Shown here: positions 1 to 64,000 of the stretch, one piece after another
Layout: each line of letters opens with the position of its first letter
Position numbering within the stretch: the first letter of the stretch is position 1
NCBI RefSeq assembly: GCF_026151205.1
Contig: NC_087081.1
Span: forward strand, 18,088,859 to 18,152,858
Direction: 5' to 3'
Length of the DNA stretch: 64,000 nucleotides
Source of the DNA: Bolinopsis microptera
Taxonomy: Eukaryota > Ctenophora > Tentaculata > Lobata > Bolinopsidae
The notes under the pieces: model-generated
Told to the model about the DNA's origin: nothing
Database searches by the model: none
What the model saw: only the letters and a program-made list of their open reading frames with translations
Program-made: the position numbers and the translations under genes

Positions 1-3000
1 CCTGCTCTGTAACTAAACTAACCTTTGATTTATAAGCAGTATTTAAGGTATCAGGTCCTAGTCCACCTGCTCTGTAACTAAACTAACCTTTGATTTATAA
101 GCAGTATTTAAGGTATCAGGTCCTAGTCCACCTGCTCTGTAACTAAACTAACCTTTGATTTATAAGCAGTATTTAAGGTATCAGGTCCTAGTCCACCTGC
201 TCTGTAACTAAACTAACCTTTGATTTATAAGCAGTATTTAAGGTATCAGGTCCTAGTCCACCTGCTCTGTAACTAAACTAACCTTTGATTTATAAGCAGT
301 ATTTAAGGTATCAGGTCCTAGTCCACCTGCTCTGTAACTAAACTAACCTTTGATTTATAAGCAGTATTTAAGGTATCAGGTCCTAGTCCACCTGCTCTGT
401 AACTAAACTAACCTTTGATTTATAAGCAGTATTTAAGGTATCAGGTCCTAGTCCACCTGCTCTGTAACTAAACTAACCTTTGATTTATAAGCAGTATTTA
501 AGGTATCAGGTCCTAGTCCACCTGCTCTGTAACTAAACTAACCTTTGATTTATAAGCAGTATTTAAGGTATCAGGTCCTAGTCCACCTGCTCTGTAACTA
601 AACTAACCTTTGATTTATAAGCAGTATTTAAGGTATCAGGTCCTAGTCCACCTGCTCTGTAACTAAACTAACCTTTGATTTATAAGCAGTATTTAAGGTA
701 TCAGGTCCTAGTCCACCTGCTCTGTAACTAAACTAACCTTTGATTTATAAGCAGTATTTAAGGTATCAGGTCCTAGTCCACCTGCTCTGTAACTAAACTA
801 ACCTTTGATTTATAAGCAGTATTTAAGGTATCAGGTCCTAGTCCACCTGCTCTGTAACTAAACTAACCTTTGATTTATAAGCAGTATTTAAGGTATCAGG
901 TCCTAGTCCACCTGCTCTGTAACTAAACTAACCTTTGATTTATAAGCAGTATTTAAGGTATCAGGTCCTAGTCCACCTGCTCTGTAACTAAACTAACCTT
1001 TGATTTATAAGCAGTATTTAAGGTATCAGGTCCTAGTCCACCTGCTCTGTAACTAAACTAACCTTTGATTTATAAGCAGTATTTAAGGTATCAGGTCCTA
1101 GTCCACCTGCTCTGTAACTAAACTAACCTTTGATTTATAAGCAGTATTTAAGGTATCAGGTCCTAGTCCACCTGCTCTGTAACTAAACTAACCTTTGATT
1201 TATAAGCAGTATTTAAGGTATCAGGTCCTAGTCCACCTGCTCTGTAACTAAACTAACCTTTGATTTATAAGCAGTATTTAAGGTATCAGGTCCTAGTCCA
1301 CCTGCTCTGTAACTAAACTAACCTTTGATTTATAAGCAGTATTTAAGGTATCAGGTCCTAGTCCACCTGCTCTGTAACTAAACTAACCTTTGATTTATAA
1401 GCAGTATTTAAGGTATCAGGTCCTAGTCCACCTGCTCTGTAACTAAACTAACCTTTGATTTATAAGCAGTATTTAAGGTATCAGGTCCTAGTCCACCTGC
1501 TCTGTAACTAAACTAACCTTTGATTTATAAGCAGTATTTAAGGTATCAGGTCCTAGTCCACCTGCTCTGTAACTAAACTAACCTTTGATTTATAAGCAGT
1601 ATTTAAGGTATCAGGTCCTAGTCCACCTGCTCTGTAACTAAACTAACCTTTGATTTATAAGCAGTATTTAAGGTATCAGGTCCTAGTCCACCTGCTCTGT
1701 AACTAAACTAACCTTTGATTTATAAGCAGTATTTAAGGTATCAGGTCCTAGTCCACCTGCTCTGTAACTAAACTAACCTTTGATTTATAAGCAGTATTTA
1801 AGGTATCAGGTCCTAGTCCACCTGCTCTGTAACTAAACTAACCTTTGATTTATAAGCAGTATTTAAGGTATCAGGTCCTAGTCCACCTGCTCTGTAACTA
1901 AACTAACCTTTGATTTATAAGCAGTATTTAAGGTATCAGGTCCTAGTCCACCTGCTCTGTAACTAAACTAACCTTTGATTTATAAGCAGTATTTAAGGTA
2001 TCAGGTCCTAGTCCACCTGCTCTGTAACTAAACTAACCTTTGATTTATAAGCAGTATTTAAGGTATCAGGTCCTAGTCCACCTGCTCTGTAACTAAACTA
2101 ACCTTTGATTTATAAGCAGTATTTAAGGTATCAGGTCCTAGTCCACCTGCTCTGTAACTAAACTAACCTTTGATTTATAAGCAGTATTTAAGGTATCAGG
2201 TCCTAGTCCACCTGCTCTGTAACTAAACTAACCTTTGATTTATAAGCAGTATTTAAGGTATCAGGTCCTAGTCCACCTGCTCTGTAACTAAACTAACCTT
2301 TGATTTATAAGCAGTATTTAAGGTATCAGGTCCTAGTCCACCTGCTCTGTAACTAAACTAACCTTTGATTTATAAGCAGTATTTAAGGTATCAGGTCCTA
2401 GTCCACCTGCTCTGTAACTAAACTAACCTTTGATTTATAAGCAGTATTTAAGGTATCAGGTCCTAGTCCACCTGCTCTGTAACTAAACTAACCTTTGATT
2501 TATAAGCAGTATTTAAGGTATCAGGTCCTAGTCCACCTGCTCTGTAACTAAACTAACCTTTGATTTATAAGCAGTATTTAAGGTATCAGGTCCTAGTCCA
2601 CCTGCTCTGTAACTAAACTAACCTTTGATTTATAAGCAGTATTTAAGGTATCAGGTCCTAGTCCACCTGCTCTGTAACTAAACTAACCTTTGATTTATAA
2701 GCAGTATTTAAGGTATCAGGTCCTAGTCCACCTGCTCTGTAACTAAACTAACCTTTGATTTATAAGCAGTATTTAAGGTATCAGGTCCTAGTCCACCTGC
2801 TCTGTAACTAAACTAACCTTTGATTTATAAGCAGTATTTAAGGTATCAGGTCCTAGTCCACCTGCTCTGTAACTAAACTAACCTTTGATTTATAAGCAGT
2901 ATTTAAGGTATCAGGTCCTAGTCCACCTGCTCTGTAACTAAACTAACCTTTGATTTATAAGCAGTATTTAAGGTATCAGGTCCTAGTCCACCTGCTCTGT

Positions 3001-5655
3001 AACTAAACTAACCTTTGATTTATAAGCAGTATTTAAGGTATCAGGTCCTAGTCCACCTGCTCTGTAACTAAACTAACCTTTGATTTATAAGCAGTATTTA
3101 AGGTATCAGGTCCTAGTCCACCTGCTCTGTAACTAAACTAACCTTTGATTTATAAGCAGTATTTAAGGTATCAGGTCCTAGTCCACCTGCTCTGTAACTA
3201 AACTAACCTTTGATTTATAAGCAGTATTTAAGGTATCAGGTCCTAGTCCACCTGCTCTGTAACTAAACTAACCTTTGATTTATAAGCAGTATTTAAGGTA
3301 TCAGGTCCTAGTCCACCTGCTCTGTAACTAAACTAACCTTTGATTTATAAGCAGTATTTAAGGTATCAGGTCCTAGTCCACCTGCTCTGTAACTAAACTA
3401 ACCTTTGATTTATAAGCAGTATTTAAGGTATCAGGTCCTAGTCCACCTGCTCTGTAACTAAACTAACCTTTGATTTATAAGCAGTATTTAAGGTATCAGG
3501 TCCTAGTCCACCTGCTCTGTAACTAAACTAACCTTTGATTTATAAGCAGTATTTAAGGTATCAGGTCCTAGTCCACCTGCTCTGTAACTAAACTAACCTT
3601 TGATTTATAAGCAGTATTTAAGGTATCAGGTCCTAGTCCACCTGCTCTGTAACTAAACTAACCTTTGATTTATAAGCAGTATTTAAGGTATCAGGTCCTA
3701 GTCCACCTGCTCTGTAACTAAACTAACCTTTGATTTATAAGCAGTATTTAAGGTATCAGGTCCTAGTCCACCTGCTCTGTAACTAAACTAACCTTTGATT
3801 TATAAGCAGTATTTAAGGTATCAGGTCCTAGTCCACCTGCTCTGTAACTAAACTAACCTTTGATTTATAAGCAGTATTTAAGGTATCAGGTCCTAGTCCA
3901 CCTGCTCTGTAACTAAACTAACCTTTGATTTATAAGCAGTATTTAAGGTATCAGGTCCTAGTCCACCTGCTCTGTAACTAAACTAACCTTTGATTTATAA
4001 GCAGTATTTAAGGTATCAGGTCCTAGTCCACCTGCTCTGTAACTAAACTAACCTTTGATTTATAAGCAGTATTTAAGGTATCAGGTCCTAGTCCACCTGC
4101 TCTGTAACTAAACTAACCTTTGATTTATAAGCAGTATTTAAGGTATCAGGTCCTAGTCCACCTGCTCTGTAACTAAACTAACCTTTGATTTATAAGCAGT
4201 ATTTAAGGTATCAGGTCCTAGTCCACCTGCTCTGTAACTAAACTAACCTTTGATTTATAAGCAGTATTTAAGGTATCAGGTCCTAGTCCACCTGCTCTGT
4301 AACTAAACTAACCTTTGATTTATAAGCAGTATTTAAGGTATCAGGTCCTAGTCCACCTGCTCTGTAACTAAACTAACCTTTGATTTATAAGCAGTATTTA
4401 AGGTATCAGGTCCTAGTCCACCTGCTCTGTAACTAAACTAACCTTTGATTTATAAGCAGTATTTAAGGTATCAGGTCCTAGTCCACCTGCTCTGTAACTA
4501 AACTAACCTTTGATTTATAAGCAGTATTTAAGGTATCAGGTCCTAGTCCACCTGCTCTGTAACTAAACTAACCTTTGATTTATAAGCAGTATTTAAGGTA
4601 TCAGGTCCTAGTCCACCTGCTCTGTAACTAAACTAACCTTTGATTTATAAGCAGTATTTAAGGTATCAGGTCCTAGTCCACCTGCTCTGTAACTAAACTA
4701 ACCTTTGATTTATAAGCAGTATTTAAGGTATCAGGTCCTAGTCCACCTGCTCTGTAACTAAACTAACCTTTGATTTATAAGCAGTATTTAAGGTATCAGG
4801 TCCTAGTCCACCTGCTCTGTAACTAAACTAACCTTTGATTTATAAGCAGTATTTAAGGTATCAGGTCCTAGTCCACCTGCTCTGTAACTAAACTAACCTT
4901 TGATTTATAAGCAGTATTTAAGGTATCAGGTCCTAGTCCACCTGCTCTGTAACTAAACTAACCTTTGATTTATAAGCAGTATTTAAGGTATCAGGTCCTA
5001 GTCCACCTGCTCTGTAACTAAACTAACCTTTGATTTATAAGCAGTATTTAAGGTATCAGGTCCTAGTCCACCTGCTCTGTAACTAAACTAACCTTTGATT
5101 TATAAGCAGTATTTAAGGTATCAGGTCCTAGTCCACCTGCTCTGTAACTAAACTAACCTTTGATTTATAAGCAGTATTTAAGGTATCAGGTCCTAGTCCA
5201 CCTGCTCTGTAACTAAACTAACCTTTGATTTATAAGCAGTATTTAAGGTATCAGGTCCTAGTCCACCTGCTCTGTAACTAAACTAACCTTTGATTTATAA
5301 GCAGTATTTAAGGTATCAGGTCCTAGTCCACCTGCTCTGTAACTAAACTAACCTTTGATTTATAAGCAGTATTTAAGGTATCAGGTCCTAGTCCACCTGC
5401 TCTGTAACTAAACTAACCTTTGATTTATAAGCAGTATTTAAGGTATCAGGTCCTAGTCCACCTGCTCTGTAACTAAACTAACCTTTGATTTATAAGCAGT
5501 ATTTAAGGTATCAGGTCCTAGTCCACCTGCTCTGTAACTAAACTAACCTTTGATTTATAAGCAGTATTTAAGGTATCAGGTCCTAGTCCACCTGCTCTGT
5601 AACTAAACTAACCTTTGATTTATAAGCAGTATTTAAGGTATCAGGTCCTAGTCCA
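1..5655. repeat. 65-bp minisatellite, about 87 copies
   Basis: A 65-bp unit repeats head to tail from the left edge to 5655 and appears identical from copy to copy. Read on the minus strand, each unit contains 44 nt matching the 3' end of the exon at 5613-5865, then 21 nt that begin GTTAGT and end GAGCAG. Each unit therefore carries a donor-like site (AAAG|GTTAGT) and an acceptor-like CAG. Because 65 is not a multiple of three, translation through the array stops within the second unit. The array is probably longer than shown, as it is cut by the window edge. Collapse or expansion in the assembly is possible. Confidence 0.98.
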
Positions 5656-5865
5656 CCTGTTCTGTAACCAAAACTTCTCTTCATTGCTCCGTACTCTTTC
5701 AAAGTATAGGGTCTGTATGTAACTTGCGGTTTTGGAGCTGAATAACCCTCACCAGCCTTCTTGGGAGAGGGAGGGGGCAGAACTTCCTCCTCTACAGCTG
5801 AAATAGTTACAGGTAGGTGTTGGGGTGAGGTTTGGAAATTATCATAATAATTATTTCGGAGACCA
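5613..5865 (-). CDS. Internal exon of a JHY-like ciliary protein gene
   Basis: This 253-nt exon is open throughout and encodes 84 residues after one leading base. It has a proline-rich segment (VLPPPSPKKAGEGYSAPKP), then YRPYTLKEYGAMKR and TGGLGPD. The pairing of PYTLKEY with GGLGPD a few residues later is what I recall from the C-terminal domain of JHY (juvenile hydrocephalus) proteins; that assignment is from memory. The chosen acceptor follows ATCAG and lets the exon join in phase to the exon at 13762-13874. The donor AAAG|GTTAGT lies inside the first unit of the 65-bp array, so the array duplicates the exon end. Later exons would lie left of the window. Other cilia-associated proteins with similar motifs are possible. 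Confidence 0.55.
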
Positions 5866-6279
5866 CTGATCTGAGCTAGATCAGTATGGTATGGCATGGT
5901 AAGAGGTACGTGGCTGGTTTTTTCGGTATAGTGCCGAGAAAACTATCCCGCACCTACTTACCAGACCCGCAACGGATCAAGGCTGACCTTAACATAGTAT
6001 AGTATAGAGCTAAATATAGTATTATGCCTTGACATAAATATTTTTTTTAAATATGAGCCACAGTTCTTTCTTCTACCTTAAACTCCACACAAACTCCTGC
6101 ATCGTAAATAATACATATTGAAAACGGTTTATAGAATAAACTTACACTAAACACATACTAATTACTATGTATAACAAACTACACAGTATCGGCAGTGATT
6201 CGGCACGTAGATAAAGAATAAGAACATTTAAACATATACAAATTCTGATTACACTCAGTGTACTTGTATCTATAAGGCT
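5866..6279. other. Intron sequence, no gene seen
   Basis: AT-rich intron upstream (minus sense) of the JHY-like exon. A short inverted pattern around 5915-5960 (GGTATAGTGCCGAG) weakly resembles the 57-bp repeat at 11865-12092. No open frame or RNA gene is recognised. Confidence 0.5.
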
Positions 6280-6428
6280 TTACATCTCACTAAAACAATG
6301 AACTATTGCCTCTGATTTTTGCAATTGTCCTGCTTTATTTAGTTCTTTCATCTTTTTGACAAGTCCACTGTGTATCCTTCTCTGCTCTTTTGTCCTATCC
6401 GGTGCAAGATACACTGACTTAAAATCTT
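6280..6428 (-). pseudogene. LINE ORF1 C-terminal fragment
   Basis: Minus-strand frame ending in TAA at 6280-6282. It contains VYLAPDRTKEQRR followed by a basic helical tail. The same arrangement (IYICPDRSVEERR) occurs in the larger ORF1 relic at 38087-41986. This looks like the C-terminal nucleic-acid-binding domain of a retroelement ORF1, the region that begins with the RP-rich strand and ends in a KK-rich helix. Nothing upstream in frame extends it beyond about 6430, so only the tail remains. Confidence 0.55.
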
Positions 6429-6512
6429 ATTATTATTATTAATCAACTATATACAGCAAACACAAGATAATAGGAAATAAATCATAAAATCGAGTGGCCG
6501 AGTAGTCTCGAC

Positions 6513-7196
6513 TCACCCATAGCTTCTCCATAAACGTCTATCATGAGCTTTGTACACTAAATCGTTGAAATTACTTAAACTAAATCTTTTATTTACAATC
6601 ACAATAATATTCTTCGTCATAATGTCTTTTAATAATAAATCAAATAAATTTGAACGAGGTCTGCCCCTCCTTCCTTTGTAGTCAAGACATCCTAAACATG
6701 CAAATCTAAAAGATAAGAAAGCGGGAGTGTCATCACCGCTTCTGAGAACGTGCCCAAGCATCTTCCATCGTGCTTTCTTGATCCTTTCAGTAAGGGGACT
6801 GACATTACATCTCTTATATAAGTTCTCGTTACTGATAACCGTAGGCCAATAGGTGTTGATTATCTGTCTCAGATGCTTCCTTTGAAGAATGTCGACAGAT
6901 GCCATTACGGTTTCAGGAGCAGCCCAGCTGCTACAGTTATACAACAACACTGGCGTGACAAGAGCTTCGTACAACTTCAGCTTTCTACTCTCACTGATCT
7001 GAACAGAACTATTCAACCAGACTTTCTTGTAGGTGTAGAAGGCAACATTGGCTTTGTTGCGTCTGTTGACAATATCTCTTTCTGAACAGAGCTTTGATCC
7101 TAATAGCACTGACTCTCGCCACTCTTCATTTCCTCTGATTTTATTGAAATGGGCATCTAAAGCATCTGTCTCTGCCAAATACACTCTTGTAAACAC
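6513..7196 (-). pseudogene. LINE reverse transcriptase C-terminal remnant
   Basis: A 227-codon open frame matching the part of non-LTR retrotransposon ORF2 downstream of the RT catalytic core. It has LYEALVTPVLLYNCSSWA (the Y-G-x-W-like thumb motif), ILQRKHLRQIINTYWP, ARWKMLGHVLRSGDDTPA and GRRGRPRSNL. The catalytic YADD region and the endonuclease are missing, so this is a 5'-truncated copy. Its upstream end runs straight into the 34-bp array at 7187, which replaces the rest of the element. A homologous tail lies on the plus strand at 61696-62026. The frame is intact over its length, suggesting a fairly recent insertion, but it cannot encode an active enzyme. Confidence 0.85.
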
Positions 7197-7636
7197 TCCC
7201 CTTCTTAGTCTCCTTAACGTCCTCCCATCCCCCTCTTTAGTCTCCTTAACGTCCTCCCATCCCCTTCTTTAGTCTCCTCCCACTCCCCTTCTTTTGTCTC
7301 CTTAACGTCTCCCACTCCCCTTCTTTAGTCTCCTTAACGTCCTCCCACTCCCCTTCTTTAGTCTCCTTAGTGTCCTCCTACTCCCCTTCTTTAGTCTCCT
7401 TAACGTACTCCCACTCCCCTCTTTAGTCTCCTTAACGTCCTCCTACTCGGGCTACTCCCCTTCTTTAGTCACCTCCCACTCCCCTTCTTTAGTCTCCTTA
7501 ACGTCCTCCCACTCCCCTTCTTTAGTCTCCTTAACGTCCTCCTACTCCCCTTCTTTAGTCTTCTTAACGTCCTCCCACTCCCCTTCTTCAGTCTCCTTAG
7601 CGTCCTCCTACTCCCCTTCTTTAGTCTCCTTAACGC
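7187..7636. repeat. 34-bp pyrimidine-rich tandem array
   Basis: About 13 imperfect copies of a CT-rich unit with the core TTTAGTCTCCTTAACG, length 33-35 bp, with some units truncated (CTCCTTAACG missing). Strand-asymmetric: the plus strand is almost all pyrimidine. It abuts the LINE fragment. Confidence 0.9.
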
Positions 7637-8415
7637 CGTAGATAATCAAGTTTCTCGATCTTTCTTCTTCATCATTCACTGATCTCACGGCTTCTTACAC
7701 AGTTCTTGCTGATTGTTCTGGGTGCTGTTGTTCTTGATAACATCTGGCCAACTTTTTATTTCACTTTTTACAGTTTTCTGCACCGAGCTTAAGTTTTTTT
7801 AAATCGGCCGGTGGTAAGTGGTTTAATTGATGATTTTGTGACCCAAATGTGATACTTAAGTGTCTCACGTTCTCTCCCTCTCTCCCACTCTCGTTCTATC
7901 TCTCCCTCATACTCCAATAACACATTTGCTATATAATTAGGTAATTTGGCAGTGGACCGCAAGTTTGCCTATCAAGTATTACTATTAGATACGTGAGGTG
8001 CACTCAGTATTGAATTGAAGTATGCTTTGACTGAGCGATTTTATACTTTTGCACCGTTTTAACTGCGACAGTGCAATGCGTGTTTTCGAATAAGCGGGAT
8101 TATACTTTTGCATTTCAACTGTGATAGTGAAGACTCGGCCGTAGGCCTGGGTTACACTAGTGTTTTACATAGCATAATGTTTTTCACTCCAACTGTCTCA
8201 CGAATATTTCTCTAGCTTTCATATTCCATGTTGTTTGCCTCATAGTAGATATTTTGGTCATCGGTTTTGTGTAAAATTCGTAACTGTAATACATTGATGT
8301 AAAATTCATTTAAATTTTGAAATAAAAATGTTTTAGCATCTGCAGCACATATAAGCATTATATACACTATTATATAATATAGACTATCTGCATTTTAGGT
8401 ATCGGTATTAAAGTT
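7637..8415. other. Non-coding stretch, nothing recognised
   Basis: AT-rich intronic sequence with a CTCTC-rich patch near 7866-7910. A 30-40 bp motif (GCGATTTTATACTTTTGCA, then GCGGGATTATACTTTTGCA) occurs twice near 8034-8120. No open frame above background. Confidence 0.5.
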
Positions 8416-8487
8416 AAAACTGTAGTTATTTTTAATTGTAGTTGACGAAATGAGAGTCTCCACTCAGTGTGTTAAAACATAATTCTT

Positions 8488-8522
8488 TGTCGACGTTTCG
8501 GCTACATGCCTTTGTCATAAAC
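8488..8522 (-). ncRNA. Hammerhead-ribozyme-like relic
   Basis: Minus-strand mirror of the motif at 9551-9585: AAAGGC, a short loop, GCC, then GAAACGTCGAC. See that entry for the comparison with the hammerhead core. Confidence 0.35.
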
Positions 8523-8800
8523 AGGACGTACTGAAAACTTACATAGCTGCAAAGATACAATGTTAAAATAATCTATTAAAATAATCTATTAATACTACGA
8601 AATATAACAACAACAAATAACATCTTGAAACACAACAACAATCACAAATTTATCCAAAAGAAACATAAAATATAACGGCTAAAAGAATCCAAACCGCAAC
8701 AAGCCGTGAACAATTCTTCATAATATTACAAACATTTTACCAAGATAGCTCCTTCATAAAACTGATTAATCAAAAATTATCTAGGTTTATAAGTTCAATA

Positions 8801-9064
8801 TTACATTAACTTCCAAGTATATTTTATCCAATCACCTTCATTTACGGACTCAGACAATTGAGTATTTATTTCTGGGTTTTCACGTTTTATTAGAACCGAC
8901 TGCCACAATTGACGGTCCACATAGTCTTTACATCTTTTTCGAACTATAAACCGAAACGGTATGTTTGGCATTGAAATGTCTGCATGCTCCTCTAGGTAGT
9001 GCTTCCCCATGGCCGTAGATTTGTTGCCATCCCTTACTATGGATGGCAACAAATCTACGGCCAT
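8801..9064 (-). pseudogene. PLE protein C-terminal fragment, left arm
   Basis: An 87-codon frame ending at 8801. Residues GKHYLEEHAD, FIVRKRCKDYVDRQLWQSVLIKRENPEINTQ fit the second half of a GIY-YIG domain, where a conserved E/Q and an Arg-Arg-Pro-like segment precede the C-terminus. The first 20 residues are read across the palindrome centre and are not part of the original protein. It is the mirror image of the frame at 9009-9272. The GIY and YIG motifs and the whole RT domain are absent. Confidence 0.6.
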
Positions 9065-9272
9065 GGGGAAGCACTACCTAGAGGAGCATGCAGACATTTC
9101 AATGCCAAACATACCGTTTCGGTTTATAGTTCGAAAAAGATGTAAAGACTATGTGGACCGTCAATTGTGGCAGTCGGTTCTAATAAAACGTGAAAACCCA
9201 GAAATAAATACTCAATTGTCTGAGTCCGTAAATGAAGGTGATTGGATAAAATATACTTGGAAGTTAATGTAA
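9009..9272 (+). pseudogene. PLE protein C-terminal fragment, right arm
   Basis: Plus-strand twin of 8801-9064, differing only in residues read through the palindrome centre. It ends in TAA after WKLM. A third partial copy, starting at the codons for RQLWQSV, lies at 10089-10200 within the 930-bp duplication. Confidence 0.6.
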
Positions 9273-9550
9273 TATTGAACTTATAAACCTAGATAATTTT
9301 TGATTAATCAGTTTTATGAAGGAGCTATCTTGGTAAAATGTTTGTAATATTATGAAGAATTGTTCACGGCTTGTTGCGGTTTGGATTCTTTTAGCCGTTA
9401 TATTTTATGTTTCTTTTGGATAAATTTGTGATTGTTGTTGTGTTTCAAGATGTTATTTGTTGTTGTTATATTTCGTAGTATTAATAGATTATTTTAATAG
9501 ATTATTTTAACATTGTATCTTTGCAGCTATGTAAGTTTTCAGTACGTCCT

Positions 9551-9585
9551 GTTTATGACAAAGGCATGTAGCCGAAACGTCGACA
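9551..9585 (+). ncRNA. Hammerhead-ribozyme-like relic in PLE end
   Basis: The sequence TTTATGACAAAGGC, loop ATGTA, GCCGAAACGTCGAC resembles the hammerhead core CUGANGA - stem II - GAAA - stem III. Stem II (GGC/GCC) and the GAAAC box are present, but the canonical CUGANGA is degenerate (TTTATGACA), so self-cleavage is doubtful. Hammerheads in the terminal repeats of Penelope-like elements are established; applying that here is inference. Further copies are at 10481-10515, 60401-60431 and 60582-60616. Confidence 0.4.
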
Positions 9586-9697
9586 AAGAATTATGTTTTA
9601 ACACACTGAGTGGAGACTCTCATTTCGTCAACTACAATTAAAAATAAATGATTGACCCACTCATAAGAGCAAAACAAGATTACCAAAACTGTAGTTA

Positions 9698-11510
9698 ATT
9701 TAGACTGTCTGCATAGTTTAACTGCACAATAATCGCCCCTTGTAGTCTAAATTTACATTCATCATTGCTAAAATTCATTCATCAAAACATTTTTCCAACA
9801 AAGTTTCCAGGTCCTCCTTCCTTGCACCCTATTTGAGATCTATACTCTAGGTCCTCTCTACTTGCACCCTATTTGAGATCTATACTCCAGGTCCTCTTTC
9901 CTTGCACCCTATTTGAAATCTATACTCTAGGTCCTCTTTCCTTGTACCCTATTTGAGATCTATACACTAGGTCCTCTTTCCTTGCACCCTATTTGAAATC
10001 TATATTCTAGGTCCTCTTTCCTTGCACCCTATTTGAAATCTATATTCTAGGTCCTCTTTCCTTGCACCCTATTTGAAATTTATATTCACGTCAATTGTGG
10101 CAGTCGGTTCTAATAAAACGTGAAAACCCAGAAATAAATACTCAATTGTCTGAGTCCGTAAATGAAGGTGATTGGATAAAATATACTTGGAAGTTAATGT
10201 AATATTGAACTTATAAACCTAGATAATTTTTGATTAATCAGTTTTATGAAGGAGCTATCTTGGTAAAATGTTTGTAATATTATGAAGAATTGTTCACGGC
10301 TTGTTGCGGTTTGGATTCTTTTAGCCGTTATATTTTATGTTTCTTTTGGATAAATTTGTGATTGTTGTTGTGTTTCAAGATGTTATTTGTTGTTGTTATA
10401 TTTCGTAGTATTAATAGATTATTTTAATAGATTATTTTAACATTGTATCTTTGCAGCTATGTAAGTTTTCAGTACGTCCTGTTTATGACAAAGGCATGTA
10501 GCCGAAACGTCGACAAAGAATTATGTTTTAACACACTGAGTGGAGACTCTCATTTCGTCAACTACAATTAAAAATAAATGATTGACCCACTCATAAGAGC
10601 AAAACAAGATTACCAAAACTGTAGTTAATTTAGACTGTCTGCATAGTTTAACTGCACAATAATCGCCCCTTGTAGTCTAAATTTACATTCATCATTGCTA
10701 AAATTCATTCATCAAAACATTTTTCCAACAAAGTTTCCAGGTCCTCCTTCCTTGCACCCTATTTGAGATCTATACTCTAGGTCCTCTCTACTTGCACCCT
10801 ATTTGAGATCTATACTCCAGGTCCTCTTTCCTTGCACCCTATTTGAAATCTATACTCTAGGTCCTCTTTCCTTGTACCCTATTTGAGATCTATACACTAG
10901 GTCCTCTTTCCTTGCACCCTATTTGAAATCTATATTGTAGGTCCTCTTTCCTTGCACCCTATTTGAAATCTATATTCTAGGTCCTCTTTCCTTGCACCCT
11001 ATTTGAAATCTATATTCTAGGTCCTCTTTCCTTGCACCCTATTTGAAATCTATACTCTAGGTCCTCTTTCCTTGTACCCTATTTGAAATCTATACTCTAG
11101 GTCCTCTTTCCTTGCACCCTATTTGAAATCTATATTCTAGGTCATCTTTCCTTGCACCCTATTTGAAATCTATATTCTAGGTCCTCTTTCCTTGCACCCT
11201 ATTTGAAATCTATATTCTAGGTCCTCTTTCCTTGCACCCTATTTGAAATTTATATTCTAGGTCCTCTTTCCTTGCACCCTATTTGAAATCTATACTCTAG
11301 GTCCTCTTTCCTTGTACCCTATTTGAAATCTATACTCTAGGTCCTCTTTCCTTGCACCCTATTTGAGATCTATACTCTAGGTCCTCTTTCCTTGCACCCT
11401 ATTTGAGATCTATACTCTAGGTCCTCTTTCCTTGCACCCTATTTGAAATCTATATTCTAGGTCCTCTTTCCTTGCACCCTATTTGAAATCTATACTCTAT
11501 AGTCTATGTA
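9698..11510. repeat. 40-bp arrays in a 930-bp tandem duplication
   Basis: From about 9808 a 40-bp unit (core CCTTGCACCCTATTTGA) repeats seven times. The array then breaks at 10088 into a second copy of the right arm of the PLE palindrome, starting at CGTCAATTGTGG. Positions 9159-10088 are therefore repeated at 10089 onward with an offset of 930 bp. In the second copy the 40-bp array resumes at 10737 and expands to about 19 units, ending near 11500. Shared variants (GAGATCTATACTCTAG, GAAATCTATATTCTAG) occur in the same order in both arrays, showing that the segment was copied as a block. Confidence 0.92.
10481..10515 (+). ncRNA. Hammerhead-like relic, duplicated copy
   Basis: Exact copy of 9551-9585 carried in the 930-bp tandem duplication. 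Confidence 0.35.
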
Positions 11511-11864
11511 CACTATACTATAACACTGCTAAAAGCGTATTTTCAAAATTTCTGGGAATTTGTTCCCTAAATTAGCACAACAAAATCTTGCTGGATTTAT
11601 GGCTAGAATATTTCAACCCTGAAAGTAAATTCCCTGAAATTTTACCAAGAGACTACAATATGCATTCCTTTTTCTCGAAGCATGCCACGCATTGAACTGC
11701 AAGAGAGGAGGGTTTGTTCACATACGACACGACAACACCAGTGATTTCCTCTCTGAAATTCTCGTTCAAACTAATTCATCTCTTAAGCTACTGATGCATA
11801 TGGAGGCTCAGTCCGATCAGTTCGGCAACACGGCCGATGCAGCAAGATTGGAAAGCTGGTGAGC
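11511..11864. other. Non-coding stretch, nothing recognised
   Basis: Intron-like sequence between the 40-bp and 57-bp arrays. No open frame or repeat was identified. Confidence 0.4.
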
Positions 11865-12092
11865 TTACCGGGTTCCTGCGTGGTATGGATGGGGGGTAAG
11901 GCAGAGTAACCTCCGTATAGTTACCTGGTTCCTACGTGGTATGGATGGGGGGTAAGGCAGAGTAACCTCCGTATAGTTACCTGGCTCCTGCGTGGTATGG
12001 ATGGGGGGTAAGGCAGAGTAACCTCCGTATAGTTACCTGGTTCCTGCGTGGTATGGATGGGGGGTAAGGCAGAGTAACCTCCGTATAGTGCC
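11865..12092. repeat. 57-bp tandem repeat, four copies
   Basis: Four near-identical 57-bp units carrying CGTGGTATGGATGGGGGGTA and CCTCCGTATAGT. As 57 is a multiple of three, both overlapping minus frames stay open across it and give repetitive peptides (QVTIRRLLCLTPHPYH). This is a consequence of the period, not evidence for a gene. Confidence 0.92.
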
Positions 12093-12284
12093 GGGAACTC
12101 TCCTCCGCCAGAGATAGTGCACATTGCACTGGGTAAAGTGTGCGGGTATGTAGATATTTTACTTTCTGTTCCCTCCTCTCCTGAGAAAAAGAGTACTGGT
12201 AATGCACCATAGTCAGAGGTTTAATTATAATATTGAAGTGAGGTTTAGTAAGAAAAAAGTTATTTTTCAAAGAAAAGCTCCCGA

Positions 12285-12460
12285 TCGTGGATATAATATA
12301 TAGTTACTCGGGCGTAGTAACCATAGTAACTGTATATCTATATAATATACTGTATATCTCAGTGTAACCAGTAACTACTGTATATCTATATAATATACAG
12401 TTACTCGGGCGTGCTGTATATCTCAGTGTAACCAGTAACTACTGTATATCTATATCCACC
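12285..12460. repeat. AT-rich short repeat with shared TTACTCGGGCGT block
   Basis: Interleaved copies of CTGTATATCTATATAATATAC, CAGTTACTCGGGCGT and CAGTGTAACCAGTAACTA. Likely slippage-derived. Confidence 0.7.
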
Positions 12461-13761
12461 CGGAAGGCTAAAGCACTTGTGTATACACCTTGATCCCGGA
12501 GAAGAAGTATATCGTCAAAAAATTTCGAATGGCCGATCAAGTTTAAAGAATGACTTTTTTGTGTGACATTCGCCCTTCCAAAAAAAACACGACGAATGTT
12601 TGCAGCATACGAGCATACAGTACGTTATATATTCGACCACTATTATCAAACTCCCAATGTATAACATTCGCCCTTTGAAAATCTAAACTAAGCACGATAG
12701 AGCTTCAAACTGATTGGGATGTTATAGACCTCTACTATTAGACCTTTGTTTTAAGCCATAGTAAAATTTGACATTCGTCCTTTAGAAAAAACCACAACGA
12801 TATATAAAATATAATTTATAAGCTATTAAAGAGTTCAAGTAAACTATCGTCACAATTAAACACATTTATTGAGGACGTTACAGAGGGAATTGATTTAATG
12901 TAATCCGCGGATCATGAGTCCCAGGGGTGTAGGAAGCGCCCCCCCCCCCACATAAAATTTGGGCAACAAGGGCCAACTTTTTAATTTAGGTTTCTAAAAA
13001 TTTTTCTGGAAACTACTTTTGTTCATATTTCATGCTACCCTGATCATTATGAGCCGAAAATATTTTTTCGGTTTTCGAAGTTCGTACCTACATTCGGAAG
13101 GCTGTGGATGTGATTGGTTTCATATACTTATAGAAAACGTGATATTTGGCCTGCAGATTTGAAGGAAAATACGCGAATTTGGATTTAAAGGAAAATGCGC
13201 AATTTGTCGCGAGGCCAGGATCTGAAAAACCGCGATTTGTCGCGGCAAAGATGAAAAATCGCGATTCCGCACATGCCGCAATTTCCTTTTGTCCTTACCC
13301 CGAACATCTTTTGAAATTTAGTTTTTGGCAAAAAATTTAGGTTTTGGCAAAAAATATCTAAAATTTGCCCAGATTTTACTATTTTCACAACTTCGACTTA
13401 ATTTTTGTAAACTACAATTTACTACGTTTATTGAGTACTATGTAATGGAAGTGCTTTAACCAGGTGAAGCCAGTTCACAGCTTGGCTTCAAAATACAAAG
13501 GACTTGTTTTAATTGTAAATGAAAAGCTCGAATAAAATGACCTAGCTAAAAAACGCGAGATTTCAACTTAATTTGAGAGCAAGAATTGGTTTCAATATTT
13601 CGTTTTATTAAGTCTTTCCCGGGGAAATATGGTTAAATTTAAACTGTAGATATTATGAAAACTGTTAAATCGAACAGCAATAAGAAACAACATGATCTGA
13701 CTAATACTGACCGTGATAATTTCTAATTTCTGGACTGATGAACTGTCTTTCATTCTCACAC
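12461..13761. other. Intron with C-run and dispersed repeat copy
   Basis: Mostly unrecognised sequence. It contains a C-run at 12939-12949 and, 40 bp later, one copy of the dispersed repeat described at 12985-13085. 13150-13390 is rich in CGCGATTTGTCGCGGCAAA-like motifs. No gene is supported. Confidence 0.45.
12985..13085 (+). repeat. Dispersed repeat, copy 1 (TATTTTTTCGGTTTTCGAAG family)
   Basis: Contains TCTGGAAACTACTTTTGTTC, CATGCTACCCTGATCATTAT and TATTTTTTCGGTTTTCGAAG. The same order occurs at 21965-22060 and, inverted and degenerate, three or four times in 27618-28380. All copies lie near a homopolymer G or C run. Confidence 0.8.
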
Positions 13762-13874
13762 CTCTGCTTTGAAATATTGGCACACTTCTTTCTGTCAAGT
13801 TGCTTATCCAATTGCTGCTGTTTAGCCAAATACATCTCCGTGTAACTGGTCTTATTCTTCTTACTGGGCTTTAC
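13762..13874 (-). CDS. Coiled-coil exon of the JHY-like gene
   Basis: A 113-nt exon after a clear acceptor (CACACTTTCAG) and before a donor matching GTGTGAG. It encodes 37 residues plus two bases: a basic start (PSKKNKTSYTEMYLAKQQQ) and a heptad-like LDKQLDRKK, suggesting a helical or coiled-coil segment. It enters in phase 0, as the exon at 15389-15499 requires, and leaves in phase 2, as the exon at 5613-5865 requires. The 20-bp array at 13878-14503 reaches almost to its acceptor. Function is inferred from the downstream JHY-like exon only. Confidence 0.5.
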
Positions 13875-13877
13875 CTG

Positions 13878-14503
13878 AAAGTGTGACAACGCATGAGGGA
13901 GTGTGACAACGCATGAGAGAGTGTGACAACGCATGAGGGAGTGTGACAACGCATGAGGGAGTGTGACAACGCATGAGAGAGTGTGACAACGCATGAGAGA
14001 GTGTGACAACGCATGAGAGAGTGTGACAACGCATGAGAGAGTGTGACAACGCATGAGAGAGTGTGACAACGCATGAGAGAGTGTGACAACGCATGAGAGA
14101 GTGTGACAACGCATGAGAGAGTGTGACAACGCATGAGAGAGTGTGACAACGCATGAGGGAGTGTGACAACGCATGAGAGAGTGTGACAACGCATGAGGGA
14201 GTGTGACAACGCATGAGAGAGTGTGACAACGCATGAGGGAGTGTGACAACGCATGAGAGAGTGTGACAACGCATGAGAGAGTGTGACAACGCATGAGAGA
14301 GTGTGACAACGCATGAGGGAGTGTGACAACGCATGAGAGAGTGTGACAACGCATGAGAGAGTGTGACAACGCATGAGAGAGTGTGACAACGCATGAGGGA
14401 GTGTGACAACGCATGAGGGAGTGTGACAACGCATGAGGGAGTGTGACAACGCATGAGGGAGTGTGACAACGCATGAGGGAGTGTGACAACGCATGAGGGA
14501 GTC
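13878..14503. repeat. 20-bp minisatellite abutting an acceptor
   Basis: About 31 copies of a 20-bp unit (plus strand GTGTGACAACGCATGAGAGA, with a GAGGGA variant in an irregular pattern). On the minus strand it supplies the intron sequence directly before the acceptor of the exon at 13762-13874. Open frames through it (HALSHSLMRCHTPS repeats) exist because three of its frames lack stops; they are not genes. The GAGAGA and GAGGGA variants could be used as a typing pattern. Confidence 0.97.
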
Positions 14504-14705
14504 TGGCGACTTGGGAGGGATAATAGGAGTGTGATATGATATTATGATATATGCCTTGGTACCACTGTAAACCACTGATTTGGAGATATTTTTTGTGTTT
14601 AAGGTGATATCTCAAATTGGCATAAAGAAATTCGCCCAAACTTACAGTTAAACAGATGATCCGTCCTATAACCATCATACTTTATGGAAAGTTTCAAGAA
14701 AATCG

Positions 14706-14783
14706 TATAGTAGGATACCCATGCTTTTAGTATTTACACAATAATATAGTAGGATACCCATGCTTTTAGTATTTATACAATAT
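14706..14783. repeat. Short direct duplication
   Basis: ATAGTAGGATACCCATGCTT plus TTAGTATTTA occurs twice in tandem, period about 42 bp. Confidence 0.85.
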
Positions 14784-14935
14784 GGTCTACAACTTTCACC
14801 CAAGATAATGCCTCATGATGTCGTTTAAAAAAAATTCTCATTGCTGTATTGTATATGTACTATTTGTAAAAGTTTTAAATCAGGATCCAACATAAACCAT
14901 TGTCCAAAAAACCTAGCTTCGGAGTCGCTGTCAGA

Positions 14936-15165
14936 CAAGAGTGGCCCAATCCTACCTTAATCTGTGAGATATTGTTTGTAGGATGTTTGAAAGAGTGGCC
15001 CAATCCTACCTTAATCTGTGAGATATTGTTTGTAGGATGTCAGACAAGAGTGGCCCAATCCTACCTTAATCTGTGAGATATTGTTTGTAGGATGTCAGAC
15101 AAGAGTGGCCCAATCCTACCTTAATCTGTGAGATATTGTTTGTAGGATGTTTGAAAGCTTTTGGG
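14936..15165. repeat. Four-copy repeat with unit 50-58 bp
   Basis: AGAGTGGCCCAATCCTACCT continuing to TTGTTTGTAGGATGT occurs four times, linked by alternating CAGACAAG and TTGAA spacers. It lies in the intron between the exons at 15389 and 13874. Confidence 0.9.
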
Positions 15166-15388
15166 TGCTGGATATCATTGTAAAGCACTTCCGCTTGGTC
15201 GTTTATCCTCTCAACTAATCTAGAGCTGGAACTTGCCTGACGAGTAATTACAATATAAAGAAAATAGAAAAATTAGCAACGAATTGACGACAAAAATAGC
15301 TGAGCCCAAGATTTTCAATTTGAGTAATCATGTGACGGCACACCACCTTTACCACCACATTTACCACCACCTTTACACCACCACATAC

Positions 15389-15499
15389 CAGTTTAGCCTG
15401 TAAGAGTTCATTCGAGTCCCTAACACAGCAGAGGACGTTAGAAGAGTTGATGTATTCCATTGACAAACTGGACAGCAGATTACTTTGCCTTTCTGAATC
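15389..15499 (-). CDS. Candidate internal exon of the JHY-like gene
   Basis: A 111-nt open block (37 codons) preceded on the minus strand by GACGGCAG and followed by donor CTG|GTATGT. The protein runs DSERQSNLLSSLSMEYINSS then NVLCCVRDSNELLQAKL, with a polar, helix-prone composition. It both starts and ends in phase 0, which fits the next exon. The polypyrimidine tract is weak, so the acceptor is uncertain. I recognise no domain; membership of the same transcript is inferred from strand, order and phase. Confidence 0.4.
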
Positions 15500-16057
15500 C
15501 TGCCGTCTTATCTGGTTTGTTTGAACATTTTATTGACCGATAAGAACAGACCAAACTAAAAGGTGAATTTCAGAATTGTTTTTGCGATTATTTCACCAAA
15601 AATTCAAAAAGCCAAATTGATAATAAGGAAGCGATAAGCAATTAATATTCTAAGAGAAAAGAGCACAAAAATCGAACCACAAAATCATCAGAAAGTTTTC
15701 TCCTGTCGGTCCTCTTTCCTCCGGACAGCACTTTGTTTACACTTCTGATGGAGAACTGAGGTGCTGTAACTCCATCGCCTGAATGATGTGACGTCACGTG
15801 GTGTGAACTCACTCTCCTTATGTTATAGTGAAAATGGAGAGAGTTCTGAAACGCACGTCGCACAATAAGTACTACTACTATGTCACTATTATAAGTTTCA
15901 CCAAGTTACAATTTCCATAGTTTCCTTCATATCGAAAATGGAAAGGCTTACGGATGGATGGCGAGTTATTAATTAACCTTGGTAGGTAGTGCACCCCCTA
16001 ACCTTGGTATTCTGTTCTAATGAGAGAGTGTTTTCGGAGAGTTGTTGAGGGGTGTTG
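15500..16057. other. Non-coding, probably intron
   Basis: No convincing exon. A 73-codon minus frame at 15642-15863 has no recognisable features and no clear splice borders. Confidence 0.4.
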
Positions 16058-19000
16058 GTCAACCTGTCAACTGATCAGGGTGCACCTGTCAACTAATCAG
16101 GGTGCACCTGTCAACTAATCAGGGTGCACCTGTCAACTAATCAGGGTGCACCTGTCAACTAATCAGGGTGCACCTGTCAACTAATCAGGGTGCACCTGTC
16201 AACTAATCAGGGTGCACCTGTCAACTAATCAGGGTGCACCTGTCAACTAATCAGGGTGCACCTGTCAACTCATCAGGGTGCACCTGTCAACTGATCAGGG
16301 TGCACCTGTCAACTAATCAGGGTGCACCTGTCAACTAATCAGGGTGCACCTGTCAACTAATCAGGGTGCACCTGTCAACTAATCAGGGTGCACCTGTCAA
16401 CTAATCAGGGTGCACCTGTCAACTAATCAGGGTGCACCTGTCAACTAATCAGGGTGCACCTGTCAACTAATCAGGGTGCACCTGTCAACTAATCAGGGTG
16501 CACCTGTCAACTAATCAGGGTGCACCTGTCAACTAATCAGGGTGCACCTGTCAACTAATCAGGGTGCACCTGTCAACTGATCAGGGTGCACCTGTCAACT
16601 AATCAGGGTGCACCTGTCAACTGATCAGGGTGCACCTGTCAACTAATCAGGGTGCACCTGTCAACTAATCAGGGTGCACCTGTCAACTAATCAGGGTGCA
16701 CCTGTCAACTAATCAGGGTGCACCTGTCAACTAATCAGGGTGCACCTGTCAACTAATCAGGGTGCACCTGTCAACTAAACAGGTTGCACCTGTCAACTAA
16801 TCAGGGTGCACCTGTCAACTAATCAGGGTGCACCTGTCAACTAATCAGGGTGCACCTGTCAACTAAACAGGTTGCACCTGTCAACTAATCAGGGTGCACC
16901 TGTCAACTAATCAGGGTGCACCTGTCAACTGATCAGGGTGCACCTGTCAACTAATCAGGGTGCACCTGTCAACTGATCAGGGTGCACCTGTCAACTAATC
17001 AGGGTGCACCTGTCAACTGATCAGGGTGCACCTGTCAACTAATCAGGGTGCACCTGTCAACTAATCAGGGTGCACCTGTCAACTAAACAGGTTGCACCTG
17101 TCAACTAATCAGGGTGCACCTGTCAACTAATCAGGGTGCACCTGTCAACTAATCAGGGTGCACCTGTCAACTAATCAGGGTGCACCTGTCAACTAAACAG
17201 GTTGCACCTGTCAACTAATCAGGGTGCACCTGTCAACTAATCAGGGTGCACCTGTCAACTGATCAGGGTGCACCTGTCAACTAATCAGGGTGCACCTGTC
17301 AACTAATCAGGGTGCACCTGTCAACTAATCAGGGTGCACCTGTCAACTAATCAGGGTGCACCTGTCAACTAATCAGGGTGCACCTGTCAACTAATCAGGG
17401 TGCACCTGTCAACTAATCAGGGTGCACCTGTCAACTAATCAGGGTGCACCTGTCAACTAAACAGGTTGCACCTGTCAACTAATCAGGGTGCACCTGTCAA
17501 CTAATCAGGGTGCACCTGTCAACTGATCAGGGTGCACCTGTCAACTAATCAGGGTGCACCTGTCAACTAATCAGGGTGCACCTGTCAACTAATCAGGGTG
17601 CACCTGTCAACTAATCAGGGTGCACCTGTCAACTAATCAGGGTGCACCTGTCAACTAATCAGGGTGCACCTGTCAACTAATCAGGGTGCACCTGTCAACT
17701 AATCAGGGTGCACCTGTCAACTAATCAGGGTGCACCTGTCAACTAATCAGGGTGCACCTGTCAACTAATCAGGGTGCACCTGTCAACTGATCAGGGTGCA
17801 CCTGTCAACTAATCAGGGTGCACCTGTCAACTGATCAGGGTGCACCTGTCAACTAATCAGGGTGCACCTGTCAACTAATCAGGGTGCACCTGTCAACTAA
17901 TCAGGGTGCACCTGTCAACTAATCAGGGTGCACCTGTCAACTAATCAGGGTGCACCTGTCAACTAATCAGGGTGCACCTGTCAACTAAACAGGTTGCACC
18001 TGTCAACTAATCAGGGTGCACCTGTCAACTAATCAGGGTGCACCTGTCAACTAATCAGGGTGCACCTGTCAACTGATCAGGGTGCACCTGTCAACTAATC
18101 AGGGTGCACCTGTCAACTAATCAGGGTGCACCTGTCAACTAATCAGGGTGCACCTGTCAACTCATCAGGGTGCACCTGTCAACTGATCAGGGTGCACCTG
18201 TCAACTAATCAGGGTGCACCTGTCAACTAATCAGGGTGCACCTGTCAACTAATCAGGGTGCACCTGTCAACTAATCAGGGTGCACCTGTCAACTAATCAG
18301 GGTGCACCTGTCAACTAATCAGGGTGCACCTGTCAACTAATCAGGGTGCACCTGTCAACTAATCAGGGTGCACCTGTCAACTAATCAGGGGTGCACCTGT
18401 CAACTAATCAGGGTGCACCTGTCAACTAATCAGGGTGCACCTGTCAACTAATAAGGGTGCACCTGTCAACTAATAAGGGTGCACCTGTCAACTAATAAGG
18501 GTGCACCTGTCAACTAATAAGGGTGCACCTGTCAACTAATAAGGGTGCACCTGTCAACTAATCAGGGTGCACCTGTCAACTAATCAGGGTGCACCTGTCA
18601 ACTAATCAGGGTGCACCTGTCAACTAATCAGGGTGCACCTGTCAACTAATCAGGGTGCACCTGTCAACTAATCAGGGTGCACCTGTCAACTAATCAGGGT
18701 GCACCTGTCAACTAATCAGGGTGCACCTGTCAATTAATCAGGGGTGCACCTGTCAACTAATCAGGGTGCACCTGTCAACTAATCAGGGGTGCACCTGTCA
18801 ACTAATCAGGGGTGCACCTGTCAACTAATCAGGGGTGCACCTGTCAACTAATCAGGGTGCACCTGTCAACTAATCAGGGTGCACCTGTCAACTAATCAGG
18901 GTGCACCTGTCAATTAATCAGGGGTGCACCTGTCAACTAATCAGGGTGCACCTGTCAACTAATCAGGGGTGCACCTGTCAACTAATCAGGGGTGCACCTG

Positions 19001-19797
19001 TCAATTAATCAGGGGTGCACCTGTCAACTAATCAGGGTGCACCTGTCAACTAATCAGGGGTGCACCTGTCAACTAATCAGGGGTGCACCTGTCAACTAAT
19101 CAGGGGTGCACCTGTCAACTAATCAGGGTGCACCTGTCAACTAATCAGGGTGCACCTGTCAACTAATCAGGGTGCACCTGTCAACTAATCAGGGGTGCAC
19201 CTGTCAACTAATCAGGGTGCACCTGTCAACTAATCAGGGTGCACCTGTCAACTAATCAGGGTGCACCTGTCAACTAATCAGGGTGCACCTGTCAACTAAT
19301 CAGGGTGCACCTGTCAACTAATCAGGGTGCACCTGTCAACTAATCAGGGTGCACCTGTCAACTAATCAGGGTGCACCTGTCAACTAATCAGGGGTGCACC
19401 TGTCAACTAATCAGGGTGCACCTGTCAACTAATCAGGGTGCACCTGTCAACTAATCAGGGTGCACCTGTCAACTAATCAGGGTGCACCTGTCAACTAATC
19501 AGGGTGCACCTGTCAACTAATCAGGGTGCACCTGTCAACTAATCAGGGTGCACCTGTCAACTAATCAGGGGTGCACCTGTCAACTAATCAGGGTGCACCT
19601 GTCAACTAATCAGGGTGCACCTGTCAACTAATCAGGGTGCACCTGTCAACTAATCAGGGTGCACCTGTCAACTAATCAGGGTGCACCTGTCAACTAATCA
19701 GGGTGCACCTGTCAACTAATCAGGGTGCACCTGTCAACTAATCAGGGTGCACCTGTCAACTAATCAGGGTGCACCTGTCAACTAATCAGGGGTGCAC
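16058..19797. repeat. 22-bp satellite, about 168 copies
   Basis: Unit GTGCACCTGTCAACTAATCAGG. Variants (AACTGATCAG, AAACAGGTTG, AATAAGGG) recur in blocks, e.g. the AAACAGGTTG unit near 16770, 16863, 17084, 17190, 17458 and 17985, indicating higher-order copying. The right third is enriched in 23-bp units with an extra G. The array ends in a perfect inverted half-unit (see findings). It has no coding potential. Confidence 0.98.
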
Positions 19798-21006
19798 CCC
19801 TGATTAGTTGACATATCATTGATTAATATAATATCAACATAACAATTTATTCACCTGTCTTTTATTCATTGCTCCATGATTTTTCAGAGATGAGTGGCAG
19901 TTTTCTAACATCATAGCCATACTTAGATTAAAGTTACATTGTTAATTTTCAAAATATGATTATCATTGGTATAACTTAAAGCCAGAGAGCTAGAGGGGTG
20001 GGGGGGGGGGGGTCCAAGGTCAATTTTAATCATTGTTGATGTGATAGCGCTACTGGAGACGATCAAGTATCGAGGAAAAACGTATTCTGATTGTCGTTTT
20101 GCCTCACGAGCCATATAAACCATGACTGCATTGAAGCTGCCACCAACCTGACTGATGAACAGATATGATCAGTATCTGAAAGATGTTTAATACTTTAGTC
20201 GGTAATATTATGGGGGAGGGGGGGGGGAAATTAATAATATTTTTATTAACAAAAACACTCAGTGTCTATTTATTTAATTTAGACACTCAACTGCAGTCAA
20301 GCATCGTAATTTCCCCGTCGAAATTTTCTAATTGCAAACGAGTGCATTCCAAACATATGTTCCATGAATGCTATGTAGTTAACCTGAAATGGTTGACCAC
20401 GTGACGTCGTTACAATTTACAATTTAGTTCACCAGAACTCCCGAATAGGTCCGACTTAAGTAATCATGTTACTGTCATGTTACTGTGAAGTTTTTATTGC
20501 ATGATATTGACAATTTAATGTTCACCACAACTACAAACGTCATCGTGACGTGGAAAACGTTCTCAAACTGTGGAACACTCAATAATTGTCAAGCATACTT
20601 ATCATATGATCAAGCATATTATCTAAGAAACATTCAGAAAGTGTCAAGCATGACATCACTGTTTAAATATTGCACGTGAATGTAGGAGCATTATATAGAC
20701 ACGAGAAATAAGTAAGTAAATAAACGTATACGAGGATCAAAATAAACGAAATATCAGAGCAGGAGGAAATTGAATAAGGTTTTCTCGTGTAGTTTGAAAT
20801 ATAGGTTCCGGTTCCATTCGTTTGATTCGATTGGGGAATTCCAACACTAGCACAACACTAATAACGCCTTTGTGGTAAATCGGAGTTTTACTGTAGGTAT
20901 TATCAATTATCAGTGAATATTATCAATATCCAATACAGTACTATAATACATAGCTTAGGTACTGTAGATACTATAATAATATATATAGGTACTGTAGATA
21001 CAATAA
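19798..21006. other. Non-coding, with G-runs
   Basis: Holds G-runs at 20000-20012 and 20218-20227 and AT-rich sequence with partial copies of the following array (20945-21006). No exon is supported. Confidence 0.45.
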
Positions 21007-21833
21007 TAATATATATAGGTATTGTAGGTACTATAATAGTTTAAGTGTATTGAATAGTAGAAGAGTAAGTACTAAACTACAACACCTATTGTAGGTACTA
21101 TAATAGTTTAAGTGTATTGAATAGTAGAAGAGTAAGTACTAAACTACAACACCTATTGTAGGTACTATAATAGTTTAAGTGTATTGAATAGTAGAAGAGT
21201 AAGTACTAAACTACAACACCTATTGTAGGTACTATAATAGTTTAAGTGTATTGAATAGTAGAAGAGTAAGTACTAAACTACAACACCTATTGTAGGTACT
21301 ATAATAGTTTAAGTGTATTGAATAGTAGAAGAGTAAGTACTAAACTACAACACCTATTGTAGGTACTATAATAGTTTAAGTGTATTGAATAGTAGAAGAG
21401 TAAGTACTAAACTACAACACCTACTGTAGGTACTATAATAGTTTAAGTGTATTGAATAGTAGAAGAGTAAGTACTAAACTACAACACCTATTGTAGGTAC
21501 TATAATAGTTTAAGTGTATTGAATAGTAGAAGAGTAAGTACTAAACTACAACACCTACTGTAGGTACTATAATAGTTTAAGTGTATTGAATAGTAGAAGA
21601 GTAAGTACTAAACTACAACACCTACTGTAGGTACTATAATAGTTTAAGTGTATTGAATAGTAGAAGAGTAAGTACTAAACTACAACACCTATTGTAGGTA
21701 CTATAATAGTTTAAGTGTATTGAATAGTAGAAGAGTAAGTACTAAACTACAACACCTACTGTAGGTACTATAATAGTTTAAGTGTATTGAATAGTAGAAG
21801 AGTAAGTACTAAACTACAACACCTACTGTTACT
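21007..21833. repeat. 67-bp minisatellite, 12 copies
   Basis: Unit containing TACTATAATAGTTTAAGTG and AGTAGAAGAGTAAGTACTAA, ending ACAACACCTAT or ACAACACCTAC. The T/C variant alternates between copies. Each unit contains several TA-rich inverted motifs. Confidence 0.97.
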
Positions 21834-21878
21834 CAGTCTCTTCCCACAAATCAAGGTTACAAATCCTACTGCTACTCA

Positions 21879-22060
21879 GGGGGGGGGGGGGGGGATGACA
21901 TGTCCGCCAATGTCCGTGTATGTCCTGTCCTTTTAGGATTCTATGAGACAACGGACTTGTTTTTTGGGACATTATTAGTTTTTCTGGAAACTACTTTTGT
22001 TCATGTTTCATGCTACCCTGATCATTATTAGCCGAAAATATTTTTTCGGTTTTCGAAGTG
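21879..22060 (+). mobile_element. Solo end of the G-run element fused to the dispersed repeat
   Basis: A 16-G run is followed by ATGACATGTCCGCCAATGTC and TGTCCTGTCCTTTTAGGATT, CTATGAGACAACGGAC, matching the left end of the element at 35358-37445. At about 21970 it passes directly into a copy of the dispersed repeat (see 12985-13085). No right end is seen, so this is a truncated copy. Confidence 0.65.
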
Positions 22061-23449
22061 AGATGACTCACTTTGTGTCCAGAAACACCTAATAAAATTG
22101 GAGAATGATCTACTTTATCGGGCAGCTCTCTTAATGGGCCTGGCCAGCAGCATATTTGTGTCTTACCAAAGGGCAATTTTTCATAATTACTGTTTCTTTA
22201 GAAAAGAAGGAGAAGGAGGACTGAGTAAAAGTAAAGGTCAAACTTCAAAAGGTCAGCAAATTGTTCGCAATGGCCGACTCATGCACAACATATACTCAAA
22301 AACGCTAATTTTAGGAGTGATTAGTAAATAAGTTTAACTACTGCATGATTTGTGAAAATTCCAACAATTTTTCATTGGCACAAATTTAGCCAAAATGTAA
22401 TGACCAAAATTCAACTTTTAATTTATTCATTCCATGAAACTATGACATGTACTATGAATACCGAACATAATATGTTCATTATATGCAAGCCTCTTGATTT
22501 ATAACATAATTCATAAATGAATACTGCAGTGTAAAATCCGGATTGGAGTAGGTATTGTTTATCCCTTTATGAGTCGCATGGTTGCAATGTATTCTGTGTA
22601 AAATTATATTGATCCTGTTTGATGCGACAAGGAAAAATGCTCTTATCAGGAAAGGAATTTACTCAACGTTTCAATGTTACAACATCGTATTCATGATCTC
22701 AAATTATTTCTTTTAAAAATTAAAAACGTTAAAAACATATATCTGAGGCAAAATTTGTGTACATCAATTTATTTTTTTAAATTTGTCAATCAACTTTATC
22801 CAAAAATGCGATACAAAAAAAGTCATAACAAAAATTCATAACAAAATTGATTAGTTCATACGACGACAAACTTTTATAGTAATTACTGTACAGTCCTAAA
22901 ACTACTACAAGACTAAATATACTACACATGATACATAAGCATGGAATGCTACAAGGGGGAACAGGTGCATGATGTGAAGTGTGTGGAGAAAAAATGGCGG
23001 GAATGGTATTGACCAATGAGAAGTGCGAAACGTGGGAGCCAAATATGGTTTGATTGAGGCTAAGGGTTAGTGTGTCGAATGCAAGGCAGAAGTGTGTGTG
23101 TGTGAGAGGTGGTCCCTGTACTGAGAAAGTAAACAAAACCTATAAATATCACTGAATATCACTACATGTGTAGGCGATCCCCTGTCTGTAAAGTATAAAA
23201 TATGTTACACCCTGTTATTATGTACTTGTAACTGAAAAACGTTTAATGGTTTCTAACTCATCTCTCTTGTTAATGTTAGGTTTACACTTTACACTTACTA
23301 CAGTCCTAAAACTACTACAAGACTAAATATATATACTAAACATGATACATGAGCATGGAATGCTACAACGGTGAAAAGGTGCATGATGTGAAGTGTGTAG
23401 GTATGTATCTACATACATGTTACATGACTAGATCTCCACCCAAAAGGAT
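22061..23449. other. Non-coding, with a 100-bp direct repeat pair
   Basis: Two copies of a roughly 100-bp block (CAGTCCTAAAACTACTACAA, GCATGGAATGCTACAA, GTGCATGATGTGAAGTGTG) lie at 22888-22985 and 23298-23400 with about 90 percent identity by eye. Otherwise nothing is recognised. Confidence 0.6.
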
Positions 23450-23993
23450 TAGTCTGCTTCGACTGTGTCATTACTTTGTATTATACAACTTCGGCGGGTA
23501 ACATTTCTCCATCCCTTTCGATCTGCAGCTAATCTTCTCATACAATCAATCATGAGTCCATTCCGATCCAATCTCTGCTCAGCATCCTCAATAAATAATC
23601 ATTTAAGCTCTTCCTAGGCCTGCCTCTTGATCTCTTCCCATGCTTGGGTTTCAATTCAAGTAGATAGTTGGGCAGCCGATCTTCAGGCATTCTACTGACA
23701 TGTCCAAACCAACACAGCCGTTCTGTTGTTATTATGTCAGCAAGAGCAGTTATTGATGCCCTTCTAAAAACATCCTCATTACTTACTCGATGGAACCACT
23801 TCACTCTCAGGATTTTGCGTAAGCAGTACTGATGGAAAGACTCCAATCTTCTTGTCTGCACTTGAGTCGCGTTCCATATCTCACATCCATAGGTCAGAAT
23901 GGTAAGAAGAAGTATGTATCTAGTCTGGAGCAAAATGGCGGGAATGGTATACATATTCCCGGTATACATTGCAACCATGCAACTCAGAAACAA
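23450..23993 (-). pseudogene. LINE reverse transcriptase C-terminal remnant
   Basis: Minus frame with ILTYGCEIWNATQVQTRRLE, FHQYCLRKILRVKWFHRVSN, ERLCWFGHVSRMPEDRLPN and GKRSRGRPRKS. These are the conserved thumb and zinc-knuckle-adjacent motifs at the end of RTE/CR1-type ORF2. A frameshift near 23550 is followed in another frame by RRLAADRKGWRN, the usual ending. The core RT motifs are lost. It may be the 3' end of the same LINE whose 5' part lies at 24905-26425, about 0.9 kb upstream on the same strand, with a degraded middle. Confidence 0.85.
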
Positions 23994-24904
23994 TACTCCA
24001 ATCCGGCAATAAATGGCATAGAATTGAAATTTTTGTTTATCTGAAATTTTTGTTTAATTGAAAAACAAATTGTTGGGAGGAATGAAGTGTTGTTACTAAA
24101 AACTTCAGTCTTGTTGCGACAGAAACTTTACAATTAACACTATATCATTAGGATGATGATTAATCACTCTAGTAAAACAAATTTTTTAGTAAAACAAATT
24201 TTATTTTATACCCACAATCAATTCATATTTAGTTCAAATATTTAAAGTCAAAATAACCATTTCACATAAGTGGTTATATTATAATAAAATAATTTGTGAT
24301 AAATTAATAAATTAATTTACACTCAAAAATGAACAAAATATACACAATTTTTGACTAGTGCAACACTGGTTCAGCGCGCGGCTGATCGAAAAAGTTTGAT
24401 TTGATTTACTAACTACAGTGTACAGCGTACATGAAAAAATTCTGCAAGTTCTAATCCCCAGTTATGTAAAGATTAAAAATGGGGGGGGGGGCCCCTTGCA
24501 ATCACCTCTGTCCAGTCCCCGAATCGACATCAAACCATTTCTTGTCAATTCTCCATGGACACGAAACTGCCCTTCAGTTGTCCTAAAGAGTAACGCTTCG
24601 TTGAAAACATTGTTATATTTTGGGGAACGGAAAAAAGAAGACCCTTATTGTTCAAAAGCTTTACAAATCAAAGTCCACGATTGAGTGAATCAAAAGCCCC
24701 GCTTCTCTTTTAAAATCAATAATGTTATGTAAAAAAGGGACGTGGAATTCTATTCAATTGTGTTATTATACAATGATGTGGAGTAAGCCTGATTATACAG
24801 AAAACCGGTTTTCCGGGAAAACCACCACTGTTTCTCCTTGAGCAATTTTTTCAAGCCCCTTACTCGTCTTTTTTAACAACACAATTTGGGTAATAAACTT
24901 TTTT
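23994..24904. other. Degraded interval between two LINE fragments
   Basis: AT-rich, with an 11-G run at 24481-24491. No RT core motif was found, although the spacing would fit one. Confidence 0.4.
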
Positions 24905-26425
24905 TTTGATACAGTTGAGCTTAACGTTATTACCTCTGTTATTGTTGCAATATGTGAGGTCCCTTTCTTTGGGGATGCTGGTGATTATTCTTTTCTCCAT
25001 TCATTAGGAATTCCTCACCTTTCCACACAGTTTCAAAGATTCCCTTTAACCTAGGCAGCGTCCAGAAGAACCGTACTTTAAATGCTCATTTGGAAATTTC
25101 ATCATTCCAGCACTCTTGTCGTTCTTCAACTTCTTGATAGCTTCCTCCAATTTTCAAACAAGGGCCGGTGGTTCATCATCATTACTAAGGTATTCAAAAG
25201 AAAGGGTACACTTTTCATCCTCCTGATCCAATATAGAGGAAAAATCCACCGCTTTTGATGCTGGCGTCAAGTGTTCTTCAAAATATTCGGCCAAGCGATG
25301 TGACTGAGCTTCGGGATCTGATATGAAGTTGCGCCCATTCTTATCCGCACTGCCGCAGAATCTGTTTAATCTCTTGTTTGTAAGGATTTTATTTTCTGCG
25401 CCAAACATCTCTTGTTGACCCCTGCTTGGCAGCATATTCTATTCCTCGCTACTCTAACAGGCCCAAGCATTATCATCTCCGTTTTACCGTTCTTCCTAAA
25501 CAAGGCCGTTAATCCGCTAGTACCTTAGTACGGTTCTCAGAAGTTATGGGTTTCTTTTTAATCTCCCCTCGTTCTTTTAGGAGATTTTTAGGATCCCTTG
25601 AGAAGATGTTCGTTTCTCTTTTCGGCCCCTTTCCACCAAGAACTTCAAATGAAACATCAGTTATATATCTCTCAGTTTCTTCAATGTTCTGTCTAAGGAT
25701 GGTTTCCTATGCTCCTGTTCGTTTGTTTTATAGGTCTCTTCTCTATTCTGTTACTATATCTGGCTCTTAGATCTATCACGGCAGGTGCTCTAAGCAGGCT
25801 TGTCTTACACGCTTTCTTTCTTTCTGTGGACACTTAGTTGATAGGATACATATCCTCTTCCAGATAGTGAGTAGTATTGATATCTGCTCTGCTCATGCTC
25901 CTGACATCAAGCAAAGAATGGCGCCATTGTCGAACATACAATATGGTCAATGTTGAGGACGTGTTACCATTTGGGGATTCCATGTGTCTTTGTGGATTTC
26001 TTTGTGTTCAAAGAGTGTGCCTCGATCGTCAGCTGGTGCATAGTACCGAAATCTAGCAACCGTTTTTCCGTTATAATTGGTTCTGTGTGGATATGAGTGT
26101 TTTCCTATAACACCAGGGTGAGCATCAGTATCCCTTCCAACACGAGCATTAAAAATCTCCTAAAACTATCTTTATCTCATGTGCAGGAGTCCAGATTGAA
26201 CATCATTCAATTCCTGGTAGAATGAGTCTTTTAACTGATCTCTGCATCTCAGTTGGAGCATACACAACTGTAACACTAATGTTGATGTGTTGGCTATGTA
26301 AACGGGCAGTCATAACCCGTCTGATAAGGGGTGTACGATATGAGAGTATCTTCATCTTTTTGGAAAGAAACACACCAACTCCTTCTCTCAGTACTCCATC
26401 GCTCCTGCCAGAATAAACCAAAACA
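24905..26425 (-). pseudogene. LINE endonuclease and RT 5' half, frameshifted
   Basis: Three minus-strand blocks in ORF2 order. 26203-26421 encodes LVYSGRSDGVLREGVGVFLS and VYAPTE, typical of the apurinic endonuclease domain. 25154-25435 encodes the linker (GSADKNGRNFISDPEAQSHR, LAEYFEEHL). 24905-25150 encodes the RT start (AIKKLKNDKSAG, then RIITSIPKERDLTYCNNNRG). Stops and frameshifts separate the blocks. The DNA at 25440-26200 should hold the rest of the endonuclease but is too decayed to read continuously. The element is dead. Confidence 0.8.
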
Positions 26426-27393
26426 GCCCATTGTCCAAAGTCTGTGTCATGATCCAGCCATATGTGTTGCAGTTAGCCAAGGAGCTCTGTCCATAATCAT
26501 CAAAACCTTTCTCCTAATTGATACATCTTACTGGAAATACTGGCCCAAGAGAGTAAACTTCCATGTAATGGATACAGAGAGGATTCCTTTACAATATTTA
26601 CAGGATTAGACAGACTTGACTGTTGTTTACAAAATGACAAATCGATGAAGGAATTCTGATTTTAGCTGGTTTTACGTTCGGCTCTTACGGATGTTGCAAG
26701 CAGACTTCAAGCTACTAGGGTCCTTTCGGCTTTGCTAGGTCGCCGTACATCACTCAACCTGCGCCTCCACGTATACTACTATTGAATGACTCTGTAGCGT
26801 TTCTGTAGCGGTGTGTATAGGTGGATGGTTTGCCGGACCTTCGCACCCGATCAGAGGCAGCAACCGACATCAAGAAGTAAGCGCTCGTCAGACACCAGCA
26901 GCTGGCTGGTTAGGTCGTTACGTAAAGTTAAAGCATGCAGAGCTCTGAGCCATAAGGAAGGAATCAAAATTATCGTAAAGTGATCATGTCAGAGACAAGA
27001 TCACCCAAGCAATTGCTCGATTACACAGGGCAACCGAAGACTTGGACAAAATGGTGAACCGTAGGTGACACACAGTGACCTGCCACAAGGACAGCATCAC
27101 CAAGCATACCCAGCAATCGCATACTCTTGCCGCCCACAGCATCCGAACCCCCAGTGATATAGCACTGACAGGCAATTAAGGTTTTGTGTGTTACCATCCA
27201 GGGTGATCGTTGCTAACAGATCGACCAGTTGCTGTAGTCTAAAACCGAAATTTTAACAATATAACTTTCGCTTGAGCTTGGTAGTTTGGGTTGCATCCCA
27301 CCTAATGGGGCCGGAGCTTGCGACAAATGAGCCCCAATTTTATATCTTAATCGCCTTAATAGGTTATGTTATTAATAGGCTTTAACGTTGTAT
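26426..27393. other. Non-coding, possibly LINE 5' region
   Basis: Upstream of the endonuclease fragment. 26690-27180 is less AT-rich than its surroundings, which could be a LINE 5' UTR. No open frame is supported. Confidence 0.35.
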
Positions 27394-28436
27394 GGCTCTG
27401 TCTTATCGCACAGCTCGTGCACAATGGATTTCAGGCGGATATAGGGTATAGATATAGAAACAAAGACATTCAAACAGGGGTGTAGGGAATGACTTTTCTT
27501 CATGGGGGGGGGGGGGGGGGGGGGGGGGGGGCAAATTCTAAATATTTTTTGAATTTCGCAGCGTGTATAGTATCGCGATTCGTTACGTTTGCTGCGACAA
27601 AATCATCCTTGGTTAGCATGAAAACATGAATAAAAGTACCTCGTATGTAGTTTCCCAAAAAACTTTGACATTTTTGACTTAGAAAAATTTTCGGTCCGAG
27701 TCAATTCTCGATACGTACTCGGAAAAGCAGAGCTCCGCTTCCGAGCTCGTATGGGCGAAGGGGAGGCCTGCACTTCCGAGATCGCATTACAGAGGGGAAA
27801 ACCCTCGAGTCAAAAATCGATTATATCGAACTTCGAAAACCGAAACCAAATATTTTTTTCGGTCAGTATTGATCAGGGTACGCATGGAAACATGAACAAA
27901 AGGTGTTTCCCAAGAAAACTTTGAAAAATTTTTGACTTAGAAAATTTTCGGTCCGAGTCATTCTCAGATACGTACCTCTGGGAAAACGCAGAGCTACCGC
28001 TTCCGTGCTCGTATTGCGACGGGTGGCCTACTCGCTTCGAGATCGCATTACAAAAGGGGAACCCTCGAGTCCAAAAATCGTATGTCGAAACTTCGAAAAC
28101 CGAAAAAAAAATATTTTCTGCCTCCATAATGATCAGGGTGCATGAAAATATGTACAAATTTAGTTTCCAAGAAAACTTTCGAAATTTATGACTTGAAAAT
28201 TTTGGTCCGATTCTTCTCGATACGTACCTCTGAAGCAGTGCTCCGCTTCGAGCTCGTATGCGGTAGGGGAGGCCTGCCTTCCGAGATCGCATTACAAAGG
28301 GAACCCACGAGTCCAAAATCGTTATATCGAAGGGTGGTGCGGACTTCGAAAACCGAACTAAAATATTTTCGGTATTGACTATGTCCTCTATCGCACAGCT
28401 CGTGCTCAATGGATTTCAGGCCGGAAATAGGGTGAT
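27394..28436. repeat. Three-copy 258-bp repeat behind a 28-G run
   Basis: A G-run at 27504-27531 is followed by three degenerate units starting near 27618, 27876 and 28140. Each has GAAAACTTTGAC, TTTTCGGTCCGAGTC, CGATACGTAC, CCGAGATCGCATTAC and TTCGAAAACCGA, then a copy of the dispersed repeat in inverse orientation. The block is bracketed by direct copies of TATCGCACAGCTCGTGC and AATGGATTTCAGG at 27404-27450 and 28390-28430, suggesting insertion or expansion between duplicated flanks. Confidence 0.8.
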
Positions 28437-29744
28437 TTGAAAATCTGACATAGAAATTGTCGTGTAAAAAGGGCTAATTTGGTTTCCGGATAACCCTCGG
28501 TAGCTGGGTGAATAGTGAGCTATTGGGTGCTAGTAACCCTAGCCAACCCTAGCTGTGTGTACTATATTCCTAAGAAAGTTTGTGTTGTGCTCTAGATATG
28601 TAAAAAGTTTCGTAGGAAGTTATGAACTGGCAGTCTGGACAAGCCAATCAGGTTTGATAGTCAACTAATTGTAATGAGTTTCGGGACTCTGGTCGGAAAC
28701 TAATGCATGAAGACATGATAGGCAAGTCTGACTAGTCGATCCGGATTCAATTAACATCTCAATTAACATCCTGTGCAGGTTGTTAACTAATGTCTAAGGA
28801 GACGGGATATCCGGTGCCTTGATAGAGGTAGTGATCGCTATATAAAAACAAGAATTGTACAGCTAACATTAACTATTTGCTTATTCGACTTTTGATCCGT
28901 TGATTGTATTATCGAAATCTTGAAACAACCGATTGTCAGTTTTTTTATCTATGTCGTTATGACAGAGCGCCTTGTCATTTCGGTCCTTCTACGGACTTGA
29001 AGTTTTGTGTCTATTTATGATAATGCCCTTGCGGAGGTTTCCAAGGTATTTGGGGTGCTGGGCTACCATATCCATTACGGCAACTTTTGACAGTGAATGC
29101 CCACGAATGGTGTTCCGTATGTTACCAGCCCCTGTTGTTCATCAGTTTAAACAGGAGATGATTGATTATATCTTTAGAATGTATTGATGCTCAACTAGGC
29201 TTGCCTTGATGGATGCGGGCAAATGCCAGGTGTGTTCGAGTCTATAAAACTACCTCTCATCAATTTGGAACTCAGAGAGATAAAGAATCTGGTCAACAGT
29301 GCCCGGGTGTCAGAAGTGGTTTGTTCGGAATTTTTAAGAGACATCTGATAGCGTGTTGTAGAAGGGTAAGCGAGTGTACAGTTTGCTTTACTCATCCTGA
29401 CTGATTGGTAAACTCATCGTTTGGTGTGTGAGGGGGATATTTTCCCATGTCGGGTTATGTAGTATGGTTTTCCCGAGTCGGGAGCTTAGATTGGAGCTGA
29501 GACGATCTGCAGAAGGGACCTGATAGAGTGCAACAGCCAGGAAGGTGAGAGCTAGAGTACAGACAAGTGAGACAGCTGAGGGGAGTTCCTCGGGAACATA
29601 ACCAGGTAAGAAATATTGTTTTCCTTTTACAGATATATTTTGTAACTGATTTGCCATGGTTATATTAAAGTTATTCTTGTAACGGTTCATTAGGAACCAG
29701 ACAGAAACAATATTTCATACGTAAATGTTATGTTTATATTTCAG
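28437..29744. other. Mostly non-coding, with a doubtful ORF
   Basis: A minus-strand 100-codon frame (29388-29690) has one hydrophobic segment (AVSLVCTLALTFLAVALY). A strong plus-strand donor (CCAG|GTAAGA) at 29605-29610 lies inside it, so the two readings conflict. Neither is convincing alone. Confidence 0.3.
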
Positions 29745-29835
29745 GTATAAATCCGTAGCTGTAACAGGTGGACTGGAGTTACCTAACCCATCAGACACAA
29801 GACCCATGATCCTTATAACATCAGAACGAGAATGA
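29745..29835 (+). CDS. Candidate terminal exon, product unknown
   Basis: After a good acceptor (GTTTATATTTCAG), 91 nt stay open in the frame YKSVAVTGGLELPNPSDTRP then MILITSERE and TGA at 29833-29835. The leading single base would need a phase-2 donor. The donor at 29607 supplies this if the short upstream segment from about 29584 is an exon, but that upstream frame soon meets stops. I recognise no family. Confidence 0.3.
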
Positions 29836-30247
29836 TAATCGCTGCTTGGAAGGGGATCTATGTTGCAGTTATTTTTATTGATTCTCAATGACCAATGGGT
29901 ATTTTTTTGTGAAACTTGATTTCGAGTGGCAGTTGACCAACAAACAAGGACCAGTGACCGAACTTTTGAAAGGGGGTCCCGGACCCGAACTGCCAAACGG
30001 TGCCCGCGGGCACGGTGTTCCTGCTAGTATATAATAGTGCGCCACTGTTATTTGTTTTGAAACTTCCCGCCAGCCAGTCTGAGGTGACTTGCAATATTCG
30101 GTTTTTTGCGGGAAAAATTTGCAAATTATCAGCTCTCAGTGTCCACGAGTTTTAGTGCATATAATTACCGGAAATAGTTATAATAAATATTGTTCCAATC
30201 CGGATATTACATAAAGATTAAAATGTATAAAATTTGACGTAAATGAT

Positions 30248-30430
30248 TTATATTTCCAGGAGTCGGCGGATGATTTCCGGATGAATAGAAACTCCATTTT
30301 GTGCGACATTCTCTGAGAAAAATTTCTTTATTGCTTCAACATCAAGATATGGAAACTGGGGACATCTTTTAAAGTTTGGTTCTCGTAAAAACTCGCTGGT
30401 ACGAGTTAATGAACTTTCAACGATTCCCAT
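30248..30430 (-). CDS. Small unrecognised ORF of 60 codons
   Basis: Starts at ATG (MGIVESSLTRTSEFLREPNF) and ends IIRRLLEI then TAA. The composition is protein-like (KRCPQFPYLDVEAIKKFFSE), with no upstream acceptor and a TGA four codons before the ATG. It could be a small gene, a captured cDNA fragment or chance. A plus-strand acceptor (TATATTTCCAG) overlaps its end, so a plus-strand exon is an alternative. Confidence 0.3.
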   Translation of the reverse strand: MGIVESSLTRTSEFLREPNFKRCPQFPYLDVEAIKKFFSENVAQNGVSIHPEIIRRLLEI

Positions 30431-31680
30431 CAATGATATTCATATATTAAAATCTAATTTGATGTATAACTTTAAATATATGATATTTAAGCAAGGGATC
30501 GTTTACATATTACGTTAACCAGCCTATGGGGAGGGGTATCTTCGTGCAATCACGACCTGTTATTGTTAAGGCCGGGGGGGGGGGGGGGGGGTAAAAATCG
30601 TTTTTCCAGTTTTCACATGTTTGATCAGAGCTGCTGGAGATGAATGAACAAGTAGAAAAAAACTACATAAAAATCTGACCTTACGTTGCTGAAATATTGC
30701 GCGCCAAAATTTGAGGTTTACCTGTAATTACATTTATATGGAAAACTTTAACTTTAACTTTTAATTTAATATCTTCTTTCTAAATAGAGCTCAACTTTTG
30801 GAAAAGACTGGCCACACCCAGGACCTGAAACTTGGTACAAGTGTTCCTTAGACTAGGTAGTGCGCCATCGACAGTGAGCCGCGCGTGCCGACTGTAGGAT
30901 GGTTTTTTAGCGCTAATTTCGGCCAGCACAATTTTCTTCAAACAAATAGATATTGAATATCCTTTAATTTAGGTGTCCGAAAAATTTAAAGCATATCCAA
31001 CCATCTGCATCAGACATTATGTTATATCTAAAAGCAGCGTATTTTGCCCCATTTTGATCACTATATCAACTCCGATATCCACCAAATTTTTCGGACAGTT
31101 GTGAAAGCCTTATTGGAAGGTCGTCGCCAATTTTTAAAATGATCTCATTCAAGGAACTGAAGATATATCCGAATAATACGACAAAAATCAACGAATTTGG
31201 TCAAATTACGCGACTTTTACAGCTATTTTACTCCAAAAGCCGCGCACCATCAAATATGGCACCTAGGCGAAACTCACTGATCTTTCCAAAAAGGTATGAC
31301 AAATTTGGTATTGCGAAAATTCTCACAGTCTCTAGAAAACAGTGGTACACAAATTTTTAAAATCCGAGGAAGTTTATTTTTATCGTGCACCCCCTATACT
31401 ACTTAGCTTAGACTGTTTCACATAATTCTATTGTTGCTCTATCCAGAGCCCTTGCGCTTGCAGTAGCGCGCGCCCGCCTCACGGCCGCAGTGGCGCGAAA
31501 GCACATGGTTAGGTGAAATTCTATTGTACAGAATTTTGATATTTGCCTCTGTTCTTGAAATATGAGGTTATATATATTATATGGTGCATCATATTGCGCC
31601 AGAGGATGACGATTAATCATTCTACACTCGACTGTCACGTGTCTTCTTCAACCCGTTCTCTAGCTGGCCCTGAACGACTA
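30431..31680. other. Non-coding, with an 18-G run
   Basis: A G-run at 30574-30591 follows GGATCGTTTACATATTACGT, a pattern seen at the end of short mobile repeats. No exon was found. Confidence 0.4.
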
Positions 31681-31685
31681 TTCAA

Positions 31686-31868
31686 AACCCTAACCCTTTT
31701 TAATTTGATCCCAACCCTAACCCTAAGGCTAACCCGATCCTTAACAAAAGCATATACAATATATTACTGGGCCGCGCTCAGCCTGTCATTCCGCCGAATC
31801 TCTATTGTTTATGAACATAATAGCCTGAGGTCCCCAGGGAAACAATATACTGAAACCCTAACCCTAAC
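31686..31868. repeat. Interstitial telomere-like CCCTAA motifs
   Basis: AACCCTAACCC at 31686-31696, AACCCTAACCCTAA at 31713-31726 and AAACCCTAACCCTAAC near 31853-31868. These are short, separated and partly degenerate matches to the metazoan TTAGGG telomere repeat. Confidence 0.65.
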
Positions 31869-34170
31869 AAGATGTAAGTGCAGTCACTACTTGCTTTAGA
31901 TTCGTAGATTATTTGTAGTAATTTAGGTTACGAACAACGAAAATGAAAGTGATAACGATGTTTACAAAATATTAAACTATAAAACAACACAATGAATAAT
32001 CCGACAAACTTCTACTTCAAATCCTAATTAACCAGACTCATATCGCCCAAAAACGCCCAAAGATCTAATGCTCTAATATAAAATACAGATCTTATCCTAA
32101 TACTTGTATCACGTGGTGACCCCCACGGTCGCTTCACTATAGTGAGTAGATACAGGGGGAGCCGCGCACTCGTGCGCGGCGGGTCATACAACGTATGACA
32201 ACCTAATACCACATAGTATGGCCAACTCGCGTTGACCGTACCTTAACTTATCCTCAACCTAATCTAGATGACCTGAATCAACCATTTGTTGATTCCCCCG
32301 TAACGACAGGCCCCATCCTAGGTATCCAGGATCCAACCGAATCAACAATCAACCTTCGTTGACTCTCCCTGTACTATACCCTAATCTAATCTAGATGACC
32401 CAAATCAACCATCGCTGATTCTCCCTATAACGACACGCCCCATCCGTGCTCACCAGGATCCAACCATAACTGGTCCTGGTCTTTTATAGTCCGGCATCAA
32501 TCATGACCCTCTATCGAATAGGGCAAACTCAATCTCCCTCTAGGACCATTTCAGTTTCACCGGACCTTATATAATGTCCTGTCCGTGACTTCATGCCCCT
32601 GTCGGATTTTCCAACCGAAACTTGTCCAGACAATAATCCACCTGCTTAAAACCCACGTGACCTAAGCCCCTTCCTTCAAGGTGCGAATTCAAAATCTACA
32701 ACAAAGACCACCATTGTCTAACAGTAACAATCTGAAGTGATATATTTATCACTCTACCAGACACAGTCAGAACCGCTCTTTTACAGCCCCTCCTTCCTGA
32801 GGTGATACATTTAGCACTCACACAGGTGCAGATCCACCGAACCTTTGACACAGACCAGAACTTGATGTTCCACTTCCACTGCACTATTATAACTCCCTAG
32901 CACCGATATTACACAATACTACCTAAAATCTATTAAATAATCACGGCTTACAGAGAAATTAGACTAACTTCCTTATACGGTCATATCACGTGATCGAGAC
33001 AGTTTTTCGCCAATATAGCGCCAGGCAGGGAGCATTTTAACCCTATGGCTATGTTGTATTGAATCAGCGTCCGAAAATACATCGATTCGAGTTGGTTTCA
33101 ACTGTCGGGGGCCCTTTAAGAGCAATCTCGAAAATCGACTGTAGAGTGATTTAGCTTGACCATTGTTAATGATCTGGCCCGGCGTGCGCTACTTCCAACT
33201 TCGTAGCACTTGCCATCGGGCCAACATTTCGAGAAGAAAGCGGCGCGCGCTACTTCGAAGAAATGTAGACGAGTAACATCCGTCAATGATTTAGCACGCT
33301 CGAACCCTAGTACAGAAAACTCAACTTGTCAAAAAATTCCGACCAAACTGTTCAAAAAAAATCAAAATGATATTACATATTATTCGAGAAAATGTTTGAA
33401 ATTGAGTAAATCTGAAAAAATTCGAGGGAATGGAAAATTACCCGCGCCCGGTAAATCGGATAAATCGGGTAAATCGGGGTTTCACAGTATGTAGACGATC
33501 CAAAATACAATTTTAAAATAATTATTTATCATTTTCTTTTTAATTTTATCAACACCCAAAATAAAAGTTGGGTATCCGTATTATATATAGTTGTATATAG
33601 TTGACAAAAGTTAAAATAGTTTTTTCTTCTTATCTTTTTTATTAAAATATACTTTTCAAATTTTACAGAGTACAGCAATAAATGAATATAAAATAGAATC
33701 GTTCAAAATATCGCCCCCATCTGTAAAATATGATGGGCACCCAAACACGGTAAACACATAGTGAACTATGTCCGCAGTAACTTGGACCCATCTGCCAAAA
33801 TTAATATAAAATCACCAAATGCCCAAATTAATTAATTACTAAATGGCCGGGTGTGATTAGATTTGGAGCTATTAGTATTCCATATTGGATATCCGTGTAC
33901 GATTGTGATCGTACGAAGAGCTTCCGACTCGGCGCGCGTCTTGGTAGGTTATAAACCTACAACTATTTTTTTTATACATCATTATCTTCTCAGGGAATCA
34001 TGTTCAATAGAGATTAGGCGGAATGACAGGCTGAGTGCGGCCCAGTATGCAGTAAGGTGATTTTGAATCAGCATTTGTCGATTAAATAATGACTGTGAGA
34101 AGCCTCATTGAGTAACGCATCGCGCTACAAATGAACATGATACTGATAGCCTGAGGTCCCCAGGTATGGT
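31769..34170. repeat. Inverted repeat pair (GCCTGTCATTCCGCC), 2.2 kb apart
   Basis: CTCAGCCTGTCATTCCGCC and AATCTCTATTG at 31780-31810 recur inverted at about 34006-34050. The adjacent AGCCTGAGGTCCCCAGG recurs in direct orientation at 31823-31839 and 34148-34164. This may mark ends or nested copies of an old mobile element; no protein is encoded between them. Confidence 0.6.
32255..32470. repeat. Two-copy direct repeat of about 120 bp
   Basis: CTAATCTAGATGACC, AATCAACCAT, CCCCATCC and AGGATCCAACC recur in the same order at 32262-32340 and 32385-32467. Confidence 0.75.
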
Positions 34171-35351
34171 TTTTCTAAAACTAAAAGGGCAGTTGAAACC
34201 AAGTAAACTCAATGTTATTATATCTTCACTTTCAGACACTGATTCCGAATTACCTCACAACTATAAAACATTTAATATGTAATACATAATAGGAATGTTA
34301 CTTCAATATTTAATTGACGATGTCAATTCATCGCAGCTCGGCGCGGCACAGTAACGCATCGCGCTACAACTTTAATATATATATCAAAGGAAATTACACA
34401 CATACACACTCACCCCAGAACTACTACAGTTACGACTCCCTTAATGCTCTCGGATCCACTTAAACATGCAGCAGTCAGCACACATCGGATTGTGGGGAAA
34501 TGTAAAAGCAGATGAGCTGGCCGAGATTGGCACAACCATGAAGCAATTTCCCCCAATAATTCTCCTGCGTATATCCAGATTTTCTGGATCGAGGATTATT
34601 GGGACAAAATTGGAACCACCCTTACATCGCTTCTAGACATGCAAAGATTCCCAAACTCGGTTTGAGTGGTCCTAGGACCAACACAAACTCCTTCCGACCA
34701 CTCTGAGTAATTTGAGGAAAATGTTCATTTTTATTCAGTCCATGAATCTAGGTCATTGTGTGCGAATTTCGAAGGCCCATAGGCATAGATTATAACTATA
34801 TGCATCATTTACAACTATTTTTGGCACCATTCGTGGTTTATTAAGGTCAGATAAACGCATGTCCCCATTTTGTCCAAACGTTTCAACAATGTTCCACGAA
34901 TGTTCCGTTAATTAATATAATACCGGGACCCCCTCCAAAATTGGGTTTTACATTTTTGGTCAACTGATTCCTCGTTTTACAAATAATGAACATTTAGGAT
35001 GAGCCCCCCCCCCCCCCCGACACTGACTGTGCAGGATTACCCCCCCCCCCACCACCCACCCCACTGACTGCAGGATTACGCCCGCGCGTATTTTATATGA
35101 ACGTGTTGCGCATAAAAATGATTTCAGAGACATAAGTCGCCAGCGCGCTACATACACGACAACCATTAATCCCTACGGATTAAATGTTTTTCTGAAGACG
35201 TTTCCTTGAAATGTGTATGCGATTTTGTTTTTTGTGAATTTAACATGATATCTGATAATTGATATCATCATAGTATATTGGTTGTTATATAAGAAATGAA
35301 TAGACATCGTTAGGGCGCAGCAATATATAATATAAATATTAAAATAAATAG
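32471..35351. other. Non-coding, no gene recognised
   Basis: Contains C-runs at 35004-35018 and 35041-35050, with a repeated CACTGACTG and CAGGATTAC context around them. Longest frame is a 94-codon plus frame at 33210-33494 with no features. Confidence 0.4.
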
Positions 35352-35357
35352 AATATA

Positions 35358-37445
35358 GGGGGGGGGGGGGGGGGGGTGTCATGTCCGTCTATGTCCGTCT
35401 ATGTCCTGTCCTTTTTGGATTCTATGAGACAACGGACGTGTTTTTTGGGACATTGGCGGACACGGACGGACATTGGCGGACTCGGACGGACATTGGCGGA
35501 CTCGGACGGACATTGGCGGACTCGGACGGACATTGGCGGACCCGGACGGACATTGGCGGACTTGGATGGACATTGGTGGACATTAGCGGACATTGGTGGA
35601 CATAAGCGGCAAAATTTTTGAGGACTGAAGAGTACTGAAGAGTACTGAAGAGTACTGAAGAGTACTGAGGAGGATGGCTGAGAAGGATGGCTGAGGAGGA
35701 TGGCTGAGGAGGATGACTGAGGAGGATGACTGAGGAGGATGACTGAGAGGGAGGAGAAGGATCAGGAAGACCCAGGAGGAGGAGGACCCAGAAGGAGGAC
35801 CTAGGAGGAGGAGGAGGAGAACTGAGGAGGATGACTGAGGAGGAGGAGGACTCAGGAGGAGGACTGAGGAGGACTGAGGAGGACTGAGAAGGAGGAGGAC
35901 TGAGGAGGATGGCTGAGGAGGATGGCTGAGGAGGATGACTGAGAGGGAGGAGGAGGAGGAAGAGGAGGAAGAGGACTGAGGAGGAGAAGGAGGACCCAGG
36001 AGGAGGACCCAGGAGGAGGAGGACCCAGGAGGAGGACCCAGGAAAAGGCCCCAGGAGGAGGAGGAGGACTGGGGAGGAGGAGAACTGTTGAGGACTGATG
36101 AGGAGGACTGAGGACGAGGAGGAGGAGTAGGAGGAGGACTGAGGAGGGGAGGAGGAAGAGGACTGGGGAGGATCAGGAAGACCCAGGAGGACCCAGGAGG
36201 AGGAGGAGGACCCAGGAGGAGGAGGATGACTGAGGAGGACTGAGGAGGAGGACTGACGATGACTGAGAAGGAGGAGGACTGAGGAGTACTGAGGAGGATG
36301 GCTGAGGAGGATGGCTGGGGAGGATGGCTGGGGAGGATGGCTGAGGAGGATGACTGAGGAGGATGACTGAGAGGGAGGAGGAGGAGGACTCAAGAGGAGG
36401 ACTCAGAAGGAAGAGGAGGAGGACTCAGGAGGAGGACTTAGGAGAAATGAGAAGGAGGACTGAGGAGAACTGAGGAGGAGGAGGAAGAGGAGGACTGAAT
36501 AGGAGGAGGACAAGGAGGGGGACTGGGAGAGGACTGGGGAGGAGGAGGAACGATGAGAAGGAGGACCCAGGAGGAGGAGGACTGAGGACCGAGGAGGAAG
36601 AGGAGGAGGATGAAGAGGAGGAGGAGGACCCAGGAGGAGGAGGACTGAGGAGGAGGACTGAGGAGGACTGAGGAGGATGGCTGAGGAGGATGACTGAGAG
36701 GGAAGAGGAGGAGGAGGAGGAGGACTCAGGAGGAGGAGGAGGACTGAGGAGGACTGAGAAGGAGGAGGAGGAGGAGGAGGACTGAATAGGAGGAGGAGGA
36801 GGGGGACTGGGGGAGGACTGAGGAGGAAGATGGAGGACTGAGGAGAAGGATGAGGAGGAGGACTGAGGAGGACTGAGGACTGAGGAGGAAGAGGAGGAGG
36901 ATTAAGAGGAGGAGGAGGACCCAGGAGGAGGACCCAGGAGGAGGACTCAGGAGGAGGAGGAGGACTGGGGAGGAGAAGGACTGTTGAGGACTGATGAGGA
37001 GGACTGTGGACGAGGAGGAGGAGTAGGAGGAGGACTGAGGAGGGGAGGAGGAAGAGGACTGAGGAAGATCAGGAAGACCCAGGGGGAGGAGGAGGAAGAG
37101 TAGGAGGAGGAAGCATCTAAATGTTATTTCCATTTTTGTCCGTTTTTGTCCATTTTTGTCCGTTTATGTCCGCTCTATTTTTTGTCCGTTTTGAAAATAT
37201 AGGGTACCGAACGGACAAAAAACATGATCCCCCTATAACAGCAAAAATTGAACATTTTATTTAGCAATTTAGGTGTCCATTAATGTCCGCCTATGTCCTT
37301 CTATGTCCTTCTATGTCCTTCTATGTCCGCCTATGTCCTTCTATGTCCGTCTATGTCCGCCTATGTCCGCCTATGTCCGCCTATGTCCTGTCCTTTTTGG
37401 ATTCTATGAGACAAGCAGACATAGACGGACGTGACACCCCCCCCC
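35358..37445. mobile_element. G-run-ended inverted-repeat element with AATATA target duplication
   Basis: The left end is 19 G followed by TGTCATGTCCGTCTATGTC. The right end, read inverted, is 9 G followed by TGTCACGTCCGTCTATGTC. AATATA flanks both sides (35352-35357 and 37446-37451). Inside the left end are 20-bp units (CGGACATTGGCGGACTCGGA). Inside the right end are 10-bp GTCC units (GTCCGCCTAT). The block TTTTTGGATTCTATGAGACA is present near both ends in direct orientation. The centre is the polypurine tract at 35630-37110. It encodes no plausible protein, so it would need a transposase from elsewhere. A truncated relative lies at 21879. Confidence 0.7.
35630..37110 (+). repeat. 1.5-kb polypurine GAGGA tract
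   Basis: Almost pure purine on the plus strand, built from GAGGAGGACTGAGGAGGAT-type units with two large internal near-repeats (the stretches at 35900-36170 and 36870-37080 share a long series of variants). The Ser/Pro/Leu-rich minus frames of 323 and 135 codons are low-complexity shadows. Such tracts can form triplex (H-DNA). Confidence 0.95.
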
Positions 37446-37451
37446 AATATA

Positions 37452-38086
37452 CATATTACATACTTCTATAGAACTTATTACTCCTGTATCTTGATTACTT
37501 CCGAGACAAAATATAATTGCTCAATCATGTACAATGTACATACTTCGATAAAATAGAGTGTTGTATTAAGTTAATGGAAAACTGGAGGACAATAGAGTCA
37601 GTACATTTAAAGTACTATCTCCCCACAGGGTTATGTTGTGAGATACATTTTCAGATTAATTTTTAAGTGGGGTGGTTCATTAAGTAATAATTATTATAAT
37701 AAATTATAAATTATAATATGTATGACTTGGGCGTTATTTTTAACTATCCCTTGTTTAGAACTTTTATCTAATAATTTAATTAATGTATGTACTAATGAAT
37801 TGATCGCACTTAATGAGAATTGGGAAAGGTGGTGAATAACGGTGAGAAAAAAGTGGAAAAAGAAAAATTATAAAAATGTTAAGATATATTGTGAAGCAAT
37901 TTTAGCCAGATTATTGCACGGAATGTACAACAAATTACCATGATATGAACTTTTCACTTTGGTTATTATAACTTGCGATAAGAAGTGCTCGTCTTTTAGT
38001 GTGATCGTTGTGTAGCCTGTATAATTAATAATTATACAAGAACTGTACATTGAAATATACACGATGTACATACATACTCGTACAAT
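37452..38086. other. Non-coding AT-rich stretch
   Basis: Between the G-run element and the LINE ORF1 relic. Nothing recognised. Confidence 0.4.
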
Positions 38087-39299
38087 ATGCAGCACTCATA
38101 CCATGAACATACGAAGCATTTAGTCGATGGCCCCGATTGTGAAGATCCTTTTAATGCCAGACATGCAGATCAGGTAGCGAGAGCTACAAACAGTGTTTTT
38201 AATGAAATGTGCCACGAACTGGATGTTAAGGAATACGGAGATCTGGTATTGAAAAACCTAAACAGCGATCAGTTTCGAAAGAAAAACTGTGTAATTGGCT
38301 GCAAACTGTTTGTTTTATTCTTAATCATTATGCAGCCTCTCATTTGCAAATGGCTGCGGAGAGAGTAGATAAACAAAACATTTCATTAATCGCGGAGCAG
38401 AAAACTGTCACGCGGAGCAGAAAACTGTCATCGATTTGCAGAAGAAGCTCATTAAAAAGAATGACGAAGAACTCAAGTCTGTCCAAACAACTGTGCAGAC
38501 AAAGATGGAATCATATTTTTCTGCCCTGAAGAAGACTTGTGCAGCTGCTCTTACGCCAAAGAAGATCTGTACTGCAGTTAAGACAATAGCTGAAAAGGAC
38601 GAAAGAAGCAGGAACGTCGTAATCTAGTGAATCCGACGGCGAGAAGCTACAAAACAAAGTTGCTGAAGTTGTTGGTGAGATAAATGAGAAACCTTCATTA
38701 CGTGACTGTATATAATATATGGACACGTTCATTGAAGTTTGAGGATATTGGTAAATTTCTAAAATAGCGTTTTCGACGATAGTGGCTTAATTTTAGCATC
38801 TATTAATCTAGCGTGTTCATAAGTTCTGAACATTAGCCACGTGACCCATACTCCCATATGCACTGCTCAGAAATAAAATGTATTGCTTTTAGGCACTATA
38901 ATGTAAAAAATGTCACATTTTTGTGACATTGTTTACCATAGCTGCCCAATTATCATTCCTTGGTCTGAAATATAGTAGATTAGGTCAATCTAACAATTAT
39001 GATACAACATTGGTTAAAGGGCACGGATCGAACAGCTTTAAGGCAATATTTCGTAAACTTTGTCACACTCAGAATACGAGACCTCTTTTCTACTGTGAGG
39101 TGTCCTCAAAACCCTTTCAACTCATTATTTGATGGTTCTTCTGCCAATCATAGCCCTAAAATATGTTGTTTTGAAAAGTTAGCTAATACATGCACTTGGT
39201 TATTGGGAAATGATGTAAATTCTGTCACATTATATGGAATTTGAAATTCTGGGTGAATTTCCGAAATCATTTATATCTGATTTTGGTTTGGAAGGCGGG

Positions 39300-39745
39300 A
39301 AAACTTTATATAAGGACGATACACGGATACAGTTGATTCAAGTATAGGGCAGTTGATGTAAACATCGTCACAAAATGATACGACATCGTAAATAGGTTAC
39401 ATTTTGCGGGGAAAATCTATATAAGGACGATACACGGATACAGTTTATTTAAGTATAGGGCAGTTGTTGTAAACATCGTCACAAAATGATACGACATCGT
39501 AAATAGGTTACATTTTGCGGGAAAACTCTATATAAGGACGATACACGGATACAGTTGATTCAAGTATAGGGCAGTTGATGTAAACATCGTCACAAAATGA
39601 TACGGCATCGTAAATAAGTTAAATTTTGCGGGAAAACTCTATATAAGGACGATACACGGATACAGTTGATTCAAGTATAGGGCAGTTGATGTACACATCG
39701 TCACGAAATGATAAGACATCATAAATAGGTTAAATTTGGAAACAA
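39300..39745. repeat. 111-bp tandem repeat, four copies, inside the transposon
   Basis: Units start at ATAAGGACGATACACGGATA (39310, 39421, 39532, 39643). Each contains GTAAACATCGTCACA, the inverted form of the element's 15-bp motif. Confidence 0.93.
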
Positions 39746-39896
39746 TGATTATAGAATGAAATAGTCTGTGATTAACATATTACATACATTATAAAATGGG
39801 CCGGGGTTTTTATATTTCCTGTATCTCTGTATTAATCATTTCGGACTGTAATTAGGACTGTTCACGTGAAAGAAATTTTATCTAAATTTTACAATG

Positions 39897-40965
39897 ACGT
39901 ACTCGTATGTGACGAAATTTACATTTCTTGACCCTATTTTGAAGAACCATACCTCGGTTAGAATTCAGGAATTATTGGTTGGTTATTGTTTAGCAAAATA
40001 GAACTCAAGTTTAACAATGCTGAGTTTAATTTTACTAAGTTACTGAAATGTGACGAAATTTACTTTTCCTGCCCCAACAGTATAATTTCAATGTGATGAA
40101 AAATTGGCATGGGTTTCTATATTTCCTGTATAAATCCATTCTAACTATAATAAGGACTATTGATATGAAAGAAAATCTATCTAAATTTTAAAATGACGTA
40201 TGTGACGAAATTTACATTTCTTGCCCCTATTTTGAAGAACCATACCTCGGTTAAAATTCAATTTTCTTCCAGGAATTATTGGTTGGTTATTGTTCAGCAA
40301 ATTAGAACTCAAGTTTAACAATGCTGAGTTTAATTTTACTAAGTTACTGAAATGTGACGAAATTCACTTTTCCTGCCCCAACAGTATAGATTCAATGTGA
40401 TGAAAAATTGGCATGGGTTTCTACATTTCTTGTATAAATCCATTCCGACTATAATAAGGACTATTGGTAGGAAATAAAATCTATCTAAATTTTAAAATTA
40501 CGTATGTGACGAAATTTACATTTCTTGCCCCTATTTTAAAGAACCATACCTCAGTTAAAATTCAATTTTCTTCCAGGAATTATTGGTTGGTTATTTTTAG
40601 CAAATCAGAACCCAAGTTTAACAATGCTGAGTTTGATATCACTAATTTACTGAAATGTGACGAAATTTACTTTTCCTGCCCCAACAGTATAATTTCAATG
40701 TGATGAAAAATGGGCATGGGTTTCTATATTTCCTGTATAAATCCATTCTAGCTATAATAAGGGCAGTTGATATGAAAGAAAATCTATCTAACTAATGCTA
40801 TGGCTGATGTGACGAAATTTACATTTCTTGCCCCTATTTTGAAGAATCATACCTCAATTAGTATATAATGTTACTTTATCACCATCACTATGTCGATAAA
40901 TTAGTTATTTTGCTAACACGGAGCAAATAAAGTTATAATATTTTTTTGTGACGAAATTTACAAAT
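39897..40965. repeat. 304-bp repeat of two 152-bp half-units
   Basis: The motif TGTGACGAAATTTAC starts at 39908, 40049, 40201, 40353 (one mismatch), 40505, 40656, 40808 and 40947. Spacings are 141, 152, 152, 152, 151, 152 and 139 bp. Two types of half-unit alternate: one follows the motif with ATTTCTTGCCCCTATTTT, the other with TTTTCCTGCCCCAACAG. Motif and spacing are better kept than the rest. Confidence 0.9.
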
Positions 40966-41986
40966 TTTTACCCTGTTCAGGTGTTGAAATTTTGCCAATG
41001 TTAACATATCACTGCCATATAATAATTTATGTGACCGGCGTATGGTTGAAATATTGTTAATTGATCCATAGTACGTAATATAGGGTGTTTAAGTTGGTAT
41101 ACTAATATTTACTCGATTTCACACATGTTGAGATATCATACAAATTTATGTGACTAAATTTACCTATTTCTGCCTTCTTGTATTTGTATTTGCCTATAAC
41201 AATGAAATATGTGAACAATTCCAAACACATTCAGCTCACAAAATAATGCTAGACTATTCGGCATTTCTTGTCAGGATGTCATAAACATCCCTCATATAAA
41301 TTTCTTAAATGTGTAACGGAGTTTACATGGTGCTACCATTTAACGAAAAAAGTCGCTAAATATGTAGATAATAGTCATATGCAACTATCCTATTATTTGA
41401 AATTCGAAAATTTGGTCAAACACGGCAACAAGGGGTCCATATAAACTCTGTCACATTTTTATAGTGTGACAAAGTTTACAACTCACTGCCGGCCGCATTT
41501 AAGCGATATCTTATCGTCTGATAAAGATATCGTTATGCGACAAAGTTTATCTAGAGGATGAAACGATTATCCTAACCATTGAGGGTTTATATAGTTTTAT
41601 AGTGTGACACATTTTACATCATCGTGCCATTTAGTAGGGTCACTAATATTTACCAATATCCTCAAACTTCAATGAACGTGTCCATATATATATATATATA
41701 TGACTGTTGTAGAGTTGGCACATCACGGCCTACTAAGCTATCTCTGAATTATAGCTCTGATATGACTGCTCAGGTGCTGAGAAAAGATAAACTTCTACGC
41801 ACAAAAGAGGGCTATAAAAGTATCTACATTTGCCCAGACAGATCAGTGGAAGAAAGGAGAGCTTTCAAGAAGCTCTGGGAGGAATTGAAAGAGAAGAGGA
41901 AAGCAGAGCCTAACAGAGTTCATTTTATAAGGAACATTGTCAGCCCTAATAAGAGCAGTGTATCAGCCTCGTCTGACGCAATTTGA

Positions 41987-42469
41987 ACCGTTTCAAATTT
42001 TTCACCACACATTCATTTTTTCACACTTTCGTTTCACGTTTTTGTTCTCTTAACGGGGCATGTAATTGCAGGCACATTTTACGCGTCAGATGTTACAGAC
42101 GAGGGAAATAATTTATTCGAGTTTATTTTATACGTTACTAGAAAACCCATGGTCACAGGGATGAAGCTAATAGTATTTTTTGTTAGTGAGTTTAAATCGC
42201 GTCAAACAATATCCTACACAACCGAAGATACAGCCAATTATGTTGCTCGTACTAAACACAGCGTAATATCAACAAAACCGATCAAAATGACGTTAAAACA
42301 ATCATTGCACGTGCACGTGCGTGTAATAACCCTCGTTACCATGGTTATTACGCAAATTCATATTTTTCGTTTGATTTGCACGTGGGCGGTCGTACATTAT
42401 TTTTCTACATAATTCTTTGAATTATAATAGAGATAATTGCTGTACTCCTTATCTTCTTATCTTATGAGG
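41987..42469. other. LINE 3' flank, non-coding
   Basis: Follows the ORF1 stop. An imperfect hairpin (GTAATAACC ... GGTTATTAC) lies at 42321-42352. No gene is recognised. Confidence 0.4.
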
Positions 42470-42858
42470 ATTCGTTGCGACGCAACAAGGCCATCGAATG
42501 AGTCGACCACCTTTGTTATTTTACTTCGGCATTACCTGCATTACAATGTAAACCAGCACTTTCAAGGAAGAGCTTTACAAGAAGCCGAAGGATCGTTCCT
42601 AAGGCCAGCAACGGTTAAGGCACTATGCCACACTTTCTTCGCCCGAGGCTTCGCTGTGTTGATCAAGCACAGCTCCTCATTTAACCCTCACACCCGATTT
42701 CTCGAGCATTCGGCTGAGTGAACCGTGGGGCTACATAGACCACTCGGGATCCTTAGCAGAGCGTCAACGACGCTCACCCCACGACTAGGCAGGCAGTGGG
42801 ATTCGAACTCGCAATCTTACGATTACAAATCCGATGATCAACCAACTACGCTACTCTG
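42470..42858 (-). mobile_element. tRNA-derived SINE
   Basis: Read on the minus strand from 42858, TAGCGTAGTTGG fits RNA polymerase III box A and GAGTTCGAATCC (42799-42810) fits box B, with tRNA-like spacing and a TTTGTAA anticodon-like loop. The anticodon stem and T stem contain mismatches, so it is not a functional tRNA. The body continues for about 330 bp of non-tRNA sequence to a region with TTGTTGCGTCGCAACGAATC near the 3' end. Limits at the 3' end are approximate. Confidence 0.7.
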
Positions 42859-42891
42859 AAAAGTTTGAAAAGTATTTAATAAAAAAATGAT

Positions 42892-43527
42892 GGTGGCCCA
42901 GAAGTAACTGCCAAGACGCAACCCTTTAATAACTATGACCTTTTTAAGATCTTGCAGATACGTGGTCCAGCACTTAACCAGTGATATCTTCACTCAATCA
43001 ATGGCCTGATTGGTTGGAGACTGCTTATAGGACAGCAACCGAAGCGCTATAACGCGAATTTCTTCGGTTTTAAGGAACATCACTATCAGTATTTACTCAA
43101 AGTGATCAGATCGTCATCCACCAAACATGCTCGTTACCGCCTAATGAGGCTCATTGTTGCTCGCTAGCGAATAGCTCCCGATGAGATTACTTACTGGTTG
43201 ACAAAATCACTGATTAAGTGCCGAGATCACGTATCTGCAATATCTTAAAAGGGTCATAACTCGGTTAAATTGTGAACAACCAATTTGAAATTTTGGGAAA
43301 GCACTTCAATTATCAAACCAATGTGTCTAGAAACTCTGAAGTTCTTAGCTGAAAGCGTTCTCACTTTATGGTGACAATAGCGAAAAGGAGGGAGTGGCGT
43401 GCCACACCCACTGTAATTAATCAAATTTGACGAAACTTTCAGGAAATCTAAGTTTGACCCATATCTATAATCTCTGAAATTTCTGTGCATTTCTAAGAAG
43501 AGTTACGCGAGTTACTTCTGGGCCACC
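42892..43527. mobile_element. MITE-like element with long imperfect TIRs
   Basis: GGTGGCCCAGAAGTAAC at 42892-42908 is repeated inverted at 43511-43527. A second inner inverted pair lies at 42936-42987 and 43206-43258 (CAGATACGTG / CACGTATCTG contexts). It encodes no protein. The right end continues as CCCTGTATATA; the left end lacks this, so the outer boundary is uncertain. Confidence 0.7.
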
Positions 43528-43878
43528 CTGTATATATATAATGTATATATTATAATGTATATATAATGTTGTCGTAAATATAATGAGACCAAAATCTTGT
43601 CTCATCAATAATTTTAACAGAAATTTGATCCATATAATACTACTACTATAAATCAATAAATAGATCGATCACAAAAAAGGCTAGATCTGTTTTGATGAAT
43701 TGTTGGGTATTAACTGCATGACAAATGCATTGTACGAAGTAAACACTAAACAGCAAACAAAGCAGTAATCACAGAAACATGAGACCAGACAATGACGTCA
43801 CACTGGGGCAATTAACATAATCTAAACGATTAAGCATAATTATAAAGTAACATACACTGTCATTAATTAATTAATTAA

Positions 43879-44001
43879 TTAATTAGACTCCACGAAAGGT
43901 TTTAAAGCAGTCTGGAGCTCGCTGTAAGCAGTGTCCAGATTGTCGTTTACTATGGTGTAATTGAAGAGGTCAGGGTGTTGAGCTATGTACTCCATATCTT
44001 T
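43879..44001 (-). CDS. GUK1: Guanylate kinase, last coding exon
   Basis: A 123-nt exon with an excellent acceptor (CTTTCTCACTTTCAG). It encodes KDMEYIAQHPDLFNYTIVND, then NLDTAYSELQTALKPFVESN and TAA. This is the C-terminal end of guanylate kinase (GMP + ATP to GDP + ADP): the family ends with a xDLFDyvIVNDdLdkAYxeLk pattern closing the core fold. The ending soon after that helix favours the small soluble enzyme over a MAGUK scaffold. Upstream exons should lie to the right on the minus strand, but I found none before 64000. The intron then contains the duplicated PLE, or this is an isolated exon copy. Confidence 0.75.
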   Translation of the reverse strand, partial: KDMEYIAQHPDLFNYTIVNDNLDTAYSELQTALKPFVESN

Positions 44002-44150
44002 CTGAAAGTGAGAAAGTTTTATCCATTCTTAGAAATAATCAAGCTTTTTATTATTCAATCCTACATATTGATTAAAATAAATTGTATTGATTAAATTAAC
44101 ATGATTAAGAGCGAAACATGTTCATTCAAAGGCATGTAAAGAATGTAATG

Positions 44151-44440
44151 TATATTTTAATGTAATATGTATTGTAATGTGATATGTATTGTAATGTGAT
44201 ATGTATTGTAATGTGATATGTATTGTAATGTAATGTGTATAATTTTAATGTAATATGTTATATGTATTGTAATGTGATATGTATTGTAATGTGATATGTA
44301 TTGTAATGTGATATGTATTGTAATGTAATGTGTATTTTAATGTAATATGTATTGTAATGTGATATGTATTGTAATGTGATATGTATTGTAATGTGATATG
44401 TATTGTAATGTAATGTGTATAATTTTAATGTAATATGACT
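44151..44440. repeat. 17-bp TA-rich tandem array
   Basis: Unit TATGTATTGTAATGTGA with TAATGTGTATTTTAATGTAA interruptions. Further blocks at 45574-45755 and 46885-47240 are linked to the PLE duplication. The first block begins 150 bp into the guanylate kinase intron. Confidence 0.9.
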
Positions 44441-44637
44441 GAGTGGAGTTGGGTTAAAAACATATAAGAGATACGATGATTTAACTTGTAGAAGCTTTCA
44501 ATAAACATGTGTTAATCGTCGTCAGCTGAATGTGATGTGGTGGACAATGCTTATATGTGATTGAGTGGCGTCAGGGATGGAGGGTGGGGGAGGTGTGGGT
44601 GAGAAAGTGAAAATTACAGTACAATGTCAATAAAAAT

Positions 44638-45573
44638 TTAGTCTTCTGTTGAGGTTGAGAAGGAAATGCCAGATGGTCTGGACTTTAAGGATTTGGCAAT
44701 TTTAGGAAGAATGGGGTCCCAGAGGGAACTACATTTGGGTGCGCGGTCTGTTCTGTTCATAGCTGGTTGTCGTATTTGTATAGCTGCGTGTTCTGTGAGG
44801 TCTAGTTGGGAGCGTGAGGTGAGGGATTTGAGGACTTCGATGTTGTTCCAGGAGATGGTGTGGCCGGTGGTCAGGGCATGATGTGCAGGGGCTGATTTGA
44901 TTCTGTCTGTGGATTCGTCGATGGCGTTGTTGAGTCTGTAACATCGTTCGTGTTCTTTCATGCGGTGGACCAAGGGTCTGTAGGTCTGTCCGGCGTATTT
45001 GGAGGGGCACTGTGAGCAGGAAATTTCGTAGATGGTGTTGGGGGTGAGGTGAGTAGGGGGTGTGGTCTTCGTTTTGGTGAGGAGGTTGCGGAGGGAGGTA
45101 GCAGAGGAGTGGGTGACTTTGATGTCGTGTTGTCCGAGTATCTTGGAGATGGGTTTGGATAGGGAGGGATGGAAAGGAAGAGAAACACTAAGGGCATGTT
45201 CACGGGTCTGTCGGTTGAATGAGGCTAGAGATTGGTGGCGAGAGGGGTTGGTGAATTTCCGTTGTACTTCGTCCATGATGGTGGTGATGCGGTGAGGAGG
45301 GAAGCCGTTCTGGAGGCAAACGTGTCGTACTGTCTGGAGTTCGTCGTCAAGGTGTTGGGGTGAGCAGATGTTGTGGGCTCTTCTGGTCAGTGATCGGATG
45401 ACTGCGTTCTTAGATGAGTTGGTGGTGCAGGAGGAGTACTTGGTGTAGAGGTTGGTGTGGGTGGGTTTTCTGTAGACTGATGCGGATTTGTCAGGGTGGA
45501 TGAGAACGTCAAGGAAGGGTATAGTTCCGTCTGTAGAGGGATGTTCTTGGGTAAAGTTGAGGTCTTCAGGTCT
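44638..45573 (-). pseudogene. Penelope-like element, RT end plus GIY-YIG endonuclease, copy 1
   Basis: An open frame of 312 codons. It begins mid-protein with DLNFTQEHPSTDGTIPFLDV and SVYRKPTHTNLYTKYSS, the FLDVL / YRKPTHT block near the end of the PLE reverse transcriptase. It continues with TIYEISCSQCPSKYAGQTYR and LVHRMKEHERC, the GIY-YIG endonuclease with its CxxC insertion, and the catalytic E/R region to STED and stop. The RT catalytic core is missing: homology ends at 45573 in the 17-bp array. The surviving frame has no stop or frameshift, implying a young insertion. It lies antisense to no gene and in the same strand sense as guanylate kinase. Confidence 0.9.
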
Positions 45574-45948
45574 TAATGTAATATGTTATATGTATTGTAA
45601 TGTGATATGTATTGTAATGTGATATGTATTGTAATGTGATATGTATTGTAATGTAATGTGTATTTTAATGTAATATGTATTGTAATGTGATATGTATTGT
45701 AATGTGATATGTATTGTAATGTAATGTGTATAATTTTAATGTAATATGACTGAGTGGAGTTGGGTTAAAAACATATAAGAGATACGATGATTTAACTTGT
45801 AGAAGCTTTCAATAAACATGTGTTAATCGTCGTCAGCTGAATGTGATGTGGTGGACAATGCTTATATGTGATTGAGTGGCGTCAGGGATGGAGGGTGGGG
45901 GAGGTGTGGGTGAGAAAGTGAAAATTACAGTACAATGTCAATAAAAAT

Positions 45949-46884
45949 TTAGTCTTCTGTTGAGGTTGAGAAGGAAATGCCAGATGGTCTGGACTTTAAG
46001 GATTTGGCAATTTTAGGAAGAATGGGGTCCCAGAGGGAACTACATTTGGGTGCGCGGTCTGTTCTGTTCATAGCTGGTTGTCGTATTTGTATAGCTGCGT
46101 GTTCTGTGAGGTCTAGTTGGGAGCGTGAGGTGAGGGATTTGAGGACTTCGATGTTGTTCCAGGAGATGGTGTGGCCGGTGGTCAGGGCATGATGTGCAGG
46201 GGCTGATTTGATTCTGTCTGTGGATTCGTCGATGGCGTTGTTGAGTCTGTAACATCGTTCGTGTTCTTTCATGCGGTGGACCAAGGGTCTGTAGGTCTGT
46301 CCGGCGTATTTGGAGGGGCACTGTGAGCAGGAAATTTCGTAGATGGTGTTGGGGGTGAGGTGAGTAGGGGGTGTGGTCTTCGTTTTGGTGAGGAGGTTGC
46401 GGAGGGAGGTAGCAGAGGAGTGGGTGACTTTGATGTCGTGTTGTCCGAGTATCTTGGAGATGGGTTTGGATAGGGAGGGATGGAAAGGAAGAGAAACACT
46501 AAGGGCATGTTCACGGGTCTGTCGGTTGAATGAGGCTAGGGATTGGTGGCGAGAGGGGTTGGTGAATTTCCGTTGTACTTCGTCCATGATGGTGGTGATG
46601 CGGTGAGGAGGGAAGCCGTTCTGGAGGCAAACGTGTCGTACTGTCTGGAGTTCGTCGTCAAGGTGTTGGGGTGAGCAGATGTTGTGGGCTCTTCTGGTCA
46701 GTGATCGGATGACTGCGTTCTTAGATGAGTTGGTGGTGCAGGAGGAGTACTTGGTGTAGAGGTTGGTGTGGGTGGGTTTTCTGTAGACTGATGCGGATTT
46801 GTCAGGGTGGATGAGAACGTCAAGGAAGGGTATAGTTCCGTCTGTAGAGGGATGTTCTTGGGTAAAGTTGAGGTCTTCAGGTCT
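45949..46884 (-). pseudogene. Penelope-like element, RT end plus GIY-YIG endonuclease, copy 2
   Basis: Second copy of 44638-45573 with the same protein over the 212 residues from the internal Met. It shares the same truncation point and downstream 3' UTR. A weak CTGACGA ... GAAA pattern in the 3' UTR does not form hammerhead stems. Confidence 0.9.
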
Positions 46885-47319
46885 TAATGTAATATGTTAT
46901 ATGTATTGTAATGTGATATGTATTGTAATGTGATATGTATTGTAATGTGATATGTATTGTAATGTAATGTGTATTTTAATGTAATATGTATTGTAATGTG
47001 ATATGTATTGTAATGTGATATGTATTGTAATGTAATGTGTATTTGAATGTAATATGTTATATGTATTGTAATGTGATATGTATTGTAATGTGATATGTAT
47101 TGTAATGTGATATGTATTGTAATGTAATGTGTATTTTAATGTAATATGTATTGTAATGTGATATGTATTGTAATGTGATATGTATTGTAATATAATACGT
47201 TATACGTATGGTAATGTATTATGTAATATGTATTGTAATGTAGAATGTGTTATGTTGTAATGAAATTTGTATTGTATCTTTTTGACCGAATAAAGAGCAG
47301 ATAAATTCGTGACATTGAA

Positions 47320-47440
47320 TATAATTCCTGTACTGCATTGTCAGCAGTACAGTCTTAACCTACTTGCTATTATATAATTCCTGTACTGCATTGTCAGCAG
47401 TACAGGAATTACTGTACTTAACCTACTTGCTATTATAAGC
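47320..47440. repeat. Duplicated hairpin CTGTACTGC/GCAGTACAG
   Basis: TTCCTGTACTGCATTGTCAG CAGTACAG occurs at 47326-47352 and again at 47379-47407, each able to fold into a 9-bp stem with a 7-nt loop. TTAACCTACTTGCTATTATA follows both. Confidence 0.85.
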
Positions 47441-48484
47441 CAATAATTTGACATGGCCACTAAAAACAGAGAAAATCTATTTTCCTTGTGTTCATCTATT
47501 GCCACTTAATGTAGCTGCGTCATATTTTAATGTAAATACACGATTTAACTCGACATTTAAAAGTTTGCAAATGAATAGAATTTAGTTTGTCGAGTTTTAT
47601 CAATCACTTAGAACTAGGACCAAGGCAAGAGTACATCGTAAATATATTAAATCGTACATTTTCTTTAATAGATTAAATACGTACTGTATTATTATATGTA
47701 ATCAGGCTAAGTAATGTATAACTAGCAGGAACCCGTATAACCCTAAAATGGTGTCAAGACTCAAGAGACTAAAATAATTATAACCTATTTAATTCGCGTT
47801 TTTGACACCACTCGGGGTCCAAATTTTGGGCTCTAAAACTCCTATTTCTTGGCCAATTCTTTATTTTTTCATGCTGATTTGGAGGCCATTAAGGCATTTG
47901 ACCCAGTCAAAAAGGTTTCAGTTGTATATCTTTTACGGTTTTTGTGGAAAGTAGCGTTAAAGTTGATGCCGTGGTGTCAGTAAAATGGTACGGATATATA
48001 TCGTCTCGCTTTATTATATAATATAGTAATATAGTAAGATGGTGTAATAAGTTAGTCAATTTAACATAATGGTGCAATTAGTAAGTCAATTCAACATACT
48101 GGTGCAGTTAGTTAGTCAATTCAACATCAGCTACATACTAGTTACCATGGTAACTAGTACAATAAGCGCAATAAAGACCTGTCAGCTGAACCCGGCTCTA
48201 ATAAAGTAATAAAAAACAGCATTCCTTTACACAGAACACGTGATCCATAACAAGGTGTCACAAGTGCGAACTGTAGCCTGTAAACCCCCCCTCCCGTCAC
48301 AAGGTGTCACAAGGTGTCACATAACCAAGTTAATGGGTTAAGGAAGGCAAAGATCTCTTAAAATACAGAGTGTGACAACAGAATTTTAAGTGAACTTAAA
48401 TAATCAGTGTATTCTTAGCATGCTCTGAATTAATACCATGGTTGTTAAGTAACATTTCAAGTACAACATTTATTTCAGTGAGAG
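47441..48484. other. Non-coding stretch
   Basis: AT-rich, with small direct repeats (GGTGCAATTAGTAAGTCAAT-type at 48050-48125 and CACAAGGTGT at 48250-48320). I looked here for upstream guanylate kinase exons and found none. Confidence 0.45.
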
Positions 48485-48486
48485 TG

Positions 48487-49438
48487 CTCAGTGTACTGAA
48501 GCCTAGCAACCAGTGTACTGTAGCCTAGCAACCAGTGTACTGTAGCCTAGCAACCAGTGTACTGTAGCCTGTAAACCAGTGTACTGTAGCCTAGCAACCA
48601 GTGTTACTGTAGCCTAGCAACCAGTGTACTGTAGCCTAGCAACCAGTGTACTGTAGCCTAGCAACCAGTGTACTGTAGCCTAGCAACCAGTGTACTGTAG
48701 CCTAGCAACCAGTGTACTGTAGCCTAGCAACCAGTGTACTGTAGCCTAGCAACCAGTGTACTGTAGCCTAGCAACCAGTGTACTGTAGCCTAGCAACCAG
48801 TGTACTGTAGCCTGTAAACCAGTGTACTGTAGCCTGTAAACCAGTGTACTGTAGCCTAGCAACCAGTGTACTGTAGCCTAGCAACCAGTGAACTGTAGCC
48901 TGTAAACCAGTGTACTGTAGCCTAGCAACCAGTGCACTGTAGCCTGTAAACCAGTGTACTGTAGCCTAGCAACCATTGCACTGTAGCCTGTAAACCAGGG
49001 TACTGTAGCCTAGCAACCAGTGTACTGTAGCCTGTAAACCAGTGTACTGTAGCCTAGCAACCAGTGTACTGTAGCCTAGCAACCAGTGTACTGTAGCCTA
49101 GCAACCAGTGTACTGTAGCCTGTAAACCAGTGTACTGTAGCCTAGCAACCAGTGTACTGTAGCCTGTAAACCAGTGTACTGTAGCCTGTAAACCAGTGTA
49201 CTGTAGCCTAGCAACCAGTGTACTGTAGCCTAGCAACCAGTGTACTGTAGCCTGTAAACCAGTGTACTGTAGCCTAGCAACCAGTGTACTGTAGCCTAGC
49301 AACCAGTGTACTGTAGCCTAGCAACCAGTGTACTGTAGCCTAGCAACCAGTGTACTGTAGCCTGTAAACCAGTGTACTGTAGCCTGTAAACCAGTGTACT
49401 GTAGCCTAGCAACCAGTGTACTGTAGCCTAGCAACCAG
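48487..49438. repeat. 22-bp minisatellite ending in an acceptor
   Basis: About 43 copies of CAGTGTACTGTAGCCTAGCA AC with a TGTAAAC variant. The last unit runs directly into the exon at 49439 and supplies its acceptor CTAGCAACCAG. Every unit ends in an acceptor-like CCAG. Minus frames through it (ATVHWLLGYSTLVARLQYTG) arise only because unit length and composition avoid stops. Confidence 0.96.
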
Positions 49439-49513
49439 GTGTTATTCAGGACTGATAATGTTCTAAAAAAGTTTGGCCGAAGTGTTGGAATTCTGTTATA
49501 TTCAAAATCCAAG
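49439..49513 (+). CDS. Gene X candidate exon 1 of 7 (unknown product)
   Basis: 75 nt, 25 codons, open in one frame: VLFRTDNVLKKFGRSVGILL then YSKSK. The acceptor is the end of the 22-bp array. The donor AAG|GTCTCT is weak. Phase 0 at both ends fits the exon at 50031. Basic and hydrophobic residues alternate as in a folded domain, but I recognise no family. Upstream exons are not seen. Confidence 0.4.
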
Positions 49514-50030
49514 GTCTCTAGAATTCCAAGATGGTGATTTAAAAATTTGATACTTGTTGGAATCAAACCTGATTCCTTGTCCAGAAACCATAAGTTTTAA
49601 CTTTCAACCCAAAATCCCTCATGAACTACCTAATCTAAATTAAATTTAGACCACTCCAGAATAGCTACGAGTCGTGTTTTTTCTCCCTACTGATGGACAG
49701 TTGGATCAAGCGAGTGATCTGTCAGAATAGATGCTCCAGGGTGCGCTCTTGCTAAGGGTTCTTCCTGTGCAGCATGTGTAAGTCATTGATAAAATACATT
49801 TCTGCAGTAAAATATTTTTATATATAATAAGATATCAATCATCTTTATTAGCAATCAAGAAAATATTGCCTGCCTATCTTGGTCTCTCATAAAGTTCAAT
49901 TTATCCAAGGTTGAAACTTGAAAGTTCTGACATTAAACCGGGACTCCCAAATTAAAATCTATAAATATCTGAGCAGGGCTTCCTGTTATAAATTGTAATT
50001 CTGGTAATTACAAATCGCAACAGGAGACAG

Positions 50031-50109
50031 GTTGTTATGAGAGTAGAAAACAACACAAATCTGGACGAGTCTGTGACTGACGAGTGGGTTGAAGAGTGTG
50101 GTACCCCAG
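50031..50109 (+). CDS. Gene X candidate exon 2
   Basis: 79 nt after GGAGACAG and before donor CCCAG|GTAACA. Encodes VVMRVENNTNLDESVTDEWV then EECGTP plus one base. Enters phase 0 and leaves phase 1. Composition is strongly protein-like (acidic, with a W and a C). Confidence 0.5.
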
Positions 50110-50347
50110 GTAACAGGGCTCCCCCCACCAACATAGCACGCAGAACTGGGTAACGTCCCCATCCCCTCCCCAGATTCTCTTATCATATGAACGATGTTTC
50201 CACAATCCTTCTCCATCATCTAGGTACTGAGATTTGACTTATAAACCAATATCAGAATGGTTCGAATTTGTCAAGTTTCACGGCCCTTTCTCAAAGACAA
50301 GAAATTACATTGTAGTTATTTGCTAGTAGTATGTTGATATCTGCTAG

Positions 50348-50457
50348 TATTTGATCTCTCAAAACTGGAGGAACTATTTATAAATGTCGTGTTCCTGAAT
50401 CCATATCACTACCAGTCTAGGAACCACGTGCCGGTCACAGATAAACACGACCAGAAA
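50348..50457 (+). CDS. Gene X candidate exon 3
   Basis: Starts after CTGCTAG with two bases that complete the phase-1 codon of exon 2, then FDLSKLEELFINVVFLNPYH and YQSRNHVPVTDKHDQK. The donor chosen is AAA|GTTAGT (phase 0). The frame also reads on to a TAG at 50581-50583 (VSPGHDPPSYLEQLSDISEQ ...), which looks equally protein-like. So either this is alternative splicing with a shorter C-terminus, or the donor lies further right. Confidence 0.5.
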
Positions 50458-50801
50458 GTTAGTCCCGGACATGACCCACCCAGCTACCTGGAGCAGCTGT
50501 CTGACATTTCTGAGCAGTGGACGAGAACGAACACAGCTACACTGTGGTCCTGGTCCTCCTATAACCTCAGCATGCAGATCTAGATTGCGTGACTACTGCC
50601 GATCTGGTTGACAGTATTACTAATCCTCAGAGAACAGTACTACACTTGCACAATTCACATCGTGCCACCGTGGTGTAAAATGCATCTACTTGCTTAGTGT
50701 CAATGTTTTCAGTTTTATCTGAAAAAACCAATTGGAGACCTTAAGTCGATACAAAAAACCTTGTTTTATAAAAAATTAGTGGACACAGAAACGCTAATCA
50801 G

Positions 50802-50949
50802 GTGTGGAAGATACTGTCAAGTAACTACAGTGAAGCTATCCGAAATGCAGCAGCAAGAATCCTCAGCAACAGATTCGAACTGGTATTTACAGCAAGCGAG
50901 AGTCCCCAACATGTCCATGGTAGTAGAACTTATCAAAGCTTCACAGCAC
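50802..50949 (+). CDS. Gene X candidate exon 4
   Basis: After ACGCTAATCAG, phase 0: VWKILSSNYSEAIRNAAARI, LSNRFELVFTASESPQHVHG, SRTYQSFTA, then one base before donor GTGGGT. An alanine-rich amphipathic helix is likely near the start. A second plus frame overlaps but has less natural composition. Confidence 0.45.
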
Positions 50950-51943
50950 GTGGGTTGCCAAATACCTGCAGACAAGACGTGTTCAGCCACAATCGTGCGC
51001 AGCTCGATTCTAGTTTAGCGCATGAGCGCACCTGCGTGGTGCGCGCAGAAAAAGTTGAACGGTGGTTCAGCGCTGCGACCTGCTGAAAGTTGCACCTTGA
51101 TTGGAAATGTGGTGACGCTGGGTAACGATGCAATTCCCATCTCTTGTCTCCCATATCCGGTAGTTGGTTTTTAAACCTTCAAATATTACACCTGCTCATT
51201 ATCAATAATAACATTATGTTTATATAAGGCACACTGAGGGGCATATCCTAACAAATTACCAATACCCCGACTTTTTTATAGTCCTGTGTGTCAGGAATAC
51301 GCGGAGTTCTGACATTTAATAGTGCAACAATCTAAACCCTACAATCTGAACCCCATCATTTCACAGCAAAGACAGTCCCCAGCATCTCACTGCGGGCAGC
51401 CAATACAATCTCCACTTGTTCCGTTACTTCGCTCTCCTCATCTGGACAACAAAGAAACAACTGCTGATCTTTTAACTATGTAAAGTTCTCACTGCAGCAC
51501 TGCCGCACGGTAGATACCACCGATCCTACCTACTTTCTGTATTTAATATTGGAGTCCTCGAAAATGAGTGGATCTTCTTCAAAGCTTCGTAACGAAAGTG
51601 GGTCTAATTTAACCTTTTACCGAGTTTGTTCCCGTTCATTAGCTGCTTTAAATAGTTTGTAATGCGGGTTTAAATTCATCACAGACTATAATTTAGATTT
51701 TCAACTTTACCAAAAGTATATATACAATACCACCTACAGAATGCAAAACAGATTCCGGCACCAAAATTATTTAGCTCTATGAAGAACTGGGTGTCGATTT
51801 ACTGGATCTTCACGTCTAAAATTTAACAACAACTAATAGTAATAGGTTTACCTTTTATAGCTATATTGTATCTAACTTCTCGGTAGCCGTAACTATCAAA
51901 TAATCTGCAACTAAAGCAGCATGAAATCTCTTTCACCTCCCAG

Positions 51944-52089
51944 GTAAAACGACACAGTACTATCAGTCTGCACCGGACTGGACGAAGCTGAGACAGTCCA
52001 TGTTGAGACACACTCAACATGTTTTGAGCGTACTCATCAAGAGCAGCATCCTCGGTCTCCATCCTGCCTCCAATGCTCTGGCTCCTCGG
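51944..52089 (+). CDS. Gene X candidate exon 5
   Basis: An excellent acceptor (TCTCTTTCACCTCCCAG) precedes two bases that complete the phase-1 codon of exon 4. Encodes KTTQYYQSAPDWTKLRQSML, RHTQHVLSVLIKSSILGLHP, ASNALAPR. A weak donor (CG|GTGATA) just before the in-frame TGA at 52090 gives phase 2. The minus strand is also open here (a 93-codon frame at 51823-52104), but without matching splice sites in phase. Confidence 0.45.
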
Positions 52090-52488
52090 TGATAGAAGCT
52101 TCACACCTGGGATTCAGTGAGAACCTCCTGCAGGTTTGGGGATCTTATGGTTGCATGTGTCAAGTTGTAAAAATTGGGGTTTAAATTATAAAGTTGATGT
52201 TAATGACTGCCATGTTTGATGTTATCCGTTGTCGTGAATTATTGCTTGTAGAAACGGTTCTTTGATAATTTAGCAGTATTACACGCCATATTGGTAATAA
52301 TAACCGCAAAACCCCAACCAAGGCTAGTGCACTGTGCACCATTGAACGTTATTTATACATATTTAACGTATAATTTTTATAATCTAATTGTTAAATATTA
52401 TCCATTATAATATAATATCTACAGTGTGGTCTTATATTATAGTCTTAATCTAACAATAACTTCAATAGTTCAGTGATTGTAAGTCGGT

Positions 52489-52581
52489 TAGATCGACCGA
52501 TCGAAGCCTGTAAGATAGTCGTGCCGCTACAGCAGTTTCACGACAAGATAAGCTCCTCTCCTCTGAACTCAATGATTATCG
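52489..52581 (+). CDS. Gene X candidate exon 6
   Basis: Encodes RLDRPIEACKIVVPLQQFHD then KISSSPLNSMII plus one base before a strong donor (ATCG|GTAAGA). Two acceptors are possible. ATTGTAAG at 52488 fits the phase-2 donor of exon 5. TAGTTCAG at 52473 has a better branch and pyrimidine context but requires a phase-1 donor. Leaves in phase 1, as exon 7 requires. Confidence 0.5.
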
Positions 52582-52748
52582 GTAAGAAAAGAAGTGATTT
52601 ATAACGCGGGCAAGCAGAAGTTATAGAGAAGATGTGTATGGCAGTTTGTCATCCTCATTTACAGATCACTTAGTACAAAATACTCTATAATATTATTTTA
52701 TCAAACTTCCATCTTAAAATCCAGCTCTAATTCCCTTTATCATTACAG

Positions 52749-52895
52749 AAGAAGGAGAGAAAGACGGAGCAGTTCCAGGAGTATCTGGTCCTCCCTGACC
52801 GTACCAGCTCCGTGGGCTGCTGGCCGACGTCGAGAACCATACACCCTGTACGAGATTAACCTACAAGTTTAAAGACAAACCGTTTACAATACCAG
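52749..52895 (+). CDS. Gene X candidate exon 7, with in-frame TGA
   Basis: After a strong acceptor (CCTTTATCATTACAG), 147 nt stay open in the phase set by exon 6 except for one TGA at 52796-52798. Before it reads EEGEKDGAVPGVSGPP; after it reads PYQLRGLLADVENHTPCTRL, TYKFKDKPFTIP. The donor is CCAG|GTGCTA. CGA to TGA by CpG deamination is the simplest cause, making this allele a null or the gene a pseudogene. A single indel that switches frame near 52797 is the other option. No SECIS-like element was identified for selenocysteine. Confidence 0.45.
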
Positions 52896-53939
52896 GTGCT
52901 AGAAAGCTTGTAATCTGAGATTTGATCCTAGGATGTGCTACACATCCGACCTATGATAAGTAAAAAACGTGGAAAGGAAAATGTTAATTGATAATTAAGT
53001 TTTCATCTCAGTTGTGCGAGACTATTTTCAATTTTTATCAGTGAAACTCATGTCCTGTATCATTTCTTGACAGATCCTACCCCCAGCATTTAAATTAAAT
53101 TCTCAACTACCCCTTGATATTACTACCCCTAGGTGATAATCTATGCGGGGGCCAAGCACAACTCTCGCAAAGTCCAAGTACATAGGACGGGCGGGGGGGG
53201 GTGGAGTGGGGGCGGGGGGGGGTGGTGAGTGGTGGGGTTGAGAGTCGGGGCTTTTAGTGATGCGTAAGGGATCGGTGGTGTATGGGGGTGGGTGAGTTGG
53301 CCAACCGACCAATCAAGTTGAATGAGACACGTTAACATTCTCCTTCGAATGAGAAGTGGTAGAGAACAACAACACACCTGAAAGAGCTATCTGGGGCTTT
53401 TCCGCTTGCGCGGTCAGGCAACAGGATCAGGTACTCAGCGAGCTATAAGAGGTGTTTATTACAGTGCAGTCCGTTTTTATCATTCAAATGTTTTCCTTTG
53501 ATTTCATTGATACGCCAATTAATGATATTTAATCGAATTTTCATGATTCTGAAACTAAATAAGCTATAACTATAAGTTTTATTTTGTTATTGTTTTGATG
53601 TATAAAAGAACCGACACGATGCTTGGTGGTTTTCATCTCTATCTAGAGTTTAATTAAATATAATTGACATCTTGACGTAATAGAGAAATAAAAATACCAT
53701 GTCATAACGTTTTGGGATATGTGGCGAAGAGTAGGTTCTTGTAGTAGGTTAATCCGGAAATAACTAATATACACAAAACAAACTGGCCACTATCATTTCA
53801 ATTGATAAAAGCTATTTTTTGGATAAAAAGAATATTATATATCATACATTGTATATATATTAGTATATTATATCATGATTGTAAAAGTTACTCTCATAAG
53901 CTATCGGGGGAATGCAACGTCAATTAATTCAGTATTCCA
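52896..53939. other. Non-coding, with a G-rich block
   Basis: G-rich, low-complexity sequence at 53185-53300 is strand-asymmetric, and its Pro-rich minus frames are artefacts. A possible exon near 53385-53430 (GCTTTTCCGCTTGCGCGG) has no supporting phase. Otherwise nothing is seen. Confidence 0.4.
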
Positions 53940-56046
53940 TAAAAAACCCCAAACTGACATTGACATTAATTGACATTAATTGACATTAATTGTCATTAAT
54001 TGACATTAATTGACCTTATTGACATTAATTTGTCTTGAAAAGTTGAGATTATCATTATCGATAAATATTCAAGATATTCACGATTATTTAAGTTTAGACC
54101 GTTCAAAAAAAAACAAAATGTCCTGAATAATTATGAGTATGTTTCTTATTTGATTGATCCCTTAGTTCAAGACCACCAAAAAAATTTCAGCTTCCAACTT
54201 TCATCTTCGTCCCACCGGCCTACGCCCATATTTTTTATTGGTTACTTATACAGCTAAAATATCTAGAATCGGCTTTTTTTAGTATGAAGGAGTTATGTTA
54301 GCGTTTTAAGATTCACGATTTTACCGATTGTACACGATTAAAAAATTATTTGTTATACTGGAATAATACAATTTAAAATAAAAAATAAATCACTTCCCTC
54401 TGAAGTAGAACAGAGATGGGAGAGCTTCAAACATGGCGATGGAGGGAAAGCCGGTGGTCTCACCGCTTGGAGGTAAATTAATACCCGAATCGCGATGGTA
54501 AAATTTTATGATATGAGACTCCAAGTAAAAAATAACACAAAAAATAAAAAGTGAATGTTGTCAGTGTAGTGAATCGGAGGCAACATTAATAAAGACGTAT
54601 ACACTTAAGAACGTTTCAAATTCTAGTCCCCATCTTGTTTTAAATACTCACAAAAAAAAACACACAAAAAAAACACACAAACGTCCCCAAAACATTAACG
54701 TCAATTATATTTCCCTAGTTTGAAATTAACTTATTTTATGAAATTGATACATTCAAGAAGATTACGTGAATTACATGGTGAGCCATCCATGATCCCCATT
54801 TTAGGCCCTAGGTTTTGTATAAATGAGCAAATGGGTTTTCTTAAATCTCTTTCAAATAGTGAAATTGACAAAATATGATACGCGGACATCATGATCCAGA
54901 GATAATTTTAAAATTTTGGATGCATAAAAACCAACTTATCTATCTTGGTCTTAGACATTGAGAATTTTAGGATATAGAATCTGCAATGATCTACTTTGAC
55001 TTGCTAAACCGGCGATAAACATCAACAGGAATGTTTCTTAAGTAGCCTCACTGCAATACATCCAGTAAAGTAACTAAATAAGTAAAAACAAGGTTAATAC
55101 TTTCAAACGAAAAGACCATTGGTTCCTTAATGTTGACACTTGTGATCAATCTTTATTGTTTTTTCTACTCACATACGAATACATTTTTATTTTTCCTGCA
55201 ACACAAACAGTTTTTTTGCAGCAAAGGATGGTAAAAAACAGCAAACCATCACACACAGGGTAATACAATACATTAAATATGGTTGAACACGTGAAATATA
55301 TACTTGTCTAAACACTTTGGCTGGTACTAAGAACTTATGGATAGAGTGAGCCGCAAGAATTTTGAAACTTGCGTTTTATTATCATTGGTAATATGATCAT
55401 CCACGTTAAATAAATTAATAATGACTCCCAAAAATTTACACTTATTCACTTGATTAAACTGGTTGTTAAGTACTCAACAAACCTTTGATTCTTAGGAAAA
55501 CTTATACTACTTCCGAATTCCATAACACGCATTTTTCAAAATAAATAATTAACCCCTATTTAAGCAGCAATAGTCCGTGAATCTTTGATAATACCTCATT
55601 AGCATTTTTTTTGTAGAGTAAAATTTCGGTCTTTAATTGAAGAAATTCGTTATTCCAAGATATAAATGTCATGAAGGCATTAGGCGTTTAATGTGGGATT
55701 TAAGTCTGATTATGTTGAAACCACTCCCTTGGATGGCCACGGCCCATTTAAAAATTAAAATTTTCGGAAAACCCGTATTTATTTAGTTTTATTGTTTTAC
55801 TGACCTGAATTTTTTTTCACTTTTCACAATTCCATATGTGATAATAGTGAATAAATGAGATGATATAAACGTTTCTAAATGCTAAAAATATGGTAGAACT
55901 ACATAATCTCTGGTCGAAAACTATCGTGTCAATTAATGTCAGTATTTCCCAAAATTTTGCAAACTGACATTGACATTAATTGCATTAATTTGAAAAAACC
56001 CCAATAAAAAATTGACATTAATTGACATTAATTGACATTAATTGAA
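53940..56046. repeat. Paired TGACATTAAT arrays 2 kb apart
   Basis: 10-bp TTGACATTAA repeats lie at 53961-54035 and 55960-56045. Both are preceded by a similar flank (GTCAATTAAT ... CAGTATT ... CAAACTGACATTGACATTAA). They are in direct orientation. The 1.9 kb between is AT-rich and non-coding apart from the small candidate exon at 54433, so this could be a long-terminal-repeat-like or duplicated structure. Confidence 0.6.
54433..54472 (+). CDS. Candidate first coding exon, product unknown
   Basis: ATG in a strong start context (CAAACATGGCG) followed by MAMEGKPVVSPLG and a good donor (GGAG|GTAAAT), leaving phase 1. The region is locally GC-richer than its flanks. It might start the membrane-protein gene whose exons appear at 62167 and 62563, but intermediate exons were not found. 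Confidence 0.35.
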
Positions 56047-57422
56047 CGGTGCATCACCCCTAAGCCTATCCGTGCCGGGGTCCAAAAGCATAATTTCAAA
56101 GACAGAATCGTTTAAAACTGAACTACTGGAGACCTATTTTAAATTAACTTCAGAGAAGTTTATCTTATTAAATGAGGTACTCTTTAAATCAAAGTGTACC
56201 GTCATTATAAAGAAGTGATTGACCCTTAAATTCTACTTGACTTCATTAAAAACAAAGATCCATTTATCAAATTTCACATCTAAACTAACGATTGAATCAT
56301 CCAAGTAATTATAGGAACTGAGCCATTCCGTAAGGAATGGAGCGGGAAATAATAGCATGTTCTTCTGCTTCAGTGTTTTGTACTGACTAGTGATGCTATC
56401 AGATAGCAAATGAACTATCAAGAGTGTCTACTCTTTACTCTAATAAATCATTCATTCTAAATCCTAGTTCTAGCTTATTCAGAGTTTATCAGACATTGTG
56501 ATTCTATTTCGAATTTCGTCTTTTAGAAGAATCTAGATTATCACTCTGCACGCATGCCCGCCTAACACTGACTTACATTGGTACTTTCACTTCCCAGACC
56601 CCTTTCAATATTTCTCAGAAAGACTTTCTACAGTGCACATCTTTGCTGATCTTATATTCGTGTTCATTCTATTATAGCAATACGCAAGTAGGCAACTAGA
56701 ATAGAAACGAAAGACCGCCACAAAATCGCCACTCTCTGTTTAGGATCCCAGATGGTACCATCTACGACTATTGAGAGGAGGATTCAGGAGAATATATTTA
56801 ATAAAATGTCTAATGTGTTTTTATGTAATACTAATAAAAGAGCGCTCAAAGAACCTAAAACTCCCACTGTAATTTTAATAAGATGTATATTGTATAATGT
56901 GTGTCCTGTACGGGTTTTTGAGTGTTTGTATATGTGTGTGTCATGTTTGCGAGATTCAGAATAAAATTTTACATTTTTAAAGCAACATTGGAAATGTTTG
57001 ACAGTGTACAGTAAACTGTGCGACCCTTCCTGAATCTGGTGTAAAAACCCTGTTTGCTACTGTATACACGTTTTATTTGTATACATATCAAATATACCTG
57101 CATGCACGATGTGCCAAACAGCTCACGTTAGGCATAGCTCCTGTCCTCAGTAACATTAGATAGCAGCAATGTATAGTTTGATTAGATCAGAGTTGAACGT
57201 GGAGGTAATATTCGTGAAAATTTTGTTGATTTATTAAAGCCGTTCTGACATAACTTACCAAAGAATGTTTTAGATATCTGTCCATTAAAAAGTGAAAATT
57301 CTATCAAATGTCAGAGCAAAGTAAATTAATCAAATAATTGCTCTGAAAATTCGTGCCGAATACTATCAAATAATTCAATCTTTCGAGTTTCAACTCTCTA
57401 ATATTTTCCCCATTGAATAAAA
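56047..57422. other. Non-coding, with one doubtful ORF
   Basis: A minus frame at 56233-56421 (VHLLSDSITSQYKTLKQKNM ... FDKWIFVF) resembles the SDG-x-x-xQYK segment seen in some transposase or retroelement proteins, but it is too short to place. A plus frame at 56752-56964 follows an acceptor-like GATCCCAG but shows no features. Confidence 0.35.
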
Positions 57423-58030
57423 GTACGGGGGGCCGGGGGGGGGGGGGGGGGGGGGGGGGGGGAAAGGGGGGGGGGGGGGGGGGGAGGGGGGAGAGTAATT
57501 ATGGAAATTTTCAAAAGACTCACCCACCCCCTTCGCGGTACTAACTGTTTTTTTTTCGGAATAATAATTAAGACACGCCACCCCCTTTTGGCTGGCTTTT
57601 TGCCGGTACCTAACTGTGTCTTTGGGTAAATATAAAATAAGATACCCACCCTATAAATTGCCTTTAAAACAGCTTATCAAACATTGGGAAATTGGCAAAT
57701 TATCCCCACAATTTAGTAGGGTTTTTGATTTTCAATGTAGTCGAAAAGATAAAAAAGTACAACAAAAGGAAAAAAATTCAAAAGATCCAAAAAAAAGGAA
57801 AAACCTCCAAACTCAAAAAAAAACCCATCCAAAATTGAAATTTAAGGTAAAATGGGTTTTTTTTGGGTCGGACACCCCCCTTAGTACCATGTTGTTTTTT
57901 TTCTTCGAAATGAGCACAGACCCACCACCTAGTACAAAAGTACTAACGTGTTTGAAGAAAATATGACCCACCACCCCAACGTCAAGTACAGGACTAAGTG
58001 CATGATACCCCCCCCCCCCCCCCCCTCGAA
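57423..58030. repeat. G-run and homopolymer-rich low-complexity block
   Basis: G tracts cover most of 57423-57492 and a C tract lies at 58008-58025. Between them are repeated CACCCCC, TTTTTTT and AAAAAAA patches with short echoing phrases (GGTACTAACTG, GGTACCTAACTG). Confidence 0.85.
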
Positions 58031-58505
58031 TATGTGACCACCTTTTTTTAGGACCACTTTCTTGACATATTGCAAATATTGCAATTAATGACCAGCACAC
58101 TTTATGACCAAGAGATCCCATAGTGAAACACATTAACTTTAAGCTCCCTTGACTTTTCACCTCATAACCTGATGTAACGCCTTCGCTTTTACGAAATAGG
58201 GTCCATCCGTACAGTATCCACATATACTGTATAATATAAAATAATGATATAGAAAATAAACCAATATTTTAACCATTAAATGGAATTATTTATTTGAAGT
58301 TTAACTGACAATCAAGCTAATATTCGTTCACTCCCGGTACAGCAGAAGAAGACATGTGGGAATGCCTTTGTTAGCGGACACATGGCCCTCGGATCTCGCA
58401 ACTCTGTCGAGTCATGCGCTGCACAGCGTGCTTTACGAGGGTCCCCATTGCCAGTGATTAGGAGATACTTTGCAAAGACCTGATGGAAAAGTCGACCTTC
58501 CTTCA
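58031..58505. other. Non-coding
   Basis: No exon or repeat recognised; slightly GC-richer at 58330-58500. Confidence 0.4.
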
Positions 58506-58790
58506 GAGGTTAGGATTTTAGAGTTACATCAGAGTTAGAAGTACTCCTAGCAGATACTTTTAGCTAGTTAGAGTTAGAAGTACTCTAATACTCCCAATAC
58601 ATCTAGCTAGTTTAGAGTTAGAAGTACCTAACTCAATAATTACGCTAACAAACAAGTTTAGAGTTAGAAGTACTCTAACTCAATACTCCTTAGCTAGTTA
58701 AGGTAAATACTCTAACTCAATAGCTTCTACGCTAGTTCAGAGTTAGAAAGTACTCCTAGCTCGATACTTTTAGATTAAGAGGAGTTATTT
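58506..58790. repeat. Degenerate repeat of TTAGAGTTAGAAGTACTCTAA
   Basis: Six or so copies of TTAGAGTTAGAAGTACTC with spacers of 45-60 bp, alternating with TAGCTAGTT and CTCAATA. The unit is partly self-complementary (GAGTTAGAAGTACTCTAACTC). Confidence 0.85.
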
Positions 58791-60382
58791 TAGGATGGTG
58801 TGTGACAGTAAACGGGTCTCGGCAAAGGGACTTCTTAAGTCCAGTACGTTTAACGCCTGTAGGAAGATCGCAGGATTCCCCTAGTCAACGCTACTCTTTC
58901 CATCGCATGGCTACGACACTCAAATTTGGACATGGAATGTTTTGCGGTTCCCTATCGCACCACATACAGCAACACATTGTTGCAGAGGACATTGACAGAT
59001 CATAACTTAGACATTTTAAGCACTTCAGGAGACCAAGACACGTGAATACTTGGAAACAACACTCCCTTGACATCATCGATTGTTTTTGTATTGATCAGAG
59101 ATAGCCAATCAGCAGATAGACACGGTACATAGACTTTTGGTTTATTGTTTAACAAGCTTTTTTGAATGTATAGTATCGCATCATCAGATCGAGTGGGATT
59201 CTTTGGGGTGGGACAGAAGTTGGTTATAATGGACTTTTAAATAAGTGCTAAAGGTGATCAACCCACCTTGTCAATCAGATTGTTAATTGTTTTACAGCCC
59301 ACGAATCCCAAGTCAGTTCAGAATCCCCGAATAGTCAACCCAATTTTACGATGAGCTACTCGAGGCTAATCAGTTGTTCCTGCTAGAATTTGAAGTAATG
59401 GATGTTAGGCGACAATTAATGCCAAACTTGGCAAAAGAAGCCCTGTTGATGTAGACAATGGTTTACATTGAATAAGGTAACAAGGTTTGGGAGGAGGAAT
59501 GAAAACGTTGAAAGGTTTCTACACTTTCTCCACTGCTATAGGCCTGTTTGCTGCCAACACTTTCATTCCTTCCCATAACAGCAGATACATTACCACACGG
59601 ACTGGGTTAGGATTCGGGATCAAAGCAACCAGTAAAAGTAAACCTTATTCAACAGATTGACCTTCATACTCTGCAAGTCCAGAAGCAAAGGCAACTGCTA
59701 ACTGATGCCAGGTCATATGCAGGTACAAAGCACCGCGAGACCACAAACTTGTTGTTGCCAAGGCAGATTTTTCCGCAGCGCTTCAAGTTGTACAAGAAGA
59801 GCAGTGCATTCAAAAGACTTATAACACAACAACCTTGTATGAAGCAAACAAGCTCAACACCAATAATCAGCAAGAACTACGTCAGAAACTTGAAGCAAAC
59901 TGAATCAGATCCTGACTTTACCTCCAACAACACGGAACCGCAATTTGATATGCTTTTTGGTGAAGTTAAAGAAAAAGCCAGCTGATTCCACTGTGGGTTT
60001 TCGCGAGCCACACGAAAGAGGAATCATTCCCTCTGACAGACAAGTTGGTGCATGTCAGAAAAAGGAAACAACTTTTACAACAACTGACAACAACGAATAC
60101 AGAGACAGGACAAGCTCTCAGAGCTAAATTAACAGGCTCCAAACGACAATTACTAAACGGTTGAAAACATTGAGATTTTGAGTAGCAAACAGCCTAGCTG
60201 ACTCTATAGCCCACATAGACGAAGGACGGAGAATTTTTGAAGCTAGCTCTTCAACTATCAGGCAAACAGAAAACGGTGTCAGGCTCTTGTGTCTGTTTAC
60301 AAACCACTGACAACCTAATGGTAATAATGAAACGAGACAAGGTGAAAAAAAATCTTTAGTTACAAAATGAGATCCCACCATG
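58791..60382. other. Decayed coding-like sequence, no intact gene
   Basis: 58802-59005 encodes a short frame containing TLKFGHGMFCGSLSHH, faintly like the VKHGGGSVMVWG block of Tc1-type transposases. It is too weak to call. 59470-60120 has protein-like pieces in shifting frames (see 59650-59903). Confidence 0.35.
59650..59903 (+). pseudogene. Helical protein fragment, frameshifted
   Basis: The first block reads QQIDLHTLQVQKQRQLLTDA. After a shift near 59757 the second reads ADFSAALQVVQEEQCIQKTY, NTTTLYEANKLNTNNQQELR, QKLEAN then TGA. It is Gln-rich and coiled-coil-like. Its position directly before a PLE terminal piece (60386-60685) suggests a retroelement N-terminal region, but the family cannot be stated. 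Confidence 0.3.
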
Positions 60383-60400
60383 TTTAAAACATAATTCTTT

Positions 60401-60431
60401 GTCGACGTTTCGGCTACATGCCTTTGTCATA
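60401..60431 (-). ncRNA. Hammerhead-like relic
   Basis: Minus-strand copy of the motif described at 9551-9585, with the same GAAACGTCGAC box. Confidence 0.35.
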
Positions 60432-60581
60432 AGCAAGCCGTTATATTTTATGTTTCTTTTGGAAAAAATTTGTGATCGTTGTTGGGTTTCAAGATGTTAT
60501 TTTTTGTTGTTATATTTCGTAGTATTAATAGATTATTTTAACATTGTATCTTTGCAGCTATGTAAGTTTTCAGTACGTCCT

Positions 60582-60616
60582 GTTTATGACAAAGGCATGT
60601 AGCCGAAACGTCGACA
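60582..60616 (+). ncRNA. Hammerhead-like relic
   Basis: Plus-strand copy identical to 9551-9585 by eye. Confidence 0.35.
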
Positions 60617-60685
60617 AAGAATTATGTTTTAACACACTGAGTGGAGACTCTCATTTCGTCAACTACAATTAAAAATAAACTTATA

Positions 60686-61695
<1,010 letters not shown>

Positions 61696-62026
61696 ATGAC
61701 CTACCCTAATGTCATACGAAATGTGACTCTATACAAACGCTGCGAAGTTGTTCCACTGAGTGAGCGTGTTGCTCGTGCACGGTGGAGAATGCTCGGTCAC
61801 ATCCTCCGCAGTGATAATAACTCACCTGCCCAGCTTGCCTTACATTTTGCTGTAGAGAGTCAGAGTTTGATGAGAGGTAGAGTCGGACGACACCAGTCAA
61901 ACTTGTTAAAAACTATTTTGAACGATTTAAGTGACAGAAATTTTAGACTTGTAAATACAGACGATTTATACCATTTAAGACTTTTTGCAACAGATAGAAA
62001 AGCATGGAGAGAGTTAAGCATGATTT
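61696..62026 (+). pseudogene. LINE reverse transcriptase C-terminal remnant
   Basis: 110 codons beginning inside the element (YPNVIRNVTLYKRCEVVPLS, ARARWRMLGHILRSDNNSPA, GRVGRHQSNLL) and ending KAWRELSMI, TAG. It aligns by eye with residues 115-227 of the frame at 6513-7196 (same RWxMLGHxLRS and RRxW end). It is 5'-truncated. A short A/T-rich tail with AATAAAG follows at 62103, possibly the element's 3' end. It sits in the intron upstream of the exon at 62167. Confidence 0.85.
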
Positions 62027-62166
62027 AGTTTATTCTGTGTTATTTTTCTCTTGGTGACTTATCAGGTCATCAAGATGTTCTTTATGTTCTATTTTTGATT
62101 TGAATAAAGTTATATAATAAAGGTTCTAACATTATATTATACAGTTTTTAATGAAACACTTTTCAG

Positions 62167-62276
62167 GTATGGTGATATAACCACTAATCAGTTGAAAACA
62201 ATGGATCCTGTGGAGCAGCAAACTATATTTACACTTTATGCTATTCTGTGCTTCCTACCAATATTATTTTCAGCAG
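62167..62276 (+). CDS. Membrane-protein gene, internal exon
   Basis: After ACTTTTCAG, one base then YGDITTNQLKTMDPVEQQTI and FTLYAILCFLPILFSAG, closing at donor CAGCAG|GTATGC with one base over. The second half is a hydrophobic segment that reads as a transmembrane helix. It joins in phase to the exon at 62563. No family recognised. The last 30 bp are duplicated just downstream (62285-62319). Confidence 0.55.
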
Positions 62277-62319
62277 GTATGCTTTTCTGTGCTTCCTACC
62301 AATGTTATTTTCAGCAGGA
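62246..62319 (+). repeat. Tandem duplication of an exon end
   Basis: TTCTGTGCTTCCTACCAAT followed by TTATTTTCAGCAG occurs at 62244-62276 and 62284-62317. The first copy ends the exon. The second has the shape of a splice acceptor. Confidence 0.9.
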
Positions 62320-62562
62320 GCTCCTTCATATCACATGATATTGATCAGACTAATGAATGATTAGGTTCTCAACTCGCGCTGTGATATAATTTTATAAATG
62401 TATTTACTTGATAATTAAGATATAAAACAATTAAGATAAGTAATAAATATCGTACATTGAAATATTTGCACGGCTCAATGTGCCATTTATGTCAGGGCTG
62501 TTACCTAGACAGCAGGGTTGCTACTTGTTACCGCCACTAGACAACTTGTTCTTATATTTCAG

Positions 62563-62656
62563 GGTTGTTGCCCCCTCTAGATTGCCTCTTCTGCTGGCTA
62601 CCAGAAACATGGCTTGTCATATTCAATGGTACATCTGCCAGCACTTCTCTTTTGGG
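62563..62656 (+). CDS. Membrane-protein gene, next internal exon
   Basis: A strong acceptor (TTGTTCTTATATTTCAG) and donor (TTGGG|GTTAGT) bound 94 nt. In the phase set by 62276 it encodes LLPPLDCLFCWLPETWLVIF then NGTSASTSLLG plus two bases: a second hydrophobic segment followed by an N-glycosylation-type NGTS. The other open frame (VVAPSRLPLLLATRNMACHI) does not match the upstream phase. The next exon should lie beyond 64000, or past the 66-bp array that begins 30 bp downstream. Confidence 0.55.
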
Positions 62657-62689
62657 GTTAGTTTATATAGCAAACAATAGCTGTCTTTT

Positions 62690-63618
62690 AGACAAGGCAA
62701 GAAAGTATCTAAAAGTTATGGGTAAAACCTCAATTTAATGTTCCCTTATTTACCGTAACAAGCTTAGAAAGTATCTAAAAGTTATGGGTAAAACCTCAAT
62801 TTAATGTTCCCTTATTTACCGTAACAAGGCAAGAAAGTATCTAAAAGTTATGGGTGAAACCTCAATTTAATGTTCCCTTATTTACCGTAACAAGGCAAGA
62901 AAGTATCTAAAAGTTATGGGTAAAACCTCAATTTAATGTTCCCTTATTTACCGTAACAAGGCAAGAAAGTATCTAAAAGTTATGGGTAAAACCTCAATTT
63001 AATGTTCCCTTATTTACCGTAACAAGGCAAGAAAGTATCTAAAAGTTATGGGTAAAACCTCAATTTAATGTTCCCTTATTTACCGTAACAAGGCAAGAAA
63101 GTATCTAAAAGTTATGGGTAAAACCTCAATTTAATGTTCCCTTATTTACCGTAACAAGGCAAGAAAGTATCTAAAAGTTATGGGTAAAACCTCAATTTAA
63201 TGTTCCCTTATTTACCGTAACAAGGCAAGAAAGTATCTAAAAGTTATGGGTAAAACCTCAATTTAATGTTCCCTTATTTACCGTAACACTTTAGAAAGTA
63301 TCTAAAAGTTATGGGTAAAACCTCAATTTAATGTTCCCTTATTTACCGTAACAAGGCAAGAAAGTATCTAAAAGTTATGGGTAAAACCTCAATTTAATGT
63401 TCCCTTATTTACCGTAACAAGGCAAGAAAGTATCTAAAAGTTATGGGTAAAACCTCAATTTAATGTTCCCTTATTTACCGTAACAAGGCAAGAAAGTATC
63501 TAAAAGTTATGGGTAAAACCTCAATTTAATGTTCCCTTATTTACCGTAACAAGGCAAGAAAGTATCTAAAAGTTATGGGTAAAACCTCAATTTAATGTTC
63601 CCTTATTTTCCGTAACAT
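62690..63618. repeat. 66-bp minisatellite, 14 copies
   Basis: Unit with AAGTATCTAAAAGTTATGGG, TAAAACCTCAATTTAATGTT and CCCTTATTTACCGTAACAAG. Two copies carry a different junction (AAGCTTAGAAAG at 62759 and CACTTTAGAAAG at 63287). It starts 34 bp after the donor of the exon at 62563. Confidence 0.97.
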
Positions 63619-64000
63619 GGCGACAACTAGCGCTGGCCAGCGCTAGTTGTCGCTATCCAGCGCTAGTTATCGAACTGTTTTCTGCGGTGGCCAGTTGCCC
63701 TGGCCATCGCAAACTATCGCGTGCGACAGTGTCGCATAGCCAGCGACAACTAGCGCTGGATAGCGACAACTAGCGCTGGATGGCGACAACTAGCGCTGGA
63801 TGGCAACAACTAGCGCTGGATAGCAACAATTATCGAACATATATATTTTGCGCTGGCCAGCGTTATCCAGCGCTGGATAGGCGATAGCGACAACTAGCGC
63901 TGGATAGCAACAATTATCGAACATATATATTTTGCGCTGGCCAGCGTTATCCAGCGCTGGATAGGCGATAGCGACAACTAGCGCTGGATAGCGCTAGTTG
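63612..64000. repeat. Palindromic CAGCGCTGG repeat cluster
   Basis: Many copies of GCGACAACTAGCGCTGGATA in both orientations, with AGCGCTGGCCAGCGCTAG palindromes and a 110-bp direct duplication (63829-63893, 63903-63984). It is much GC-richer than the flanks and continues past the window edge. Confidence 0.95.

Follow-up and report, generated by a model that had tools for sequence, protein, structure and literature searches.

The locus analyzed here raises the question of how a minisatellite could come to lie across the 5' splice site of an apparent animal gene and be tolerated there. The window (the whole stretch of 64,000 nucleotides that was analyzed) begins with a tandem array for which TRF returned a 65-bp period at positions 1–5672 and 87.3 copies, that is, a minisatellite in the sense of head-to-tail units of ~10–100 bp in many copies. 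Full units, read on the minus strand, occupy positions 1–5655, and 87 out of 87 were without any difference, in agreement with the original prediction of about 87 identical tandem copies; to the right of position 5655 lies the diverged, exon side of the array. Because the left edge of the window cuts the array, the assembly contains at least 87 copies. The size of the array may reflect assembly, and it was considered quite unlikely that either the copy number or the perfect identity is an artefact of it and that the true locus has fewer or variable units, an explanation that could hold alongside the remaining readings of the unit considered below. The uniformity of the 87 units speaks for an artefact, in that every one of 14 other arrays compared had more than one kind of unit (e.g., 2 distinct units among 12 in a 67-bp array), but long arrays elsewhere in the assembly have retained variants (29 distinct units among 169 in a 22-bp array) and the window contains no N.

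On the minus strand the motif CAAAG/GTTAGT (a slash marks the predicted splice junction) occurs 87 times inside the array and nowhere else in the window, so that the donor is indeed repeated in each unit. The donor GTTAGT scored 3.5, the 98th percentile among all GTs of the window. The unit had been described as the last 44 nt of an exon plus 21 nt beginning with the donor, which is literally true, but a better fit is GTTAGT (6 nt) followed by 59 nt that match the end of the exon in 57 of 59 positions. What had been taken for 21 nt of intron is therefore mostly a copy of the exon (15 of the 21 nt), which makes the suggested splicing of units as 21-nt mini-introns unlikely. Such mini-introns were rejected on two further grounds, namely that the acceptors inside the unit are not strong and that 21 nt is below the length of animal introns, which are longer. 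The acceptor-like CAG sites are present in every unit as predicted; their scores were modest, with ACAG reaching 2.2 under one scheme (~95th percentile of AGs) and 0.3 under another (81st–88th), and GCAG at -1.3 and 0.3 in two scoring schemes.

Signals in the sequence argue for a candidate exon at the inner end of the array. This exon (exon D, 5613–5870, minus strand) ends ...TYRPYTLKEYGAMKRSFGYRTGGLGPDTLNTAYKSK/GTTAGT, with its last base at plus 5613 and the first intron base at plus 5612, and it shares its final 43 nt with the array. Its 5' end is uncertain, as the frame is open with acceptors at 5870, 5875 or 5797, the first two of which are weak. An exon-like frame thus reaches the first donor (5607–5612, minus strand), as had been anticipated, and in the blind edge test described below the best exon ending in the first unit of the array (5613–5797) outscored every one of ~3000 random positions (p = 0.0003). 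Retention of extra units shifts the frame (65 = 3n+2), and a single retained full unit leads to a stop after nine codons, which bears out the earlier expectation. Among the 87 GTTAGT donors, the first and most upstream is consequently the only one that would spare the frame this early stop and preserve the protein. Each unit has a second donor-like site, GCAG/GTGGAC (at 5592 in the first unit), with a score of 2.3 versus 3.5 for GTTAGT; its use in the first unit would lengthen the exon by 21 nt, in frame and stop-free.

We consider it probable that the minisatellite originated when a segment spanning a 5' splice site was duplicated in tandem, and that it has been tolerated since the first donor remains functional. 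That segment, the final 59 nt of the exon together with GTTAGT, would then have been amplified to at least 87 identical units, either very recently or under strong homogenization, so that the array would sit within the intron downstream of exon D. Splicing from the first donor would give a normal mRNA, which would leave the remaining 86 GTTAGT donors of the window as decoys; splicing from any decoy would include an extra unit, introduce an early stop and presumably lead to decay of the transcript. This difference in tolerance, a first donor being safe but repeated acceptors not, would also account for arrays in the window lying across donors rather than acceptors. When identical donors compete, preference often goes to the copy closest to the acceptor, which would be the wrong copy here and counts against the reading. 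In PMC5585400 the outcome of competition between adjacent donors is context-dependent, and the DOK7 intron 4 case described there resembles this one in having rival donors and one frameshifting product; it involves two different donors 11 nt apart, as opposed to 87 identical donors at a spacing of 65 nt. The intact donor in each of the 87 units is also what would be expected of a functional array, a field of donors binding U1 snRNP and tuning premature polyadenylation, splicing or expression. A parallel for such a role is the C. elegans minisatellite CeRep25B, which according to PMC4039745 is over-represented near alternative splicing regions and, like the 65-bp array, consists of tandemly repeated units tens of bp long, mostly intronic and close to splice decisions. 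However, CeRep25B is described there as a 24-base family that is dispersed and carries splicing-regulatory motifs, whereas the 65-bp unit is copied locally from an exon end and its donor. Recent amplification would yield the same uniformity, and we regard a functional array as very improbable.

Duplication across a donor may have occurred more than once in the window, as inspection of array neighborhoods, by which exons A, B, C, E, g1 and g2 were initially spotted, revealed 55-, 56-, 41- and 66-bp arrays that also span donors of candidate exons. This like architecture at other exon candidates was overlooked by the original prediction. On the minus strand, candidate exon B (15120–15236, phase 0-0, proposed from frame and splice signals) has its donor, TTAAG/GTAGGA, within a 55-bp array of ~4 units with two kinds of unit junction (14929–15150), in which the donors lie at 15119, 15064, 15009 and 14955. 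Candidate exon E (12037–12128, phase 1-0; blind scans favor an acceptor at 12180) is similarly crossed at its donor by a 56-bp array of ~4 units (11865–12089), with CCAG/GTAACT in the units and CCCG/GTAAGC past the last unit. Candidate exon A (15389–15511, phase 0-0), with a weak coding score and a weak acceptor, has a donor abutted by a 12-bp array identified by TRF (15341–15390). The donor of candidate exon C (13712–13874, phase 0-1) is not within an array; a 20-bp array (13880–14502) lies 6 bp from its acceptor and has no minus-strand AG across 623 bp, the closest upstream AG being 628 nt off. The phases of the five candidates fit in the order A-B-C-E-D, and joined they give 753 open nt. 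Their scores for amino-acid composition are modest, a point against duplication across a donor: compared with similar stop-free AG..GT segments, D scored above 96%, C above 91%, B above 80%, E above 71% and A above 45% only. On the plus strand, candidate exon g1 of a second gene (62167–62276) has its donor, GCAG/GTATGC at 62277, within two copies of a 41-bp unit (62237–62318), and a 66-bp array of 14 units (62692–63621) lies across the weak donor (ATGG/GTAAAA, score -0.5) of candidate exon g2 (62563–62721).

Searches for homologues of these exons were negative within their scope. Pfam searches with exons D, B, C, E and joined sets gave no match above the cut-off, and Pfam may lack a model for the region; matches to DUF484 (E 0.015–0.049) fell far short of the curated cut-off and were rejected. 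There was no PDB match for exon D or for joined B-C-D, and no credible Pfam or PDB match for g1 or g2. A protein scan of IMG/VR with exon D gave seven pattern-matching stretches, none of which was confirmed. With exact 32-base patterns of the 65-bp unit, viral and genome collections yielded nothing usable, nor did the viral collection with an exact 32-base pattern of the 22-bp array, and Rfam at the gathering threshold had 0 matches in the window. The motif GGLGPD, absent from the literature searched, might point to a JHY/C11orf63-like gene, a family that no Pfam or PDB match backs.

The lack of a usable relative in Pfam, PDB, IMG/VR and the genome collection, together with the weak acceptors of exon D at 5870 and 5875, would be expected if the exon were a chance open frame and the array no more than a common minisatellite, intergenic or intronic, of a genome dense in repeats. 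Tandem repeats make up about one-third of the window: 49 non-redundant arrays, merged from 65 TRF rows, cover 32.5% of it, and 26.0% outside the 65-bp array. By coverage, the coincidence of arrays with junctions was not significant, as 4 of 8 junctions (before exon E was added) were near arrays versus a mean of 2.2, and 25% of shifts matched this. Against a chance frame is the blind edge test, in which 23 arrays with periods of 20–111 were compared with the null of ~3000 random positions. The p-values were 0.0003 for both the 65-bp and the 56-bp arrays, each of which exceeded every random position, 0.02 for the 55-bp, 0.034–0.045 for the 41-bp and 0.064 for the 66-bp array. At p ≤ 0.01 there were 2 of 43 on the donor side and 0 of 42 on the acceptor side, and at p ≤ 0.05 these numbers were 5 of 43 and 1 of 42. 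A first run with ≤400 positions had given 0.002 (65-bp), 0.002 (56-bp), 0.007 (55-bp) and 0.052 (41-bp). Tested on the plus strand, the 56-bp array also reached p = 0.013, and acceptor-side tests of the 22-bp array gave p = 0.03–0.047.

Exon D also ranked second of 31 exon candidates in a whole-window ranking from which candidates >60% inside arrays had been removed beforehand, but with the donor 21 nt further, at GCAG/GTGGAC (5592–5797). The ranking's donors thus differ from the exon model for both D (5592, not 5613) and E (one unit later), and g1 and g2 were below the score cut. The top two candidates had their donors in arrays, as did 5 of 31 overall versus 0 of 31 for acceptors; 5 of 31 is not above the array share of the window, and lying in an array differs from straddling its edge. 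One of the five (28228–28444) lies in a 260-bp repeat outside the exon model. Since the open frame of exon D runs into a 98th-percentile donor and the neighboring candidate exons are phase-compatible, a chance frame was judged unlikely.

The sequence at the unit junctions is relevant to a different origin, the birth of an intron by tandem duplication of AGGT-containing copies (the Rogers model). An AG/GT is found at the junction of the 65- (AAAG/GTT), 55-, 56- and 41-bp units, and among 136 tetramers AGGT showed the highest enrichment across 21 array units (10 versus 4.2, uncorrected p = 0.003), a result that also speaks for duplication across a donor but was lost after correction for the 136 tetramers. 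In addition, PMC4974935 cites fission-yeast introns that extend over a 24-bp AGGT duplicate in two or four copies. However, the junction AG is poor as an acceptor in D (-3.7, 38th–58th percentile), B (-2.0) and E (-1.7), being decent only in g1 (2.5), and the junction of the 66-bp unit is GGGT. Past the last unit, B and E are open for 26 codons and then reach a stop, and the far end of D is beyond the window. Birth of an intron by this route was thought improbable here. The cases of tandem duplication in PMC4974935 (ATP2A1, potato RdRp, and fission-yeast SPOG_01682 and SOCG_00815) share with the 65-bp array that extra splice signals arise through tandem duplication, and those of fission yeast also share several AGGT-containing copies. 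In potato RdRp the duplicated segment likewise spans an intron–exon boundary, but it is the exon start that is involved, whereas in the 65-bp array the boundary is the 5' splice site and there are at least 87 copies. By our preferred reading of tandem duplication across an existing donor, an existing intron was enlarged, as opposed to the new introns made in the cases of PMC4974935.

It is a tentative and rather doubtful proposition that tandem arrays in this genome have repeatedly arisen at 5' splice sites, so that many introns would start in repeated copies of the adjacent exon end and the donor. If so, either a mutational process is tied to the exon–intron junction or selection retains only arrays that splicing hides. 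Should the multi-exon pattern be general in the genome, the birth of minisatellites would be linked to splice sites and tandem duplication would be a route for intron growth, perhaps intron origin. Donor choice has been studied mostly with few competing donors in minigenes; with many identical splice signals the cell would have to choose the correct donor, and the locus would be a natural test of spliceosome choice among dozens of identical donors. Literature searches on donor-spanning minisatellite arrays gave no comparable case among the matches listed, judged mostly by title. The repeated segments, by bounds that are our own reading, start within the exon and end shortly beyond the donor, with an intron part of 6 nt in the 65-bp array, 3 nt in the 56-bp, 17 nt in the 55-bp and ≤5 nt in the 41-bp, though 36 nt in the 66-bp array.

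Positions 1-5672 are occupied by a tandem array of 65-bp units, counted as 87.3 copies by Tandem Repeats Finder, and a unit-by-unit comparison revealed zero differences among the 87 full units (1-5655), the stretch after 5655 being the diverged exon side of the array. As the array is already running at the start of the window, its copy number is at least 87 in this assembly; our confidences in the rival explanations overlap here, in that an assembly artefact would be compatible with the other readings. CAAAG|GTTAGT occurs 87 times on the minus strand and 0 times in the window outside the array, in agreement with the original prediction of about 87 identical copies of an exon end with its donor, and the GTTAGT site scores at the 98th percentile among all GTs. 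The predicted division of the unit into 44 nt of exon and 21 nt of intron needs revision: the 44 nt are exact, but they form the inner part of a longer exon copy, and 15 of the 21 supposed intron nucleotides belong to that copy as well. From the donor onwards on the minus strand, each unit consists of GTTAGT and then 59 nt that agree at 57 positions with the terminal 59 nt of the candidate exon whose end lies in the array (exon D, 5613-5870, minus strand). The CAG acceptor-like sites described earlier are therefore present, but as exon sequence. Their acceptor scores depend on the scheme used: one gives ACAG 2.2 (~95th percentile among AGs) and GCAG -1.3, the other 0.3 for both (81st-88th percentile).

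Retention of one, two or three full units leads to the same stop, nine codons into the first retained unit, so a single unit already suffices for the premature stop that had been predicted. Because any retained full unit has this effect, only the first (most upstream) of the 87 GTTAGT donors keeps the frame, and under this reading 86 of the 87 would be decoys. Every unit also carries a second, weaker donor-like site 21 nt downstream, GCAG|GTGGAC (score 2.3 vs 3.5 for GTTAGT), the use of which in the first unit would add seven codons in frame. The frame of exon D is open from 5942 to beyond the donor, its peptide reads like protein, and its amino-acid composition ranks above 96% of comparable stop-free AG..GT segments. 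Three candidates exist for its 5' end, 5797 being chosen by the ab initio model and 5870 and 5875 also being possible; among exons that end within the array's first unit, the top-scoring one (5613-5797) exceeded all ~3000 random positions (p = 0.0003). No usable relative was found in Pfam, PDB or IMG/VR; the ending of the peptide, ...GGLGPD..., may hint at a JHY/C11orf63-like gene.

Upstream of exon D on the minus strand lie candidate exons A (15389-15511), B (15120-15236), C (13712-13874) and E (12037-12128), which together with D join into 753 open nt with compatible phases. By our own reading, the phases would equally allow C to be spliced straight to D at 5797 or 5875, so that E is not demanded by the frame. 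The donors of B and E are straddled by a 55-bp and a 56-bp array, respectively, that of A is touched by a 12-bp array, and that of C is free of arrays. Successive donors in the 55-bp array lie 55, 55 and 54 nt apart, and its units show two kinds of junction; given this uneven spacing and the two junction kinds, duplication at this donor probably occurred at least twice. On the plus strand, candidate exons g1 (62167-62276) and g2 (62563-62721), which have compatible phases, carry across their donors a 41-bp array of two copies and a 66-bp array of 14 copies, respectively. By hand count, arrays straddle five of the seven donors and none of the seven acceptors, although the candidate exons other than D were first spotted by inspecting array surroundings, and blind tests were then run.

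In an edge test of 23 arrays (period 20-111, both strands; null of ~3000 random positions per unit length), p <= 0.01 was reached in two of 43 donor-side tests (65-bp and 56-bp arrays, 0.0003 each) and in none of 42 acceptor-side tests. At p <= 0.05 the numbers were 5/43 and 1/42, one of the five being a plus-strand reading of the 56-bp array (p = 0.013). For the 55-bp array p was 0.02, for the 41-bp array 0.034-0.045, and for the 66-bp array 0.064, the last with lowered thresholds only; an earlier run with up to 400 positions likewise placed these arrays at the top on the donor side. A whole-window ranking of 31 non-overlapping candidate exons, from which candidates lying >60% within arrays had been removed beforehand, had donors in arrays in five cases and acceptors in none. 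Ranks 1 and 2 (the E and D regions) have their donor inside an array, stopping at other donors of the same arrays than in the exon model; g1 and g2 are absent from the 31. Independently of any exon model, a comparison of the 136 strand-collapsed tetramers across 21 array units put AGGT first in enrichment (10 observed vs 4.2 expected; 10 vs 3.5 in a first run on 16 arrays), with p = 0.003 uncorrected and ~0.45 after correction for 136 tetramers, the motif having been spotted by eye prior to the test. A shift test on eight junctions counts against the pattern (four near arrays vs a mean of 2.2, with 25% of shifts reaching four), given how large a share of the window lies in arrays.

A duplication spanning a donor would be nearly harmless provided that the first donor is used, since the exon would end correctly and the remainder become intron, while one spanning an acceptor would not be, the correct acceptor becoming the last of several. 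We infer that this asymmetry would account for arrays straddling donors, not acceptors, here. It leaves unexplained why several arrays lie at donors instead of deep in introns; should the exon calls hold, an additional preference for where duplications begin would be required. The 20-bp array at 13880-14502 (minus), which ends 6 bp from candidate exon C, is free of AG on the coding strand throughout its 623 bp, and the acceptor of C is preceded by 628 nt without AG. This would fit a rule that acceptor-side repeats must offer no competing AGs, but is only suggestive because, by our rough estimate, about one quarter of 20-bp units lack AG by chance.

The nearest known events that we found are the tandem duplications treated in PMC4974935. 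Its introduction summarises the AGGT tandem-duplication model with support in ATP2A1, as well as fission-yeast introns that extend across a 24-bp AGGT duplicate present in two or four copies; in the potato case of the paper itself, the duplicated segment crosses an intron-exon boundary. A donor in tens of copies was not described among the literature matches listed, judged mostly from titles. C. elegans minisatellites near alternative exons, described in PMC4039745, are a looser parallel.

Several other features were observed in the window. A reverse-transcriptase-like frame (our own reading) at 6513-7268 (minus) leads into a 33-bp array and matched only DUF6451 in Pfam, below threshold. At 43895-44003 (minus) lies what may be the final, C-terminal exon of a gene for guanylate kinase (Pfam Guanylate_kin, E = 0.004, 17.3 bits, under the curated cut-off of 25.2), and a simple motif search showed no further exons of it. 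This exon and TTAGGG-like repeats near 31.7 kb would point to an animal source. At 44420-46890 the C-terminal frame of an apparent Penelope-like element is directly duplicated on the minus strand, with a weak GIY-YIG match (12.7 bits, E = 0.17) and 17-bp arrays bordering the copies. A long purine-rich low-order GAG/GGACTGAGGAG-type repeat with 10-bp repeats on its flanks occurs at 35448-37172, and a 22-bp array of 169 units at 16062-19798, which at its right end gives way to a short palindrome of that unit. A perfect inverted repeat with 607-nt arms and an 8-nt spacer occupies 8426-9647; a section of this repeat is also present, inverted, at 10089-10577 and, at 93%, at 60495-60678.
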